A stretch of 64,000 nucleotides of DNA from Pseudofrankia sp. DC12 (GTDB lineage Bacteria; Actinomycetota; Actinomycetes; Frankiales; Frankiaceae), in assembly GCF_000966285.1 (NCBI RefSeq), contig NZ_KQ031391.1, positions 1,698,640 to 1,762,639 of the forward strand, written 5' to 3'. A program made the translations under genes and the position numbers. The notes below the pieces were generated by a model, which searched no databases, was not told the DNA's origin, and saw only the letters and a list, made by a program, of their open reading frames with translations. Numbering within the stretch: the first letter of the stretch is position 1; every line of letters begins with the position of its first letter. Of this stretch, positions 1 to 64,000 are shown in pieces.

Positions 1-632
1 CGGCCGGCGCGCTGGACATCAACGCGGGCTGCGCGGGGTTCTGTTACTCGCTGTCCCAGGCGGCCGACACGGTCCGCTCCGGCTCGGCCCGCCACGTGCT
101 GGTGGTCGCGACGGAGCGGCTCTCGGACTACGTCGACTGGGATGACCGGACGACCTGCATCCTGCTCGCCGACGGCGCCGGTGCCGCGGTGGTGGGCCCG
201 AGCGAGGCCGACGAGATCGGCCCGGCGGTCTGGGGCCACGACGGCTCCCGGCCGGACGTCATCAGAGTGCCCGGCTACGGCGACAACCTGTTCCGGATGG
301 AGGGACAGGCGGTCTTCCGCTGGGCGATCACCCTGGTGCCGGCGCTGAAGAAGATCTGCGAGCGGGCCGGGGTCGCGCCGGAGGAGCTGGCCGGCGTCGT
401 CCCGCACCAGGCCAACCTCAGGATCATCGAGGCGCTCGTGAACGGCCTCGGCGCCAAGAACGCCGTCATCGCCCGCGACGTGGTCGACGCGGGCAACACC
501 TCGGCGGCCAGCATCCCGCTGGGCCTGGCCCGGCTGCTCGACGCCGGGGAACTGCGGCGCGGCGACCCGGTCCTCCTGTTCGGCTTCGGTGCCGGCTTGA
601 CCTACTGTGGCCAGGTCATCCGCTGCCCCTAG
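1..632 (+). CDS. fabH: beta-ketoacyl-ACP synthase III (KAS III), 3' part
   Basis: KAS III condenses an acyl-CoA starter with malonyl-ACP to begin type II fatty-acid synthesis in the cytoplasm. The window opens inside the gene; about 209 codons remain. The frame shows the catalytic cysteine in NAGCAGF (Cys codon at 30-32), the histidine in VPHQANLRI and the asparagine in GNTSAASIP, which together form the Cys-His-Asn triad of FabH and not the Cys-His-His triad of FabF. The end is GFGAGLTYCGQVI, typical of the family C terminus. It is followed after 165 bp by acpP and fabF on the same strand, the usual actinobacterial fab order. The 5' end, and any fabD or regulator, lie outside the window. Confidence 0.96.
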   Translation, partial: AGALDINAGCAGFCYSLSQAADTVRSGSARHVLVVATERLSDYVDWDDRTTCILLADGAGAAVVGPSEADEIGPAVWGHDGSRPDVIRVPGYGDNLFRMEGQAVFRWAITLVPALKKICERAGVAPEELAGVVPHQANLRIIEALVNGLGAKNAVIARDVVDAGNTSAASIPLGLARLLDAGELRRGDPVLLFGFGAGLTYCGQVIRCP

Positions 633-639
633 GCCGGGC

Positions 640-673
640 GTCGCGGGCGGCTCCGCCGGAGCCCGCCCACGAC
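640..673 (+). terminator. hairpin between fabH and acpP
   Basis: A GC-rich stem starts 7 bases after the fabH stop: outer arms GTCG/CGAC, and inner arms GGGCGG-CTCC and GGAGCCCGCCC with one bulged base, around a three-base loop. There is no U-run. It could attenuate read-through or stabilise the fabH 3' end; I cannot tell which. Confidence 0.45.
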
Positions 674-797
674 ACCGCTCGGGGGGCGGCCCCCTGGAAC
701 CCCCATCTGCCGGGCCTGCCCGGCCCAGGGCCGCACCCGCGGGTGGCAGCACCAACAACTGCACGTGACTCCCCTGCCCGATCAAGAAAGGTCCCCG

Positions 798-1046
798 ATG
801 TCCCAGACTGATGTCCTCGCCGGTCTCGCCGAGATCCTCGAGGAGGTGGCCGGCGTCGAGCCCTCCGACGTCACCCCCGAGAAGACCTTCATCGACGACC
901 TGGACGTCGACTCGCTGTCGATGGTCGAGGTCGTGGTCGCGGCCGAGGAGAAGTTCGGCGTCAAGATCCCGGACGACGACGTGAAGACCTTGAAGACCGT
1001 CGGTGACGCGGTCTCGTACATCCAGAAGGCGGGCGTCGCGGCGTGA
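798..1046 (+). CDS. acpP: acyl carrier protein
   Basis: Small acidic carrier of the growing acyl chain in type II fatty-acid synthesis. The 82-residue product has the phosphopantetheine attachment site in DVDSLSMVE, with Ser39 as the modified residue, and the four-helix pattern of ACPs. I chose the ATG at 798 because an AAGAAAGG ribosome site precedes it and the product then begins MSQTDVLAGL like other actinobacterial ACPs; an in-frame ATG at 765 would add 11 residues of no known role. The stop overlaps the fabF start by four bases (GTGA), so the two are probably translationally coupled. Confidence 0.95.
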   Translation: MSQTDVLAGLAEILEEVAGVEPSDVTPEKTFIDDLDVDSLSMVEVVVAAEEKFGVKIPDDDVKTLKTVGDAVSYIQKAGVAA

Positions 1047-2272
1047 CCAGATCCCCTAGGCGGGTTGTGGTCACCGGCCTCGGGGCGACCACTCCGCTCG
1101 GGGGCGATGTGGCGTCCACGTGGGAGGGCCTGCTCGCCGGCCGGTCCGGCGTCCGCACTCTCACCGAGGACTGGATCGAGACGGTGCCGGTCCACATCGC
1201 CGCCCCGCTGGCGGTCGAGCCTCCGCTCGGCCGTGTCGAGGCCCGCAAGCTCGACCGGACCCAGCAGATGGCTCTGGTCGCGTCCCGGGAGGCGTGGGCC
1301 GACGCCGGCTCGCCGGAGATCGACCCGCTACGGCTTCAGGTCTGTCTCGGCTCTGGCATCGGCGGCGTGCTGACCCTGCTCTCCCAGCACGACGTGCTGC
1401 GCGAGCAGGGCTTCCGCAAGGTCACCCCGCACGTCGTCCCGATGCTGATGCCGAACGGGCCGGCCGCGACGGTGGGCCTGGCGTTCGGCGCGAAGGGCGG
1501 GGTACGTGCCCCGGTCAGCGCCTGCGCGTCGGGCACGGAGGCGATCGCGCTCGCGTACGACCTGATCAAGCTCGGCCGCGCCGACGTCATCATCGCGGGC
1601 GGTACGGAGGCGGCGATCCACCCGCTGCCGATCGCCGGGTTCGCGCAGATGCAGGCGCTGTCGCGGCGGTCCGACGACCCGGCGGCCGCCTCGCGGCCGT
1701 TCGACAAGGGCCGTGACGGGTTCGTCCTGGGCGAGGGCGCCGGGATCCTGGTGCTGGAGGCCGAGGACCACGCGAAGGCCCGCGGCGCGCGGGTCTACGG
1801 CTACCTGGCGGGCGCCGGGATCAGCTCCGACGCGTACCACGTGGCGGCGCCGGAGCCGACCGGCGCCGGCGCGGCCAGGGCGGTCACCGAGGCGCTGGAG
1901 ACCGGCGAGCTGATGGCCGGTGATGTCGCGCACGTCAACGCGCACGCGACGTCGACACCGGTCGGTGACCTTGCCGAAGCGAAGGCGCTGTACCTTTCAC
2001 TCGGAGCAGCGGCCGGCTCGACGGCGGTGACGGCGACCAAGTCGATGACCGGGCACCTGCTCGGCGCGGCGGGCGCTGTCGAGGCCGTGGTGACGGTCAT
2101 GACGATGGTGCAGTGCGTCGTCCCGGCGACCCGCAACCTCGACGCCCTCGATGACGAGGTCGAGCTCGACGTGGTGCGGATCGACAACCGCAAGATCAAA
2201 TCAGGCGCCGCCCTGTCGAACTCCTTCGGGTTCGGCGGACACGACGTCTGCCTCGCGTTCACGCCCGCCTAG
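1043..2272 (+). CDS. fabF: beta-ketoacyl-ACP synthase II (KAS II)
   Basis: Elongating condensing enzyme of type II fatty-acid synthesis: joins acyl-ACP to malonyl-ACP with loss of CO2. The 409-residue product has the catalytic cysteine Cys161 in SACASGTEA, and histidines His301 (NAHATSTPVGD) and His338 (MTGHLLGAAGA), the Cys-His-His set of KAS I/II. The GTG start overlaps the acpP stop by four bases. Full length for the family. It probably uses the ACP encoded just upstream. Confidence 0.96.
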   Translation: MTRSPRRVVVTGLGATTPLGGDVASTWEGLLAGRSGVRTLTEDWIETVPVHIAAPLAVEPPLGRVEARKLDRTQQMALVASREAWADAGSPEIDPLRLQVCLGSGIGGVLTLLSQHDVLREQGFRKVTPHVVPMLMPNGPAATVGLAFGAKGGVRAPVSACASGTEAIALAYDLIKLGRADVIIAGGTEAAIHPLPIAGFAQMQALSRRSDDPAAASRPFDKGRDGFVLGEGAGILVLEAEDHAKARGARVYGYLAGAGISSDAYHVAAPEPTGAGAARAVTEALETGELMAGDVAHVNAHATSTPVGDLAEAKALYLSLGAAAGSTAVTATKSMTGHLLGAAGAVEAVVTVMTMVQCVVPATRNLDALDDEVELDVVRIDNRKIKSGAALSNSFGFGGHDVCLAFTPA

Positions 2273-2674
2273 CGGCGGCGAGAACCCCGCCCGCCGGGCG
2301 AGAATGCCGGGCGAGCGGGTACGCGATCCGGGGCCAGACCCCGGAGGCACGTGGAAGGCGCTGGGTGCCCGGGGCGACCCGGGCGCCCGGCCGCTCTCCG
2401 TGAGTGTTGGCGGCGCCAACGTCGGCGCCGATGGCCGAGCGGGCCAGACGGAGACCCCGTGTTCCCCGCGAGAAGGCCGACGGGCCGGGCCTCGTCAAGG
2501 CGCCTCCCGCGATCCGCCTGCGCGGTTTGCGGGATGGCGACCTCGCCGAGGGAACTGTGTATCGCCCCTCGTAGTCGCGACTCGCCCCGCGCAACACGGA
2601 TGTGCAACACGCCCCGCCGCTGCCGCGGTCGGGTGCAGGAGCAGACTGTTCGCCGCTCAGGCAGGAGATTACCG
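2273..2674. other. intergenic gap fabF-accD
   Basis: About 400 bp without a convincing gene. The accD frame stays open upstream as far as 2351, but the composition does not look coding and the ribosome site supports the start at 2675. A short inverted repeat, GGCGCC-6 nt-GGCGCC, lies near 2413-2430. The gap may hold a separate accD promoter. Confidence 0.5.
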
Positions 2675-4078
2675 GTGAGTCTGTCCACGTTGGAACTCGT
2701 CGACCCCCGCTCCCCCGTTGCCCGGCTGAACCGCTTCTTCGATGCCGACAGCGTCAACCTGTTCGCCGCGCCCGACAGCTCGGGTGTCGTCGCCGGTCAG
2801 GGGATGGTCGACGGCAACGAGGTGGTCGCGTTCGCCAGCGACGCGACGGTGCAGGGCGGGGCGATGGGCCGCGACGGCTGTGCGCGCATCGTGCACGCCA
2901 TCGAGTCGGCGGCCCGGATGGGCGTCCCGGTGGTAGGCATCTGGCACTCGGGCGGCGCGCGGCTGCAGGAGGGTGTCTCGTCCCTGGACGGCATGGGCCG
3001 CGTCTTCGCCGCGATCGTGCGGGCGTCCGGCCGGATCCCCCAGATCTCGCTGGTGCTGGGCGCGGCCGCCGGTGGCGCCGCCTACGGCCCGGCACTGACG
3101 GACCTGGTCATCATGGGCCCGGACGGGAAGGTCTTCGTCACAGGTCCGGACGTCGTCCGTTCGGTGACCGGCGAGGACTGCACGTTCGACAGCCTCGGCG
3201 GCCCGACCACCCACTCCACCAAGAGTGGCGTCGTCCACATGACCTGCGACTCCGACGACCAGGCGTTCGAGACGACCCGTCACGTCGTCGGGCTGCTGGC
3301 CGACCAGGGTGACATCGGCCCGGTCGAGCCACGCGAGCTCGCCCAGTTCCTGCCCGAGTCGCCCCGGCGGGCCTACGACGTGCGCCCGCTGGTCGGTGGC
3401 CTCGTCGACGACGGGTTCGTCGAGATCCACCCCCGCTGGGCCCGCAACATCGTGACCGCGCTCGGCCGCCTCGGTGGCCGGACGGTCGGCGTGATCGCGA
3501 ACAACCCGCTGCGCCGCGGCGGCTGCCTGGACTCGCTGTCGGCGGAGAAGGCGGCTCGCTTCGTGCGGCTGTGCGACTCGTTCGGCGTGCCGCTGGTCGT
3601 CCTCGTCGACACGCCCGGCTACCTGCCCGGCGTCGGCCAGGAGTGGGAGGGCGTCGTCCGCCGCGGCGCCAAGCTGCTCTACGCCTTCGCCGAGGCCACC
3701 GTGCCGCGGGTGACCGTGATGACGCGCAAGGCCTACGGCGGCGCCTACATCGCGATGAACTCCGCGTCCCTGGGCGCGACGGCCGTCTACGCCTGGCCGA
3801 CCGCCGAGGTCGCCGTCATGGGCCACGAGGCCGCCGTGAAGATCATCCACCGGCGCGCGATCGCCGCGGTGCCCGAGCAGCGCCAGCCGGACAAGATCAA
3901 GGAACTGGCCGAGGAGCACGCCGTCGCCGTCGGCGGTGTCGACAAGGCCGTCGAGCTCGGCGTGGTCGACGCCGTTGTCGAGCCGGGCGACACCCGCACG
4001 GTGGTGGCCGCCGCCATCGCCGACGCGCTCGCCGCCGGCCGCCCCGACAAGAACGTCCACGGCAACATCCCGCTGTAA
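2675..4078 (+). CDS. accD: acyl-CoA carboxylase beta subunit (carboxyltransferase)
   Basis: Carboxyltransferase half of a biotin-dependent acetyl/propionyl-CoA carboxylase, moving the carboxyl group from biotin to acyl-CoA to give malonyl- or methylmalonyl-CoA. The 467-residue protein is of the PccB/AccD type with both crotonase-like halves. The N-terminal half carries SGGARLQEG and GAAAGGAAYGPALTD; the C-terminal half carries VDTPGYLPGVGQEWEGVVR and KAYGGAYIAMNS. The GTG at 2675 is chosen because an AGGAG site lies at 2663-2667. Placement after fabHF suggests it supplies malonyl-CoA for fatty-acid synthesis. No biotin-carrier alpha subunit is in the window, so substrate preference cannot be fixed. 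Confidence 0.93.
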   Translation: MSLSTLELVDPRSPVARLNRFFDADSVNLFAAPDSSGVVAGQGMVDGNEVVAFASDATVQGGAMGRDGCARIVHAIESAARMGVPVVGIWHSGGARLQEGVSSLDGMGRVFAAIVRASGRIPQISLVLGAAAGGAAYGPALTDLVIMGPDGKVFVTGPDVVRSVTGEDCTFDSLGGPTTHSTKSGVVHMTCDSDDQAFETTRHVVGLLADQGDIGPVEPRELAQFLPESPRRAYDVRPLVGGLVDDGFVEIHPRWARNIVTALGRLGGRTVGVIANNPLRRGGCLDSLSAEKAARFVRLCDSFGVPLVVLVDTPGYLPGVGQEWEGVVRRGAKLLYAFAEATVPRVTVMTRKAYGGAYIAMNSASLGATAVYAWPTAEVAVMGHEAAVKIIHRRAIAAVPEQRQPDKIKELAEEHAVAVGGVDKAVELGVVDAVVEPGDTRTVVAAAIADALAAGRPDKNVHGNIPL

Positions 4079-4119
4079 CACTGGTTCGCTGCGTCCGCCT
4101 GGACGCAGCGAACCAGTGT
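4078..4119. terminator. perfect 19-bp hairpin, convergent terminator
   Basis: Arms at 4078-4096 and 4101-4119 are exactly complementary over 19 bases with a four-base loop. It begins on the last base of the accD stop codon and sits before the 3' end of the convergent DUF222 gene, so it can end both transcripts. No U-run, as is usual in high-GC actinobacteria. Confidence 0.85.
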
Positions 4120-4171
4120 CAGAACAGGCAAGTCGGCCGAAGGCGCGCAAGCGCCGGTTCCGGCCGGCTGC

Positions 4172-4858
4172 CTAGGCGTCGGCTATGTCGGCCCAGGTGC
4201 TTACCACGCGGGCTACCTGGCGGGGGGTCATCCAGGCTGCGGCGCGGGCGAAGATCGGGTCGGCGCGGCGGGCGAGGTCCAGGCGGCCGTCGCCGAGGGC
4301 CGGGGCGATCGCGCGGACGTGGTCGAAGCTGATCGTGCCGGTCGTGAAGGCCGCGCGGGTTGCCGGCAGGTCGCGCAGGGCGCGGGCGACAGTGATCAGG
4401 TTCGTCGAGGTGGGTGCGTTGATCCGGCACTCCCGCCGCAGCCAGGCGGTCGGCGAGACGGCCCCGTCGGCGAGCCAGAGCGAGCGGCGGTCGAACTCGC
4501 CGAGCAGCAGGATCCAACGGGCGGTCGTGGCGTCGACCGTCGTTCGACCCTCGATCACCGCGGTCGCCAGGTCTATGTCGGAAAGCCGCTCCGGTTCGGT
4601 CGGCAGCCGCGGGTTCGGCGGCGCCCAACCCGGATAGGTCGGGTCGTCACCGCAGCCGGCCGCCAGCGCCGACTCGGCCAGTTCGGCGCCGTCGAGCCCC
4701 GGCGGCCGGCCCTCGGACGAAGCCTCTGTAGCCGGTCGGGCCTGATCGCCGTCCGGCATCCCGGCCTCGGGCCGGTCGGGCCGACTGGAGGCGTCGCCGG
4801 ACTCCCTCGGTATCCCTGGCTCGGGCACGCCTGCGCGGTCGTCGGGGACGTCGGTCAC
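4172..4858 (-). CDS. DUF222 (13E12-repeat family) protein without HNH domain
   Basis: The 228-residue product has a variable Pro/Glu-rich N terminus (1-95), then the conserved DUF222 core (about 95-228), including the stretch WLRRECRINAPTSTNL and FTTGTISFDHVRAIAPAL. Typical DUF222 proteins are 350-500 residues and end in an HNH nuclease domain; this one stops after the helical core, so the HNH part is missing. It may be a truncated remnant or a short stand-alone form. The GTG at 4858 has an AGAGGGG site upstream. A LexA-type palindrome lies 90 bp upstream, and several mycobacterial 13E12 genes are known to be LexA-regulated. Function unknown. Confidence 0.75.
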   Translation of the reverse strand: MTDVPDDRAGVPEPGIPRESGDASSRPDRPEAGMPDGDQARPATEASSEGRPPGLDGAELAESALAAGCGDDPTYPGWAPPNPRLPTEPERLSDIDLATAVIEGRTTVDATTARWILLLGEFDRRSLWLADGAVSPTAWLRRECRINAPTSTNLITVARALRDLPATRAAFTTGTISFDHVRAIAPALGDGRLDLARRADPIFARAAAWMTPRQVARVVSTWADIADA

Positions 4859-5179
4859 CTTGCCACCCCTCTGCGCCAGCCCACCACGGCACGCCCGCGC
4901 CGTGGCCAGCGGATGCCCAGCGCCACGATCGGGGAGGCCGTCTGGAGTTCGAACGTATGTTCGTATTTTAGGGGATCGGACGGCTGTTCGCCAGCGGCCA
5001 GTTGTCCATCAGTTGGCTTGCTGGACGAGCGTACGGCTCACCATCAAGGCGCCGGGCGACAATCCGCCGCGGACCCACCCGACGCGAGGTCGCGGATGAC
5101 CGGCTGCGGGCGAGATAGTTACCTAATGTGAAATAACGACCTTGACGGTGAGGTTGCACTGCTCGGAGGTGCGTGACGG
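4859..5179. other. divergent intergenic region, DUF222 and MFS genes
   Basis: A 320-bp divergent promoter region. It contains the LexA-type palindrome at 4949-4964 followed by an AT-rich TATTTTA, and a second AT-rich patch near 5118-5140 (TTACCTAATGTGAAATAA) that may hold the promoter of the MFS gene. Confidence 0.5.
4949..4964. promoter_or_regulatory. LexA/SOS-type box
   Basis: TCGAACGTATGTTCGT matches the actinobacterial SOS box TCGAAC-N4-GTTCGA with one arm mismatch. It lies 90 bp upstream of the DUF222 start and 216 bp upstream of the MFS start, so it could serve either; family precedent favours DUF222. lexA itself is in this window. Confidence 0.7.
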
Positions 5180-6664
5180 GTGTTGCGGGAGCTGGGAACG
5201 GAGTTCGAGGCGGATCGCGAGGCGGCGGCGACCACGGAAGGGGCGGCGGCGCGAACCGTCGGCGCACCCGCCAGGCGATCACCGACGGCGGTTGGCGACC
5301 CTCCCCCGACGGCCGACCAGCCGCGCACCCTGGCGACAGCGAGGCCTACTGTGGCGGCTGCGGCGGCGAGGCCGGTCACGAGCCCGAGCGTCACCCCGGC
5401 CGGATCGGCGCGGACCAGCGGCCGCTCCGGCGGGACGTTCGCGGCGCTGCGGGTGCCGAACTACCGGCGGTTCATGACCGGCCAGATCATCTCGATGTGC
5501 GGCACCTGGATGCAGACCATCGCGCTCGGCTGGCTGGTCCTGTCCCTCGGCGCCTCCGGCACGATCCTCGGCATCGTCACCGCCGCGCAGTTCCTGCCGA
5601 TCCTGGTGCTCGGTGCCTACGGCGGGCTCGTGGCCGACCGGGCCAACACCCGTGCGCTGCTGATCACGACTGCGTCGCTGCAGGCCACGCTGGCCGCGGT
5701 GCTCGGCGTCCTGGTGATCACCCACGTCGTGACGCTGTGGATGGTCGTCGCGTTCGCCGCCTTGCTCGGCCTGACCCAGGCCGCCGACAACCCGGCTCGG
5801 CAGAGCTTCGTCCAGGAGATGGTCGGCCCGGAGACGCTGCCGAACGCGGTCACCCTGAACTCGGTCACGATGAACGCGGCGCGGGTGGTCGGCCCGGCTA
5901 TCGCGGGCCTGCTCATCACGCTGATCGGCACCGGAACGTGCTTCCTGCTCAACGCGTTGTCGTTCGCCGCGGTGATCGTCGCGCTGATCCGCCTCGACCG
6001 CGCGGAGCTGCGGCCCAAGCCCCGGCTGACGAAGGCCCCGGGCCAGATCCGGGACGGCCTGCGCTACGCGGTTCGTACTCCGAGCATCCGGATCCCGCTG
6101 ACGATGATGGTGATCATCGGCACGCTGGCCTACGAGTTCCAGGTCACCCTGCCACTGATCGCCCGGCAGGCGTTCCACGGCACCGCGGCCACCTACAGCC
6201 TGCTGACCGGCGCGATGGGCGCGGGCGCTGTCATCGGTGGCCTGCTGGTGGCGCGACGCCGCCTGACCGGCGTACGCAGCCTCGTCGTCATCGCCGCCGT
6301 GTTCGGCGTGCTGATCCTCGCCGCGGCGGCGGCTCCGTCGTTGCCGCTGCTCGTCGCGGCGCTGGTCCTGACCGGCGCGGCCAGCGTCGCCTTCATCTCG
6401 ACCGGCAACGCGACCGTCCAGCTGTCGTCGGATCCCAGGATGCGTGGCCGGGTGATGGCGCTGTGGTCGGTCGCCTTCCTCGGCACCACCCCCGTCGGCG
6501 GCCCGGTCGCCGGCGCCGTCGCCCAGGCCCTGGGGGCGCGCGCGGGCCTGGTGCTGGCCGGTGTGGCCGCGCTCGTCGCCGCGCTGATCGGCCTGGCCTC
6601 GCGGCGCCAGGCCGCCGCCCACCCGGTCACCGCCGCGGGCCGGCCGACGCCTGTCTCGAGCTGA
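5180..6664 (+). CDS. major facilitator superfamily exporter (MFS_3/EntS-like)
   Basis: Integral membrane transporter of 494 residues. After a disordered Ala/Thr-rich cytoplasmic N terminus (1-95) come about ten to twelve hydrophobic helices beginning near GQIISMCGTWMQTIALGWLV. The first cytoplasmic loop has the MFS motif-A-like GGLVADRANTR, and helix 5 region has GLTQAADNPARQSFVQEMVG, characteristic of the EntS-type MFS_3 group that exports siderophores and drugs by proton antiport. The GTG at 5180 follows a GGAGG site at 5165-5169. Substrate cannot be told from sequence. Confidence 0.88.
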   Translation: MLRELGTEFEADREAAATTEGAAARTVGAPARRSPTAVGDPPPTADQPRTLATARPTVAAAAARPVTSPSVTPAGSARTSGRSGGTFAALRVPNYRRFMTGQIISMCGTWMQTIALGWLVLSLGASGTILGIVTAAQFLPILVLGAYGGLVADRANTRALLITTASLQATLAAVLGVLVITHVVTLWMVVAFAALLGLTQAADNPARQSFVQEMVGPETLPNAVTLNSVTMNAARVVGPAIAGLLITLIGTGTCFLLNALSFAAVIVALIRLDRAELRPKPRLTKAPGQIRDGLRYAVRTPSIRIPLTMMVIIGTLAYEFQVTLPLIARQAFHGTAATYSLLTGAMGAGAVIGGLLVARRRLTGVRSLVVIAAVFGVLILAAAAAPSLPLLVAALVLTGAASVAFISTGNATVQLSSDPRMRGRVMALWSVAFLGTTPVGGPVAGAVAQALGARAGLVLAGVAALVAALIGLASRRQAAAHPVTAAGRPTPVSS

Positions 6665-6722
6665 GCCCACCCGGGCAGAAGCAGCTCGATCTCAGGATCG
6701 GCGGATGACAGATGTCGGCCCA

Positions 6723-6757
6723 CGCGGCCCCCGTCCAGCTGATGACCGGGGGCCGCG
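6723..6757. terminator. bidirectional hairpin between MFS and protease genes
   Basis: Arms 6723-6735 and 6744-6757 pair over 13 bases with one bulged base and an eight-base loop. It lies between the convergent 3' ends of the MFS gene (6664) and the FtsH-like gene (6784). Confidence 0.75.
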
Positions 6758-6783
6758 CGGGTCGCGGGCTGCCTGCCGCCGGG

Positions 6784-9270
6784 CTACTCGGGCTCGGCGG
6801 CCGCCTGGGTGGACGACGTCGGCTGAGGCGACTGGGCCGGGGCCTTGGCGGCGACCCGGTCCAGCTCGGGAAGGTCGCGCAGGTCGTCCGAGCCGCCGCG
6901 GTGCGCCTGCAACGCGCTGGTGTGGTACTCCTCAGCGATGTCGACGAACTCCGGCTCGTGGTAGCGGCGGCCGTCGACGGTCGGGCCGACGGTCCCCTCC
7001 ATGATCGACTCGACGTCCTCGCCGGTGATGGTCTTGTGGGTCTCCAGTGCGTGCGTCAGCGCGAGCACCTCGCGGCGGTTGGCCGCCAGGACCTCTTCCG
7101 TTCGCCGGTAGAGCTCCTGGAGCTTCGCCTCGACCTGCTTGCCAAACGGCCGGTCGGCGTCGACGGAGCCGACGCCCATTCCCTCCGAGACCATCATCGT
7201 CCAGTTGGCGATGGTGTCGCCCATGCCCCACCGCGTGATGCTCTGCGCGACCAGCATGGTCGCGGAGCCCAGGTCGCCACCGACGCCCATCGTGTTGTCA
7301 CCGTCGAAGAACATCCGCTCCCCGACCAGCGAGGCCAGCGAGACCATCACCCCGACCTCGACCTCGGACTTCCACGAGAACATGGAGTCCTCGAGCTGGA
7401 CCGAGGCGACGAAACCGCCGGTACCGCCGCGACGCTCGATGGTCGCGATGTCGATCGCCATGTTGCGGCGCAGCCGGTAGGCGACGACCGCGTGGCAGGC
7501 CTCGTGCAGGGCGACACTGTGCCGCTCCCGCTCGATGTGCTCGTGGTCGTCGGGTAGGCCGTGCTCCTTGATGACCCGCGCGCGCAGCACGTCGGACCAG
7601 GTGATGATCTCGCGGCCGTCCTTGATGGCCTGGGTGAGCGCCTCGTTGACCGTATCCTTGATCGTCGCACCGGTCGCCTGCGGGCTCATGATGGCCAACC
7701 GGTCGATCTGCTCCTCGGTCAGCTCGTGCTTGACCTTGGCAAGGTAGCCGTTGTAGGTCTTCACCCGGCCTTCCTTGCTGGGGTACCCGACCTCGTACTG
7801 ACGGTCGATTCTTCCCGGCCGCAACAGTGCCTCGTCCAGCGAGTTCGGCATGTTGGTGGCCATCATGATCAGGATCCGGTACTTCGGCGGCGGCTTCGGC
7901 TTCATCCCCAGCGCACGACGCACCACCCGGTTGAGGAAGCCGCGCGGCTTCTTCAGGCCGGACATCTCGGCAAGCAGCGACTGCAGCGTGCCCATGTCGC
8001 CGCCCATCATCCCGCCCATCGGCATGACGGCCCGGTGCACGGAACCGCCGGCCTGCACCGACCCGTCGGCACCGAATCCGGGACGGCCGGCTGCCGAGGC
8101 ACGGTGCTCGTACAGCTCGGCCTGCGCCCGGCTGCTCAGGTAGTGCACACCGTTGCATCCCGAGAAGTCCTCCAGCCCGTCGGCGTACGACGGCGCCCGC
8201 CAGCCATGCGCCCCGAGGCGGGTCGCCGCGTGGGCCGCCCGCCCGCCGGGCCGGTTGAAGCCCGAGGCCAGCTGGCCGCGGTTGCCGAGGCTGTCCGCCT
8301 CGTCGAAGAAGGCGATGACGCCGCCGTAGCGCAGCGAGAGCTTGCGCAGCTTACGGAAGAGCGACTTCACCTTCAGGATGCCGACGCCCATGAACATCGC
8401 CTGGAAGGCGCCTGGGTCGATGAAGACGTACGGCTTGCCGGTCTCGCCCGCGACCGCCTCGGCGAGCAGCGTCTTGCCGGTGCCGGGCGGGCCCCACAGC
8501 AGAATGCCGCCGGGAACGTAGCCGCCCCTGCTCTCGATCTCCTCAGGGTGCTCCAGGTAGAAGACGTTCTCCTTGACCCGGGATACGACGTGGTCCTGGC
8601 CCCAGACGTCGGCGAACCGGGTCTTGACGTCATCGGGGTAGTAGACCTCGACGCCGCCCTTGGACATGAACCAGAAGATCGCGGCGAACTGCCCGACGAC
8701 GATCAGCAGCAGCAGCACGATCTGGAACAGCAGCGGGATGGCGCTCCAGATCGCGTTCGGCACCTTGACGACCGCGTCGAACAGCGAGACGTGCTCGAGA
8801 CGGGCGTAGACGAACAGCGCCACGACCAGCGTCACGATCCATTTGGCCGCGCGGCTGAGTCGGTAGCGGTTCCAGTCGTTGTACCGGTGCATCCGGGTCT
8901 CGGCGCGGCCGAACACCCGGTCGGTCCAGAACACGTAGTACGGCGAGGAGCGTTCGCCGAGGTACATGTGCACCTGGCGGACGACCTCGACGCCGATCAG
9001 GGCGAGCAGCCACCAGCTCGACCGGGCCTCGATGCTGAGCGCGTCCCCCCAGGACATCAACGGGTTGCCGGAGACCTGCGCCGCGACCACGAACGCGAAC
9101 AGACCGAGCAGCAGCAGGAGGAACTTCCCCCGGTCCCAGAGGGAGAGCTTCTTGCGCCTCGGGCCGGGCGTCGCCGGCGCCGCGCCTGGGTCGCCCTCCG
9201 GCGCCGGGAACGTGCCGTTCGGCCCGGCGGTGGCGAGGACGTCCGGCGTCGGCGGGTCGGTGTGGTTCAT
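6784..9270 (-). CDS. FtsH-like membrane AAA+ zinc protease (M41) with large AAA insertion
   Basis: Membrane-anchored ATP-dependent protease of 828 residues. Hydrophobic segments lie at about 49-65, 86-98, 143-157 and 176-201. The AAA module has Walker A GPPGTGKT (260-267), Walker B FFDEAD (321-326), sensor MMATN (469-473) and arginine finger RPGRIDR (484-490). The zinc site is HEACH (589-593), with a third ligand probably the Asp in GGDLGSAT. In canonical FtsH, Walker B and the sensor are about 50 residues apart; here they are about 145 apart, with a Gly/Ala/Met-rich stretch between. The N terminus also has more membrane segments than the usual two. It is therefore a divergent relative, not the housekeeping FtsH. 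A lipoprotein gene lies 73 bp upstream on the same strand and may encode a partner. Confidence 0.88.
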   Translation of the reverse strand: MNHTDPPTPDVLATAGPNGTFPAPEGDPGAAPATPGPRRKKLSLWDRGKFLLLLLGLFAFVVAAQVSGNPLMSWGDALSIEARSSWWLLALIGVEVVRQVHMYLGERSSPYYVFWTDRVFGRAETRMHRYNDWNRYRLSRAAKWIVTLVVALFVYARLEHVSLFDAVVKVPNAIWSAIPLLFQIVLLLLIVVGQFAAIFWFMSKGGVEVYYPDDVKTRFADVWGQDHVVSRVKENVFYLEHPEEIESRGGYVPGGILLWGPPGTGKTLLAEAVAGETGKPYVFIDPGAFQAMFMGVGILKVKSLFRKLRKLSLRYGGVIAFFDEADSLGNRGQLASGFNRPGGRAAHAATRLGAHGWRAPSYADGLEDFSGCNGVHYLSSRAQAELYEHRASAAGRPGFGADGSVQAGGSVHRAVMPMGGMMGGDMGTLQSLLAEMSGLKKPRGFLNRVVRRALGMKPKPPPKYRILIMMATNMPNSLDEALLRPGRIDRQYEVGYPSKEGRVKTYNGYLAKVKHELTEEQIDRLAIMSPQATGATIKDTVNEALTQAIKDGREIITWSDVLRARVIKEHGLPDDHEHIERERHSVALHEACHAVVAYRLRRNMAIDIATIERRGGTGGFVASVQLEDSMFSWKSEVEVGVMVSLASLVGERMFFDGDNTMGVGGDLGSATMLVAQSITRWGMGDTIANWTMMVSEGMGVGSVDADRPFGKQVEAKLQELYRRTEEVLAANRREVLALTHALETHKTITGEDVESIMEGTVGPTVDGRRYHEPEFVDIAEEYHTSALQAHRGGSDDLRDLPELDRVAAKAPAQSPQPTSSTQAAAEPE

Positions 9271-9343
9271 GACTATCGCCCTCAGTCCGTCGGTCTCGTC
9301 GGTGGGTTGTCGCGGCTGCGCGCGGTCGCCTGGGCTCGCGCCG

Positions 9344-10075
9344 TCAGCTCGTCGACGTCGGCTTGATCGTGAAGGAGCGCAGGACCTGGTCCACCGCAGG
9401 GCTGTTCTGCGCGTAACACAGCGCGGTGCAGGTGATCACCAGCTGGTAGAGCACGGTCTGGTTCTGGTCCAGCAGGCTGGTCTGGTCGATCTCCGCGAGG
9501 CCCGCTGACGTCGAGAGCTGGTAGATGAGGTGCACCCCGTGCACACCATCGGCCTTCTTGACGGTCTCGTCGGCCAGGAGCAGGAAGGCCGGGTGCAGCC
9601 GGGCGCCGACCGGGTCCTGCTTGATGGCCGCCTCCTGCGCGGCCTCCGCGTCGTCGATCGACACGAGCAGGTTGCGCAGGCTGTCGGTGGAAATCGTCTT
9701 GGCCTCTTCCGGCAGGAGCTGGCGCACCTGCAGGAACCCGTTCGGCTGCTGGGAGTCGGGGGCCAGCGCGGTGGTCGGCTGGGTGCTTCCCGAGGCGTCG
9801 AGCTTGGTCATCCACTCGCGCTGGCTGAGCGCGACGTACATGTCCGGGCTCATCTGGCGAGCGTCGATGCCCAGCAGCTGCGGGTCCTGGATCCGGACGT
9901 GGCTCCAGCCGTCGGGCACCTTCACGTACACGCCAGCAGCCTTATTTGTAACGTATTTGTTACTCGCGGAACTGCACGCGGAAGTAAGCACAAGGACGCT
10001 CACGACGGCGCCCGCTACGGCGGCCCTGAGGACGGACCCCGACCAGCGACGCCGATCGGCTGCTCGCGCGACCAC
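9344..10075 (-). CDS. secreted lipoprotein of unknown function
   Basis: The 243-residue product has a signal peptide with a hydrophobic core (AAVAGAVVSVLVL) and the lipobox LTSAC, so it should be lipidated and anchored outside the membrane. I place the start at the GTG at 10075 because a GGGGAGG site lies six bases upstream; an in-frame GTG at 10117 would add 14 residues. The mature part contains VKVPDGWSHVRI, which resembles the start of LpqN/Mog1-like or other actinobacterial lipoproteins, but I do not recognise the family. It lies 73 bp upstream of the FtsH-like protease on the same strand, so co-expression is likely and a link to membrane proteolysis is possible. Confidence 0.75.
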   Translation of the reverse strand: MVARAADRRRWSGSVLRAAVAGAVVSVLVLTSACSSASNKYVTNKAAGVYVKVPDGWSHVRIQDPQLLGIDARQMSPDMYVALSQREWMTKLDASGSTQPTTALAPDSQQPNGFLQVRQLLPEEAKTISTDSLRNLLVSIDDAEAAQEAAIKQDPVGARLHPAFLLLADETVKKADGVHGVHLIYQLSTSAGLAEIDQTSLLDQNQTVLYQLVITCTALCYAQNSPAVDQVLRSFTIKPTSTS

Positions 10076-10525
10076 GGCAAACCTCCCCAATATGAGGCCG
10101 AATCCATGGTGCGGCACCGAGCCATGGTCAAACTACGTCTTCACACAACATTAAAGCTATCGGCCGCCGTGCCGCGTCCTGCCGACCACTTGTGATTCCG
10201 TCCACCCGCGCGCGTCGTCCGAGCACGCACCTTCACCGCCTCCCGGCACCACCCTGCGACGCCACGTACCGTGCCGCCACTGGACGCCGCCACTGGACGT
10301 CTCCGGGAGCCACGGTGAGACACGTCCGGCCCGGCGCGCCCTGCCAGACCGTGGGCTCGCCGTCGAACGCCACCATCGGATCCCCGATCCCGAGCAGATC
10401 ACATCGATCCCGCCCGGGACCCAGCGACGCGCCACCCTGCCGACGCCACGCGGACATGACGGTCACACCCGCAGGTCTCGGCCACTTCCATCCCCACGCG
10501 GGACGGGTCAGGCACACTGGTCGGC
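10076..10525. other. divergent intergenic region
   Basis: About 450 bp between the lipoprotein gene and the divergent membrane-protein gene. It holds an AT-rich stretch at 10128-10160 that probably carries promoter elements. I see no gene or strong inverted repeat. Confidence 0.45.
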
Positions 10526-11767
10526 ATGGCGCGTACGCGGGCAGCCGGGCACGACAACGCGTACCGGGCCGTTCCCGGCGGCGACCTGCCGGGCACACCT
10601 GGGCGTTCCGCTCGCGACGGCGGCCCCCGGCACCTCTTCGGCATCGTCGCCGTGGCCGTCGTGTTCGCCCTCGTCGGGCTCACCCTCTGGCGGCCCCTGT
10701 CGGCGCTGGTCGCGGTGCCGCTCATCGCGGTGCTCGCCCTGATCGTCCGACGGGCCGTGCCGGTGCCCGCGGCCAAGGCCGCGGCCCCCGCCCGCCGCCC
10801 AGGCCGGGACGGACAGGCCCGGTCCACCGCCACGGCCTCGTCCCGCGGGGTCCCGTCGTCACGGACAGCTCCCGCGCGCCGGCCAGTCAACGCCAGCCGT
10901 TACGACGACCGGGCGCCTTACGACCAGGAAGCCGAGCTTCCCACCACGGCGACCCGCCGCCCGGCAACACCGGCCGGGCGAAACCCGGCCGACGTGCGCT
11001 ACGGCCGGGACGACGCCCGCGACCGCCACGACGAGCAGGAACCCAGGCCCCGGCGGGCCACCACTCCCTCACCGGGTTTCGAGCCCGACTACGACCACCC
11101 ACGCCGCGCCGCCGCTCGCCGCCCTGGCGACGACCAGGGCCGCGCGCTCCCCCGCGACGGCGCCCGCCCGGCAGGCCAGCAGCGGCCCGGCTATGCGGAC
11201 GCGCCGTATCACTCCCCCGACGAGCGCTCCGGTTACGTCCGGCCCGGCCATGACCAGGGCGGCCCGGCCCCGGACGGCCGGCACCCGTCGGCGCCGGGCT
11301 CCGCCCAGCCGGCCGCGCGGGACCCGGCCGACGGCCGCTACACCGGCACAGGCCCCGGCGGTGCGCCGACGGGCGGCACCGGGCCCGGTGCCGCCCGGTA
11401 CGAGGACGCGCGGTACGGCGAGGCGGGGTACGGCGGCGATCCTTACACCGCCGGCCAGGGGCCCGCGGCCTACCAACGCGGGCCAGCCGACGAGCACCAC
11501 GACCAGCAGCCTGGCTACCCCGCCCCGCGGCGGGCCGAGTACGACGGCGCCGACGGCTACGACGAGTACGAGGACCACGACGGTGACGACCAGGGCGAGG
11601 ACCTCGACGACTCGGGCGCCGAGACCAGGCGGTGGCGTGGCTGGCGGCGGCCGGACTGGGACTACGACAGCGAGCCCGAGCCCGAGCCGAACGAGGACAT
11701 GATGCACACCATGGCCCTCGACATGCGTGGCTACCTGGACGACACCGGAAGCTTCCGGATGCCGTAG
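10526..11767 (+). CDS. membrane protein with long disordered Pro/Gly/Asp-rich tail
   Basis: Unknown protein of 413 residues. Two adjacent hydrophobic helices (about 36-56 and 58-75: IVAVAVVFALVGLTLW and ALVAVPLIAVLALIV) are followed by about 330 residues that are low in complexity, rich in Arg, Asp, Gly, Pro and Tyr, with many YxD/E-type repeats and a strongly acidic end. It ends with a short ordered-looking segment, MHTMALDMRGYLDDTGSFRMP, that may be the only conserved part. I recognise no enzyme domain. The ATG at 10526 is the only sensible start. Confidence 0.6.
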   Translation: MARTRAAGHDNAYRAVPGGDLPGTPGRSARDGGPRHLFGIVAVAVVFALVGLTLWRPLSALVAVPLIAVLALIVRRAVPVPAAKAAAPARRPGRDGQARSTATASSRGVPSSRTAPARRPVNASRYDDRAPYDQEAELPTTATRRPATPAGRNPADVRYGRDDARDRHDEQEPRPRRATTPSPGFEPDYDHPRRAAARRPGDDQGRALPRDGARPAGQQRPGYADAPYHSPDERSGYVRPGHDQGGPAPDGRHPSAPGSAQPAARDPADGRYTGTGPGGAPTGGTGPGAARYEDARYGEAGYGGDPYTAGQGPAAYQRGPADEHHDQQPGYPAPRRAEYDGADGYDEYEDHDGDDQGEDLDDSGAETRRWRGWRRPDWDYDSEPEPEPNEDMMHTMALDMRGYLDDTGSFRMP

Positions 11768-11821
11768 GACCAGCTGGTCCGACGCCCAGCGGCGGCCACG
11801 TCCGCGGATCCGGGAGACCCG

Positions 11822-12076
11822 TCAGCGATCCACGTCGGGAACCTCTTCGGCAAGCGCGGCGCGGACCGTGGCGACGGCGTCGGCCACCGCCGCCGGGCCG
11901 CCACCGGCCCGCCCGGCGGCCAGGCCGACGAGGAACGCCGTCAGCGGCGCGGCGGGCCGGGCCACCCCGTGCGCCACCTCCCGGGTCAGGTCGAGCAGCT
12001 GCGCGACGTCAACGGCGGCCGGGTCCAGCCCCAGCACGTCACCCACGCGGCCCACCCAGTCCTCCAGCGCGCCCAC
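11822..12076 (-). CDS. DUF6457 protein, molybdopterin-linked
   Basis: Small 84-residue helical protein beginning MGALEDWVGRVGDVLGL and containing LDLTREVAHGVARPAAPLTAFLVGLAAGRAGG, the pattern of the DUF6457 family found next to molybdenum-cofactor genes in actinobacteria. It starts 17 bp after the moaA stop on the same strand, so the two form an operon. Biochemical role unknown; context points to molybdenum-cofactor synthesis or transfer. Confidence 0.8.
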   Translation of the reverse strand: MGALEDWVGRVGDVLGLDPAAVDVAQLLDLTREVAHGVARPAAPLTAFLVGLAAGRAGGGPAAVADAVATVRAALAEEVPDVDR

Positions 12077-12093
12077 CGGTTCCCTCGCCCTCG

Positions 12094-13080
12094 CTAGCCG
12101 CCGATCGCGGACATCGGCCGGTCCGGCTGCCGGAACGACGGCTCGCCGATGCCGTGGCCAGGGCGCTTGATCCAGACGGCCTGCCGCCAGCGCTCCGCGA
12201 TGTCGTCGTCAGTCTCGCCGGAGCGCAGCGGCCCGCGCAGGTCGCCCTCCTCGCGGGCGAACAGGCAGTTGCGCACATGCCCGTCGGCGGTCAGCCGGAC
12301 CCGGTCGCAGGCGGCGCAGAACGGCGCCGTCACCGACCCGATCACGCCCACCGTCGCGGGGCCGCCGTCGACGTGGAACAGCTCGGCCGGCGCGGAGCCG
12401 CGGCCGCCCACCGGGGTGAGCGTGAACTCGGCGCGCAGCGCGGCGAGGATCTCCGCGGCGGTGACCATCGACGCGCGGTTCCAGCCATGCTGCGCGTCCA
12501 GCGGCATCTGCTCGATGAAGCGGGGCTCGTAGCCACGGTCCAGGCACCAGCGCAGCAGCGTAGGCGCCTCGTCCTCGTTGACGCCGCGGGTCAGCACCGC
12601 GTTGACCTTCACCGGCCGCAGCCCGGCCGCCGCCGCGGCCGCGAGGCCGGCGACGACGTCGTGCCAGCGGCCGCGGCGGGTGATCTCACGGAAGCGCGCG
12701 GGATCCGTCGAGTCGAGCGACACATTCACCCGGTCGAGACCGGCCGTGCGCAGCGCGCCGGCCGACCGGGCCAGGGACAGGCCGTTGGTGGTGAGCGAGA
12801 GCTCCGGCCGGGGCCGCAGCGCGGCCAGCCGACCGACCAGCTCGACCAGGCGCGGGCGCAGCGTCGGCTCACCGCCGGTGAGCCGGACCTCGGTGACGCC
12901 GAACCGCTCGACGGCGATCCGGACGAGCCGGACCACCTCGTCGTCGGTGAGGATGTCGGAGCCCGGCAGCCACGGCACCCCGTCCGCCGGCATGCAGTAG
13001 GAGCAGCGCAGCGTGCACCGGTCGGTCAGGGATACCCGCAGGTCCGTGGCCACCCGCCCGAAGGTGTCGATGAGCTGCAC
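12094..13080 (-). CDS. moaA: GTP 3',8-cyclase, molybdenum cofactor step 1
   Basis: Radical-SAM enzyme that, with MoaC, converts GTP to cyclic pyranopterin monophosphate. The 328-residue product has the N-terminal radical-SAM cluster CTLRCSYC (Cys22, Cys26, Cys29) and the C-terminal cluster region beginning [13 protein letters not shown] and followed by NCLF, which binds GTP through a second 4Fe-4S cluster. The protein ends in SAIGG, the functionally required Gly-Gly tail of MoaA. The DUF6457 gene follows directly. No other moa, mob or moe genes are in the window. Confidence 0.96.
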
Positions 13081-13309
13081 ACCTGACAGGGTATGGGTAC
13101 GGCTGGCCGCGTGGGCCGGACACGGTCGCGGGCCGGTACGAGGGCGCCAGGCCGGCTTCGGTGGGCCGCGTGTGACGGAGCGAAGTGGGATATCGCCGGT
13201 CGGTCGCGATTTCGTTGACGGGCCTGGGACACTACGGCGGCGCCCGGGACATCCCCGGGTGGTTGGTCGACGACGTCACCGGCGGGCAGACGGCGTTGGA
13301 GGGAGTGGG

Positions 13310-14125
13310 ATGCGCGTCTTCGGGGTCGACATCGGCGGGTCCGGCATCAAGGGCGCACCGGTGGAGATTGACGACGGCACGTTGGCCGCGCCCAGGGTCC
13401 GGCTGGCCACCCCGAGCCCGGCCGAGCCGGCCGCCGTCGCGGCCGTGGTCGCCGAGGTCGTCGGCGAGTTCGGCTGGCAGGGCCCGATCGGGGTGACCTT
13501 CCCTGCCGTGATCCAGGGCGGCGTCGCGCAGACCGCGGCCAACGTGGCGAAGGGCTGGGTCGGCACCGACGTCGCCGCGACACTGGCCGAGCCGCTCGGC
13601 GGGCGGGAGGTCGTCATCATCAACGACGCGGACGCCGCCGGCGTGGCCGAGATGGCCTTCGGCGCCGGGCGGGACGTGCCCGGGCTCGTGGTGATGACCA
13701 CGTTCGGCACCGGCATCGGCACCGCGCTGTTCCTGCACGGGCAGCTCATCCCGAACACCGAGCTGGGGCATCTGGAGGTCGGCGGCCACGACGCCGAGAC
13801 CAAGGCCTCCGACGCGGCCCGCGAGCGCGAGGACCTGAGCTGGGAGCACTGGGCCAAGCGGGTCAGCAAGTACCTCAACACCGTCGAGGCGCTGCTGTGG
13901 CCCGACCTGATCATCATCGGCGGCGGGGTGAGCAAGCGGGCCGACAAGTTCCTCGACCTGCTGACGGTGCGGACCAAGGTCGTCCCGGCGCAGCTGCGCA
14001 ACGACGCGGGGATCGTCGGTGCCGCGCTGGCCGCCGGCATCGACCAGAACCGGCCGAAGATCCCGTCCCGCACCGTCCGCCGCCGCCCGCCGGCGACCCG
14101 TCCGCCTGGCGGACGCCGCCCCTGA
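13310..14125 (+). CDS. ppgK: polyphosphate glucokinase (ROK family)
   Basis: Phosphorylates glucose to glucose-6-phosphate using inorganic polyphosphate or ATP in the cytoplasm. The 271-residue product begins [15 protein letters not shown], the phosphate-binding ROK signature, and has the second phosphate motif [10 protein letters not shown], the sugar-binding ELGHLEVGG and the PpgK-typical [15 protein letters not shown]. It lacks the zinc-binding cysteine cluster of regulatory ROK proteins. I use the ATG at 13310 because the ROK motif starts within five residues and GGAGGGAG lies just upstream. The end is a basic Arg/Pro tail. Confidence 0.93.
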
Positions 14126-14748
14126 GGCCGCTCCGGCCTCGGTCATCGGTCCTTTGGCGGCACCCAGCCGCGATGCCAGCCACAAAGACACGCCCGGCCA
14201 CCGGACTCCACCGCAAGCCCGAAAAAGGGTCGAAGGGCGCTCAGCGCCCTTCACAGGCGGGTGGTCTGGCCGCCTCCGGCGGCCAGACCACCCGCCCGAC
14301 ACGCCCGGCCGGCCGGGTGAACATCGCCGCGACCCGGTCAGGACGGCAGACTATGGGTGTCGGTGCCCGGCACGGGCCAGCCGGCCAAAGCAGACGCGAC
14401 CATGCCATTGGCGCCCAGCGAGGTGCCAAGCCCTCCGGCCGCGTCCGCAGAGGTCCCTGGCCAGACGCGTACCGGCGCAGGCCAACCGTCGTTTCCAGCC
14501 CCGTCGTCGCCCATGTTCCGCCGGTCATGCCTCACCCTGCGTGATCGTGGCCGTGCCCGTTGGCTGATCTGTCCGGCTTCCGGGCGGGTTCGGGAGTCAG
14601 CGCGACGGCGACGCGGGACGATGTGCGGCGGTGCCGGCGGGTCAAGGTCTGCCGGGCGGCGCGGACCAGGCTTCGGCCGCGGCCGGGCCGGGATGAAGCG
14701 CGGCCCGTCGGGCGGGACGCGGGCAAGGCGACGGGAGGAGATGGCGTC
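14126..14748. other. intergenic region ppgK-sepH
   Basis: About 620 bp. The first 170 bp hold two tandem terminator-like hairpins. The rest must hold the sepH promoter; the sepH frame stays open upstream to 14560, but that part lacks family similarity. I see no further gene. Confidence 0.5.
14232..14296 (+). terminator. tandem terminator hairpins after ppgK
   Basis: Two perfect hairpins in succession: 14232-14240 with 14244-14252 (9 bp, three-base loop), then 14256-14274 with 14278-14296 (19 bp, three-base loop). They lie about 110 bp after the ppgK stop and about 450 bp before sepH, on the same strand as both. Confidence 0.8.
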
Positions 14749-17679
14749 ATGCGCGAGCTGCGGGCGGTCGCACTCAGCGAGGACGGCGGCTACCTCGTGC
14801 TCGCCGACACGAGCAGCCGGTCCGACGCCGAGCAGTTCCGGGTCCCCGTCGACGACCGGCTGCGGGCTGCGCTGCGGGGCGCCCGGCGCAGCGAGGTCCG
14901 GACCGAGAGCGCGCTGACTCCGCGCGAGATCCAGGCCCGGCTGCGCGCCGGTGAGACCGCCGCCGATGTCGCCCGCGCCGCGGGCATTCCAGTGGAGCGG
15001 GTCGAGCGGTACGAGGGCCCGGTGCTCGCTGAGCGGGCCAGGGTGGTGCAGGAGGCGCGCGCCGCGCTGCTGCCCAAGGACACCGGCGGCGCACCCGGCC
15101 GGCCGCTGGGCGAGGTGGTCGACGCCCGTCTGATGGCAGGCCAGGACGACCCGGACAGCGCCCAGTGGGACGCCTGGCGCCGGGTCGACGGGATCTGGCT
15201 GGTGCAGCTCACCTCCGAGAGCCGCTGTGCGCGCTGGACCTGGGACCCGGTGGTCCGCCGGGTCCGGCCGCACGACGACGCGGCCCGCACGCTGGTCGCG
15301 CCAGAGCCCCTTGACGCGGCGCCGGCGCCCGCCGCGACCACCGCCGCGCCGCCGCGCCCCGGCCCGCCGGCCCTCACGCTGGTGACCGAGCCGGCCACGC
15401 GGCAGCCCGCCCCGGCGCGCCCGGCGCCCGGCTACCCGGGCGACCAGCGACCGCGGTACGCCCAGCCGGCCTCGTTCCCGGCAGGTGGCTACCAGGAGGC
15501 ACCCACCCCGGCGGCTCCGTTCCCGCCCGCGCCGCAGGAGCCCCACTACCCGGCGGCCGCCCACCAGCCAGCCGCCCATCACCCCGGCGCGCAGCATCCG
15601 ACGGCTCAGTACCCCGCTGCCCAGCACCCTGCGGCTCGGTTCCCGGCGGCCCAGTACCCCGGCGCCCAGTACCCGGGTGAGCCGTCCCCGGCCCCCGGCG
15701 AGGACCTCGGCCTGGGCGGCGCCCAGGCCGGCCACTACCCGGACCCGGCCGCCTACCCGCCGGCCCAGCAGCGGCCTGAGCACGCAGGCCAGGCCCGCTA
15801 CCAGGCGGACGGCTACCCGCCGCCGGGCCAGCCGGCCCCGACGCGCTACCCGGCCGCGGACGCCCAGCGTCCGTTCCCGGCGTTTCCCGCGGAGCCGTAC
15901 GCCGACCCGGCCGCCGGGCCGCTGTTCGGCGAGGACCCGTTCGCGGCGGAGTCGTACGCACCGGACACCTACGCCGATCCGGACACCTACACCGATCCGC
16001 AGGTCGGCGGCCCAGGCGGACGAGACGGACGAGACGGACGAGACGCGCCGGCTGGCCCGCCGACGGGCCCGACGCCGGTGCCAGCCGCCTACCGCCTCCC
16101 TGCGCCGGAGCACACCGGCGGGCTGCCGGTCATGCCACCGGCCGACGAGCCCGACGCGCCGACGCCCTTCGCCGCGCCCGCGGGCCGCCCGGCCCGCCCG
16201 GCCGCCGCGCACCGGCCGACCCGGCCGCCGGCGCTCGAACCACGGCCGGGTCGGCCGCTGGACGGCCGCCGGTGGCCGGAGCACGACGACGCCGGCCTTG
16301 ATCTCACCCTGGACGCGGACCTGTTCGACGAGCCGGCCGACCACCCCGCCCCGCCGTCACCCGCGGGAGCGCGCCCGCTGCCGCGGCCGGCCACGGCCCC
16401 GCCGCGCGGGACGCCAGCTACCCCGGCCCGCCCGGCGCCCGCCCCGGCACGGCCGCCGGCCGCCGAGGCCCAGCCGCAGACCCAGCGCGCCGGGCTGCCG
16501 CCGATCCCAACGCTTTCCCCGCGGCAACGGCCCGAGGCTCGCCCCGCGCAGCCACGCCCGGTGCCGCCGTCGCCCGGCCTCGAACCGCCACGCGCTCCCG
16601 CGGCACGACCGACGCCGCCGGCCGCGGTACCTCAGGTCGCCCAGCAGCCCGAGCCCCGGGCCGCCCTGCCGGCGTCCGACCCGAACACGCCGTGGCAGGC
16701 CGAGGGCGTGGCCGCGGACGAGTCCGTCGCCGACACGGCCGGTGACCAGCAGGCGACGCGACCCGAGGCACCGGCTCGGGCGACCCGCCAGCCGGAGACA
16801 CCTGCGCCGGAGGCGCCATCGTGGGACGCGCCCAATGGCAACGAGTCCGGCGCCACTACCACCGCGGAGGCCGACCAGCTGGACGAGCTGCCCGACGTCG
16901 CACCGGCCGCGGAGCCAGTCCTGACGGCGCCCCGGGTCGCCGGCCCGGCCGTCGTACCAGCCCGGCCGACCAGGTCCCCGGCACGCCCGGCGGCCAAAGG
17001 CCCGGCGGCCGCCCGCCCGTCGACCACCGACGCGTCTTCCCCAGCTCCGGTTGCCTCAGCCCCGGCCGCGGCCGGGCACGTCCCGACCGGCGCAGTGGCC
17101 GCCACCGCGGCACCCGTCGCGCCGGGTACAGCGGCTCCGGCCGCGGCGGCCGCTGAGCCGCTCCCGGCCGCGGCGGCGACCAGAACCGGCCAGGCCACTC
17201 CCACGCGGGGCAGGGAGGCCGTCACCGCGGCGGCAACGACTACCCCTGGCGGTTCCAAGGCGGACGAGCGGGCGCTCGTCGCGACGGAGGCCGCGGCCGA
17301 CGAACCGAACGGCGAGGAACCGATCGGCGACGGAGCGACAGTCGAGGTGACGTCGGTCACGACGGCGACGGACCAGGCAGGCCCTGCGAAGGGCGACGTG
17401 ACGAAAAAGACGTCGGCCGCTGGCGGGAACCGGCTGGCCGCGGCGGCCGCCGCCGCGAAAGCCGGCGAAAAGCAGGACAAGCCGGAGAAGTCGCCAGGGA
17501 AGAATCAGGACGGGACGCCCGGATCGTCCGCTACGGATGGTGACAGGGACGCGACGAACCAGCCGTCGAACCGGCCACGGAACACCCCCCGAACTGGTGA
17601 ACGTGCCGGAGGCGGTCGACGTGGGCGCAAGTCGGTGCCAGCATGGGATGACATCGTCTTCGGTGCCCGCCGCACCTAG
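14749..17679 (+). CDS. sepH: septation protein SepH (DUF3071) with very long disordered tail
   Basis: Cell-division protein that in Streptomyces and mycobacteria promotes FtsZ assembly. The N-terminal 190 or so residues match SepH: they begin MRELRAVALSEDGGYLVL, include a helix-turn-helix-like TPREIQARLRAGETAADVARAAG, and the conserved VDARLMAGQDDPDSAQWDAW and TWDPVVRRVRP. The remaining roughly 780 residues are Pro/Ala/Gln/Glu-rich and low in complexity, with Q-H/Y-P repeats around 15565-15680 of the DNA. SepH is usually 330-450 residues, so at 976 this copy is unusually long. The ATG at 14749 has GGAGGAG at 14734-14740; upstream codons are not SepH-like. Confidence 0.9.
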   Translation: MRELRAVALSEDGGYLVLADTSSRSDAEQFRVPVDDRLRAALRGARRSEVRTESALTPREIQARLRAGETAADVARAAGIPVERVERYEGPVLAERARVVQEARAALLPKDTGGAPGRPLGEVVDARLMAGQDDPDSAQWDAWRRVDGIWLVQLTSESRCARWTWDPVVRRVRPHDDAARTLVAPEPLDAAPAPAATTAAPPRPGPPALTLVTEPATRQPAPARPAPGYPGDQRPRYAQPASFPAGGYQEAPTPAAPFPPAPQEPHYPAAAHQPAAHHPGAQHPTAQYPAAQHPAARFPAAQYPGAQYPGEPSPAPGEDLGLGGAQAGHYPDPAAYPPAQQRPEHAGQARYQADGYPPPGQPAPTRYPAADAQRPFPAFPAEPYADPAAGPLFGEDPFAAESYAPDTYADPDTYTDPQVGGPGGRDGRDGRDAPAGPPTGPTPVPAAYRLPAPEHTGGLPVMPPADEPDAPTPFAAPAGRPARPAAAHRPTRPPALEPRPGRPLDGRRWPEHDDAGLDLTLDADLFDEPADHPAPPSPAGARPLPRPATAPPRGTPATPARPAPAPARPPAAEAQPQTQRAGLPPIPTLSPRQRPEARPAQPRPVPPSPGLEPPRAPAARPTPPAAVPQVAQQPEPRAALPASDPNTPWQAEGVAADESVADTAGDQQATRPEAPARATRQPETPAPEAPSWDAPNGNESGATTTAEADQLDELPDVAPAAEPVLTAPRVAGPAVVPARPTRSPARPAAKGPAAARPSTTDASSPAPVASAPAAAGHVPTGAVAATAAPVAPGTAAPAAAAAEPLPAAAATRTGQATPTRGREAVTAAATTTPGGSKADERALVATEAAADEPNGEEPIGDGATVEVTSVTTATDQAGPAKGDVTKKTSAAGGNRLAAAAAAAKAGEKQDKPEKSPGKNQDGTPGSSATDGDRDATNQPSNRPRNTPRTGERAGGGRRGRKSVPAWDDIVFGARRT

Positions 17680-17980
17680 GCGGGGCAGGGCCCTTGGCGT
17701 ACGCCGCTCCAATCCCCCGAAAGGGGGCTGAAGTCCCGGAAACCGTGAAACGCGGGGCGCAAGACCGGGAAGGGTTGAAGATGGTGGTCTCGGCGGTTCA
17801 GAGGAGACCCAACGGGACGCGGTACAGCCGCTCTGGACGCAACGGCGCCACTCCAGCCGGCATGACCGGACGCCATGCGATGCAACCTCATCGCGTGGCC
17901 GGCGGTCCTAGCGAAGTGTGAGGGACCGATCACACGGCCAGGCCTGGAAGGTCTGGCCGCCGGACACAGTTGGAGAGGGT
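17680..17980 (+). ncRNA. possible structured leader RNA upstream of the DUF7455 gene
   Basis: This 300-bp gap is dense in short complementary arms: 17714-17718/17723-17727 closed by GAAA; 17734-17739/17765-17770 enclosing CCG (17743-17745)/CGG (17753-17755); 17786-17791/17804-17809; and a 10-bp stem 17873-17882/17889-17898 with one G-U pair. The part at 17739-17770 loosely resembles the core of c-di-GMP-I riboswitches, but the second half does not fit. It could equally be a sepH terminator followed by a promoter. No known RNA family is claimed. Confidence 0.3.
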
Positions 17981-18184
17981 GTGACTGGTACTACCACGAA
18001 GCCGACGCTGACCAATCTCGACAGGTGCGACAGGTGCGGCGCTCAGGCGTACGTCCGCGTCGTCCTGCCCGGTGGCAGCGACCTGCTCTTCTGCCGGCAC
18101 CACGCCAAGTCCCACGACTCCAAGCTCCGCGAGATGGCCGTCGAATACCACGACGAGTCCGACAAGCTCACCGTCGGCAGCTAA
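17981..18184 (+). CDS. DUF7455 small zinc-binding protein
   Basis: Short, 67-residue cytoplasmic protein widespread in actinobacteria. It contains LDRCDRCGAQAYVRVVLPGG followed by LLFCRHHAKSH, giving a CxxC...CxxH set of likely zinc ligands. The GTG at 17981 is preceded by GGAGAGG; a longer frame to 17918 lacks conserved residues. Function unknown; a zinc-ribbon role in nucleic-acid or protein binding would be a guess. Confidence 0.85.
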   Translation: MTGTTTKPTLTNLDRCDRCGAQAYVRVVLPGGSDLLFCRHHAKSHDSKLREMAVEYHDESDKLTVGS

Positions 18185-18470
18185 CGAACCTACTGGCGCG
18201 GGCCTGCCGGGTCCGCCGCCTGAGGTGGGTGGCCATCATGGTCGCCCGTCCTGAGGCGGCCTCCCGGCAGGCCCGCGTCGCGTTGTGCCCACGACGCGGG
18301 CCGACAGAGCCCCGGCGACCCGAACACTCATGAACGTCGGCTCGTGAACATCAATGTCGACCCTCCGCACGCCCACCCCTCGGGATGAGCGCACGCCGGG
18401 GATACTGCCAACTGCGCAAGTCGGCGGATGGTCCACAACGGCCGGCCGCCGACCCCGTACGGTTGGGGCC

Positions 18471-19982
18471 GTGACCATGGCCAACGAGGGCGCGCCCGCG
18501 ATGGCGCCGCCGCCCGTGCGGCTGGCTGGACGCCACGAGGCGCCAGGGCCCGACCGCCGCGCCACGCCCGCCCTCCCTGTCGGCGGTCCGGCGGGCTCCA
18601 CCGGCCAGGCGTCCGGGGGGCCGACCGGGCGGTCGCGTCCCGACGACGGCCGGCCCGCGAGTCCGGGCTCCACTACACCGGACGGCGCGGCCAACGGGCC
18701 CGGGGCGGACGGCGACGGGGTCCGTCCGGGCGACGACCAGGCTCTGCCAAGGGACGACGGGACCACGACCGCCATCGGCGCTGCTTCGGCGCCGGCCGAC
18801 ATCACCACGGCGCCGGCGGCCGGCGCGGCGTCAGCGGGGCTGACCGCCCCCGCGGGGCCGACCACAGACGATGCCAGGGTGGCGGACGACGACGTCCCGA
18901 CGGCCACGCACGGCGAACCGGCCAGTCCCGGCGGCCCCGCGTCCAGAGAGCCCGCGGACCGGCCCGAGCACAGCCGCGACGCAGCGCCAGCCGTCCCGCT
19001 GGCGCGCCGGGTTGTCGCGGCGGCACGGCTGCATGCGACGGACGCGGGCCGGGTGGCCGCGCGTGCGATGTCGAACGCCTGGCGGGACCGGGTGCTGGGC
19101 CTCGCGGCCGAAGCCGGTTTCTGGCAGCTGCTGTCGCTGCCGCCGCTGTTGCTGGCCCTGCTCGGGTCGATCGGCTACCTCGGCGACGCGCTCGGCTCCG
19201 ACGCGGTCAACAGCATCCGCAACAGCCTGCTGCGCGGCGCGGACGACCTGCTGACCGCCGACGTCGTCGACGACGTGGTCCGCCCGACGGTCGACCAGAT
19301 CCTGACGCACGGGCGCCCCGATGTGATCTCGATCGGGTTCGTGCTGTCGCTGTGGACGGGCTCGACCGCCATGGCGACCTTCGTCAACACGATCACGATC
19401 GCCTATGGCCAGCGCGACCTGCGCTCCGCGGTCCGCAGCCGGATCGTCGCCCTGCGGCTGTTCATCGTCCAGGTCATCACCGGCATCGTCCTGCTGCCCG
19501 CACTGGTGCTTGGGCCTGGCCTGCTGGCCGATCTCCTGCGCGCCAAGCATCATCCAACGATCGAGGTGCTCCTCAAGTCGGCATTCTGGCCGGTGGTCGC
19601 GGTGGTCGCGCTGACGGTGCTGACGTCGCTCTACCACCAGGCCCTCCCCCAGCGGCGGCCCTGGCGACGCGCGCTGCCCGGCGCCGTGTTCGCGCTGGTC
19701 GGTTGGCTGATCGGCAGCTACCTGCTGCGGCTGTACCTGGAGCGGGTCTTCGGCAACGAGCTGGTCTACGGCTCGCTCGCCGCGCCGGCCGCCGCGCTGC
19801 TGTTCTTCTACATCACCGGGCTCGCGGTCCTTCTCGGCGCCGAGCTCAACGCGGCCCTGGACCAGCGCCGCCCGGGGGCGCCGGCGCCCGAGCCGCCTCA
19901 GGACGGCCCCGAGACGCCTGCGCCCGCCACCGAGCCCGCCACGGCCCAGTCACCGGCAGCCCAGTCACCAACGACCGAGTAA
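18471..19982 (+). CDS. YihY/BrkB-family membrane protein
   Basis: Integral membrane protein of about 503 residues. A disordered Pro/Ala/Thr-rich cytoplasmic N terminus of about 165 residues precedes the YihY domain with six predicted helices: GFWQLLSLPPLLLALLGSIG, the conserved SIGFVLSLWTGSTAMATFV, a helix ending at VLLPALVLG, FWPVVAVVALTVLTSLYHQALP, ALPGAVFALVGWLIGSYLLR, and AAALLFFYITGLAVLLGAEL. Once misnamed RNase BN; the actual role is unknown. I prefer the GTG at 18471; an in-frame ATG at 18354 adds 39 residues without family similarity. Confidence 0.85.
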   Translation: MTMANEGAPAMAPPPVRLAGRHEAPGPDRRATPALPVGGPAGSTGQASGGPTGRSRPDDGRPASPGSTTPDGAANGPGADGDGVRPGDDQALPRDDGTTTAIGAASAPADITTAPAAGAASAGLTAPAGPTTDDARVADDDVPTATHGEPASPGGPASREPADRPEHSRDAAPAVPLARRVVAAARLHATDAGRVAARAMSNAWRDRVLGLAAEAGFWQLLSLPPLLLALLGSIGYLGDALGSDAVNSIRNSLLRGADDLLTADVVDDVVRPTVDQILTHGRPDVISIGFVLSLWTGSTAMATFVNTITIAYGQRDLRSAVRSRIVALRLFIVQVITGIVLLPALVLGPGLLADLLRAKHHPTIEVLLKSAFWPVVAVVALTVLTSLYHQALPQRRPWRRALPGAVFALVGWLIGSYLLRLYLERVFGNELVYGSLAAPAAALLFFYITGLAVLLGAELNAALDQRRPGAPAPEPPQDGPETPAPATEPATAQSPAAQSPTTE

Positions 19983-20029
19983 CCGGCGGCCCGCTCCACC
20001 TCCACTGCCGGCGTCGGCGAGGCCCCGGG

Positions 20030-20578
20030 TCAGTACGTACAGGACGAGCCGCCGGACGACTGACCGGTCGCAGGCTGGGTAGCCGCCGCCGTCGCACCGC
20101 CGGCCAGCAGCGAGGCAGGCCGCACGGCGAGCGTCGAGCCGGTCGTCCGCGCCGTCCCGGCCGTCGGCTGGCGGGCGGCCGAGGCGGCCGCCGGTCGCAG
20201 CGGGGCGAGGAAGGCGGCGAGCTTCGCCGGGTCCACGAGCAGGACCGACTGGCCCGCCCGGGTCGCGGGCGTCGCCGGCACGGTCTCGAACCCGGAGCCG
20301 CCACCGGCGAGCGTCCGCATCCGCAGCGCCAGCGGCTCGAGATCGGTCAGGCTGGTGCCCTGGTCGACCGTCAGCGCGGACGTCGTCGCGTCGAGCAGGG
20401 CGCGGACCCGCACCGGGTTCGCCAGCGTCGACGGCGCCGTCACGGCGTGGAACACCGCGCCGAGGAACTGCTGCTGGCGGCGGATCCGGCCCAGGTCGCC
20501 GCCGCTGTCTCGTTCCGGTAATCCAGCGGCGACGGGATCAGCTGCTCCGACCGGACACGCCGGGTCGTCCGTCCCCGC
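20030..20578 (-). pseudogene. C-terminal remnant of a LytR-CpsA-Psr (LCP) protein
   Basis: Reading on the minus strand from about 20520, the frame gives ERDSGGDLGRIRRQQQFLGA followed by VFHAVTAPSTLANPVRVRALL, the end of the LCP catalytic domain that ligates glycopolymers to peptidoglycan. The frame closes upstream at a stop near 20579, and the plus-strand gene at 20737 leaves no room for the missing roughly 250 N-terminal residues or the membrane anchor. The only good start inside is a GTG at 20455, after the catalytic arginines. It therefore looks like a 5'-truncated gene. An assembly or frame error is possible but would not restore the missing length. Confidence 0.7.
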
Positions 20579-20650
20579 TCAGAACACGCGGCGACGGCCC
20601 CGGCGAGCCACTCGTGTCCTTCCCGCCGAGTGATTTCGACATCCGGCCGC

Positions 20651-20676
20651 GGCCTGCGCCGGGCCTGGCGCAGGCC
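20651..20676. terminator. 10-bp hairpin upstream of aminopeptidase gene
   Basis: GGCCTGCGCC at 20651-20660 pairs perfectly with 20667-20676 across a six-base loop. It lies at the truncated 5' side of the LCP remnant and 60 bp before the aminopeptidase start. It may be a left-over terminator of a lost gene. Confidence 0.4.
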
Positions 20677-20736
20677 GGGTGCCTCGACTTTCGCGGCCGG
20701 CCGCGCTGCCCCAACCGTTCGGCCTAACGTTGACGC

Positions 20737-22398
20737 ATGAGTGCTCAGCCCGCCGAAAGCTCGCCGTCACCGCCGGGGAGCGGCGCGTTCACCGACCGAG
20801 CCGACGTTTCGCCGACCGCGCCGGATGGCGAGTCGGTCGTGACCGCCGAAACGCCCGAGCCCGCCGAAGTCGCCGCGGCAGCGGCGCCAGCCTCCGCGGC
20901 CGCCGAGGAGCCAGCGCCCACCAGTGGCCGGGCGGCCGGTCAGGTGAGCCATGACGAGGAACCGCATGCCGCGTTCCGCCAGTTCATGGCGACGGGGTGG
21001 GCGCCTCCGGTGGACCTCTCCGGGGGACGCGACGACGTTGCGCCCTACGCCGCGAAACGACGCGCGCTGCTCGGGACCAGATTCCCGACCGACGCGCTGG
21101 TGATACCGACCGGTGGGCTGCGGGTGCGGGCAAACGACACCGACTACCCATTCCGGCCGGGCAGCGCCTTCTTCTGGCTGACCGGCTGCCATGATCCGGA
21201 CTCGGTTCTGCTGCTGCTGCCGAATCCAGCCGGCGAGCACGACGCGGTGCTGTACGTGGCCGACCGGGCCGACCGTACGACGTCGGCCTTCTACACAGAC
21301 CGTCTCGGCGAGTTGTGGGTAGGCCCCCGGCCGGGCGTGCGAGACACCTCGCAGGCACTCGAGATCGAATGCCGTCCGCTCACGGAGCTTCCGGCCGCGC
21401 TGGGCCGCCTCGCGCCTGGTAACACGCGGGTGCTGCGCGGGCTGGACGCCCAGGTCGACGACGCGGTGCTTACCTATCCCAGCCGCCGGGTCGCCCGCCC
21501 CGACCAGCCGAGCAGGGACGGTGAACTCGCCGAGGCGTTGTCGGAACTCAGGCTGCTCAAGGACGACTACGAGATCGCCCGGATGGAGGAGGCGGTCGCC
21601 GCGACGGTGCGTGGCTTCACCGAATGCGTCGTCGAGATGCCGGCCGCGGCCAGGCTCCCCAACGGGGAACGCTGGCTGGAGGGAACGTTCTGGCGACGGG
21701 CCAGGGTCGACGGCAACGACGTCGGATACGGCTCGATCGTGGCCTGCGGACACCACGCGACCACACTGCACTGGTGGCGCGACGACGGCCCGGTGCGCGC
21801 CGGAGAGCTCGCGCTTCTGGACATGGGGGTGGAAAGCCGTTCGCTTTACACCGCCGACGTGACCCGCACACTGCCGATCAGCGGCGAGTTCAGCGACGTG
21901 CAGCGCAAGGTATACGAGGTGGTGCTCGCCGCGCAGCAGGCCGGAATTGACGCCGTCCGGCCCGGCGCGGCGTACCTGGACCCGCATCGGGCGGCCATGC
22001 GGGTGATTGCGACCGCGCTGCACGACTGGGGCCTGCTGCCGGCGAGTGTCGAGCAGTCACTTTCCGAGGACACGAAAGCGCCGGGCGCCGGGGTACACCG
22101 GCGCTACACCCTGCACTCCACCTCGCACATGCTGGGCCTGGATGTTCACGACTGTGCGCAGGCGAGGGACACGACCTACCGCAACGCGGATCTGTCCGCC
22201 GGCATGCTGCTCACCGTGGAGCCCGGCCTCTACTTCCAGCCCGACGATCTGACGGTTCCGCCGGAGCTGCGCGGCATCGGAGTGCGCATCGAGGACGACA
22301 TCCTTGTCACCTCGGACGGCTCTCGCAACCTGTCGTCGGCTCTCCCCCGCACGGTCGGAGATATCGAGACCTGGATGCGTCAGCACCGCCCGGTCTGA
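20737..22398 (+). CDS. pepP: Xaa-Pro aminopeptidase (M24B, PepP type)
   Basis: Metalloprotease that removes N-terminal residues preceding proline. The 553-residue protein has a disordered N terminus (1-75), the aminopeptidase-P N-terminal domain (FRQFMATGWAPP to about 260) and the pita-bread M24 domain. Metal ligands are visible: Asp in LLDMGVE, Asp in YTADVTRTL, His in SHMLGLDVHD, Glu in LTVEPGLYF and Glu in GVRIEDDI. The ATG at 20737 starts a frame with no better internal start. A perfect 23-bp terminator hairpin follows. Confidence 0.93.
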   Translation: MSAQPAESSPSPPGSGAFTDRADVSPTAPDGESVVTAETPEPAEVAAAAAPASAAAEEPAPTSGRAAGQVSHDEEPHAAFRQFMATGWAPPVDLSGGRDDVAPYAAKRRALLGTRFPTDALVIPTGGLRVRANDTDYPFRPGSAFFWLTGCHDPDSVLLLLPNPAGEHDAVLYVADRADRTTSAFYTDRLGELWVGPRPGVRDTSQALEIECRPLTELPAALGRLAPGNTRVLRGLDAQVDDAVLTYPSRRVARPDQPSRDGELAEALSELRLLKDDYEIARMEEAVAATVRGFTECVVEMPAAARLPNGERWLEGTFWRRARVDGNDVGYGSIVACGHHATTLHWWRDDGPVRAGELALLDMGVESRSLYTADVTRTLPISGEFSDVQRKVYEVVLAAQQAGIDAVRPGAAYLDPHRAAMRVIATALHDWGLLPASVEQSLSEDTKAPGAGVHRRYTLHSTSHMLGLDVHDCAQARDTTYRNADLSAGMLLTVEPGLYFQPDDLTVPPELRGIGVRIEDDILVTSDGSRNLSSALPRTVGDIETWMRQHRPV

Positions 22399-22456
22399 TC
22401 GGCGCCCGACGCCCGGCCAACCAGCGGCGCCTCGGCACACGCAAGGGCTGGTTTCA

Positions 22457-22507
22457 GCCGAAGAAGGCCGGCTGGCCCCCGCTCGGGGCCAGCCGGCCTT
22501 CTTCGGC
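22457..22507 (+). terminator. perfect 23-bp terminator hairpin
   Basis: Arms 22457-22479 and 22485-22507 are exactly complementary over 23 bases with a five-base loop, 58 bp after the aminopeptidase stop. It is the longest perfect stem I found in the window. Confidence 0.88.
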
Positions 22508-23297
22508 ACCAAGTGGTGACACGATTCACCTAGGGCTGACGGAGGTCACCGCCGGACTCACCGTCCGGGCAACCCGGCTGACGCCACGCAGTCGACAAAT
22601 CCGGCCGGATCTCCGAAGTCACCAGAAAAATGCGGAAACGACAACACCGACCGGCCGCCGCCGCAACCGACCGAACACCGCCAGCTACACCGGCACCGGG
22701 CGATCGCACCGACCAGAACCTCGCTGACTCCAAGACAATCGTCGGCCCCGCCATCGCCCAAACCCCGAGCGAACCCCGGCGGCGGATAGCTGTGGAACCA
22801 GCCGTTCGGCGGCCATCTGGTCCCGGACCGGCCAACGAAGCCGGTCGAACGTGGAAATCCGGCAGCCCCGGGTCGAGTCGTGCTCGACAGCCGGGGTTCC
22901 GGGAACCAGGATCACCCGCGACGAGCCACGCCGACGGGACGCGCCGACGGGCCATCAGGGGAGACGCCCCTGGACAGACAATGCGGGCCAACGGGAAGCC
23001 GGCCGAAAACCGCCGGAACGGCCACCCGTACCCGCCCCGAAGCACCGGTTCACGACCTGGCGCCCTGGGCCGCGGCCCAGTCCATGACCGGCAGCGAAGC
23101 CCGCCGAAGGCTAACAATCTGCCTACCCCCGGGGCCGAGACAACCTCGACAACGGGGGTTCCAACGGACCCGGGGCCGCCGGCAAGCCGCGCTGGCGGAT
23201 TGTCGGGGGACGTGTCCCGGTGGCAGACCTCTGGTTCGCTGCCTCCAGCGAAGCCGGCCGAAGACCGGCTAGCAGGCGAACCCGAACCCGCCGCGAA
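22508..23297. other. gene-poor stretch downstream of lsr2
   Basis: About 790 bp with open frames on both strands but none with recognisable domains or a good ribosome site; adenine is commoner than in the neighbouring genes. A broken hairpin at 23233-23239/23276-23282 (GGTTCGC/GCGAACC) just before the lsr2 stop may be its terminator. Confidence 0.5.
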
Positions 23298-23642
23298 CTA
23301 GTGGGCCTTCTCGTACGCCTCGACGATGTTGGAGGCGATACGGCCGCGGTCACTCACGGTGTAGCCGTTGCTGCGCGCCCACTCACGAATGTCGGCGGTC
23401 CGGTCCGTTCCGCCGCCACGGCGAGAAGTGGCGCGAGCAACGGCGCGGCGGCTGCCCGAGGCGCGACCACCCGAACGACGGGCGGCGGCCACGAACGGAG
23501 CCAGCGACTCACGCAGCTTGGTCGCGTTCTTCTCGGAGAGGTCGATCTCATACTGCGCGCCGTCGAGGCCGAACCGGACGGTCTCGTCGGCCTCTTCGCC
23601 GCTGAGATCGTCAATCAACGAGACGATGGTCTTCTGGGCCAT
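23298..23642 (-). CDS. lsr2: Lsr2, H-NS-like nucleoid protein
   Basis: Bridges AT-rich DNA and silences horizontally acquired genes in actinobacteria. The 114-residue product begins MAQKTIVSLIDDLSGEEADE and has the N-terminal oligomerisation half (1-60), a basic Arg/Ser/Gly linker, and the C-terminal DNA-binding domain with IREWARSNGYTVSDRGRI, including the RGR AT-hook-like motif that enters the minor groove. Full length. It is flanked on both sides by unusually long stretches without genes. Confidence 0.96.
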   Translation of the reverse strand: MAQKTIVSLIDDLSGEEADETVRFGLDGAQYEIDLSEKNATKLRESLAPFVAAARRSGGRASGSRRAVARATSRRGGGTDRTADIREWARSNGYTVSDRGRIASNIVEAYEKAH

Positions 23643-24656
23643 GTCAACTCCTTCAGGTCAGCGGTTCAGGTCAGCGGACCCCAGAACTCACGCGTCTAGT
23701 ATTACCACGAGAACACGGGGAACGTTCGCGACTGGTTCGAGGTGGCGAGCCGGGTGGCCGACGATTCAGCGCCGCACGCAGATCTGCCGACGCAGATCCG
23801 TGCGGACTCCGCTACGCGCGGACGCGGCCTACGGGCGAGATCCTCGAATCGACCACATGGCGCTTCGGCTCGGCTTCCGGCGCGCCGCAATGTCTGCCGG
23901 CGAGCTCCCGTCGGCATCTGGGAGCTACCCCGCGCCAAGAGTGCCAGCAGAGAAGCCGACGCCTCGACAATGGCGCGATCAAGGCCGTCGCCCGGCGCTT
24001 CGTACGGTTCCCCGCCGATTCAGCCTCCCCCGCTCCGGACCGGGCCGAGCCTACGGCAGCCCGACGAATCGGCGGGCACGGTGGTTTGGTGCTTCGCCTA
24101 TGGGTGTGATGTCCATCAAGGGCCAGCCAGGGCCGGAACCCTGATGACGGGCTTCCGCGTTCGCCCGGTTGCCGTCCGGCGATGCCTGCGCCCGCGGAAC
24201 GGTGTCGCACCGGTGGATCGGTCAGCGGAACCTAAAGAGTCCACCGCGGCGGGGCGTGATAGAAGGCCCATCGTGTCAACGGAATCACCCGCCCGGACCC
24301 GGAGCTTCACACCCTTGGGGACAGATGGGCCACGACGGCGCACGGGTACGGCGGCCCGGGAGCCAGCCCAACGCGACGGTCAGCGGCCGGTGGGACGTCA
24401 TTGCTCCGCAAACAGAGCCGCGCTGTGTCTGCGGGCTTTGGACTCGCTACGGTCGGCATCCGGCGGCCGCCGTCTCCCGTATGGGACAAGCTTTCGCAGG
24501 GGGAGGCCGGCACGAGTCGGCAGCACGAATGGGAAACCTTGACCGATGGTCCGCCGGAACGGCCCACCCGCCGGCCTTTCGCCTGCCCCTCGGCGTCCGT
24601 CCGGTGACCTCCCGGATCAGCGCCATCATTCCGCCACGTCAGGTTGGCGCCCCGTG
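23643..24656. other. gene-poor stretch upstream of lsr2
   Basis: About 1 kb between the divergent lsr2 and NYN-like genes. Open frames exist on both strands (for example 23742-24542), but their products are Arg/Pro/Ser-rich, lack domains and show no codon pattern like the neighbours. It must contain the lsr2 promoter; an AT-richer patch lies at 23697-23706. Confidence 0.5.
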
Positions 24657-25139
24657 ATGACCGCGCGAACCTGGGTCGTCGACGCGGCAAACGTGGTCGG
24701 TTCCCGTCCGGACGGCTGGTGGCGTGACCGCCCGGGCGCCGCCGCCCGCCTTCACAGGCGGATTCTGCGCCTGCTCGCCGCCGAACCGGCCTCGGGGCCG
24801 GCCGGAGCAACGGCCCCTGGCGGCCCGCTCGCCCGGCTGGAGCGGGCCGTTCTCGTCCTGGAAGGCGCGGCCCGGGCCGGCGTCGAGGCCGGGACGGTGT
24901 ACTCCGAAACCCAACCCGGGTCTGCTGAGAATGCCGACCGCCCCGTCGATTCAGCTCGGACGTTGACGGTCGTGCACGCACCGGGGCCGGGCGACGACGC
25001 GATCGTGGCGGCGGCGCTCGCCGCGGCTCCACCCGTGCTCGTCTTCACTTCGGATCGAGCGCTGCGCGCCCGCATTACCGAGACCGGCGCCCAAGTACAG
25101 GGCGCGGGAAGCCTGTGGGCCCTTCTGGACCAGGTCTAG
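24657..25139 (+). CDS. NYN/PIN-like protein, conserved in actinobacteria
   Basis: Product of 160 residues beginning MTARTWVVDAANVVGSRPDG and WWRDRPGAAARL, with a buried VVDAANV strand whose aspartate fits a PIN/NYN ribonuclease active site, then VLVLEGAAR, APGPGDDAIVAAA and LVFTSDRALRARI. These are the acidic positions expected of the fold. Homologues are sometimes labelled NTP pyrophosphohydrolase, which the sequence does not support. The ATG at 24657 sits within GTGATG; function and substrate unknown. Confidence 0.7.
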   Translation: MTARTWVVDAANVVGSRPDGWWRDRPGAAARLHRRILRLLAAEPASGPAGATAPGGPLARLERAVLVLEGAARAGVEAGTVYSETQPGSAENADRPVDSARTLTVVHAPGPGDDAIVAAALAAAPPVLVFTSDRALRARITETGAQVQGAGSLWALLDQV

Positions 25140-25194
25140 CCGGTATCGCACCTGATTTGCCGGCACCACCCCGGCCGTGGCTCCAGCGGCCCGC

Positions 25195-26025
25195 TCAGGC
25201 CGGCGCGACGACCCGGGGGCGCGGCGGGTGAGGTGCCAGGCGGGCCGTGAAGCGGCCCGCGGTGACCGTCACGTCCAGCGGGATTCCAAAGCACTCGGAC
25301 AGCGGCCCGGCGGTGACCGTCTCCTCGACCGGGCCAGCGGCGACCACCCGACCGCCGCGCAGCAGCAGGGCGTGGGTGACGCCGACCGGGATCTCCTCGA
25401 CGTGATGACTGACCATCACCATCGCGGGCGCGGCCGGATCGGCGGCGAATCGGGTGAGCCGGCGCAACAACGCCTCCCGCGCACCCAGGTCGAGGCCGGC
25501 GGCCGGCTCGTCCAGCAGCAGCAGCTCGGGGTCGGTCATCAGCGCGCGGGCGATCGCGACCCGCTTGCGCTCTCCCTCGGAGAGGGTGCCGAACCAGCGG
25601 TCGACCAGCGCGCCGCAGCCGAACTGGCGCAGCAGCCCGGCGGCCCTGGCCACGTCGACGTCGTCATACCGCTCGTAGCCACGGCCGAACACCGCCCACG
25701 CGGCGGTGAGAACCACGTCCAGCACCCGCTCGTCGGGCGGCGGCGTCTCGGTGAGCGCCGAGCTGACCAGCCCGACCCGGTAGCGCAGCTCACGCATGTC
25801 GACCGAGCCCAGCCGGGAGCCGAACAGGTCGACGGCGCCCGCGGTCGGGAACAGCCGGCCGGCCGCGACCAACAGCAGCGTCGTCTTGCCGGCGCCGTTC
25901 GGCCCGAGCACGACCCAGCGCTGCCCGGCCGTGACCCTCCACCTCACGTCGGACAGCAACGCCGCCCCGTCTCGCCGCACGCTGACCGCGTCGAGGCTCA
26001 CGATCGTGTCCGCCATGGAGCTCAC
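25195..26025 (-). CDS. ABC transporter ATP-binding protein
   Basis: Single ATPase domain of 276 residues: Walker A GPNGAGKTTLL, Q-loop region VGLVSSAL, signature LSEGERKRVAIARAL, Walker B LLLLDEP followed by AAGLDLG, and H-loop VSHHVEE. No membrane partner lies beside it. The long spacer and DERVLDVVLTAAW resemble the ModF-like cytoplasmic ABC group, so it may not be a transporter. The start may be the GTG at 26025 or the ATG at 26016. Confidence 0.88.
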   Translation of the reverse strand: MSSMADTIVSLDAVSVRRDGAALLSDVRWRVTAGQRWVVLGPNGAGKTTLLLVAAGRLFPTAGAVDLFGSRLGSVDMRELRYRVGLVSSALTETPPPDERVLDVVLTAAWAVFGRGYERYDDVDVARAAGLLRQFGCGALVDRWFGTLSEGERKRVAIARALMTDPELLLLDEPAAGLDLGAREALLRRLTRFAADPAAPAMVMVSHHVEEIPVGVTHALLLRGGRVVAAGPVEETVTAGPLSECFGIPLDVTVTAGRFTARLAPHPPRPRVVAPA

Positions 26026-26157
26026 GTTACCGGTCGGGATCGAAGCGACCGGGTGGCGTTTGCCGCTGGAGGCGGCACTCCGGCCCGGCGCGCGGCCGGG
26101 CGCGCCGGGCCGGGCCCGGGCGACGGTCGCCGCTCCTCGCCCGGGTGACGGGACGGC

Positions 26158-29100
26158 TCAGCCGGGCTGACCAGGCAGGAACGCGGCCGGCCCGATCTCG
26201 GCCCAGACGACCTTGCCGTCGGCGGACGGCCGGGCTCCCCAGCGGTCGGCGAGGGTGGCGACGAGGTCGAGGCCCCGGCCGGCCTCCTCGTCGACGCCGG
26301 CGTGGCGGCGCCGCGGCAGTCGCCCACCGCCGTCGGCGACCTCGACGACGACCCGGTCGGCGAGCCGGCGGACCCGGGCGTCGACCGGCGCCCGGCCGTG
26401 CGCGACCGCGTTGCCGACCAGCTCGGACAGCACCAGCACGGTCGTCTCCAGCGCGTCGGCTGGCAGCGCCCAGTCGGCCAGCGCGGCCCGGGCGGCGGCC
26501 CGGGCGGTCGCGAGGTCGGCCGCGCCGCCGTCCACCGGGATCTCCACGGTCGCACCGGGCGGTGGGGCCGCGGGCAGCCGGGCGACCAGCAGGGCCGCGT
26601 CGACGGTCAGCGGATCCTCGGCCGCGCCGCCGGCCGCCTGGACGGCGGGGCCAGAGACGGCGGCCTCGCTGGCACCCGCCGCCGGGCCGAGCAGCGCGAA
26701 CGCCTCGTCAGCCAGCTCGGACAGCGGCACGCCGGGCCGCGCGAGCGCGCCCGCCAGCTGCGACACCCCGGTGTCCAGCTCGCGGCCGTCGGCGGCGACC
26801 AGCCCGTCGGTGAACAGCGCGAGCAGCCAGTCAGGCCCGAGCCGGACGACGTACTCCTTGACGTCGTCGCGCCGGGAGCCCAGCGCGGGGCCGACCTCCA
26901 TGTAGAGCCGGGAGACCAGCCCGTCGGGCGCCACCACGAGGGGCGGCGGATGACCGGCGCTGGCCAGCGTGACCCGGCCCGAGTCGGTCTCGACGACCGC
27001 GTAGATGCAGGTAGCGAGCCGCACGGGCAGGTCGGCCTCGCCCGGACCGGCGACGACGGCGGAGCCGGCGGCCAGGTCGACGTGACCGGCCAGGTCGACG
27101 TGACCGGCCAGGTCAGCCCGGCGGCCTTCGGCGGCCAGGTCGCCGAGCACGCCGTCCAGCAGGGTGATCACCTCGTGCGGCGGCAGGTCGAGCCGGGCGC
27201 AGGCGCGCACCGAGGCCCGCAGCGCGTCCATCACGGCGGCCGCGGCGTCGCCACCGGCGATGTTGCCGATCGCCAGGGCGGCCCGGCCAGCGCCGAGGTC
27301 GATCACGTCGAACCAGTCCCAGCTGACGCCGCCCTCACCGGGGCGGTGCCGGGCGACCACGGCGAGCCCGGCCGGCGTGAGCGACCGTGCGGCGGCCCGG
27401 CGGCTCGCGGCCAGCGCCGCCGGCGCCGCGGCCGCGGCGAGCTCGGCCCGGTCGACCGCGTCCGCCGCGCGGGCGGCCAGCTCGGCCACCAGCGGGAGGT
27501 CGGCCTCGGCGAGCGGCTGCCGGTCCCCGAGCGCGGCCAGCGCGACGACGCCGACGGACCGTCCACCCCGCAGGACCGGCGCGGCGGCGATCGTGGTCGC
27601 GCCAGCCCGCCGGGCCCAGCGCACCTCGTCCGTGGCCGGCGCCGCCAGTGTCTGGACCGACGGCAGGACCCGCTCGGAACCCGGCGCGTCCCCGGCTGGC
27701 CCGGCCGGGGCCGAGCCCGTGGCGTCACGCAGGACGGCTAGCTGGGGCTGGCCGGTGGCCAGCGCGCGGCCGACTGCGCTGGCCGCCGGCCAGCGCAGCG
27801 GCCGCGGGCGGGGCAGCGCGGCGGCCCCGGTCGGGGCGGTCGCCGCGACGCGGACCAGCTGGGGCGCCGGCGCGGTGGGAGCGGAGTCCTCGCCGCCCGC
27901 CGGCCCGGTGGCTTCCGGCCCTGAGCCGTCGGCGGCGGAATGCTCGGCGGCCGGGTCGGCGAGCAGGTAGACGACGCAGGCGTCGGCGAGCTCACCGACG
28001 GCGGCCTCGGTCAGCGCGCGCAGCGCCCGGTCCGGTGTGCTCGCCGGGGCGGGCCCGGCTCCGGTCGCCAGGGCGGTGCTGACGGCGGCGAGCACGCCCA
28101 GCCGGCGGGCCGACCGGTCCGCGGCCGCCCGGGCCGCCGCGGTGTTCTCCTGGGCCACCCGGCCGGCGGCCGCCTGCGCGAGCGCGCTCTCGAACAGCGC
28201 GGCCCGCTCGAAGGCCAGCGCGCACTGATCGGCGAGCAGCTCCAGGTAGCCACGCTCGTCGAGGATGAAGTCCCGGGGGGTCGGGAAGCCGAACAGCAGC
28301 ACCCCGACCGGGGTGTCACCGGTTGCCAGCGGCAGCAGCGCCCAGGAACGGTCCTCGGCCGCGTTGACCGCGGCGACGAGGTCGGGCACCGGCCAGCGAG
28401 CCGTCAGCTCGTCGCGGCTGGTGAGGAACAACGGCCGGCGGCCGCGCACGACCTCGGCGGCCGGGTGCACGGCGCCCAGGCCGATCCGGGACCAACGCGC
28501 GGTGTGCTCCGCCGAGTAGCCCGCCAGTGCCCGGAACACGAGTGTCTCGCGGGCGTCGTCGATCAGCGCCACGCCACGGCCGGCCGCGCCGAGCACCCGG
28601 CCGGCCTCCATGACCACCGAGACGACGTCCTCACTGGTCACCGCCCGTGCCAGCGCGCTGGTCACCCGTTGGATCTGTTCGACCCGGTCGGTGGCGGCCC
28701 GGACTCGGCCCGCCGCGGCCTCGGCCGCGGCCTCGGCGGCCCGCAGGTCGGTGATGTCCGTCAGGGCACCGACCCACTCGCCGCCGGCCGCGCCGGTCAG
28801 CGCCCGCGCGGTGACCACGCGCTCGGCGCCGTCGGCGCCCAGCACCCGGAACTCGGCCTCGAAGCTCTCACCGTGGTCCAGCGCGGCCTGCCAGGCCCGC
28901 CGGACGGTGTCCCGGTCGGCGGGATGCACCGCGTCCAGCCAGCCGAAGCCGTCGGACTGGGCTCGCCGCTGCCCGGTGAAGGTCCGCCAGCGCGGCAGGT
29001 CGGCGTCGAGCGTGCCGTCCGGGCCGGCGCGCAGCACGTCCGCGCCGGTCGCCTCGGCCAGCATCCGGGTCCGCTCCCGTTCACGCGCCGCATCCTGCTC

Positions 29101-30705
29101 CGCGTCCCGGCGGGCGCTGACGTCGATCGCGACGAAGACGGCGCCCAGGGGCGCGCCACTGGTCCCGGGCACCGGGTACCAGCTCGCCTGCCAGGTCTGG
29201 GTCGGGCCACCCGCTCCGGTCGCGACGCTCATCTCGAGATCACCGACGGGCTCACCCGTGCGCAGCGCCCGCCCGAGCAAGTTGGCCAGCTCGTGGCCGA
29301 TCTCGCCGAGCAGCTCGGGAGCGGTGCGCCCGATGTGCTCCGCGACGGTCCGGCCGTTCAGCCGGGCCAGCACCTCGTTGACCCGGACGTACCGGCCGGC
29401 GGCGTCGTGGAACGCCAGCGCGATCGGCGCCCGGGTGAACAGCGTCTCGGCGACGGCGGCCGACGTCGGCAGCGCCCCGCCGGCCCCGGTCGCACCGCCG
29501 GGCGCCGCACCGGCCGCGGCGGGCGCCGGCTGCCCGCCGAGAACGGCCAACGGGTTCGCGGCGCTGGACGGCGCAGCGGGCGGGGCCGGAGGCGGGGGCG
29601 GCGCGGAGACCGGTGCGGGGGGCGGGGGCGGACCGCCGAACGGTGGCGCCTCGCCCGGCGGATAGCTCGGTGGCTGGGGTGGCGGCGTGGTCGCGAGCCC
29701 GGGCGCACCGGAGCGGGCCTGCTCGGAGCCCGGCTGCCGGCCCGACGGGTCGCCCACCGGCACGGAGCCGGTGGGCCGCGCGCCGGGGCCATAGGGGCTC
29801 TGGCCGTATGCCTGCCGGGTGGCACCGAGCCCAGGGACGACCGGTGCCGCGCCGTAGCCGGCGCTGCCCACGGAGGGCGCGCCGCCGCCGCTGCCGGATC
29901 CGCCCGGACCTGGCCCACCGGCGCTCGGTGCCCCGACGCTGGAACCGCCGACGCTCGGCCCGCCGACGCTCGGCCCGCCGACCTCGAATCCGCCATAGCC
30001 AGGGCCGTAGCTGCCGGCCGCCTCGGCGCCGCGGTCGTAGCCGCTCTGTTCGTAGCCGGCGTACCCGCCGTTCGGGCCGCCCGCCGCGTAGCCGCCATAG
30101 CCGTCACCCTGGCCCTGGCTCTGGCCCTGGCTCTGGCCCTGGCCCTGGCCGCCGTAGCCGTCAGCTTGGCCCTGGCCGCCGTACGGCGGTCGGTCGTAGC
30201 CCCCGTAGCCGCTGTCCCGGTAGGCGCCGTTGCCGTACCCGCCGTCGCCGTAGGCGCCGTTGGCATACGTCGCGTCGCTATAGGTGGTGGCCCCGGGGCC
30301 GTAGGTGTCGTCGCCGGCTGCGGCGGAGCCCTCACCGTGCGCGCCGTTGCTCAGGACGCCGCCGTGCGAGCCGTTCGCCGGGTCGTAGCCGCGCGGCCCA
30401 CCCGCGTCCGGGTAGGGCGAACCGCCCGGCGGCTGGGCGAGGCCGACCGGATGGCCCGGCTCGGTCCGAGCCGTCGCGCTCGGCGGCCAGACGGCGGACG
30501 CGCTCCAGTCCTGGCCGCCGCTCCAGTTGCGGTCGTCCCAGTCGTGGCCACCGGCCGGTGGCGCGGGCGGCCAGGGCGCGGCGCCAGGCCGGTTGTCGTT
30601 GTCCTCCGGCACGCCGTATCCCTGGTCCGGGTAGGGCGAGGCGTACCCACCGGTCTGACCGGCGGGCGGGCGGCCGGACGGCTCGGCGGCAGAGGACGGC
30701 GTCAT
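26158..30705 (-). CDS. multi-sensor PP2C-type (SpoIIE/RsbU-like) phosphatase with kinase-like ATPase domain
   Basis: Large cytoplasmic regulator of 1515 residues in the style of partner-switching control of sigma factors. Order of domains: disordered Gly/Tyr/Pro/Gln-rich region (1-410), PAS (about 415-540), PAS (548-657), GAF (675-845), GAF-like (867-1088), SpoIIE phosphatase (1098-1338) and a HATPase_c anti-sigma-kinase-like domain (1385-1511) with SELVGNAVAHG. In the phosphatase domain the usual metal-binding Asp of the IGDVxGHG motif is Asn (AIGNIAGGD), whereas the C-terminal FTDGL is kept; activity may be impaired. I use the ATG at 30705; a frame to 31044 lacks support. Signals sensed are unknown. 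Confidence 0.88.
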   Translation of the reverse strand: MTPSSAAEPSGRPPAGQTGGYASPYPDQGYGVPEDNDNRPGAAPWPPAPPAGGHDWDDRNWSGGQDWSASAVWPPSATARTEPGHPVGLAQPPGGSPYPDAGGPRGYDPANGSHGGVLSNGAHGEGSAAAGDDTYGPGATTYSDATYANGAYGDGGYGNGAYRDSGYGGYDRPPYGGQGQADGYGGQGQGQSQGQSQGQGDGYGGYAAGGPNGGYAGYEQSGYDRGAEAAGSYGPGYGGFEVGGPSVGGPSVGGSSVGAPSAGGPGPGGSGSGGGAPSVGSAGYGAAPVVPGLGATRQAYGQSPYGPGARPTGSVPVGDPSGRQPGSEQARSGAPGLATTPPPQPPSYPPGEAPPFGGPPPPPAPVSAPPPPPAPPAAPSSAANPLAVLGGQPAPAAAGAAPGGATGAGGALPTSAAVAETLFTRAPIALAFHDAAGRYVRVNEVLARLNGRTVAEHIGRTAPELLGEIGHELANLLGRALRTGEPVGDLEMSVATGAGGPTQTWQASWYPVPGTSGAPLGAVFVAIDVSARRDAEQDAARERERTRMLAEATGADVLRAGPDGTLDADLPRWRTFTGQRRAQSDGFGWLDAVHPADRDTVRRAWQAALDHGESFEAEFRVLGADGAERVVTARALTGAAGGEWVGALTDITDLRAAEAAAEAAAGRVRAATDRVEQIQRVTSALARAVTSEDVVSVVMEAGRVLGAAGRGVALIDDARETLVFRALAGYSAEHTARWSRIGLGAVHPAAEVVRGRRPLFLTSRDELTARWPVPDLVAAVNAAEDRSWALLPLATGDTPVGVLLFGFPTPRDFILDERGYLELLADQCALAFERAALFESALAQAAAGRVAQENTAAARAAADRSARRLGVLAAVSTALATGAGPAPASTPDRALRALTEAAVGELADACVVYLLADPAAEHSAADGSGPEATGPAGGEDSAPTAPAPQLVRVAATAPTGAAALPRPRPLRWPAASAVGRALATGQPQLAVLRDATGSAPAGPAGDAPGSERVLPSVQTLAAPATDEVRWARRAGATTIAAAPVLRGGRSVGVVALAALGDRQPLAEADLPLVAELAARAADAVDRAELAAAAAPAALAASRRAAARSLTPAGLAVVARHRPGEGGVSWDWFDVIDLGAGRAALAIGNIAGGDAAAAVMDALRASVRACARLDLPPHEVITLLDGVLGDLAAEGRRADLAGHVDLAGHVDLAAGSAVVAGPGEADLPVRLATCIYAVVETDSGRVTLASAGHPPPLVVAPDGLVSRLYMEVGPALGSRRDDVKEYVVRLGPDWLLALFTDGLVAADGRELDTGVSQLAGALARPGVPLSELADEAFALLGPAAGASEAAVSGPAVQAAGGAAEDPLTVDAALLVARLPAAPPPGATVEIPVDGGAADLATARAAARAALADWALPADALETTVLVLSELVGNAVAHGRAPVDARVRRLADRVVVEVADGGGRLPRRRHAGVDEEAGRGLDLVATLADRWGARPSADGKVVWAEIGPAAFLPGQPG

Positions 30706-30979
30706 GGGTCCCAATTGTCGACGGTGGGAACATGTTGTGTGGAACCGGGCCGAACCCTGCTGTCTGGCGACGTTCGACTTGAGGCTTCCAGAGCAGCCCG
30801 GACAGACCTGGCAGCGGTTCCACACCGCCACGAGGCGCATCCGGGACACCGGTCCGCGCCGGTCCGCGGCACGATTCTCACCGAGTGGGACATTACGACG
30901 GCGGGTAGCGACCCGTTCGCCGGGGCAACCGGCGGCAGGTGTGACGCAACCGACGGCGGCCGGGTAGCCGCGTGGCGGG

Positions 30980-33709
30980 TCAGGAGATCGGGTCGACGGC
31001 CCGGACCGGAGCGGTCCAGTAGCGACGGGGCCCGGCATCGGCACGCCGCGGCGGCGGCCCGACGACGACCTCGGCGGAGAGCACCGTCACCCCGCGCACC
31101 GACACGATCACCGGGTCGAGCATCAGCCGGGCCACGTCGGGCAGATCGTCCGCCAGCCGCGCCAGCCGCAGGATCAGCTCCCGCAGCGCGGCCACATCCA
31201 CCGGCTCGGAGCCGCGGTAGCCGGACAGCAGCGGCGCTGCTCGCACCGACGAGACCAGCCGCTCCGCGTCCACGTCCGTGAGAGGCAGGATGTGGTAGGC
31301 CCGGTCGCCGAGCAGGTCGGTCGTCGGCCCGGCCAGCCCGAACGACACCAGCGGGCCGTACCGGGGGTGCTCCTCCGAGCCGAGCACGACGGGCACCCCG
31401 GTGGCCACCTGCCGCTGCACCACCAGCGGCGCGTCCGGCCCGACCCGGTCGCGCAGCGAGGCCCAGGCGGCCCGCACCGCCGCCTCGTCGAGCAGCCCGA
31501 GCCGTTGCCCGCCCAGCTCGGGGCGGTGCCGGTACGGCCGGGACCGGGCCTTGAGCACCGCCGGCCAGCCGAGCCGGCGCGCCGCCTCGACCGCGGCGTC
31601 CGCACTGTCCACCCTGATCATCGGCTCGACCTCGACGCCGTAGCAGGCCAGCAGCGCCGCGCCGGCCTCGTCGTCGAGCGGCCCGGACCGGCCGGCGACC
31701 AGGGTCCGGGCCGTGTCGAGGTCCACCGCCAGCGCCGGCACCGTCCCCAGCGGACGGGACCGCCAGCGGGCGTAGGAGACCACCTCCCGCAGCGCGGCCA
31801 CCGCGCCCTCGGGTGAGGGGTAGGCCGGTACCGCGCCGAGCTCCGGGATCCGGGTCCCGCCGAGGACGCCCGCGAGGACCGGGATGTCCAGGGTCGCCGC
31901 GGCGGAGGCGACGGCGGCGGCGAGCGGGGCGACCGGCTGCGGCGGCAGCGGGGCGACGGTGACCATCAGCGCGTCCGACGTCGGCGCCGCGGCCAGCATG
32001 GCCGCCGCGAACGGCTCCGGCGCGCTGCCGAGCTTCAGCAGCACGGACTCGACGGTGAGCCCGGCGGCCTCGGCCGCCTCGACGGTGAGCCGCACCAGCG
32101 CACGCGAGTCGCCGATGACCGTCAGCCGCCGGCCGCGCGGCAACGGCTGGCTGGCGAGCAGCTGCGCGACGTCGAAGCCGGCCGGCACCCGGTCCACGGA
32201 GATCACGCCGGCCTGCCGCAGCAGCGCCGTGTCCAGCTCGGAACGCCCAGCCCGCACGACCACCACCGGGGTGCCGCGGCCGACCCGGCGGGCCAGCCGG
32301 GCGAACTTGCGCGGGTTGCCGAACGTCTCCAGGTGCAGCAGCGCGACCTCGGTCGCCGGGTCGTCCTCCCAGTACTGCAGCATGTCGTTGCCCGAGATGT
32401 CGGCCCGGTCGCCGGCCGAGACGAAGACCGACATGCCGAGGCCACGGGTCTCGGCCGCCGTCAGCATCGCGGTCCCCAGCGGCCCGGACTGCGAGTAGCA
32501 CCCGATCCGTCCGGGTGGCGGCATCTGGCCCGCCAGCGAGGCGTTCAGGCCCACCGCAGGGTTCTGGATGCCGAGGCTCGCCGGCCCGACCACGCGCATC
32601 CCGGCGGCACGCGCGGCGGCGGCCAGCGTGGCCTCGGCCGGCTCGTCACGCAGGTCGGTGATCACGACGAGACCGCGCACGCCGTGGCGCCCGCAGGCCT
32701 CGACGACCTCCGTGGTCTCGGCGGGCGGCACGCACAGCACCGCGAGGTCCACCGGGCCGTCGATGTCCTCGACGCGCGCGAACGCCCGGACCGACGACAC
32801 CGCGCCCGGGTCGGCCGCGGCGGCCGGGTTCACCGGGTAGACCGGGCCGGCGAACCCGCCGTCCAGCAGGTTGCGCAGCACCGCGTTGCCGGTGGCGCCG
32901 GGCCGCCGCGACGCGCCAAGGACCGCCACCGCCCGGGGCCGCAGCAGCCGGCCGATCGACGCGGCCTCGGCCCGGTGCTCGCGGGACCGCATGACGTCGA
33001 CGGACGTCTCCGTCGGCTCTATGTCGAAGGACAGCCGGACCGCGCCGGAGTCCCACTGCCGGGCGACCTTGTAGCCGGCGTCCAGGAACACCCTGATCAT
33101 GTTCTGGTTCTCGGCCAGCACGTCCGCGTCGAACCGGCGGATCCCCCGCTCCCAGGCCGCCGCCGCCAAGTGCTCGAGCAGCACCGAGCCGACGCCACGG
33201 CCCTGCTGCGCGTCCTCGACGAGGAAGGCGACCTCGGCCGCCGACGCCGGGCGCACCAACGCCGCGCCGTCAGGGCCAGACCGCGCGGCCGGCAGCGCTG
33301 ATCCCCCCGGCGGCGCCGGGGGGTCGTCCAGCGGCAAAGCCGCCGAGCCGGCCGGCCGCACTGCCGCGTCGCCGTCCTGCGGCGAGGCCGCGGTGCCCTC
33401 CTGCGACGAGGCCGCGGTGCCCTCCCAGTGCGCGAGCGCGACCATGTCCTCGCCGATGAGGGCGATCAGCGCGCCGCGCACCGACTGGTCGACGACGGTG
33501 AACCGCCGGACGTCCGCCGCGGACAGGCCGCGGCGCACTCCGAAGAACCGCAGGTAGATCGAGCGTTCCGACAGCCGGTCCCAGAAGTCCAGCAGCCGGG
33601 GCCCGTCACTCGCCAGGATCGGCCGGATGTGCGCCGTGCCGCCGTCAGAGAGGATCACGTCGGCTTCCCAGCCGGCCGGGTACCCCATGCCGGTCAGCGG
33701 TCGCGCCAC
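30980..33709 (-). CDS. GNAT acyltransferase fused to NDP-forming acyl-CoA synthetase (Pat-like)
   Basis: Predicted protein lysine acyltransferase of 909 residues. An N-terminal GNAT domain (about 1-225) carries the acetyl-CoA loop QQGRGVGSVLLEHL and is interrupted by a low-complexity insert (about 98-150) encoded partly by a 24-bp tandem repeat. The CoA-binding domain follows with AVLGASRRPGATGNAVLRNL, then the ligase and ATP-grasp regions. Domain order is the reverse of Salmonella Pat, where GNAT is C-terminal. It overlaps the acuC stop by 16 bases if the GTG at 33709 is used; an ATG at 33688 would leave a short gap. With acuC and the nearby acetoacetyl-CoA synthetase it suggests control of an acyl-CoA synthetase by reversible acylation. 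Confidence 0.87.
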   Translation of the reverse strand: MARPLTGMGYPAGWEADVILSDGGTAHIRPILASDGPRLLDFWDRLSERSIYLRFFGVRRGLSAADVRRFTVVDQSVRGALIALIGEDMVALAHWEGTAASSQEGTAASPQDGDAAVRPAGSAALPLDDPPAPPGGSALPAARSGPDGAALVRPASAAEVAFLVEDAQQGRGVGSVLLEHLAAAAWERGIRRFDADVLAENQNMIRVFLDAGYKVARQWDSGAVRLSFDIEPTETSVDVMRSREHRAEAASIGRLLRPRAVAVLGASRRPGATGNAVLRNLLDGGFAGPVYPVNPAAAADPGAVSSVRAFARVEDIDGPVDLAVLCVPPAETTEVVEACGRHGVRGLVVITDLRDEPAEATLAAAARAAGMRVVGPASLGIQNPAVGLNASLAGQMPPPGRIGCYSQSGPLGTAMLTAAETRGLGMSVFVSAGDRADISGNDMLQYWEDDPATEVALLHLETFGNPRKFARLARRVGRGTPVVVVRAGRSELDTALLRQAGVISVDRVPAGFDVAQLLASQPLPRGRRLTVIGDSRALVRLTVEAAEAAGLTVESVLLKLGSAPEPFAAAMLAAAPTSDALMVTVAPLPPQPVAPLAAAVASAAATLDIPVLAGVLGGTRIPELGAVPAYPSPEGAVAALREVVSYARWRSRPLGTVPALAVDLDTARTLVAGRSGPLDDEAGAALLACYGVEVEPMIRVDSADAAVEAARRLGWPAVLKARSRPYRHRPELGGQRLGLLDEAAVRAAWASLRDRVGPDAPLVVQRQVATGVPVVLGSEEHPRYGPLVSFGLAGPTTDLLGDRAYHILPLTDVDAERLVSSVRAAPLLSGYRGSEPVDVAALRELILRLARLADDLPDVARLMLDPVIVSVRGVTVLSAEVVVGPPPRRADAGPRRYWTAPVRAVDPIS

Positions 33710-34998
33710 GGGTCGAGCCCGTGCAGCGGAAGGATCTCACGCCTCGTCTCGGCGACCGCGCGGTCCAGCGGGTCGTCCGGGTCGCCCTCGCCGGCGTCCC
33801 ACCCACGGTAGGTCACGGGACCGCCGCCGTCACCGAACGCGGTCGGCATCGCGGCTATCGCCGCGTCGTCCCGCGCCGGCCCCCGCCCGGTGGCGACGCC
33901 GACCCGGCCGGGCGCGGCCTCGCGCCACTCGGTCGGAAGCGGGCGGTCCACCGGCAGCGGCGCGTGCGCCGCGATCGCGAGCAGGTGCGTCCAGGCCCGC
34001 GGGACGACCGTCTCCAGCGCGTACCCGCCGCCGCCGCAGGCGACCCAGCGGCCACCCGCGACCTCGTGGGCCAGCTCGTGCAGGGCGTCGTAGGAGGCCC
34101 GCTGGCCGTCGACCGTCAGCCGCAGGTCGGCCAGCGGGTCCAGGGCGTGGGTGTCACAGCCGTGCTGGGTGACCAGCACGTCCGGCCGGAACTGGCGCAG
34201 CAGCACCGGCACGACGCCGGAGAACGCGCGCAGCCAGCCGGCGTCGCCGGTGCCCGGCGGCAGCGCGACGTTCACGGCCGTGCCCTCGGCGTCGCCCGCC
34301 CCGCTCTCCGCCGGGAAGCCGGTCCCGGGGAAGAGGGTGCGGCCCGACTGGTGCAGCGAGATCGTCAGCACACGCGGGTCGTCGTAGAACGCGTTCTGGA
34401 CCCCGTCGCCGTGGTGGACGTCCACGTCGACGTAAGCGACCCGGCTGGCGCCGTTCGCCAGCAGCCAGGCGATCGCGACGGCCGGATCGTTGTAGACGCA
34501 GAAGCCGCTCGCGCCGGCCCGCATCGCGTGGTGCAGCCCGCCGGCGATCGTCACCGCATGCCGGTGGGTGCCCGACCAGACCGCCCTGGCCGCCGTCAGG
34601 GTCGCGCCGGTCGCCGAAGCGGCTGCCTCGTGCATGCCGCGGAACACCGGGTTGTCCGAGGTGCCGAGCGCAAACATCGCGGCCAGCCGCGGGTTGCCGC
34701 CTCCGGGGGCGCCGACGTGCCGGACGGCGGCGACGTAGGCCGGGTCGTGGACCAGCTCGATCAGCTGGTCGGTCGCGAGCGACCCCGCGGCCCTGGTCAG
34801 GCCGGGGGTGGCGAGCACCCCGGCCCGCGCCGCCAGCTCCATGGTCAGCGCGAGGCGGACCGGGTGCATCGGGTGGTGCGGGCCGAAGTCGTACCCGAGC
34901 AGGTCGTCGTCCCAGACCACCAGCGTGTCCCGGCCGGCCTCCGCCGGCTCCTGGCCGGGCCCCGCCGGTGCGCCGGACTCGCGGCCGCTCGCGTCCAT
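33694..34998 (-). CDS. acuC: AcuC-like zinc-dependent lysine deacetylase
   Basis: Class I histone-deacetylase-fold enzyme of 434 residues that removes acyl groups from protein lysines. Visible are the catalytic tandem histidines GLHHA (156-157), the zinc ligands in VDVDVHHGDG (Asp193, His195), the third zinc aspartate in GCDTHALDPL and the Gly-rich GGGGYALE loop. In Bacillus, AcuC deacetylates acetyl-CoA synthetase acetylated by AcuA. Here it is directly upstream of, and overlapping, the acyltransferase gene and divergent from acetoacetyl-CoA synthetase. The ATG at 34998 is used; the first 25 residues look disordered. Confidence 0.92.
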   Translation of the reverse strand: MDASGRESGAPAGPGQEPAEAGRDTLVVWDDDLLGYDFGPHHPMHPVRLALTMELAARAGVLATPGLTRAAGSLATDQLIELVHDPAYVAAVRHVGAPGGGNPRLAAMFALGTSDNPVFRGMHEAAASATGATLTAARAVWSGTHRHAVTIAGGLHHAMRAGASGFCVYNDPAVAIAWLLANGASRVAYVDVDVHHGDGVQNAFYDDPRVLTISLHQSGRTLFPGTGFPAESGAGDAEGTAVNVALPPGTGDAGWLRAFSGVVPVLLRQFRPDVLVTQHGCDTHALDPLADLRLTVDGQRASYDALHELAHEVAGGRWVACGGGGYALETVVPRAWTHLLAIAAHAPLPVDRPLPTEWREAAPGRVGVATGRGPARDDAAIAAMPTAFGDGGGPVTYRGWDAGEGDPDDPLDRAVAETRREILPLHGLDPWRDR

Positions 34999-35239
34999 AC
35001 CGCGACGGTAGCCGTCCTGGGCCTGGGATGGAGCCCCACGTCCACCGGTCCCCGCGCCGCCCGGCGGTGACGGAGCCCGTCCGTTCCGTCCGGAAGCCGG
35101 GCCCAGCCATTGCGCGGGGTTTCCAGACGGATACGGCCCGTTTGAGCGTGGCGGCCGGACAAGACCGCGAGATTACTTTCCGCCTGGTGTGTGGTGGCAG
35201 GCGATGGAAAGCCGGCTCCCAGTCACTAGGGTCGGTCGC

Positions 35240-37258
35240 GTGGCGGGCAACCAGTACACGCAGACCCCCGGCGGCGCGGACGGCTCCGGTGGGGGGGTCC
35301 GCGAGGGAACATTGCTCTGGGAGCCCTCGCCGGAACGGGTCCGCGACGCCGGCGTGACGCACTACCGGGAGTTCATCGCCGCCGAGTACGGAACACGGTT
35401 CGCCGACGAGCACGAGCTGTGGCGCTGGTCGGCCACCGAGCTGGGCCCGTTCTGGGAGTCGATCTGGAGCTTCTGCGGCCTGCGGGGCGAGCGCGGCGAC
35501 GGCCCGGCGCTGGCCAGTGCCGGGATGCCCGGCGCCACCTGGTTCCCCGGCGCCAAGGTCAACTACGCCGAGAACGCGCTCAGCCGCCGCGGGCCCGAAC
35601 CAGCTGTGATCGCGATCCGGGAGGACGCGGCCACGGTCGTGCTGTCCTGGGACGAGATGCGGCGCCAGGTGGCCCGGTGCGCCGCCGGGCTGCGCCGGCT
35701 GGGCGTTCACCGTGGCGACCGGGTCGCGGCGGTGCTGCCGAACTGCGCGCACGCGGTGATCGCGATGCTGGCCACGGCCAGCATCGGCGCCGTCTGGTCG
35801 AGCTGCTCGCCGGATTTCGGCCCGTCCGGGCTCGCCGACCGGTTCAGCCAGATCGCCCCGAAAGTACTGATCGTCGTCGACGGCTACACCTACAACGGCA
35901 CGCCGCACGACATCCTGCACAACATCGGCGAGCTCGTGCAGTCGCTGCCGGATCTGGCCGCCACCGTCGTCGTGCCCTATGTCGCGGCCGACGTGGTCGA
36001 GCGGGCGCTCCGGATGCGGCTGCCCGGGATGACCTGGTGGGACGAGCTCGTGATCGGCCTGGCCGAGACGCCGACATTCGAGCCGATGCCGTTCGCGGCG
36101 CCACTGTGGATTCTCTACTCGTCCGGCACCACCGGCCTTCCGAAGCCCATCGTGCACAGTCACGGCGGAATCCTGCTGGAACACCTCAAATCCCTGGCGC
36201 TGCACCTTGATCTGGGCCCGGACGACCGATTCTGCTGGTTCACGACGACCGGCTGGATGATGTGGAACTTCCTCATCTCCGGCATGCTCGTCGGCTCGAC
36301 GATCGTCCTCTACGACGGCAGCCCGACGTTCCCGGACAACTCCACCCTGTGGCGCCTGGTCGAGGCCCTGGAGCTGACCTGCCTGGGGGTGTCGGCCGCG
36401 TTCATCCACGACTGCCTGGGCAAGGGCCTGGCTCCCTGCGTCGTGTCCGACATGTCGACGCTGCGGACCGTCGGCTCCACCGGCTCGCCGCTGTCGACCG
36501 ACGGCTACGCGTGGGTGTACGACTCGGTGAAGCCGGACGTGCTGCTGACCTCGATCAGCGGCGGCACCGACGTGTGCGGGCCGCTGGCCGCTGCGCTGCC
36601 GACCACCCCCGTCCGCGCGGGCGAGATGGGCGGACGGGCGCTGGGCTGCGCCGTCGACGTGTTCGACGAGGCGGGCAAGCCACTGGTCGACGAGGTCGGC
36701 GAGCTGGTCGTGACGGCGCCGATGCCGTCGATGCCGCTGCTGTTCTGGGGCGACCGGGACGGCTCCCGGCTACGGGAGAGCTACTACTCCACGTACCCCG
36801 GGGTGTGGCGGCACGGCGACTTCGCCCGGCTGACCCCGTCCGGTGGCGTGGTGGTCGAGGGCCGTTCGGACGCGACCCTCAACCGGGGCGGCATCCGGCT
36901 TGGCACCGCCGAGCTCTACCGGGTGGTCGAACGGTCCGACGGCGTGCGGGACAGCCTGGTCGCCGACACCTCGGCCGGGCCGCGCCAGAGCGGCCAACTG
37001 CTGCTGTTCGTCGTGATGAAGAAGCGCGGCACGCTTACCGAGCAACGGGCCGCCGCGCTCAAGGCCGAGATCCGCGCCGAGCTCTCACCGCGGCACGTGC
37101 CCGACCGCATCATCGAGATCCTCGACGTCCCCCGCACCCTGACCGGCAAGAAGCTGGAGGTCCCGGTCAAGCGCCTCCTCGCCGGCGTCCCCCTCGACCG
37201 CGCCGTCAGCCTCGCCGCCGTCGCCAACCCCGAGGCCCTCGCGCCGTTCATCCGCTAG
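35240..37258 (+). CDS. acetoacetate-CoA ligase (acetoacetyl-CoA synthetase)
   Basis: ANL-superfamily enzyme that activates acetoacetate to acetoacetyl-CoA with ATP. The 672-residue protein has LLWEPSPERV near its start, GATWFPGAKVNYAEN, the P-loop-like YSSGTTGLPKPIVHSHGG, WFTTTGWMMWN, ISGGTDVCG and the C-terminal catalytic lysine region TLTGKKLEVPVKRLL, all typical of the acetoacetyl-CoA synthetase subgroup. The lysine in TGKK is the position acylated in related enzymes by Pat-type transferases, which fits the divergent acyltransferase and deacetylase genes. I prefer the GTG at 35240, where family similarity begins; a GTG at 35189 adds 17 residues. Confidence 0.92.
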   Translation: MAGNQYTQTPGGADGSGGGVREGTLLWEPSPERVRDAGVTHYREFIAAEYGTRFADEHELWRWSATELGPFWESIWSFCGLRGERGDGPALASAGMPGATWFPGAKVNYAENALSRRGPEPAVIAIREDAATVVLSWDEMRRQVARCAAGLRRLGVHRGDRVAAVLPNCAHAVIAMLATASIGAVWSSCSPDFGPSGLADRFSQIAPKVLIVVDGYTYNGTPHDILHNIGELVQSLPDLAATVVVPYVAADVVERALRMRLPGMTWWDELVIGLAETPTFEPMPFAAPLWILYSSGTTGLPKPIVHSHGGILLEHLKSLALHLDLGPDDRFCWFTTTGWMMWNFLISGMLVGSTIVLYDGSPTFPDNSTLWRLVEALELTCLGVSAAFIHDCLGKGLAPCVVSDMSTLRTVGSTGSPLSTDGYAWVYDSVKPDVLLTSISGGTDVCGPLAAALPTTPVRAGEMGGRALGCAVDVFDEAGKPLVDEVGELVVTAPMPSMPLLFWGDRDGSRLRESYYSTYPGVWRHGDFARLTPSGGVVVEGRSDATLNRGGIRLGTAELYRVVERSDGVRDSLVADTSAGPRQSGQLLLFVVMKKRGTLTEQRAAALKAEIRAELSPRHVPDRIIEILDVPRTLTGKKLEVPVKRLLAGVPLDRAVSLAAVANPEALAPFIR

Positions 37259-37786
37259 AGCGGTCTCGGCGGTTCCCGCGCACCTCAGCCCGTCCGCAAC
37301 GTGCAGCGGCAGGCGACCGTGCGGGCGCGCAGGCGCGCCTCCGCGGAGGCATCCCCACGAGCGCAGCGACGTGGGGGTGCCGCAGCGGAGGTCGCCGGAG
37401 CGCCCGTGAGCGGAGGAGGACGTGGCGCGGAGGTCCCTTGCGAGCGCAGCGAGCAAGGGGCCGTAGCGCCGCGCCCGGACGGAGCGAACCAGAAATACAG
37501 CAGCCCCGACAGCCCATGATCGCCGTTTTGGCCCTCTGGTGGATCCTGCTGGCCAATTACACGCAGCTACGACTCGGCCGGGACTGGCCGCCGATCAGGG
37601 GGCGAGCGGTCGTTCCGGCGTCCGTTATGTGGCGTATGTCTGGGCACCTCTTCTAGATCACCCGAGGCTTTCCCGAATTAGCCAGCAGGGTCCTGGTGGT
37701 CGTACCTGGAGATGTTTCGCAACCACCGGAGGGCCGAAACGGCGATCATGGCGACGGCCACTGGGTGGAGGCTCCGCATACGAAGA
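37259..37786. other. intergenic region between acetoacetyl-CoA synthetase and sigma-factor genes
   Basis: About 530 bp without a gene, between two convergent 3' ends. From 37300 to 37500 it is crowded with short palindromic GC elements (for example GCGAGCGCAGCGAGC near 37440), suggesting overlapping terminators or decayed repeats. I cannot assign a single clean structure. Confidence 0.45.
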
Positions 37787-37816
37787 AGGCCCGCCCCCTT
37801 TGTTGGGGACGGGCCT
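37787..37816 (-). terminator. terminator of sigma-factor gene
   Basis: A 12-bp stem, 37787-37798 with 37805-37816, with one G-U pair in the minus-strand transcript and a six-base loop, 15 bp after the sigma-factor stop; followed in the transcript by UCUUCG. Confidence 0.78.
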
Positions 37817-37830
37817 CCGACTAACACTTG

Positions 37831-39105
37831 CTAATCGAGGAACTCACGCAGGCGGCCGGCTACGGCGGGCTTGCGAAGTTCGCGCAGGGTGTCGCGCTCG
37901 ATCTGGCGGATGCGCTCGCGGGTCAGGCCGAGGCGGTTGCCCACCTCTGCCAGGGTGTGCTGCTTGCCGTCGGCGAGGCCGAACCGCAGGCGCATCACCT
38001 CCCGCTCGCGCGGGGACAGGTTGCCGAGCACGTGGTCGATCTCGTCCTGCATGGCGCCGTACGAGGCGGCGTCCGCGGGCGAGGTCGCGTCCGAGTCCTC
38101 AATGAAGTCGCCGAGCACGGAGTCGCCATCGTCACCGACGGTGGTCTCCAGGCTGACCGTGTCCTGCGCGTACCGGCGCAGCTCCACGACCTGCTCGAGC
38201 GGCATGTCGAGCTCGAGCGCGAGCTCCTCGTCGGTCGGCTCGCGGCCGAGCGTCGAGACGAGCTGGCGCTGCAGTCGAGTGATCTTGTTGATCTGCTCGA
38301 CCACGTGGACGGGGATCCGGATCGTCCGGGCCTGGTCGGCCAGCGCGCGGCCGATGGCCTGGCGAATCCACCAGGTGGCGTAGGTCGAGAACTTGTATCC
38401 CTTGGCGTAGTCGAATTTCTCGACCGCGCGGATGAGACCGAGGTTCCCCTCCTGCACCAGGTCCAACAGCGTCATGCCACGGCCGCTGTACTTCTTGGCG
38501 ACCGAGACGACCAGACGCAGGTTGGCCGAGACCAGCTGCTGCTTGGCGGCCTCGCCGTCGCGGACCAGCAGTTTCAGGTCACGGTGCAGGTCGGGCTCGA
38601 GGTCGCCTGCCGTGTTGAGCTTGTGCTCGGCGAAGAGGCCGGCCTCGACCCGCTTGGAAAGCTCGACCTCCTGGGCGGCGTTGAGCAGCGGGACCCGGCC
38701 GATCTCGCGCAGGTACATGCGCACGAGGTCGGCGGTGCCAGCGTGCTCAGCCGTCACGCGGCCGGGCTCGGACGGGGCAGCGGATCGCTCCGCGCCGTCC
38801 TCCTCCTCGACCACTTCGACGCCGGCCGCGACGAGCCTGGCGACCAGCGCGGGCAGCAGCTCGGTGCCGACGTCGGCGGTCTCGAGGGCCTCGCGCAGCT
38901 CGGACCGGCTGACCTCGCCGGACTCGCGACCGCGGGCGATCAGCTCCGCGACAGTGCTGACGTCGAGTTCGTCAATGTCCTCGGCGACTGCCGTCAGGGT
39001 ACGGGCGGAAGAGGTACGGGCAGCGGAAGTCGACCGACGCGGGCGCCGCGCGCTGGTACGCGCGCGCGGGGCGTCGTCGTGAAGTTCCAGAGCAGACAGC
39101 GTCAT
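37831..39105 (-). CDS. RNA polymerase sigma-70 factor, primary-like (group 1/2)
   Basis: Sigma factor of 424 residues. After a basic, disordered N terminus (1-60) and an acidic region 1.1-like part, it has region 1.2 ([20 protein letters not shown]), region 2 with the core-binding and -10 recognition helix [20 protein letters not shown], region 3 ([15 protein letters not shown]), and region 4 with [19 protein letters not shown] and the helix-turn-helix TRERIRQIE. It resembles SigB of mycobacteria or HrdA/HrdD of Streptomyces as much as HrdB, so I do not say whether it is the essential factor. The ATG at 39105 is preferred; an in-frame start at 39198 adds 31 residues. Confidence 0.93.
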
Positions 39106-39554
39106 CAGTGATAGATCCGAAGGTCGGTGCGAGTGGGTCGTCGTCCTTGCACGTGGAGGTAACGTCTGACGACGCGAACCGATTCCCCGCGCAGGCACAG
39201 CCGGACGGCAGCGAACGCCGGGCCTACGCCGCAGTGTAGACCCTCGACCTCGGGACGCTGTACTCGCTTGTCGCGAAGACTACCCCGCCGATCGGCCGTT
39301 GTGGCTGAAACGACGAACTATCTAGGCAGTTCTTCCCTACAGCACACGCCCCTCGGACGCTTTTCACAACGTCTCGCGGTTGGAACGGCACCCTCTGCAC
39401 AGAAACACACGTCACGTGTAGACGGTTGCCGTCCCACCTTCGAGCGTCACACGTCCAGCATCAGACGGAGTACCCTGCGCGCGGCGTGTAACGACACCAC
39501 ATTTGTGATCCACCCCACACGGGGTCGCCGGCCGCTCGGGCGCGCCGCGGCCGT
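39106..39554. other. intergenic region upstream of sigma-factor gene
   Basis: About 450 bp upstream of the sigma gene and downstream of the glycoside hydrolase gene. It contains a palindrome, ACACGT-C-ACGTGT at 39407-39419, and AT-richer segments at 39300-39330 that may be promoters. No gene seen. Confidence 0.45.
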
Positions 39555-41075
39555 CTAGCCGGCGTCCCCAGCAGCATGGCCGTCGCCGCCGAGGATCCCG
39601 CTGCCGGCGGACCGCCCCACCACGGCGTCGTCGCCGGCCCGCCGGGCGTCCGGCACCCCGGCGACACCTGGCCGCCCACTCGCCATCCGCGCCGCCTCGG
39701 CCTGGATCTCGGGCAGGTCCTCGCGGGCCAACAGGTCGAGCAGCAGCGCCGCGGTCCACGAGAAGCTGTTGCTGCCGGCGCCCGAGCCGTCCAGCGGCGA
39801 GTAATACTCGAACATCTCCCCCGAGTTGACGATCAGGTTCAGCACGTTCGCGCGCAGCTCGCGGGCCGCGTCGTGTCGGCCGTACCGCTCCAGCCCGTCG
39901 GCGAGCAGCCAGTTGATGTTGATCCAGACCGGGCCCTGCCAGTAGCAGCGGGGCTCGAAGACCGGGTCGTCGGCGGGCACGCTCGCGACGCCGTAGCGGG
40001 GCCAGTACCGTGGCGAGGTCATCGCCTTGACCAGCGCGTCGACCCGCTCCTCAGGCACGACGCCCGCGTACAGCGGCAGGAAACCGCCGACGGTCTCGTG
40101 GCGCAGCAGCTCACCGGTACGGAAGTCGCAGCTGTAGTAGGTCGAGGACGACCAGAGCCGCTCCATCGCCTCGCGGCAGCGGCGCATCTGGCGGGTCAGC
40201 CGCTTGGAAAGCGTCACGCCCGCCTCGGCCGCGATCTCGACCAGGTGGTCGTCGGCCCGGACGAGGATCGCGTTGAACGCGACGTCCTGCACCAGCGGCA
40301 CGTCCGTCTCCCGGATGTTCCGGAAGGCATACCCGCTGCGGCGCAGTTCCCGGACCACCCGGTAGAGGGTGAACAGCTCGGCCGAGGTGAGGCGCTCCTC
40401 CGCCGGGACCTCCTTGGAGTCCCGGCGCATCGCGTCCAGTGCCTCGGCCGCGCCCAGCCGCTTGAGCACGTTCACCCGGCGCGGGGTGATCGGGAGCGTG
40501 GCCTCCATCCAGGGCGGGGTGTTGTCCATCCCCGACTCCCAGGAGTGCACCAGCGTGACCAGGCCGTCGTCGTCCGGGTCACGCTCGAAGTGCAGGAACT
40601 CGTGGAAGCGGATCAGGCCAGGCAGCAGGGCGCGGTAGAAGTCCGCGCGGGCCTTCGGGTCGAGCATCTCGCCCACCCGCAGGGCGGCCTCCGCGATCAT
40701 CGGCGGCTGGGTGATCCCGGTGCTCAGCGCGCCCGAGGCCGTCGTGGTGACCCGGTCGATCCGCCACCGCTGCGGGCCGGCGTGGTAGAAGTCGTCGACC
40801 TCGGCGAAGATCACGTGCGGGATCATGCCGTTCGGCCACTGGCCGCGCAGCAGCGAGAGCACCTCGGCCGCGGCCCGGGCCGGGTCGACGTGGCGCAGCC
40901 CGATCGCGATGAAACACGAGTCCCACAGCCACTGGTGTGGATACAGAGTCGGGGACGGCCGGGTGACGTCGCCCAGGTCGTTGCCGCGCAGTACTTCGAC
41001 GGCTGTCGCGCGCAAAGACTGCAGGTCAGGGGGCAACGTGGGGGCTGAGGAACCAGCGGACCTCGGAGCGGGCAT
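39555..41075 (-). CDS. GH63-like glycoside hydrolase (mannosyl/glucosylglycerate hydrolase type)
   Basis: Cytoplasmic (alpha/alpha)6-barrel hydrolase of 506 residues with no signal peptide. Signature stretches are LYPHQWLWDSCFIAIGL, HSWESGMDNTPPWMEA, CYWQGPVWININWLL and GEMFEYYSPLDGSGAGSNSFSW, as in MGH/GgH enzymes that hydrolyse mannosylglycerate or glucosylglycerate. In mycobacteria GgH recycles glucosylglycerate after nitrogen stress; whether this copy has that substrate is inference. The last 35 residues are low in complexity. An ATG at 41075 is used. Confidence 0.87.
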   Translation of the reverse strand: MPAPRSAGSSAPTLPPDLQSLRATAVEVLRGNDLGDVTRPSPTLYPHQWLWDSCFIAIGLRHVDPARAAAEVLSLLRGQWPNGMIPHVIFAEVDDFYHAGPQRWRIDRVTTTASGALSTGITQPPMIAEAALRVGEMLDPKARADFYRALLPGLIRFHEFLHFERDPDDDGLVTLVHSWESGMDNTPPWMEATLPITPRRVNVLKRLGAAEALDAMRRDSKEVPAEERLTSAELFTLYRVVRELRRSGYAFRNIRETDVPLVQDVAFNAILVRADDHLVEIAAEAGVTLSKRLTRQMRRCREAMERLWSSSTYYSCDFRTGELLRHETVGGFLPLYAGVVPEERVDALVKAMTSPRYWPRYGVASVPADDPVFEPRCYWQGPVWININWLLADGLERYGRHDAARELRANVLNLIVNSGEMFEYYSPLDGSGAGSNSFSWTAALLLDLLAREDLPEIQAEAARMASGRPGVAGVPDARRAGDDAVVGRSAGSGILGGDGHAAGDAG

Positions 41076-41487
41076 CGTGCGAGGGTATCCAGCTACTGTT
41101 GCGTCGGAGCCGGCAACCCGTTACAAGCAGCCCCGGTCACGGCGTTTCTTGGCCTTCGCAGACCATTGGGCCGTCTACCAGGCACGATCGTGAAAATGGC
41201 GCATTTCCGCCGGAGATGGGCGGCCGGCCGCAGGGTCCACGAGCCGCCCGCAGGGACGCCGGAAGACCCACGGAAGGGCCGCCGGCGACCGAAGTTTTTC
41301 CCGGCCCCCGCGCCGCCGCGGCCGGGACAGGAGACCGTCGCGCCGACCATCCCGCGGCAAGCCCTGGTAACCACAACGTCACGCGACGAGATCACTCGCC
41401 GCGCGGCCGCGATCCCGCCGGCCCGGCCAGGGCCGAGCGCGCCGCCGGCCCCGGGCACCCGTGCCCCGGGCCCGGCCGGCCGCCTGC
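41076..41487. other. intergenic region upstream of GH63-like gene
   Basis: About 410 bp between the glycoside hydrolase start and the end of the SRPBCC operon. It includes the operon terminator at 41447-41472 and presumably the hydrolase promoter. No gene is supported. Confidence 0.5.
41447..41472 (-). terminator. terminator of SRPBCC-ArsR-SRPBCC operon
   Basis: Arms 41447-41458 and 41461-41472 pair over 12 bases with one C-C mismatch and a two-base gap, 16 bp beyond the stop of the last gene of the operon. Confidence 0.65.
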
Positions 41488-41931
41488 TCAGTGCCAGTCG
41501 CTGATCTGCACGTCTCGCGGCGCGGGCGCGCCCGCGCCCGTCTCCACCAGCGACTTCAGGCTCATCAGGAACGAGCCCCACTTGGTGCTGCAGTGGTGCA
41601 TGAACTCCCCCGGCTCGCGCCAGCCCGCGTGGCTGAACAGCACGATCGTGTAGTCGCCGTTCTGCCGCAGGTCCCAGCCGACCGTCGTCCCGACCCACTC
41701 CTCGGGGCCGTCGACCACTCGCCAGGCCACCCGCTCGGCCGGCCGCAGCTCAACGACCTCCATGTCGAAACCACCGACCGGGAACCGGAACGCCAGCACC
41801 CCGCCGAGGTCGCCGCTTCCCTTCGTGTCCTCGGTCCACCAGCCGGCGAGGCCCTCGACCGTCGTCAGCGCGTCGTACACCTTCTCCGGCGTCGGGGTGT
41901 TCGTTCCGACCCTGTGCAGGATGTCCACCAT
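41488..41931 (-). CDS. SRPBCC (AHSA1-like) ligand-binding protein, second copy
   Basis: Product of 147 residues with the START/Bet v1-like helix-grip fold: MVDILHRVGTNTPTPEKVYDAL at the start, WWTEDTKGSGDLGGVLAFRF, GTTVGWDLRQNGDYTIVLFSH, and the C-terminal helix SFLMSLKSLVETG. Such proteins bind hydrophobic ligands or act as Hsp90 co-chaperone relatives. The ATG at 41931 has GAGGAG upstream. It is third in an operon after an SRPBCC paralogue and an ArsR-type regulator. Ligand unknown. Confidence 0.87.
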   Translation of the reverse strand: MVDILHRVGTNTPTPEKVYDALTTVEGLAGWWTEDTKGSGDLGGVLAFRFPVGGFDMEVVELRPAERVAWRVVDGPEEWVGTTVGWDLRQNGDYTIVLFSHAGWREPGEFMHHCSTKWGSFLMSLKSLVETGAGAPAPRDVQISDWH

Positions 41932-41943
41932 CTCGGCTCTCCT

Positions 41944-41970
41944 CAGTCCTGTCAGTCCTGTCAGTCCTGT
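41944..41970. repeat. three 9-bp tandem repeats
   Basis: CAGTCCTGT is repeated three times exactly, across the ArsR stop codon (41961-41963) and the gap to the next gene. Probably slippage-generated; it may vary in number and shift the C terminus of the regulator. Confidence 0.85.
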
Positions 41971-42323
41971 TGCCTGTCGGCCTGGGCACGCTGGATCGAC
42001 TCGGCGATCCCCTTGATCCGCCGCAGCCGGGCGTCCCACGCCGACCCGACCGCGGTCAGCTGCGCCACGGCGCGCGCGAGCTGGGCGTCGTCCACCCGGT
42101 ATCTCTTCTCGCGGCCGGCCGGCGCCGCCTGGACCAGGCCGACCCGGTCCAGAACGCCGAGGTGCTTGGCCACCGCCTGGCGGGTGACCGGAAGCTGCCG
42201 GCTCAGCGAGGTCGCGGTGCCGGTGCCGTCGATGAGCAGCAGGTCGAGCAGGCGGCGGCGGGTCGGGTCCCCGATCGCGGACCAGAGGTCGTCGTCGACC
42301 TTCTCGGCGACCGCGCTGCTCAC
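41961..42323 (-). CDS. ArsR-family transcriptional regulator
   Basis: Winged helix-turn-helix repressor of 120 residues: DDLWSAIGDPTRRRLLDLLL, then TATSLSRQLPVTRQAVAKHL as recognition helix, and a wing GREKRYRVDD. It lacks the CxC metal-binding motif of ArsR/SmtB sensors, so it is probably not a metal sensor. The GTG at 42323 overlaps the stop of the upstream SRPBCC gene by four bases, so they are translationally coupled. It probably binds the two palindromes upstream of the operon. Confidence 0.88.
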   Translation of the reverse strand: MSSAVAEKVDDDLWSAIGDPTRRRLLDLLLIDGTGTATSLSRQLPVTRQAVAKHLGVLDRVGLVQAAPAGREKRYRVDDAQLARAVAQLTAVGSAWDARLRRIKGIAESIQRAQADRQQD

Positions 42324-42781
42324 GGCCGCACCCCGAGCTTCGCGACGTACGGCCCCAGGCGCGCCAGGTAGAAGTCCCAGCCGGAGACGTGGTCGTTGTA
42401 CTGCTGCTCCAGGACCGCGGCCTCCCAGCCCAGCTCGCGGAAGCCGGTCTCGGTCATCTTCAGCAGCGTGCCGGCGCCCGAGGGGACCAGCTCGAAGGTG
42501 ACCAGCAGCGAGTTGCCCGCCGCCGCGGCCTGGTCGGCCGGGTGCGTCCAGCGGAACGCGAAGGTCCGCGGCTTCCACGCCTCGACGACCGTGAAGGCCA
42601 TCACGGTCCCGCCCGCGTCGCGGTCCCCGAAGACGAGTTCCCCCGTGGATCCGAGGGTCGGCTCGTACCGGGCGTCGTCCGGCCACCACTCCTTGACGTG
42701 GTCGGGACTGCTCACCACCTCGAAGACGACCTCGGGCGACGCGTCAATGTAGATCTCGCGCTCGATGGTGCCGAGCTCCAT
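42320..42781 (-). CDS. SRPBCC (AHSA1-like) ligand-binding protein, first copy
   Basis: Product of 153 residues, MELGTIEREIYIDASPEVVF at the start, with VVSSPDHVKEWWPDDARYEP and the C-terminal VLEQQYNDHVSGWDFYLARL, an AHSA1-type SRPBCC protein. The ATG at 42781 has GGGAGG seven bases upstream; an in-frame start at 42841 would run through both palindromes and is unlikely. First gene of the operon. Confidence 0.87.
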   Translation of the reverse strand: MELGTIEREIYIDASPEVVFEVVSSPDHVKEWWPDDARYEPTLGSTGELVFGDRDAGGTVMAFTVVEAWKPRTFAFRWTHPADQAAAAGNSLLVTFELVPSGAGTLLKMTETGFRELGWEAAVLEQQYNDHVSGWDFYLARLGPYVAKLGVRP

Positions 42782-42792
42782 GGCAGCCTCCC

Positions 42793-42807
42793 GCAACATT
42801 TGGTTGC
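42793..42807. promoter_or_regulatory. operator palindrome 1
   Basis: GCAACATTTGGTTGC, a near-perfect inverted repeat (GCAACM-N3-GGTTGC) 12 bp upstream of the first SRPBCC start. A second copy lies 45 bp away. Probable binding site of the ArsR protein of this operon. Confidence 0.65.
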
Positions 42808-42837
42808 CCTTGAGGTTAGCCGCGGAACCGGCGTTAC

Positions 42838-42852
42838 GCAACCATCGGTTGC
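42838..42852. promoter_or_regulatory. operator palindrome 2
   Basis: GCAACCATCGGTTGC, a perfect GCAACC-N3-GGTTGC inverted repeat, 45 bp centre to centre from the first copy and just after the 3' end of the vWA gene. The promoter of the SRPBCC operon should lie between or across the two. Confidence 0.68.
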
Positions 42853-42856
42853 TTCT

Positions 42857-44086
42857 TCAGTGCGTGGCTTCGATGACCACCGTGCGAGCCCACCCAGGCG
42901 GGTTCGGCCCGGTGGTGCCCAGACCGGGTTCGCGCAGCAGGCCGATGACGACCCGGACGCCGGGCGGAGGCTGCTCGGGCCAAGGGGTGTAGCCGTCGGT
43001 GAGCACGATGATCGTCGACGGGCGCGGGCGCAGCCTGGCGGCCGCGGCGATACCCGCGCCCATGTCCGTGCCGCCTCCGCCGGCCAGGCGGACCTGACCG
43101 GCCTGGCTGACTCGCCGCAGCGTGGGCACGGTGGTGTCGACCGCGAGCACCCGGACCCCGCCGCCGCGCAGCCCGGCCCGGCTCAGAATGCCGTCGATCT
43201 CGGCGAGCGCCTGGGCGAGCAGGCCTTCGTGCATGGAACCCGAGGTGTCGCAGACGATGGCCACCTCGGGGACCGGCCGGCGCATCGTGGGCAGCACGAC
43301 GCCGGGCGCGGCGCGCGCCCGCCGGGACGGGTGGCGGTAGCTGTAGTCGACCGCACCGGCCGCGACGCTGATCGCGGCGCGGATCTCGGCCGCGAGCACC
43401 CGCCGCCAGTCGACCCGTGACGGCAGCATCGCCTCGGCCCACCGCAGCCAGCCGCCGGCGACCGTGCCCGGGTCGGTCGCGTACTGGCGGTGGATGTCCG
43501 CGGCGACGCCGAGCCGCAACAGGTCGCCCTGCGCACGTGAGAGCCCGCCGGGCGGCCCGTCCGCCGTGTGGTCCCCCGTTTCGATGCCACCGCCGCGCTC
43601 TGCGGGCCGGGCATCGGCACCGGCCCCGCAGTCCCAGTGCCGGGGCCCGGGCACGGCCACCCGGTAGTAGGCCTCCGTGAGCTGTCCGGCCGGGGCGTCA
43701 AGGTCTCCCGGCAGGTCGGGGGCCGCGCGCGGCCGGCAGCCGTCGACCTCAAGGTCGTCGTTGATCTCCGCGTCGGCGGACCTGTTCCAGCGGGCGCGGC
43801 CCTCGTCTTCGGTGACGCCGTTCGCCTCGGCCCGGGCCGCGTGATCGCGGATCAGATGGCCGGTGAGATGGAGGAACAACCGGCCCAGCTCAGTCGGGTC
43901 GAAGCCGGCCAGGAGGTCGGGGTCGACGCAGAGCCGCCAGTTCCGGTCGACGGCGATCGTGCCGCTCGCGGGCGCGGCCACGACGGAGCAGGCGAACAGG
44001 GCGCGGGCCAGGTAGGGCTGGCGGGCGACCGCCCAGATCCGCGCGGCGGCGATCTTCGTCCGGTCCGGCCCGGTCAGCGCGCTCAT
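42857..44086 (-). CDS. DUF2201/vWA-domain protein, partner of MoxR ATPase
   Basis: Product of 409 residues. The N-terminal half is the putative metallopeptidase region of DUF2201, with LGRLFLHLTGHLIRDHAARA; the expected HExxH is HLTGH, so the catalytic Glu is absent. The C-terminal half is a von Willebrand A domain with MIDAS motif CDTSGSMH, a threonine in GGGGTDMG and an aspartate in VLTDGYTPWP. Such proteins pair with MoxR AAA+ ATPases in metal-dependent chaperone-like or conflict systems. The ATG at 44086 is chosen; the frame extends to 44332 through an 18-bp repeat array and could add a hexapeptide-repeat N terminus. Confidence 0.85.
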   Translation of the reverse strand: MSALTGPDRTKIAAARIWAVARQPYLARALFACSVVAAPASGTIAVDRNWRLCVDPDLLAGFDPTELGRLFLHLTGHLIRDHAARAEANGVTEDEGRARWNRSADAEINDDLEVDGCRPRAAPDLPGDLDAPAGQLTEAYYRVAVPGPRHWDCGAGADARPAERGGGIETGDHTADGPPGGLSRAQGDLLRLGVAADIHRQYATDPGTVAGGWLRWAEAMLPSRVDWRRVLAAEIRAAISVAAGAVDYSYRHPSRRARAAPGVVLPTMRRPVPEVAIVCDTSGSMHEGLLAQALAEIDGILSRAGLRGGGVRVLAVDTTVPTLRRVSQAGQVRLAGGGGTDMGAGIAAAARLRPRPSTIIVLTDGYTPWPEQPPPGVRVVIGLLREPGLGTTGPNPPGWARTVVIEATH

Positions 44087-44109
44087 CGCCGCTGGTCCGC
44101 TCGGCTCAC

Positions 44110-44217
44110 CCCGACAAGCCGGCTCAGCCGGGCAAGCCAGCTCAGCCGAGGGCGCCGGCCCATCCGAGAAGGCCGGCTCATCCCGCGAGGCCGGCTCATC
44201 CGAGCAGGCCGGCCTCG
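44110..44217. repeat. six imperfect 18-bp tandem repeats
   Basis: Six consecutive 18-bp units, centred on GCCGGCTCAT, run from 44110 to 44217. They cover the last codons of the MoxR gene (stop 44196) and the gap before the vWA start. Because 18 is a multiple of three, the frame of the vWA gene stays open through them and would encode a degenerate SDEPAx hexapeptide. Confidence 0.8.
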
Positions 44218-45299
44218 CGCAGCAGTGGGGCGAACGTCGACACCTCGGGTGGGATCGGCGCGCCGGCCGGGCGGCAGCGGGCCAGGGTGCGGGCGGCGGC
44301 CGCCGCGACGTCGGGAGCCGCGTGGGCGGCACGCCCGAACGCCCGCCAGCCGCGCTCCCAGCGCCCCGAGCCCGGGTCCGCGGCGACCACGGCCGCGATC
44401 GACGAAAGCGCCGCGTAGGCCCGGTCGCCCCGTTCCGGCAGGACGAAGGAGTCCGGGTCTGCCAGCACGGACTCGGGGTCGGGTAGGTCCGCCTCGACGA
44501 GCCAGGTCAGGAACTCCGCCCCGGCGCCCGGGCCGACGCAGCCGCGCACCAGCAGCGAGACCATCCCGTCGCCGACGGCGGCGGCCCGCGCCGCGGCGAG
44601 CAGCCGAGCCGTCATCTCCCAGGTCCGCGGGCTCGGCCAGGCCCGCCCCGCGGTCAGGGCCTGCTCAGGCACGGCGATGGTCAGCTCGGGCCGTACGGTC
44701 AGGAACCCGGCCACCCAGCTGCGGGCCACCGGGACCTGGTCGGGCCAGTCGCCGGCCAGGGCGGGCGGCGTGACGGTCGGCCAGCCGCCGGCGAAGCCCT
44801 CGGCCACGGCGCGTGGGTCCAGCGGCCAGTCCAGATGGCAGAAGCGGTTGGCCAGCGGCGCGGAGAGATCCCAGCCGTCGGCGGCCTGCTCCGGCGGGTT
44901 GGCCGCGGCCACGACGGCGACCTCGTCGGGCAGGGTGAGATCGCCGACCGTTCGTTCCAGCACGACCCGAAGCAGCGCAGCCTGCACCGCCGGCGGCGCG
45001 GTGGAGATCTCGTCGAAGAACACCAGCCCGTGCCCGGCGCCGACCAGCCGGGTCGCCCACCGTGGCGGCGCGAACTCCACCCGGGCGGACCCGCCGAGGC
45101 CGGTCACGACCGGGAGCCCGGCGAAGTCGGAGGGCTCCCGGATGGAGGAGATCACCGTCTCGCACGGCCAGCCCGCCGCCTCGGCCATCGCCTGGATCGC
45201 CGAGGTCTTGCCGGTCCCGGGCGGTCCCCACAGCAGCACCGGGACCCGGGCCGCGACGGCAAGGCCAAGCGCCCCGGTTACCGAAGACTGTCCACCCAC
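44196..45299 (-). CDS. MoxR-like AAA+ ATPase
   Basis: Product of 367 residues: Walker A WGPPGTGKTSAIQAM, Walker B GLVFFDEIS, sensor 1 VVAAANPPEQA, and ANRFCHLDW with the arginine after sensor 1. MoxR-family ATPases act as chaperones that insert metal or remodel partners, usually with a vWA protein encoded next door, as here. The GTG at 45299 is chosen since homology starts at once (VTGALGLAVAARVPVLLWGPP); a frame to 45404 overlaps the divergent gene. The start is only 26 bp from the divergent start at 45326. Confidence 0.88.
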   Translation of the reverse strand: MGGQSSVTGALGLAVAARVPVLLWGPPGTGKTSAIQAMAEAAGWPCETVISSIREPSDFAGLPVVTGLGGSARVEFAPPRWATRLVGAGHGLVFFDEISTAPPAVQAALLRVVLERTVGDLTLPDEVAVVAAANPPEQAADGWDLSAPLANRFCHLDWPLDPRAVAEGFAGGWPTVTPPALAGDWPDQVPVARSWVAGFLTVRPELTIAVPEQALTAGRAWPSPRTWEMTARLLAAARAAAVGDGMVSLLVRGCVGPGAGAEFLTWLVEADLPDPESVLADPDSFVLPERGDRAYAALSSIAAVVAADPGSGRWERGWRAFGRAAHAAPDVAAAAARTLARCRPAGAPIPPEVSTFAPLLREAGLLG

Positions 45300-45325
45300 A
45301 TGCGCAGTGTGGCAGGCTCTCCGCG

Positions 45326-46585
45326 GTGGACGGATTTGACGGCGAACTCCACCTCCGCCTGCTTGGCGAGCGACTGCTGCTTTCCGGTGCGTCGCAGGAT
45401 CCACTCGGCGACCCGCTGACTGGGCAGGCGCGGGCCCTGGCGGCCGTGGGCGCCGTCGCCAGGCCGGTGGCGCAACGCGTCGTCGACGACTACGCCCGGG
45501 CCCGCGCGCTGCGCGGACAGGGCGGACCGGCCCAGTCCGGACCGCCGCCCTCGGCCGCGCCGCTCCCGGCTCGCCGGATCGCTCCGGGCCGCCGTGTGAT
45601 CAGGCAGCCTACCGGCGACCTGGAGATCCGTTACGCCATCCTGGGCCCGACCGAGACCCGTCTCGCCATTACCTTCCGGTCCAACGCGCGGGTCTCGCCC
45701 GACGTGGCCCGCCGCCCGGCGGGCATGCCGATCGGCATCACCACGGTGCCTTCGATCAGCGTGACCGACGACCGGGGCACGACGGTCACCTCGTCGGCGT
45801 TCTCCGGCGGCGGCACGGCCCTTCAGTGGCGCGGGTTCCTGACGCTGCGGCCCGCGCTGGCCCCGGACACCGGGTGGATCGAGCTGTATGGCGAACGAGT
45901 CGTGCTCGGGCCGGACGCGAGCGACCGAGCGGTCACGATCGACCACTTGGCCGAGGCCGACGCGGTCGAGCGCTACCTGGCCCAGTGCCTGGCCGTGGAC
46001 AGCGCGCAGCCGCGCCCCCGGGCGATGGCCCACGCACTCGGGGCGCTGCGGGCCGCCGGCCTCGTCGACGGCGCCGATCCCGCGATCGCCGCCATCGCCG
46101 CGGTCTACAACGCGCTCATCCCCCAGTCGGGGCCGTACCTCCTGCCGGCCACGCTAGCGGCCGGGCACTGGCGGTCGCTGCTCGCCCGGCGCGGCACCAC
46201 CGGCGGCCCGCGCCGGGCGCTGTTCGTCGGAGCGACCACGCCGGTGTTCGACGGGATCAGGGCCACCCTGCTGGACCTGACCTCGACCGATGACCGGTTC
46301 CAGTGCGACTTCGAGATCGCCGGCCCGATCGAGCTCGGCATGGCCGGCGACGCCAGCCTCGGCCGGACCGTCGTCACGTCCGGCGCGCTAGACGACCTCG
46401 GCAACTTCTACCTCGGTCAGCCGGGTACCTGGGGCTGGGGCGGCGGCGACGGCAGCACCTTCTCCGGCACACTCGACTTCTGGCCGGCACTCGATCCAGC
46501 AGCGACGCGGCTCGACCTCATCCTCACCACCGACCGGGCCCGCGTCACGATTGCCGTGCCCCTGACCTGGGACGCCGCCCCGTGA
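45326..46585 (+). CDS. unknown protein of the MoxR/vWA locus, beta-rich
   Basis: Unrecognised protein of 419 residues. It has a short N-terminal region, a central beta-rich part (about 95-200, from GDLEIRYAILGPTETRLAITF to WIELYGERVVL) resembling an Ig-like sandwich, a helical middle (DHLAEADAVERYLAQCL to LPATLAAGHWRSLL), and a second beta-rich part (about 300-419) ending LTTDRARVTIAVPLTWD. No signal peptide or membrane helix. Its stop overlaps the next gene by four bases. GTG at 45326 is my choice; the frame is open upstream to 45062 across the divergent gene. Function unknown; context links it to the MoxR/vWA pair. Confidence 0.75.
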   Translation: MDGFDGELHLRLLGERLLLSGASQDPLGDPLTGQARALAAVGAVARPVAQRVVDDYARARALRGQGGPAQSGPPPSAAPLPARRIAPGRRVIRQPTGDLEIRYAILGPTETRLAITFRSNARVSPDVARRPAGMPIGITTVPSISVTDDRGTTVTSSAFSGGGTALQWRGFLTLRPALAPDTGWIELYGERVVLGPDASDRAVTIDHLAEADAVERYLAQCLAVDSAQPRPRAMAHALGALRAAGLVDGADPAIAAIAAVYNALIPQSGPYLLPATLAAGHWRSLLARRGTTGGPRRALFVGATTPVFDGIRATLLDLTSTDDRFQCDFEIAGPIELGMAGDASLGRTVVTSGALDDLGNFYLGQPGTWGWGGGDGSTFSGTLDFWPALDPAATRLDLILTTDRARVTIAVPLTWDAAP

Positions 46586-47469
46586 CGCCGAGCTGGTGGG
46601 CTGGGCTGACACCCCTCGAAGAGACAGTCCGCTGTGGCGACGGCATGCACCGGATCCGGTGGGCTGGCGGCAACCTCGCCACCCCCGACCATGAGGATCC
46701 CGACGGGGAACGCACGCTCGGCGCACTCGGCGGCGAGTCCGCGCCCTGCATCGCGATCCTCGACGCCTGGCAGCGCCACCGCGCCGACCTCGACGTGCTG
46801 CTGCTCACCAGCCGCGGCAGCGTCGACCCGCTCCGGCTCCCGGCCACGGGCGGGCCTGGCGGCTGGATGGCCACGGTCCCGGCTGCGATGGCCATGCCCG
46901 CGCCACCCATGGCCAGGCCCCCACTACCCCCGCATATCCCAGCGATGCCCGCGTCGTTCGTCCCGGGGAGCCCGACGCGTGCCCGCGCCAGGTCAGGCGG
47001 CTTCTACTACGCGGGCGGCGGCCACGGCCCGGGCGGGCAACCGCGCGACGACACCCTGACAGGGCTGTTGCGCCTGCCGGGAACGCTGCCCGACCGGCTC
47101 GTCGCCACCGTCGTCGCCGCCTGGGCGCAACGGATCGCCGACGACGACCCGCGCGTCGCCGAGTCACTTCCCGCACTGCACGCAGCCCTGTACGGGCGCG
47201 CGCTGGCCGCCGCCCGCTCCTGGCTCGGCGGCGGGCCCACGTTCGACGTCCGGCTGGCTGCCTCGCCGGCCGTCGTCCGCCGCCCGGACGGCATCATCGC
47301 AGCGGAGCTGCCGTTCAGCTGGCTGCGCGACGTCTGGGCCCGCGGCTTCGCCACCCTCGCCGGCCATTTCTGCCTCACCGCCCAGCCCGGCCCGGCCGGC
47401 GACTGGACCTTCACCACCATCGCCCCCGACTGCGGCCCACCCGAACAGCTGACCCTGCGCACCCCGTGA
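46582..47469 (+). CDS. unknown protein of the MoxR/vWA locus
   Basis: Unrecognised protein of 295 residues, beginning MTPSWWAGLTPLEETVRCGD and GMHRIRWAGGNL, then DAWQRHRADLDVLLLTSRG, a Met/Pro-rich linker (about 95-135) and a C-terminal globular half with LPALHAALYGRALAAARSWL and PFSWLRDVWARGFATLAGHF. The GTG start overlaps the stop of the previous gene (GTGA), so the two are co-translated. No enzyme motif, signal or membrane helix seen. Confidence 0.75.
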   Translation: MTPSWWAGLTPLEETVRCGDGMHRIRWAGGNLATPDHEDPDGERTLGALGGESAPCIAILDAWQRHRADLDVLLLTSRGSVDPLRLPATGGPGGWMATVPAAMAMPAPPMARPPLPPHIPAMPASFVPGSPTRARARSGGFYYAGGGHGPGGQPRDDTLTGLLRLPGTLPDRLVATVVAAWAQRIADDDPRVAESLPALHAALYGRALAAARSWLGGGPTFDVRLAASPAVVRRPDGIIAAELPFSWLRDVWARGFATLAGHFCLTAQPGPAGDWTFTTIAPDCGPPEQLTLRTP

Positions 47470-47578
47470 CGGCGGTATCGACGTCCGCTCCCTTCCATAT
47501 CTGGCCACCGAGAAGTCGCCGTCGGGCAGTAGCGTTACCGGCGGCACGCGTACTCATCGGCAGGAAGGGCCAAGGCCC

Positions 47579-48124
47579 GTGGTCGAGCCAGCCGGTCAGA
47601 CGGTCGTCGAACGACCGGACGCCGCGACCGTTCCCGCCGCACGCACCGGGCGGTTTCATGCCGCGACGGAGAGCGTCTCCCGGCGTCTTCCGTCCGGGTT
47701 GTCGCGGATCGTCACTCCCAGCGTTCTCGGCTTCGCCGTGATCAACGGGTTCACGTTCACCGTCGACCTCAGCCTGCTGACGGTTTTCCGCTCTGGCCTG
47801 CATTGGCCGCTTCCCGCCGTGATCACGCTCTCCTACCTGGTGGCCTTCGGGCTGAGCTTCCTGCTGAACCGCCGCTTCAACTTCCGCTCCCACGGCCCGG
47901 TCGGCGGGCAGGTCACGATCTACCTCGTCGCCATCGCCATCAACTACGCGGCGTTCATCCTGGGTGTCACCGACGGCCTCGCCCACCTCGGCGTCGAGTA
48001 CCACATCGCTCGGCTCGTCGGGGGTTCGTGCGAGGCGATCTACATGTACTGCGTCATGCGCTGGGTCGTCTTCCCGGACAGGGGAAGCCCGAACCGCAGG
48101 GGCAACAGCCCGCAGGAAGCCTGA
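47579..48124 (+). CDS. GtrA-family membrane protein
   Basis: Product of 181 residues with four hydrophobic helices (about 48-66, 76-96, 113-133 and 146-166) and the family motif AFGLSFLLNRRFNFR between helices 2 and 3. GtrA proteins are thought to flip polyprenyl-linked sugars across the membrane for surface-polysaccharide synthesis. GTG at 47579 follows an AGGAAGG site. A disordered N terminus of about 40 residues precedes the first helix. No glycosyltransferase gene is nearby. Confidence 0.87.
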   Translation: MVEPAGQTVVERPDAATVPAARTGRFHAATESVSRRLPSGLSRIVTPSVLGFAVINGFTFTVDLSLLTVFRSGLHWPLPAVITLSYLVAFGLSFLLNRRFNFRSHGPVGGQVTIYLVAIAINYAAFILGVTDGLAHLGVEYHIARLVGGSCEAIYMYCVMRWVVFPDRGSPNRRGNSPQEA

Positions 48125-48669
48125 CGCGGGAACCAGACGCCCATGACGTCAGTATCGACATCAGGGCATGGTGACTCATTCACCACGCCGCATTCGCATT
48201 GCGTTGGGCAGCCCCGCCAGTGGCGAAGGATTGGCGACCACCAGTCGAGCCACTCAAGCTGGCGGAGGGACTTGTTCGCGGCCTGCGGTTTTCCCGGCGA
48301 ACCGAAGCAGCCGCCGCTCGACCCCGGTGAACCGCCGGGGTAGCCCACGTTCTGACTCACGCCCAACACGATTCCTCGACAACAAACCCAACATCGGCAA
48401 CGACCTCCCTGGCCGGGGTCCAGGAGAGATCGCGCCGGCCCGGACGGCCGAGGGCTGCCAATGCCCGCGTGAAGCGTTGCCAAGGGCCAGTCACCGACAC
48501 CACGCACCCCAGCGTCACTCATCGCGACCATTAGCCGAGCCTGAGTCATCCACACACGCCGATCATCGGCTGGCTGTCGGCACGGGTCTCGTCGTGGTCA
48601 CCGAGCGCGCCGCAAATCATGCAACAAGCAAAATTTCCGACATTGCGGATGGGCATGACTTCACCTAGC
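48125..48669. other. intergenic region before DUF2752 gene
   Basis: About 545 bp without a gene I can support; frames such as 48168-48668 show no domain and mixed codon use. Base composition is less GC-rich than its neighbours near 48600-48665, where the promoter of the next gene is likely. Confidence 0.5.
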
Positions 48670-49119
48670 ATGCGGCGAATGCCGTCTGCGGGTACACGGG
48701 GGATGCCGGCGATGCTGCGGAGGATGTACTCGGTCCCCGAGCACATCACCATGGCCGGGCTGGGTGCGGGCCTGATCGGGGCGATCTACCCGACGATCAT
48801 GGCGCACACGGGCGAGCGGGGCCTTTTCTGCCCACTGCGCGCGCTGACCGGCCTGCCGTGTCCGTTCTGCGGGCTGACGACCGCGACGGTCGCGCTGACC
48901 CACAGCGAGTGGGCGGCTGCTGCGAGCACCAGCCCTCTTGTCTATCTCGTGGCGGCACTGGTTACCGCGACGACGCCGATCCTGGCTGCCCGGCTCCTCG
49001 GCCTGGCGCCACCGCCACGCCCCTGGTCCGCCGCCGCGCGTGCGCGGACCCGGTATTCGGCCTACGTCGTCGTGGCCCTCAGCTGGCTCCTCCAGCTGCA
49101 TCGGTACCACTTCATCTAA
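48670..49119 (+). CDS. DUF2752 membrane protein
   Basis: Product of 149 residues with three hydrophobic helices and the family motif FCPLRALTGLPCPFCGLTTA, whose cysteines may bind metal. Several in-frame ATGs exist (48619, 48670, 48679, 48703, 48712); the best ribosome site is unclear, so the start is uncertain. It precedes an RDD-family gene by 46 bp, a common pairing in actinobacteria. Function unknown. Confidence 0.82.
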   Translation: MRRMPSAGTRGMPAMLRRMYSVPEHITMAGLGAGLIGAIYPTIMAHTGERGLFCPLRALTGLPCPFCGLTTATVALTHSEWAAAASTSPLVYLVAALVTATTPILAARLLGLAPPPRPWSAAARARTRYSAYVVVALSWLLQLHRYHFI

Positions 49120-49165
49120 GCGGTCGCCAACCCATGCAGGACCGCTCTTCTCAGAAAGGCCGACC

Positions 49166-49795
49166 GTGACCGGCTACAACCCACCCCCGTCCGAGCCGAC
49201 TCCCCCGCAGTGGGGCCAGCAGCCCCAGCCCGGCCAGTACCCGCAGTACCCGCAGCCCGGCCAGTACCCACCGGCCGATCAGTACCAGCAGCCCGGCCAG
49301 TACCAGCAGCCCGGCCAGTACCCGCCCGCCGGTCAGGGCGGCTACTACCAGCCCAACCCGTACGCACAGCCGGGGTACGGGTCCGGCCAGCCCGCGGGGC
49401 CAGGCGCCTACGCCAGCTGGGCCCAGCGAGTCGGCGCATACCTCATCGACGTGTTGCCGCAGATCATCGTGCTGGGGCTGTTCGGAGCGATTCTCCGCGG
49501 CCCGGCGGTGGCGCTCCTGGTGATCCTCTGGCTGGCCTCACTCGGCTGGATCATCTACAACCGCTGGATCCAGGCCGGCAGAACCGGTCAGTCGCTGGGC
49601 CGCAAGACGCTGAACATCCGACTCGTCAGCGAGGTCACCGGCCAGCCGATCGGACCGGCGATGGCGTTCGCCCGCGATCTCTGCCACTTCGTCGACAGCG
49701 TCATCTGCTACATCGGCTACCTGTTCCCGCTGTGGGACCCCAAGCGGCAGACGCTCGCCGACAAGATCGTGAAGACGGTCGTCGTGCCCGCCTGA
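49166..49795 (+). CDS. RDD-family membrane protein with GQY/P repeats
   Basis: Product of 209 residues. The N-terminal 75 residues are a Pro/Gln/Tyr/Gly repeat region (units like QPGQYPQ, DNA 49230-49345), followed by the RDD domain with YASWAQRVGAYLIDVLP, two or three helices, SLGRKTLNIRLVSEVTG and the conserved PLWDPKRQTLADKIVKTVVV. RDD proteins may be ion antiporters or scaffold proteins. The GTG at 49166 has AGAAAGG upstream. Confidence 0.88.
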   Translation: MTGYNPPPSEPTPPQWGQQPQPGQYPQYPQPGQYPPADQYQQPGQYQQPGQYPPAGQGGYYQPNPYAQPGYGSGQPAGPGAYASWAQRVGAYLIDVLPQIIVLGLFGAILRGPAVALLVILWLASLGWIIYNRWIQAGRTGQSLGRKTLNIRLVSEVTGQPIGPAMAFARDLCHFVDSVICYIGYLFPLWDPKRQTLADKIVKTVVVPA

Positions 49796-49920
49796 TCGTC
49801 GCGGGAGCATGACCCCCCGTCCTGGGACCACCGGAGTCCCAGGACGGGTATTGGTCGCGACCCGCGCGGGGGATCTCGGATACTGGCGGAGGCATTCTTT
49901 CGCGCTGCGCCGCCGCTCGG

Positions 49921-50544
49921 ATGACCGAGGAACCGGTCACCCTCCTGCGGGGGCCACGCGCGGTGGGCAAATCGACCCTGCTACGCCGCCCGGCGGATCG
50001 GGTCAGTGGCGAGCGGGCGCGCGCTCGACGGTGGCCCCCTGCATGCCTGGTCGAGGCCGGCCTGACCTACGCCGCGCTCGCCGAACTTGCGATCCGAGGC
50101 CTTCCAGGCGGCTACGACCTCGACCACCTGCGCGGTTTCCACCGCGAGATCTTCGGGGATCTGTATCCGTGGGCAGGCGAGATCCGCACGGTGAGCATCG
50201 CCAGGACAGACCCGTTCTGCCTGCCCCAGCACATCGAGTCATATGCCCATGAGGTCTTCACCCGCCTCGCAGGCGAGCAGCATCTCCGCGGCCTCGACCG
50301 CGACGTCCCCGACCGGGACGGCCGGCGTGCCGACGTGGGGCTTTCCGCGTACCGGTTGCGGCAGACGCAACAAACAATCTTGAGGCGCTCCTCAGGTGGG
50401 GTGCGGCCACCGGGCCTCACCCCACCTGACCTGGGAACTCAGCTCCCGGAGGTGCCCGGAACGACTAGCTGCAGCCGCTGGTGGAGCCGCACTGTTCGCA
50501 GACGTAGCAGCTGCCGGCGGGGCGCATGGTCACGCCGCAGGTGA
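49921..50544 (+). pseudogene. composite remnant: AAA P-loop start joined to Fic-domain fragment
   Basis: The frame begins MTEEPVTLLRGPRAVGKSTL, the Walker A region of a DUF4143-type AAA protein, then without the rest of that protein continues as the N-terminal part of a Fic domain: LRGFHREIFGDLYPWAGEIR, TDPFCLPQHIES and LAGEQHLRGLDRD. The catalytic HPFxxGNGR motif of Fic is missing; after about residue 125 the sequence loses similarity and runs into the nrdJ 3' end. It looks like two decayed toxin-type genes fused by deletion. Whether it is expressed is unknown. Confidence 0.7.
50392..50429 (-). terminator. terminator of nrdJ
   Basis: TCAGGTGGGGTG (50392-50403) pairs perfectly over 12 bases with 50418-50429 across a 14-base loop. 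It lies 36 bp beyond the nrdJ stop, within the decayed Fic frame. Confidence 0.72.
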
Positions 50545-53500
50545 AGCAGAGCGGGGCGTCGACAGCGGTCTGGGCGAACAGCGACTGGCCGGGGGCGGCA
50601 CCGCGCAGCTCCAGCTCGACGAACGCCGGACCGTGGCCCGTGTGCTCGCCGGACTTCGCGGCGGCCGGCGGCGCGGTCGGGGCGATCTCGGTCTCGGGCG
50701 GGTCGGCCAGGTCCGCGTCGGCCGGGCCGCCGTACTGGCCCGAGATCTGCCGGGCCCGCTCGGCGGCGGTCAGGATGCCGAGCTCCGCGCGCTGCTCCTC
50801 GGACAGGTAGTCCAGGGCGAGGCGGCGGAACAGGTAGTCCATCAGCGACTGGGCGATCCGGATGTCCGGGTCGTCGGTCATCCCGGCCGGCTCGAACCGC
50901 ATGTTGATGAACTTCGAGACGTAGGTCTCCAGCGGCACGCCGTACTGCAGCGCGATCGAGATCGCGATCGAGAACGCGTCCATGACGCCGGCCAGCGTCG
51001 AGCCCTGCTTGGACATCTTGACGAAGATCTCGCCGAGGCCGTTGTCCGGGTAGGAGCCAGCGGTCATGTAGCCCTCGGCACCGCCGACGGAGAACGAGAC
51101 GGTCTGCGACGGGCGGGTCTTCGGCAGCCGCCTGCGGACCGGTCGGTGCACGACCGGGGCCGGGGCCGCACTGGTGCCGGCGTTCGCGTCGGCGATCGCC
51201 TTCGCCTCGTCCACCGAGCGCTTCGCGCCCCGGACGTCGGTGAGCGGCTGACCGACCTTGCAGTTGTCCCGGTAGATCGCCAACGCCTTCAGGCCGAGCC
51301 TCCAGCCCTCGACGTAGATCTCCTCGACTTCCTCGACGGTCGCCGTCTCGGGCATGTTGACCGTCTTGGAGATCGCACCGGACAGGAACGGCTGCACGGC
51401 GGCCATCATCCGGACGTGGCCGACCGGGGCGATGGCCCGCTCGCCGATCGCGCAGTCGAACACCTCGTAGTGCTCGGGACGCAGCCCAGGGGCGTCGATG
51501 ACGTGGCCGTGCTCGGCGATGTACTCGACGATCGCCTCGAGCGTTTCCTCCGTGTACCCCAGGGCCCGCAGCGCGGCCGGCACGGTCTGGTTGACGATCT
51601 TCATGCTGGCGCCGCCGACGAGCTTCTTCATCTTGACCAGCGCCAGGTCCGGCTCGATGCCGGTCGTGTCGCAGTCCATCGCCAGGCCGATGGTGCCGGT
51701 CGGCGCGAGCAGGCTGGCCTGGGCGTTGCGCCAGCCGTCGCGCTCGCCGACCGCCAGGCACTTCGCCCACTCCTGGCCGGCGGCGGCCAGGATGCGCGCG
51801 TCCTCGCTGTGCACGCTGCGGACCGCGTCGTTGGCGGCGGCGTGCTTGCGGATCACGCGGCGGTGGCCGTCGGTGTCCCGGGCATAGCCGTCGTACGGGC
51901 CGACGACACCGGCGAGCTCGGCCGAGCGGCGGTACGCGGTCCCGGTCATCAACGAGGTGATCGCGGCGGCGAGCGTCCGGCCACCCTCGGAGTCGTACGC
52001 GCGGGCCGAGGCCATCAGCAGCGCGCCGAGGTTGGCGTAGCCGATGCCGAGCTGGCGGTAGGCGCGGGTGACCTCGGTGATCTGGGGCGTCGGGAAGTCG
52101 GCGAAGCAGATCGAGATGTCCATCGCGGTGATGATCAGCTCGACGGCGTGGATGAAGCCCTCGACGTCGAAGGTGAGGTCACTGCGCAGGAACCGCATCA
52201 GGTTCAGCGAGGCGAGGTTGCAGCTGGAGTTGTCCAGGTGCATGTACTCCGAGCACGGGTTGCTGGCCGAGATCCGGCCGGCCTCCGGGGTGGTGTGCCA
52301 GTCGTTGATGACGCCGTCGTACTGGATTCCCGGGTCGGCGCACTCCCAGGCCGCCGTGGCGATCTTGCGCATGAGTTCGCGCGCGTCGACCGACTCGATC
52401 ACCCGGTGGTCCATCCGGGCCCGCAGGTCGAACGAGGTGCCGTCCTGGACCGCGCGCATGAAGTCGTCCGTGACGCGGACGGAGTTGTTGGCGTTCTGGT
52501 ACTGGACCGACGTGATGTCCTTGCCGCCGAGGTCCATGTCGAAGCCGGCGTCCCGCAGCGCGCGGATCTTGTCCTCCTCGCGCGCCTTGGTCTCGACGAA
52601 CTCGACGACGTCTGGGTGGTCGACGTCGAGCACGACCATCTTCGCGGCGCGCCGGGTGGCCCCGCCGGACTTGATGGTCCCCGCTGACGCGTCGGCGCCG
52701 CGCATGAAGCTGACCGGCCCCGAAGCCGTTCCACCCGAGGACAACAGCTCCTTGGACGAACGAATGCGGGAGAGGTTCAGGCCGGAGCCCGAGCCGCCCT
52801 TGAAGATCAGGCCTTCCTCGCGGTACCAGTTGAGGATCGACTCCATCGTGTCGTCGACCGCGAGGATGAAGCAGTTGTGCACCCGCAGGCCGTTCGAGAG
52901 GTACTCCCCGCTGTCAGTCTGGATGTCGTAGACCGGCATCCGCCCGAGCGACTCGATCCGGTCGATCAACAACGTCTTGACCGGGTTGGCACGACGGCCG
53001 GGAAGCTCGAAGGACCTCTCAAGCTTCTCTGCCTTGGCGGTATCAACGAAACCGATCTCGTCGGCGAAGATCCGCCGGTCGCCGGCATTCTGGATCCGCA
53101 GGCTCCACAGGTCGTGCCGGTTGGGACGCGGGTCGGCCTTGCGACCGACTCGGGCGAAGATCCCGAAGCGAGCCAGCAGCGCCTGTACGCCCCGGATCAG
53201 CTCCTCAGAGATCATGTCGAAAGCGACCAGGGTCGACCGCTGCCGCGCCGACACATATCCCTCAGCCTGGAAGAGGCTGCGCAGATATGCCGCCACGACT
53301 GGCAGCGGCGCGGCAAGCAAACGGGCTGGCACCCGCATGTCCACGCCACGGGCACGCAAATCCCAATCCGTGACGAACTCGTTGAGGACGTCGCCATAGA
53401 GACGCAGGCGGCGGCAGTCGAGCGTCGGGTCCTGAACCTCCTGCCTCCGCTCGTGGCGATGGACTCCGGGAAACACCAGATCGACGGCCGCCGCGACCCA

Positions 53501-54568
53501 GGCTCGTTCCGCGTCAGTGACCGTCATCGCCTCGATGGTCAGCGATCGGTTGGTGCCCTCGTACTGCCCGACGAAGCCGTCCGCCTGCAGCCAGCCAGCC
53601 AGCGCGGCCTCGGCGATCTCGCGCGACGTTATCTCGCGCTCTCCCGGAGCCTCGGCCCGGTGCCACTGCAGCTGGTCGCCGGCCCGCAGCTCGCCGGCGG
53701 GAACGAAGGCACCGCCGTTGTCCTGGCGCCCTTTCCAGACGAGATGGTCCGCAGTCACGTCAAGGGCGTGACCAGCCTTCGTCCAGACACGCAGCACTTC
53801 CTTCATGCCGTTGGACTTGGTGGCGACGACCTTCGTCAACCCGTGGGCGTCGAACACCTTGGTACCGACGAGATTGCGCTCGACCAGCTCGCCGATCGGG
53901 ATCAGGCCCTCCGGAGTGGTCACCAGCGCGTCATACGGCTGGCAGGCGCTCACCTGCTGCGGGGCCGAAGTGCCGACGTTGAACCAGACCGGGCTGTTGA
54001 AGCTGAACATCTGGTGCAACAGCATGTAGGTGAGCTCGTGCTCGAAGATCTCCGAATCCTCGTCGGAGGCGAAGTAGCCGTTCTCCCGGCCGGTCCGCCC
54101 GTAGGCGTGCACGACCCGGTCGATCAGCTGGCGCAGCGACGACTCACGCTGCGGGCTGCCGACCGCGCCCCGGAAGTACTTGCTCGTGACGATGTTCGAC
54201 GCGTTGATCGACCAGTTGACCGGGAACTCGACACCGCGCTGTTCGAAGTTGATGGAGCCGTCCCGCCAGTTCGTCATGACGACGTCCCGCGACTCCCAGG
54301 TCACCTGGTCGTACGGGTGCATCCCGGCGGTGGTGTTACGCCGCTCGATCCGCAGGCCTGGCTTGCGGGCCGCGCCCTTGAGGGTGGCGGCCTTGCCGGA
54401 CCCGGCTGCCTTGCCTGCATCCGCGGCGGGCTTGCCACCGCCGGCGACCGTGTCCTCGGTGGCGGCCTCGTTCGCGGCGGGTGCCGGCGCCGAGGCGGGC
54501 CTCCCGGCGGTCGAGGCGGCCTTTCCGTTGGAGCTGGCCTTCTGCTTCGCGCCGCGGGTCTCCGTCAT
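50465..54568 (-). CDS. nrdJ: B12-dependent (class II) ribonucleotide reductase, intein-containing precursor
   Basis: Makes deoxyribonucleotides using adenosylcobalamin, independent of oxygen. The 1367-residue precursor is about 1010 residues after removal of a 357-residue intein at 209-565. Extein features: an Ala/Lys-rich N terminus (1-65), the catalytic core with NSPVWFNVGTSAPQQVSA just before the insertion and CFILAVDDTMESI after it, the finger-loop NPCSEYMHLDNSSCNLASLN, and a zinc-ribbon C terminus CFTCGVTMRPAGSCYVCEQC ending in GCS. The intein sits before the conserved redox cysteine. nrdR lies 263 bp upstream on the same strand, as expected for an nrdRJ operon. ATG at 54568. Confidence 0.95.
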   Translation of the reverse strand: MTETRGAKQKASSNGKAASTAGRPASAPAPAANEAATEDTVAGGGKPAADAGKAAGSGKAATLKGAARKPGLRIERRNTTAGMHPYDQVTWESRDVVMTNWRDGSINFEQRGVEFPVNWSINASNIVTSKYFRGAVGSPQRESSLRQLIDRVVHAYGRTGRENGYFASDEDSEIFEHELTYMLLHQMFSFNSPVWFNVGTSAPQQVSACQPYDALVTTPEGLIPIGELVERNLVGTKVFDAHGLTKVVATKSNGMKEVLRVWTKAGHALDVTADHLVWKGRQDNGGAFVPAGELRAGDQLQWHRAEAPGEREITSREIAEAALAGWLQADGFVGQYEGTNRSLTIEAMTVTDAERAWVAAAVDLVFPGVHRHERRQEVQDPTLDCRRLRLYGDVLNEFVTDWDLRARGVDMRVPARLLAAPLPVVAAYLRSLFQAEGYVSARQRSTLVAFDMISEELIRGVQALLARFGIFARVGRKADPRPNRHDLWSLRIQNAGDRRIFADEIGFVDTAKAEKLERSFELPGRRANPVKTLLIDRIESLGRMPVYDIQTDSGEYLSNGLRVHNCFILAVDDTMESILNWYREEGLIFKGGSGSGLNLSRIRSSKELLSSGGTASGPVSFMRGADASAGTIKSGGATRRAAKMVVLDVDHPDVVEFVETKAREEDKIRALRDAGFDMDLGGKDITSVQYQNANNSVRVTDDFMRAVQDGTSFDLRARMDHRVIESVDARELMRKIATAAWECADPGIQYDGVINDWHTTPEAGRISASNPCSEYMHLDNSSCNLASLNLMRFLRSDLTFDVEGFIHAVELIITAMDISICFADFPTPQITEVTRAYRQLGIGYANLGALLMASARAYDSEGGRTLAAAITSLMTGTAYRRSAELAGVVGPYDGYARDTDGHRRVIRKHAAANDAVRSVHSEDARILAAAGQEWAKCLAVGERDGWRNAQASLLAPTGTIGLAMDCDTTGIEPDLALVKMKKLVGGASMKIVNQTVPAALRALGYTEETLEAIVEYIAEHGHVIDAPGLRPEHYEVFDCAIGERAIAPVGHVRMMAAVQPFLSGAISKTVNMPETATVEEVEEIYVEGWRLGLKALAIYRDNCKVGQPLTDVRGAKRSVDEAKAIADANAGTSAAPAPVVHRPVRRRLPKTRPSQTVSFSVGGAEGYMTAGSYPDNGLGEIFVKMSKQGSTLAGVMDAFSIAISIALQYGVPLETYVSKFINMRFEPAGMTDDPDIRIAQSLMDYLFRRLALDYLSEEQRAELGILTAAERARQISGQYGGPADADLADPPETEIAPTAPPAAAKSGEHTGHGPAFVELELRGAAPGQSLFAQTAVDAPLCFTCGVTMRPAGSCYVCEQCGSTSGCS
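52874..53944 (-). mobile_element. NrdJ intein with LAGLIDADG homing endonuclease
   Basis: In-frame intein of 357 residues, from Cys209 (CQPYDALVTTPEG) to Asn565 (SNGLRVHN), followed by extein Cys. Splicing block A is at the start, block B has TADHLVW, blocks F and G have VYDIQTDSGEYLSNG and the His-Asn end. The endonuclease motifs are LAGWLQADG and LRSLFQAEG, with an acidic residue in each, so nuclease activity may persist. It belongs to class 1 inteins that use Cys1 and Cys+1. Confidence 0.93.
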
Positions 54569-54831
54569 GACACTCCTCAGCTCGTCTCGTGCGCTGCGCC
54601 GAACGCGGGCGTGCCGAATAGACCGACGGCCTCACGACCCGCTTGCTGGCCTTCGGAGGGCACAAGCTCCTCGTCCCCCTGAAGGCCCTGATGATGTTGT
54701 GGACCTGCTACGCGCTCGCGTTTCCGCGCGTCAGAACTCCGCGCGCCACCGTTGGCGGAGGCGCGTCGTGACGGGTGTGACCGACGGCGTCGCGTCGGTG
54801 CGACCGCGGCGAGCCAGGCCCGCCGCGGGCG

Positions 54832-55356
54832 TTACGGCCGGCCGGGGCCCGCCGCGGGCGACAGGGCCACGTCCAGCTCGTCGGCCAGCGCGGCCGGGCT
54901 CGCTGGCGCCGCCGGGTCGGCCCGCAGCTCGGAGATCGCCCGCTCGAAGTCGGCGAGCGACTCGAACGCCAGATAGACCGACGCGAACCGCAGGTAGGCG
55001 ACCTCGTCGAGCTCTCGCAGCGGACCCAGGATCGCCCGGCCCACGTCCTCGGCCGCGACCTCGGCCGCGCCCGACGAGCGAACGGTGTCCTCGACCCGCT
55101 GGGCCAGGATCGCGAGGTCCTCGGCACTCACCGGCCTGCCCTGGCACGCCTTACGAGCCCCGGCGACCACCTTGGCCCGGCTGAACGGCTCGGCGGCCCC
55201 ACTGCGCTTGCGAACCCGCAGCGATGCTTCCTCCATCGTCGTGAAACGCCGGCCACAGGACGGGCATGCCCGTCGCCGCCGGATGGCCGCGCCTTCCTCG
55301 GCCTCCCGGCTGTCGACCACTCGGCTGTCGGGATGCCGGCAGAACGGACACCGCAC
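54832..55356 (-). CDS. nrdR: NrdR, repressor of ribonucleotide reductase genes
   Basis: Zinc-finger and ATP-cone repressor of 174 residues. Begins [17 protein letters not shown] (start GTG), with zinc ligands Cys3, Cys6, Cys31 and Cys34, followed by [18 protein letters not shown] and an ATP-cone that senses ATP/dATP. The GTG at 55356 has GGGAGGAG upstream. It is upstream of nrdJ on the same strand. The last 30 residues are Ala/Pro-rich. It probably represses its own operon through sites upstream. Confidence 0.95.
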
Positions 55357-56128
55357 GGCTCCTCCCTTCTCCACGCTCGTCGAGGCGGGGCCGCCCGCAC
55401 GAGCGCGTGGCAATCATCGACCTGGGCTCTCGCGCCCGCTCAGGGCATGGCTGGCGCAGGGCATGGCGACAGCGCCCCGTAGCACCGGCGGGCACGCGAC
55501 CGCGCGTCACCGGGGACGGCAAGCACACCTCCACGCCCTCCACCAGCCTGTCCACACCGTCAGACGTGGCACCCTTCAAAAACTACCAGTGGATGACTTA
55601 CAGGTGTGTAACTACCAGATGTTGTGCCGCCAGACTAGCGCATGCCCGGTTCGTCGGTGTGCATGCCCCCCTCGCGTGTCGGATCCCACCGTCGCCGGAA
55701 ACGGCGGACGCGACCGGCGCAGGTGCTCGTCCTCGCTGCTTCCCGCAGGTCAGGACGCAGCCGACGCCGCCCCGACGACGGGACCACCGATCGCCTTCGA
55801 GGGTTCGCGGACGCGGCGCCCCACCAGCACGGAAGAGCGGACGGGGCGGAAGCCGGCAATGATCACGCCTCACGCCCCCGCGGAACGCAAAGATCCACCG
55901 CGCCCACCAGCATCCAGTCCTACGTCCTGGTCGCGGACGCGGACGCGCCATGAAACACCATCACCAGGGATGACCGTCGGGTATCACGCGTGGCGAGGTC
56001 ACGACCGCTGAGGGTCTGGGCTGCCAGCGGTGCCGGGGCGGGCGCGGGCGGCACGGAGTGGCTCTCCCGGCCCGCGGCAGCTCCACGGAAGCCGGATGGA
56101 CCGGCTGGCTTGACCAGGCCACGACCAC
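55357..56128. other. regulatory and gene-poor region upstream of nrdR
   Basis: About 770 bp. The part nearest nrdR holds two copies of AACTACCAG (55581-55589 and 55610-55618) proposed as NrdR sites. From 55640 to 56128 I see no gene: frames on both strands are Arg/Pro-rich without domains. Confidence 0.5.
55579..55623 (-). promoter_or_regulatory. two putative NrdR boxes
   Basis: AACTACCAG occurs twice, 29 bp apart, each followed by an imperfect GT-rich half-site. NrdR binds pairs of 16-bp boxes (consensus acaCwAtATaTwGtgt) about three helical turns apart. The match to consensus is partial, but position and spacing fit. Confidence 0.5.
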
Positions 56129-56176
56129 AAGCCCGCCTCGCCCCCGAGCCCGACAGGGGGCGTGAGGCACGGGCTT
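56129..56176 (-). terminator. terminator of small membrane-protein gene
   Basis: Strong interrupted stem: 56129-56145 pairs with 56156-56176 (outer AAGCCCG/CGGGCTT, inner CGCCCCC/GGGGGCG with small bulges), 14 bp beyond the stop at 56191. Confidence 0.75.
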
Positions 56177-56190
56177 GCGAGCGGCTTAGG

Positions 56191-56544
56191 TCAGTGGCCG
56201 GAAACGGCGAGGAGCCAGGTGACGCCGAGCCAGCCGGCGCTCGCGGCGCCCCAGAGCGCCAGGCCAAGGACGAAGGCGGCCACGACGCGACCGCGGCTGG
56301 TGAGCCGCAGCGCGGGCGTGGCCTGGGACTTGCCGCCAGCCCGGCGGCGCGGCGGCCGGACGCCGGCCACGGGGTGCTCGGCCGCCGCCGCACGCGCCAG
56401 CGGGCTCTGTACCAGTGCCGCCGGCGCGGGCACGCGGCCAGGGCGCCGACGCGTCGGGACGGGAAGACTGATTACTTGGGCGCCGTCGGGACCTACCGGG
56501 GCAGGGCGCCCCTGGATCGTCGTGGCCCCACGCGGGTTCGTCAT
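56191..56544 (-). CDS. small single-helix membrane protein divergent from lexA
   Basis: Product of 117 residues: a basic, Pro/Arg-rich cytoplasmic part (1-78), then LRLTSRGRVVAAFVLGLALW and GAASAGWLGVTWLLAVSGH, one membrane span ending the protein. The position and the LRLTSRGRVV lead match the anchor of LysM proteins (YneA/Rv2719c-like) that stand beside lexA and are SOS-induced cell-division inhibitors, but the LysM domain is absent. The ATG at 56544 has a strong AGGAGG site. A LexA-type box lies 167 bp upstream. Role as a division inhibitor is inference. Confidence 0.72.
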   Translation of the reverse strand: MTNPRGATTIQGRPAPVGPDGAQVISLPVPTRRRPGRVPAPAALVQSPLARAAAAEHPVAGVRPPRRRAGGKSQATPALRLTSRGRVVAAFVLGLALWGAASAGWLGVTWLLAVSGH

Positions 56545-57119
56545 GCCAACCTCCTAGCGGCCGGGCCAGCGACCCGGCTGCGCTCGTCGAGCGAAGCTCA
56601 ACCAACTCGGGGGTCCGGGGAGATGTTCCCCGGGCAGACATCGCGGACCACCGACGACGCTAACCCAAGGTCGACATGCGGCGGTGGCCGGTACTGGGGC
56701 AGGGTGCGATTCGAACTGATGGTCGATTCTTACACGCATAAGCCCGGCAAGCCACGCGGACACGCTCGAACGCGTGTTTGAGATTCCGACGTCGTCCGGC
56801 TACGGTCATCACGATCAGGCATGACGCGCGCAGCAGCACCGATCCGCCCAGCTCCACCCAGATGCCTCCCCGGAGATCCTCGACGGTCGGGGGCGCCGGC
56901 CGCCGGTCTGGTGTGGTGGCGCGGCCGGGCCGCGGCGCCGAAGCCTGCGGCGCCCGTTCTGGTCGGGCTCGCCGGCCCAGGTGCCGACGGCCCGCCCCCG
57001 GCGGGCGTTCGATCCGGACACGCCGGGAGGCGCTCCGGGTCCCCGATGTCGAGCCTCGCTCGACGAGCTCGACGAAGGAGAACGGTCGCCATGACCTCGA
57101 GGCTAGGAGTGCCAACGCC
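56545..57119. other. divergent regulatory region of lexA
   Basis: About 575 bp. Holds the LexA-type box at 56711-56726, an AT-richer segment at 56727-56745 that may be a promoter, and a second palindrome TCGAGC-CTC-GCTCGA at 57049-57063, 57 bp before lexA. The lexA frame stays open to 56778 but that part is not LexA-like. Confidence 0.6.
56711..56726. promoter_or_regulatory. LexA/SOS-type box upstream of lexA
   Basis: TCGAACTGATGGTCGA matches TCGAAC-N4-GTTCGA with one mismatch. It lies between lexA and the divergent membrane-protein gene and is well placed for autoregulation of lexA and SOS induction of both. Confidence 0.75.
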
Positions 57120-57956
57120 ATGACCACGCAGGGAAGGGGACCGCGCAGAGCCGGTCGCCCGTCCGCCGGACGCGGTGAGGCCGGCGGGACCGTGCGCGAC
57201 TTCCCCGACGGCCCCGTCGACGAGCAGGGTCTCACGACCCGGCAACGCAAGGTTCTCGAGGTGATCCGTGATGCCGTCGAGCGCCGCGGCTACCCGCCGA
57301 GTGTCCGGGAGATCGGCGAAGCAGTCGGGCTGACCAGCACGTCCAGCGTCGCGCACCAGCTGAAGATGCTGGAGGACAAGGGTTTCCTGCGCCGCGACCC
57401 GAACCGGCCGCGGGCGATCGAGGTCGTCACCTCCGAGGGCGAGCCGCCGATCCGGCCGCTGCCGAAGACCCGGCCCGCCGTGGCCGCGGGCCGGGGCCGA
57501 GCCCCCCTGCGGGTCCACACCCTCGGCCCGGACGACGGCGTGCGCGCCGACGACGACGAGAACGTCCAGCTGGCGGCGGCCACGGCCTACCTGCCGTTGG
57601 TCGGGCGGATCGCGGCCGGTGGGCCGATCCTGGCCGAGCAGGCCGTCGAGGACGTGCTGCCGCTGCCCCGGGAGATCGTGGGCGAGGGCACGCTGTTCCT
57701 GCTGCGCGTCGTCGGTGAGTCGATGATCAACGCGGCGATCTGCGACGGGGACCTGGTCGCCGTCCGCCAGCAGCCGGTGGCCGAGAACGGCGAGATCGTC
57801 GCCGCGATGATCGACGGCGAGGCGACCGTCAAGCGCTTCCGCCGCCACGACGACGGCCATGTCTGGCTGCAGCCGGAGAACCCCGCGTTCCACGACATCG
57901 CGGGCGACGACGCCACCATCCTCGGCCGCGTCGTGGCGGTGATGCGGCGGGTCTAG
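57120..57956 (+). CDS. lexA: LexA, SOS repressor
   Basis: Represses DNA-damage genes and is cleaved when RecA is activated. The 278-residue product has a winged helix-turn-helix (about 38-100: [40 protein letters not shown]), an unusually long acidic linker (100-158), the cleavage site Ala166-Gly167 in GRIAAGGPI, catalytic Ser201 in VGESM and Lys238 in EATVKRF. Longer than typical 220-240-residue LexA because of its N terminus and linker. The ATG at 57120 has AGGAG at 57105-57109. Confidence 0.95.
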
Positions 57957-58342
57957 GCCCGCCGCGGGCGCGAAGGAGCGTCCGGAACGGCGCTGGCGCG
58001 CGCCGACCGGGCGCTCCGCCGCCAGACGGCACGTCGTCCGGGCACACTGCCCGCCAGGTGGGCCGCCGACCGGACGCTCCGCTCAGCAGAGGTCCTTCCG
58101 CCCGGCGCACCACCGCCGGCAGCCGCGTCGGCCAGGCGCTCCGCCGGCCCGACGCCTCGCCCTTGTTCGTCTGCGGCCTGCCCAGACCAGCCGGCGCCCG
58201 TCTCCGATCGGCGCGCCGGATCCACCGCGACCAGGCCGGCAGACTGACCGTGATCATGACGGCAGATCGACCGTGACCATGACGGCAGATCGACCGTCGA
58301 TCATGAGAGAATCGACCGGCGGCCTGGCGGTGAGGGACGGCG
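57957..58342. other. intergenic region lexA-DUF4143 gene
   Basis: About 385 bp. The first 290 bp show no gene or clear terminator. The last part, 58246-58313, is an array of 23-bp direct repeats. Confidence 0.5.
58246..58313. repeat. 23-bp direct repeats upstream of DUF4143 ATPase
   Basis: Unit 1 at 58246-58268 and unit 2 at 58269-58291 differ by one base; a degenerate third copy follows at 58292-58313. Each unit begins GACCGT, contains ATGACGG and ends GATC. They end 29 bp before the start of the ATPase gene, so they may be operator sites. Confidence 0.8.
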
Positions 58343-59617
58343 GTGGTGGCGGTGTCGCAGCTGAGAATTGAGCTCTTCCCGAGGCACGCGGAGGCGTTGG
58401 TGTCCGCCGCGCTGGCGGATACGCGGGTCGTCGTCGTGACCGGTGCGCGCCAGGTCGGAAAGAGCACGCTCGCGCGCCTCGCCGTCGAGGCGCACGGCGA
58501 GGCGAGAACCTACTACCTGGACGATGACGCGGTGCGGGCCGCGGCCCTGGCGGACCCTGTTGGCTTCGTCAACGCGGACGGGCTGCTGATGATCGATGAG
58601 ATCCAGCGAGCCCCGGATCTTCTGCTCGCGATCAAGTCGAAGGTGGACCGCGACCCCCGTCCCGGGCGCTACCTGCTCACCGGCTCCGCGCGCCTGTGGG
58701 GAATGAAGGGCATTCCGGATATCCTGCCGGGCCGGTCGGAGACCGTGGAGCTATGGCCGCTTGCCCAGGGCGAGATCGACGGCGGCCCCGACGCGTTCGT
58801 CGATGCCGTCTTCTCGCAGGACGAGCCATGGCTTGCCCACGGCACCCTTGATCGGAACGACTACGTCGAGCGGGCGCTGCGCGGCGGTTACCCCGAGGCC
58901 GTGCGCCGCGAGGACCTGCGCCGGCGGGCCCGGTTCTTCGAGTCGTACATCTCGGACCTCATCGAACGCGATATTCGCCAGATTTCCGAGATCGAACGAA
59001 CGGTGGAACTGCGCCAGCTTGTTCAGGCGCTGGCGGCGACGGCGGGTGGTCTTCTGGTTCCGAACCGGCTAGGCAATGACCTCGCGGTGCCGGCCACCAC
59101 CGTCCGCAGGCACCTTGCCGCGCTGGAACTCTCCTACGTCGTCCAGCGAATTCCGGCCTGGTCGAGCAATCTGACCACGCGCGCCGTCGCGACACCGAAG
59201 ATCATATTTGTCGACTCCGGCCTCGCGGGGCACCTGACCGGTATGTCGCCGCGCCGGGCGTCCCACCCGACGGCGAACGTCGGCCCGCTGATCGAGAACT
59301 TCGTCCTGGGCGAGCTGGCCCGGCAGCTGACCTGGGCCCAGGAGCCGGTCTCGCTCTTCCACTACCGGGACCGGGACCGCAACGAGGTCGACGCGGTGCT
59401 CGAGCGGGCGTCCGGGGAGATCGTCGGGGTCGAGGTGAAGGCAGCCGAGACGGTACGCACGGACGACTTCCGCGGACTGCGCCGGCTGGCCGACCAGATC
59501 GGCGGCCGCTTTCACGCCGGATACGTCCTCTACGCCGGTCCGGAGGTCCTGCGCTTCGGCCCGCGCCTGCGGGCCGTCCCGATCTCGGCGCTCTGGACAG
59601 CGCGGCCAGACCTCTGA
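58343..59617 (+). CDS. AAA_14/DUF4143 ATPase
   Basis: Product of 424 residues: an N-terminal P-loop with TGARQVGKSTLARL (Walker A), LLMIDEIQRAPDLL (Walker B), LLTGSARLWGMKGIPDILPG and ELWPLAQGEI, then the DUF4143 part with YVERALRGGYPEAV, a helix-turn-helix-like region, and the restriction-endonuclease-like end HYRDRDRNEVDAVLER and GVEVKAAETV (the D/E-xK residues). The family is common in accessory DNA; function is unproven. GTG at 58343. Confidence 0.88.
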   Translation: MVAVSQLRIELFPRHAEALVSAALADTRVVVVTGARQVGKSTLARLAVEAHGEARTYYLDDDAVRAAALADPVGFVNADGLLMIDEIQRAPDLLLAIKSKVDRDPRPGRYLLTGSARLWGMKGIPDILPGRSETVELWPLAQGEIDGGPDAFVDAVFSQDEPWLAHGTLDRNDYVERALRGGYPEAVRREDLRRRARFFESYISDLIERDIRQISEIERTVELRQLVQALAATAGGLLVPNRLGNDLAVPATTVRRHLAALELSYVVQRIPAWSSNLTTRAVATPKIIFVDSGLAGHLTGMSPRRASHPTANVGPLIENFVLGELARQLTWAQEPVSLFHYRDRDRNEVDAVLERASGEIVGVEVKAAETVRTDDFRGLRRLADQIGGRFHAGYVLYAGPEVLRFGPRLRAVPISALWTARPDL

Positions 59618-59666
59618 CCGGTCGACGGCGTTCTCACTCCGGCGACGAACGATCCGGATGCACGAC

Positions 59667-59719
59667 GAAGCCGGCCCCGTTCGTCAGCCGAGGGACAGGC
59701 GGACGGGCGGAGCCGGCTT
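59667..59719. terminator. bidirectional hairpin between DUF4143 gene and hflX
   Basis: GAAGCCGGC at 59667-59675 pairs perfectly with 59711-59719; shorter pairs in between could extend it. It lies between convergent stops at 59617 and 59735. Confidence 0.6.
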
Positions 59720-59734
59720 CGCGGCGCGGTCGGC

Positions 59735-61276
59735 TCAGACCCGCGCCGGCTGGCTGTAGGCGTCGAGGTCGGCCGCGAGGGCGGCCGAGACCCGGGCGCG
59801 CAGCTCCGTGCCGGCAGCGGTGTGCTCCTGGTGCAGGACCTCGCCGGACTTGTGGATCCGGGCGACCAGGTCACCCCGGTTGTACGGGACGACGACGTCG
59901 ACCTCTACCTGCGGGTGCGGGACGCGGCCCGCGAGGGCCTCGACCAGCTCGGCGATCCCCGCTCCCGTCCGGGCTGAGACACACACCGCGTCCGGCGCGA
60001 TCCGCTTGATGGCCGCGACGGTCGTCTTGTCGGCGATGTCCGTCTTGTTGACGACGACCAGCTCGGGCACGTCACCCGCGTCGATGTCGTTCAGGACCTC
60101 GCGCACCGCCGAGATCTGCCCGACCGGGTCGAGGTGCGAGCCGTCGACCACGTGCAGGATCAGGTCCGCGTCGGCGACCTCCTCCAGCGTGGAGCGGAAC
60201 GCCTCCACGATCTGGTGTGGCAGGTGACGGACGAAGCCGACCGTGTCGGTCAGCGTGAACGCCCGCCCGTCGGGCAGGGTCGCGCGGCGCACCGTCGGGT
60301 CCAGGGTCGCGAACAGGGAGTCCTCGACCAGCACCCCCGCGCCGGTCAGCCGGTTGAGCAGCGACGACTTGCCCGCGTTGGTGTAGCCGGCGATCGCGAC
60401 CGACGGCACTGCACCGCGCCGCCGCGACGACCGCTTGGTCTCGCGGACGGTCTCCATCTCGCGCAGTTCCCGGCGCAGCTTGGCGATCCGGGCACGCAGC
60501 CGGCGGCGGTCGGTCTCGATCTTCGTCTCGCCGGGCCCGCGGGTACCGATGGGCGCGCGCCCACCAGAGGCCGCCTGCCGGGACATCGACTCACCCCAGC
60601 CGCGCAGCCGCGGCAGCATGTACTGCAGCTGCGCGAGCTCGACCTGCGCCTTGCCCTCCTTGGACGTGGCGTGCTGGGCGAAGATGTCCAGGATCAGCGC
60701 GGTCCGGTCGATGACCTTGACCTTGACGACCTCCTCCAGCTGGCGCAGCTGGCCAGGAGTGAGTTCGCCGTCGCAGATCACCGTGTCGGCGCCGACCGTG
60801 CGGACGACGTCGGCCAGCTCCTTGGCCTTGCCGGAGCCGACGTAGGTCGCCGTGTCCGGCTTGTCCCGGCGCTGCACGAGCGCGTCGAGCACGACGGAGC
60901 CCGCGGTCTCGGCGAGCTGGGCGAGCTCGGCCATCGACGTCTCTGCGTCGACGATCGTCCCCGCCGTCCAGACCCCGATCAGGACGACCCGCTCCAGCCG
61001 CAGCTGGCGGTACTCGACCTCGGTGACATCGGTGAGCTCGGTGGCCAGCCCCTGCATGCGGCGCAGCGCGTCGCGCTCCTCGACCGCCAGCTCGTCGCCC
61101 GCGTCGTCGTAGAAGCCAAGACCCGTGAAGGTGATCTCGCCGGTGTCCCTGGCGTCCGCCAGAGCGTGGTCGGTGGCCAGTACCCGGGCCACCGCGTCAG
61201 AAGGATTCCGGTCGCCTCGCGTGGCAGCGGGCCGGCGGACCGGGCTGTTGGGAGTGGATTCAGCTGGAAGACTCAT
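59735..61276 (-). CDS. hflX: HflX, ribosome-associated GTPase
   Basis: GTPase that splits stalled or hibernating 70S ribosomes after stress. The 513-residue product has the HflX N-terminal domain (TYVGSGKAKELAD, DRTALILDIFAQHATSKEG, GPGETKIETDRR) and a G domain with GYTNAGKSSLLNRL, DTVGF, NKTD and SARTG. ATG at 61276; a longer frame to 61447 begins with disordered residues not seen in homologues. Confidence 0.94.
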   Translation of the reverse strand: MSLPAESTPNSPVRRPAATRGDRNPSDAVARVLATDHALADARDTGEITFTGLGFYDDAGDELAVEERDALRRMQGLATELTDVTEVEYRQLRLERVVLIGVWTAGTIVDAETSMAELAQLAETAGSVVLDALVQRRDKPDTATYVGSGKAKELADVVRTVGADTVICDGELTPGQLRQLEEVVKVKVIDRTALILDIFAQHATSKEGKAQVELAQLQYMLPRLRGWGESMSRQAASGGRAPIGTRGPGETKIETDRRRLRARIAKLRRELREMETVRETKRSSRRRGAVPSVAIAGYTNAGKSSLLNRLTGAGVLVEDSLFATLDPTVRRATLPDGRAFTLTDTVGFVRHLPHQIVEAFRSTLEEVADADLILHVVDGSHLDPVGQISAVREVLNDIDAGDVPELVVVNKTDIADKTTVAAIKRIAPDAVCVSARTGAGIAELVEALAGRVPHPQVEVDVVVPYNRGDLVARIHKSGEVLHQEHTAAGTELRARVSAALAADLDAYSQPARV

Positions 61277-61543
61277 ACCATCCGTTCCAACGCGACGGGC
61301 CCACGTCCGGATTCCGCGTGGTCGCCGTTCGCTCCAGTTGTCCGGGATGTGCATCCAGGACGGTGGTACCGGGACCCTTTTGGGGCCTTGTTCCCCGCGG
61401 CCGCCGGTGCCTGTCGGCCTCTGTTCCCCGGCTCCGGCGGTTCGCACCCCGCTGCGGGAGATGCGGCGGGGTGTCGATGCCGGTAGCGTGCCACGCCCGG
61501 CTCACCCCTGCGACGTGTTTTCCGGTCCCGGACCACGCGACGC

Positions 61544-62485
61544 TCAGGTGCGGCCTCCGGCCAGCGCCGGCTCCTGGGTCCGTGCCCGCGCGGCGGCAAG
61601 CCAGTCGGTACGCAGCAGGCCCTCGCTGACGAGGACGGCCGGCCCGCGCAGCCGGACCTGGTCGCTGTCCCACAGCACCTCGACCCGGCCGCCGGGGACG
61701 TCGACCGGGACCACGGTCCCGGGGCCCCGGCCGGCCCTGGTCGCGGCGGCGACCGCCACCGCGCAGGCCCCGGTGCCGCAGGACAGGGTCTCGCCGACAC
61801 CGCGCTCGTAGACCCGCATCCGGACAGCGTCGGGGGCGCCCATGACGATCTCGACGTTGGCGCCGCCGGGGAAGGCCTCCGCCGCGAACTGGGGCGGCCG
61901 GGTCAGATCAAGCGCGTTCAGGGCCGTCTCGGCCAGGTCGTCGGCGAAGCAGACGGCGTGCGGGTTGCCCATCGAGACGCTGGTGGCCGGGAAGGTCCGC
62001 CCGCCGATGGACACGGTCTCCGCGTTGAGAGGGCCGATCGTCGGGGGCCCCATCTCGACCGTCACGTCGCCCTGGCTGGGGACGTCAGCCAGCCGCACTC
62101 CCGCGCGGGTCGCCACCGGAATCAGCCCGGACCGCTCGTAGCCGGCGTCGACGAGGTAGCGGCCGAAGACGCGCAGGCCGTTGCCGCACATCTCGGCGCT
62201 AGACCCGTCGGCGTTGCGGTAGTCCATGAACCAGCGGGCGGAGCCGAGGGCTCCCGCCGGTTCGGCGGTGGGCCGGCTGGCTCGCGGCTGGGCGGCCGCG
62301 GGCTCGGCCGCGGTGAGCACCACCCGCAGCACGCCGTCGGCCCCGACGCCGAACCGGCGGTCGCACAACGCCCGCACCAGCTCCGGCGTCAGCTCCAGCT
62401 CACCATCCGGATCCGGCACGATCACGAAGTCGTTTCCGGTCCCCTGCCCCTTGACAAACCGCACTCCGCGATCGTACGGGGCCAT
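61544..62485 (-). CDS. dapF: diaminopimelate epimerase
   Basis: Converts LL- to meso-diaminopimelate for lysine and peptidoglycan. The 313-residue product begins with VRFVKGQGTGNDFVIVPDPD and has the two catalytic cysteines in AEMCGNGLRVF and LSCGTGACAV, and the substrate loop SMGNPHAVCF. An Ala/Pro-rich insert lies at about 60-80. ATG at 62485. It is upstream of hflX on the same strand with a 267-bp gap. Confidence 0.95.
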   Translation of the reverse strand: MAPYDRGVRFVKGQGTGNDFVIVPDPDGELELTPELVRALCDRRFGVGADGVLRVVLTAAEPAAAQPRASRPTAEPAGALGSARWFMDYRNADGSSAEMCGNGLRVFGRYLVDAGYERSGLIPVATRAGVRLADVPSQGDVTVEMGPPTIGPLNAETVSIGGRTFPATSVSMGNPHAVCFADDLAETALNALDLTRPPQFAAEAFPGGANVEIVMGAPDAVRMRVYERGVGETLSCGTGACAVAVAAATRAGRGPGTVVPVDVPGGRVEVLWDSDQVRLRGPAVLVSEGLLRTDWLAAARARTQEPALAGGRT

Positions 62486-62693
62486 CCCGTCCGCCGCCTG
62501 CGGCGGCCATCCCGACGGCCTCAGGCCGGCGTCTCGCCGTGGGACCCGTTGGCATCATCGCCTCGGACCGTCGTACCGTGATAGTTATACCGGTGCCTCG
62601 TCGGAGCCACCGGTCGATGGCGGCACCGCGCGGACTCTTCGCGGTGCGTCGCAACGCGAACGGCCGCCACGGCCGGGACAGGTGGGCTTGGAC

Positions 62694-63461
62694 ATGGTCG
62701 AGCTGAAGTCGGCGGCGGCGATCGGGGCGATGCGGGCGGCCGGGCAGGTCGTCGCCCAGGCCCTGGCGGCGGTGCGCGAGGCCGCGCGGGTCGGCACCAG
62801 CCTGCTGGAACTGGACGAGGTCGCCGCCACGGTGATCGCGCGCGCCGGCGCGGCCTCGACGTTCAAGGACTACCAGCCGCGCTTCGCGCCGACGCCGTTC
62901 CCGGCGGTGACCTGCGTGTCGGTCAACGACGTGATCGTGCACGGCATCCCCGACGGCTACCGGCTGCGCGACGGCGACCTGGTCAGCGTCGACTGCGGCG
63001 CCGAGCTGGCTGGCTGGACGGGCGACGCCGCGACCAGCTTCGTCGTGGGCACCGCCCGGCCGGCGGACCTGCGGCTGATCGCGGCGGCCGAGGAGGCTCT
63101 CGCCGCCGGGATCGCCGCGGCCCGCCCGGGCGGCCGGCTCGGCGACATCTCGCACGCGGTCGGCGCGGTCTGTCGCCGGGAGCGGTTCGGCATTCCCGAC
63201 GGGTTCGGCGGGCACGGCATCGGCCGGCTGATGCACGAGGACCCGCACGTCCCCAACGACGGGCCGCCTGGGCGTGGCTTCCCGCTGCGTGCCGGCCTCG
63301 TGCTGGCGATCGAGCCGATGCTGCTCGCCGGGGGCCGCGACCGCTACCAGACCGCCGCCGACGGCTGGGCACTGCGCACCACCGACGGGAGCCGTGCCGC
63401 CCACGTCGAGCACACCGTGGCCGTCACCGCGGACGGCCCACGCATCCTCACCCTGCTGTAA
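62694..63461 (+). CDS. map: methionine aminopeptidase, type I
   Basis: Removes the initiator methionine from nascent proteins. The 255-residue product has the M24A fold with metal ligands Asp in VSVDCGAELAGWTGDAATSF (two aspartates), His in GFGGHGIGR, Glu in LAIEPM and Glu in AHVEHTV. The ATG at 62694 gives the usual start; an upstream GTG at 62682 would add four residues. Confidence 0.93.
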   Translation: MVELKSAAAIGAMRAAGQVVAQALAAVREAARVGTSLLELDEVAATVIARAGAASTFKDYQPRFAPTPFPAVTCVSVNDVIVHGIPDGYRLRDGDLVSVDCGAELAGWTGDAATSFVVGTARPADLRLIAAAEEALAAGIAAARPGGRLGDISHAVGAVCRRERFGIPDGFGGHGIGRLMHEDPHVPNDGPPGRGFPLRAGLVLAIEPMLLAGGRDRYQTAADGWALRTTDGSRAAHVEHTVAVTADGPRILTLL

Positions 63462-63533
63462 CGGGCCCTCGACGGCCCCGCGAGTTCCGCCAGGGCCCGG
63501 CCAGGACCTCGCCCCGCGGGCCAAGGGGTGGCG

Positions 63534-64000
63534 TCAGGCGGTGGGCGCCATGTCGAAGGTGGCCTCGTCGGGGGCGCCGGCCCGGCGTGTGGTGCGGGGC
63601 TCGTCGGGACGGCCGCGGCCGAGCGCCAGCAGCCGGGCCTCGTCCACGCCGAGGGGTGGGCAGAACACCGGGCCGGTGGCCCGGTCACAGCCGAGGCTGA
63701 TGAGGCGGGCGGCGAAGCGGGCGGTGTCGACGCCGTCGGCGAGGACCGCCGTCCGGCGGCGTCGGGCCAGGGCCACCATCGCGGCGAAGACCGACTCGCC
63801 CTCCAGATCGCGCAGCGTGGCCCGCAGGAAACGGTCGTCGAGCCGGACGAGGTCGAGGGGCAGCAGGTCCAGGGTGGCCGGCGAGCCGATCCAGCGGCCG
63901 AACGCGCGCACGGCGACGGCCACGCCGCTGTCGCGCAGCCGGTCGAGGGTGCGAGGCAGGGACGGGTCGGCCCGTCCCAGCACATCCTCGGTGAACGCGA
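63534..64000 (-). CDS. degenerate EAL-domain protein, 3' part
   Basis: The last 155 or so codons of a gene whose 5' end is beyond the window. The pattern is that of the end of an EAL (c-di-GMP phosphodiesterase) domain, AFTEDVLGRADPSLPRTLDR, then VRAFGRWIGSPATLDLLPLD where an active enzyme has DDFGTG, LVRLDDRFL, VLADGVDT in place of AEGVET, and GCDRATGPVFCPPL. The metal-binding DD is lost, so this domain is probably a c-di-GMP sensor or inactive. Other domains may lie outside. Confidence 0.75.
   Translation of the reverse strand, partial: AFTEDVLGRADPSLPRTLDRLRDSGVAVAVRAFGRWIGSPATLDLLPLDLVRLDDRFLRATLRDLEGESVFAAMVALARRRRTAVLADGVDTARFAARLISLGCDRATGPVFCPPLGVDEARLLALGRGRPDEPRTTRRAGAPDEATFDMAPTA

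Follow-up and report, generated by a model that had tools for sequence, protein, structure and literature searches.

In a 64,000-nucleotide stretch of the genome of Pseudofrankia sp. DC12 (the window), a gene pair encoding a MoxR-type AAA+ ATPase and a DUF2201/vWA protein faces two overlapping genes, X and Y, which raises the question of what their products have to do with the pair. This arrangement had been described in a sequence-only reading, and both the open reading frames and the family matches agree with it (Table 1). The same reading could place neither X nor Y in a family, and this is borne out by the lack of any Pfam, NCBIfam or PADLOC match at E ≤ 1. The sequence shared by the X and Y genes is GTGA. 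The gap separating X from MoxR is conserved at 21–22 of its 26 bases in three relatives (L009, L031 and L032), and in L009 and L031 the MoxR and vWA genes themselves overlap by 4 bp according to gene coordinates. The two start positions on the reverse strand are probable ones: that of MoxR (45299) comes from comparison with relatives, and that of the vWA gene (44086) was picked by coding score and relatives within an open frame that extends to 44332. No sigma-70-like promoter or terminator was found in 42700–47700, no RNA family in 39000–51000 and no tRNA in the window.

Table 1. Features of the cassette, in window coordinates.
Feature	Coordinates	Strand	Basis or remark
DUF2201/vWA protein, 409 aa	42857..44086	-	Pfam; 42 proteins aligned for their motifs
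Imperfect tandem repeat, about 18/36 bp, between MoxR and vWA	44102..44213		Tandem Repeats Finder
MoxR-type AAA+ ATPase, 367 aa	44196..45299	-	Pfam AAA_5, bpMoxR, Mg_chelatase; motifs
Divergent gap MoxR/X, 26 bp	45300..45325		
X, 419 aa	45326..46585	+	No family assigned; this genus only
Y, 295 aa	46582..47469	+	Family whose members accompany DUF2201/vWA and MoxR, as neighbours or elsewhere in the genome
CHHC module of Y	46627..46794	+	Match G000:C1:1745266-1745433, E 2.8e-22

X and Y look like real genes, because their homologues are free of stop codons in three further genomes and their dN/dS values lie between 0.43 and 0.63 (NG86; window, L009 and L032). They are also the fastest-diverging members of the cassette, with dN values between the window and its relatives of 0.21–0.26, compared with 0.13–0.15 for the vWA protein and 0.06 for MoxR. 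Such rapid divergence relative to MoxR might fit partners of a conserved engine.

The vWA protein is matched in Pfam by DUF2201_N (E 1.8e-21) and DUF2201 (E 6.3e-20). The match to the metallopeptidase-like DUF2201_N (PF13203) extends over the domain and scores 77.4 bits against a cut-off of 23.2; the vWA domain comes after it, and its Pfam match reaches near the C terminus (residues 357–487 of 491). The MIDAS residues DTSGS, GGGTD and TDG are present, and HLTGH replaces HExxH, so that the metallopeptidase-like domain lacks the catalytic motif of DUF2201_N. MoxR is matched by AAA_5 (E 3.1e-9) and, barely above the cut-off, by bpMoxR (29.3 against 27 bits), and it contains what we take to be the Walker A, Walker B, sensor 1 and arginine-finger-like motifs. 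Relatives share the MIDAS, Walker and arginine-finger-like motifs with the window proteins. A MoxR-clade AAA+ domain with its motifs and an adjacent vWA protein with a MIDAS, the sequence marks of a MoxR AAA+/vWA co-chaperone pair, are both found here. Among solved structures, the closest sequence match of MoxR is Midasin (E 1.3e-10), which likewise combines AAA+ with a vWA domain bearing a MIDAS, in a single giant eukaryotic chain that serves ribosome assembly; to our knowledge, Midasin has no partner with the Cys-His-His-Cys (CHHC) module described below for Y. A precedent is offered by NorQ–NorD, a MoxR–vWA pair that remodels a partner protein and in which a MoxR-like AAA+ ring is joined by a vWA partner that transmits ATP-driven force to the target (PMC13036017). 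That target is nitric oxide reductase, whereas none is encoded in the window cassette.

Judged by its homologues, Y is a member of a wider, unnamed family. A module of about 55 residues in its first part carries the ligand-like residues C18, H23, H37 and C56, a Cys-His-His-Cys set that is invariant in all 47 module copies found. The module is probably metal-binding, the four residues forming a putative zinc site. It is common to Y and to a different partner, Z, of related pairs (hhalign E 1e-6, or 3.1e-9 with deeper alignments). A further partner, T (G034), has a module-like N terminus without most of the ligands, which suggests that metal is not always needed. The invariant ligands would suit a metal-insertion or maturation chaperone like NorQD or CoxD–CoxE, with metal being loaded into the CHHC site of Y; T nevertheless retains the pair with most ligands missing, the cassette encodes no known metalloenzyme recognizable with Pfam, and small zinc sites are usually loaded without a chaperone. 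Although known MoxR–vWA pairs do insert metals (PMC13036017, PMC7159879), we regard this explanation as quite unlikely.

How closely Y follows the pair can be seen from its distribution. The module occurs at E ≤ 1e-7 in 42 of 393 genomes of the class; the vWA gene is present in 59, including all 42 with the module (Fisher p 4e-43). Homologues of Y regularly occurring without the pair would have spoken against a connection; in this sample, the module-bearing genomes without a vWA gene number 0 of 42. Of the 52 module copies in the class, 51 begin no more than 8 kb from a vWA gene, the one stray copy (G705:C21) being an ankyrin-bearing Z away from the pair. Conversely, 19 of 70 vWA matches have no module (E ≤ 0.01) within 8 kb; among those examined, two lie at contig ends, four have another partner and one (L073) has none recognized. 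These class searches scored 16 candidates per genome for the module and 4 for the vWA gene, so that weak copies were possibly missed. A looser cut (E ≤ 0.01) gives 10 genomes with the module and no vWA gene against 45 with both, module matches of E 1e-3 to 0.01 being regarded as probable chance. Across the phylum, the Y profile finds a match at E ≤ 0.01 in 17 of 396 genomes. The match covers the module in 13 of these 17, and all 13 have a vWA match. In the other four (G061, G099, G200 and G266; best E 5.4e-5) it falls mostly or wholly outside the module, and the two stretches inspected from this group (L060 and L061) contain no MoxR or vWA match.

In another class the association takes a different form. 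The pair and Y share the genome, but 9 of 10 Y copies in G060 and 4 of 7 in G046 lie off the contig of the pair, and each genome has a single vWA gene. Y is therefore tied to the pair by genome and not always by operon. The neighbours of the dispersed copies in these two 2.6-Mb genomes look like housekeeping genes by eye, in neighbourhoods drawn with a purpose-made gene finder that performs poorly on the lower-GC loci L035, L049 and L080. Association by genome alone would suit a client, an adaptor or a regulator alike.

The sister loci, with DUF2201/vWA–MoxR pairs of the Z type, are found in the same genus, in the same family and in family f18, which is tentatively taken to be Streptomyces-like. 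They share with the window cassette the core genes and a partner bearing the module, and differ in that Z is longer and carries the module in its second half, followed in one branch by ankyrin repeats, and in that HExxH is intact. The ankyrin repeats were detected in 13 of 13 Z proteins scanned (in one of them only below Pfam's cut-off), confirming a label initially given from length and Z-profile score, and a leucine-rich-repeat protein adjoins Z at all eight loci scanned in this branch. When six partner types are mapped over 38 labelled rows, with labels assigned by us and L072 grouped with L071 by eye, the vWA tree requires 5 changes, as few as there can be, compared with at least 16 in each of 500 label shuffles; the MoxR tree also gives 5 changes. 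Partner and core thus match on the trees. The change of the peptidase motif covaries with partner type as well: motif alignment and tree show the Glu of HExxH to be lost in 8 of 8 vWA proteins of the Y clade and kept in 23 of 23 of the Z type. Such covariation would fit Y as a regulator or inhibitor of the peptidase-like vWA protein, with the true client lying elsewhere in the genome, but ten (G060) and seven (G046) Y matches per single vWA gene suit many clients better than many inhibitors, and we consider a regulatory Y rather improbable.

The type of partner also sets the cassette apart from described systems. MoxR–vWA ternary systems consist of a MoxR ATPase, a vWA protein and a conserved third component, and unrelated third components (VMAP, iSTAND, FtsH, beta-propeller) define their subtypes (PMC7159879). 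Here the third component bears the CHHC module, and no VMAP-C, STAND, FtsH or beta-propeller match was obtained among the proteins scanned. Neither X nor Y matches VMAP-C (PF20028) at E ≤ 1, and no FtsH or inactive STAND neighbour is present among the nine ORFs in 39555–49119 and ORF 41964–42323. The vWA protein here moreover carries an N-terminal metallopeptidase-like DUF2201 domain, a term that does not occur in the main text of PMC7159879. Since some ternary systems are conflict systems (PMC7159879), X and Y could be latent effectors held by MoxR–vWA until an invader is sensed. The ankyrin repeats of Z, the adjoining leucine-rich-repeat protein and the rapid divergence of X and Y would all fit an anti-invader role, but X and Y have no recognized effector domain (Pfam effector, EAD and VMAP-C domains at E ≤ 1; PADLOC) and no plasmid match, and the dispersed Y copies lie among housekeeping-looking genes. 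The genome itself has no VMAP-C match, and 14 control genomes were likewise silent. A conflict role is thus unsupported by these searches, and we consider it unlikely.

X was found in this genus alone. Together with Y it is present in 4 of 8 same-genus genomes, always with both MoxR and vWA, and its tie to the pair rests only on these four close genomes. X may consist of two repeated, beta-rich halves, the similarity between them being weak (hhalign E 0.007). It was considered as a second module carrier and rejected: the N termini of four X proteins resemble the module weakly, scoring 2.0–4.5 bits, a level that between 1 and 11 of 300 shuffles also attain. Searches of solved structures with X, Y and module profiles gave no match at E ≤ 1, and comparisons of X with Y, X with Z, and the Y C terminus with Z revealed nothing convincing outside the module. 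AlphaFold models based on three-sequence alignments are too poor to use, with a mean pLDDT of 39.6 for Y and 39.4 for X. The earlier suggestion, in which X and Y serve the pair as substrates or effectors, thus fares unevenly: for Y the link is strong, given the 42 of 42 genomes and the tree match, and a role as substrate or adaptor is plausible, whereas for X the suggestion reaches no further than its four genomes.

Taken together, the reading that we favour, with about even confidence, is that the products of the cassette are a remodelling machine driven by ATP and its own partner, and that Y is a dedicated client or adaptor docked via the module. MoxR would form an AAA+ ring, and the vWA protein, as its co-chaperone, would hold the partner through its MIDAS site. 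The N-terminal CHHC module of Y, probably zinc-binding, would act as the docking handle, and the variable C-terminal part of Y would bear the activity to be switched or matured. X may be an additional, lineage-specific subunit that is co-translated with Y. Because the metallopeptidase-like domain of the Y clade lacks the catalytic Glu, the machine would remodel and not cut. A bolder and more doubtful proposal makes the CHHC module a portable tag of clients: one MoxR–vWA machine per genome would recognize the many proteins bearing it, and the pairs would constitute a fifth MoxR–vWA type, set apart by this tag, with a pseudo-peptidase (Y) and a peptidase (Z) branch.

How MoxR–vWA machines choose their partners and act on them is poorly understood. 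A short module with four invariant residues that follows one machine branch across a phylum would make partner choice testable by mutation, and the loss of the Glu in a branch with a different partner is a natural experiment that sets a remodelling machine against one that possibly cuts. If the tag proposal is true, one small actinobacterial genome would hold up to ten Y-type clients.

The cassette formed by the DUF2201/vWA and MoxR genes and the overlapping genes X (419 aa) and Y (295 aa) is a divergent, compact four-gene arrangement (table) in a 6.88 Mb host genome of one contig. Neither X nor Y matches any Pfam, NCBIfam or PADLOC model at E ≤ 1. Among named relatives, X occurs in Pseudofrankia asymbiotica and Frankia nepalensis. 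X is present in 4 of 41 genomes (the host and 40 relatives), and Y in the same four; these carriers all belong to one genus, where they make up 4 of 8 genomes, and in every one of them vWA, MoxR, X and Y are clustered. A search for X in 296 class genomes returned the same four only, two more partial matches (E 0.006 and 0.009) being taken as chance. Gene content on the far side of Y is unlike among the window, fetched locus L032 and the pair of loci L009/L031. NG86 dN/dS values among the window, L009 and L032 are 0.48–0.63 for X, 0.43–0.54 for Y, 0.35–0.47 for vWA and 0.22–0.27 for MoxR, with L031 excluded because of its ambiguous bases.

Coordinates of the cassette, its surroundings and the helical partner at sister loci
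Locus	Feature	Coordinates	Strand	Remark
Window	DUF2201/vWA gene	42857-44086	-	cassette member
Window	MoxR gene	44196-45299	-	cassette member
Window	divergent gap, MoxR to X			26 bp
Window	X	45326-46585	+	cassette member
Window	Y	46582-47469	+	cassette member
Window	two AHSA1-type genes and ArsR-type regulator	41488-42799	-	
Window	ORF with Fic-like stretch	49921-50544	+	
Window	1367-aa ORF	50465-54568	-	
L032 (G003)	HipA-like gene and small HTH gene	5594-7127	-	past Y; by eye
L074	helical partner	3231-4001		
L075	helical partner	6471-7274		
L076	helical partner	6862-7611		
L078	helical partner	6349-7179		

The surroundings offer several separate observations. AHSA1-type and ArsR-type genes stand between the cassette and an MGH1-like glycoside hydrolase. 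At L009 and L031 the gene directly adjoining vWA is hydrolase-like, and its N-terminus is similar. The full Fic motif is HPFxxGNGR; the ORF with the Fic-like stretch FGDLYPWAGEIR apparently misses it by eye, and is possibly a broken Fic gene on the same visual judgement. The 1367-aa ORF is, by eye, a candidate ribonucleotide reductase of the vitamin B12-dependent kind, interrupted by an intein-like insert that may be missing from its 1013-aa counterpart in L032.

Y is part of a broader family, with which it shares an N-terminal module. More vWA matches occur in the same genus (G003, G005, G006), family (G008, plus fragments in G023) and class (G034). Five fetched vWA loci (L026–L030) have MoxR–vWA, with X and Y absent; the partner is protein Z in L027–L030 and protein T in L026. 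In sequence the C-terminal stretch of Z resembles the N-terminal part of Y (36% over 64 residues, E 1e-6), and T carries a module-like stretch without most ligands (12.7 bits, 0/300 shuffles). Y relatives also lie beside the pair in other classes of the phylum (one in G060, three in G046, one in G184) and at the locus of same-class G486 (one). In a profile set of 47 module copies from 41 loci (window counted, E ≤ 1e-5), which are not independent observations because close relatives are among them, the Cys, His, His, Cys set is shared by every copy (47/47), one Glu is conserved in 46, and the remaining columns all vary. Judging by this sequence pattern, the module probably binds zinc.

Module and vWA were each searched in 393 class genomes with identical settings. 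At E ≤ 1e-7 the module is found in 42, all of them with vWA, and vWA in 59, 17 of them without the module; 334 have neither (Fisher p 4e-43, related genomes not being independent). For 51 of 52 module matches, a vWA match lies on the same contig no more than 8 kb from the start; the remaining one is an ankyrin-bearing Z (G705, contig C21). At the looser cut of E ≤ 0.01, 45 genomes have both, 10 a module-like match alone and 14 vWA alone, and 19 of 70 vWA matches (fragments counted) have no module match within 8 kb. The module-less loci examined include L026, with partner T, two contig ends (L077, L079) and four loci with another partner (L074, L075, L076, L078); no partner was recognised at L073 or at L080, where gene calls are poor. 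The other partner at L074, L075, L076 and L078, a third type (~249–276 aa) that by eye consists of repeated helices, occupies the position of the module protein within a single clade of vWA proteins; a Pfam scan of its L075 copy matched nothing. As further observations, three tandem Z copies adjoin the pair in G705 (L062), and a gene for a leucine-rich-repeat protein of ~377–402 aa lies next to ankyrin-Z in 8/8 scanned loci (L036, L063, L064, L066, L067, L068, L070, L081).

Y copies can outnumber the pair. The class of G060 is represented in the sample by G060, with ten Y-profile matches (weakest E 1.3e-4) and one vWA, G046, with seven and one, and G075, where neither a Y-profile nor a vWA match was found. 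Only 1/10 and 3/7 Y copies, respectively, share the pair's contig, in assemblies whose fragmentation leaves true Y-to-pair distances unreadable. G184 has two Y copies, one adjoining the pair. No MoxR/vWA match was found in nine stretches (L049–L057) with Y copies away from the pair, a set that leaves out those on G060 contigs C91, C102 and C106.

Partner type tracks the core. In the tree of 42 vWA proteins, the eight Y-type rows cluster as a single clade (98/89 support), in which the window's companions are loci from other classes, the Z loci of its own genus falling elsewhere. The 38 partner-labelled rows, of six types, require five changes, or four with the two Z types merged, each the minimum possible; labels shuffled 500 times required at least 16. 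A quick MoxR tree gives the same five and four (37 rows). These counts omit four rows without a recognised partner, together with L047 and L048, two loci with vWA fragments and another partner that lacks the module; the placement of some long branches in the vWA tree is uncertain. The vWA MIDAS residues are conserved, as are the Walker A and B, sensor 1 and arginine-finger-like motifs. The Glu of HExxH, in the metallopeptidase-like domain of the vWA protein, is kept in 23/23 Z- and ankyrin-Z-type proteins, in the T-type protein and in the unlabelled rows L077 and L080. It is missing from 8/8 Y-type proteins (HLTGH in the window), from 3/3 readable proteins with the helical partner, from 2/2 of the L071/L072 type and from two unlabelled rows (L073, L079).

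PMC7159879, whose main text does not contain the term DUF2201, describes four types of MoxR–vWA ternary systems; the present system differs in that none of the features that define them (VMAP-C, beta-propeller, FtsH, STAND) was found in the scanned proteins. With most subscription papers outside the search, no literature pairing DUF2201 with MoxR was found, nor was this system in a wider search, with the same coverage, of titles and abstract starts; matches for DUF2201 alone look unrelated by title. Other MoxR–vWA pairs are established ATP-driven remodellers of partner proteins (reviewed in PMC7159879), and remodelling by NorQD is studied in PMC13036017. We infer both the direction of action in the cassette and the part played by X. 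The simplest reading is that Y is a dedicated partner of the MoxR–vWA pair, to which it would dock through its module.
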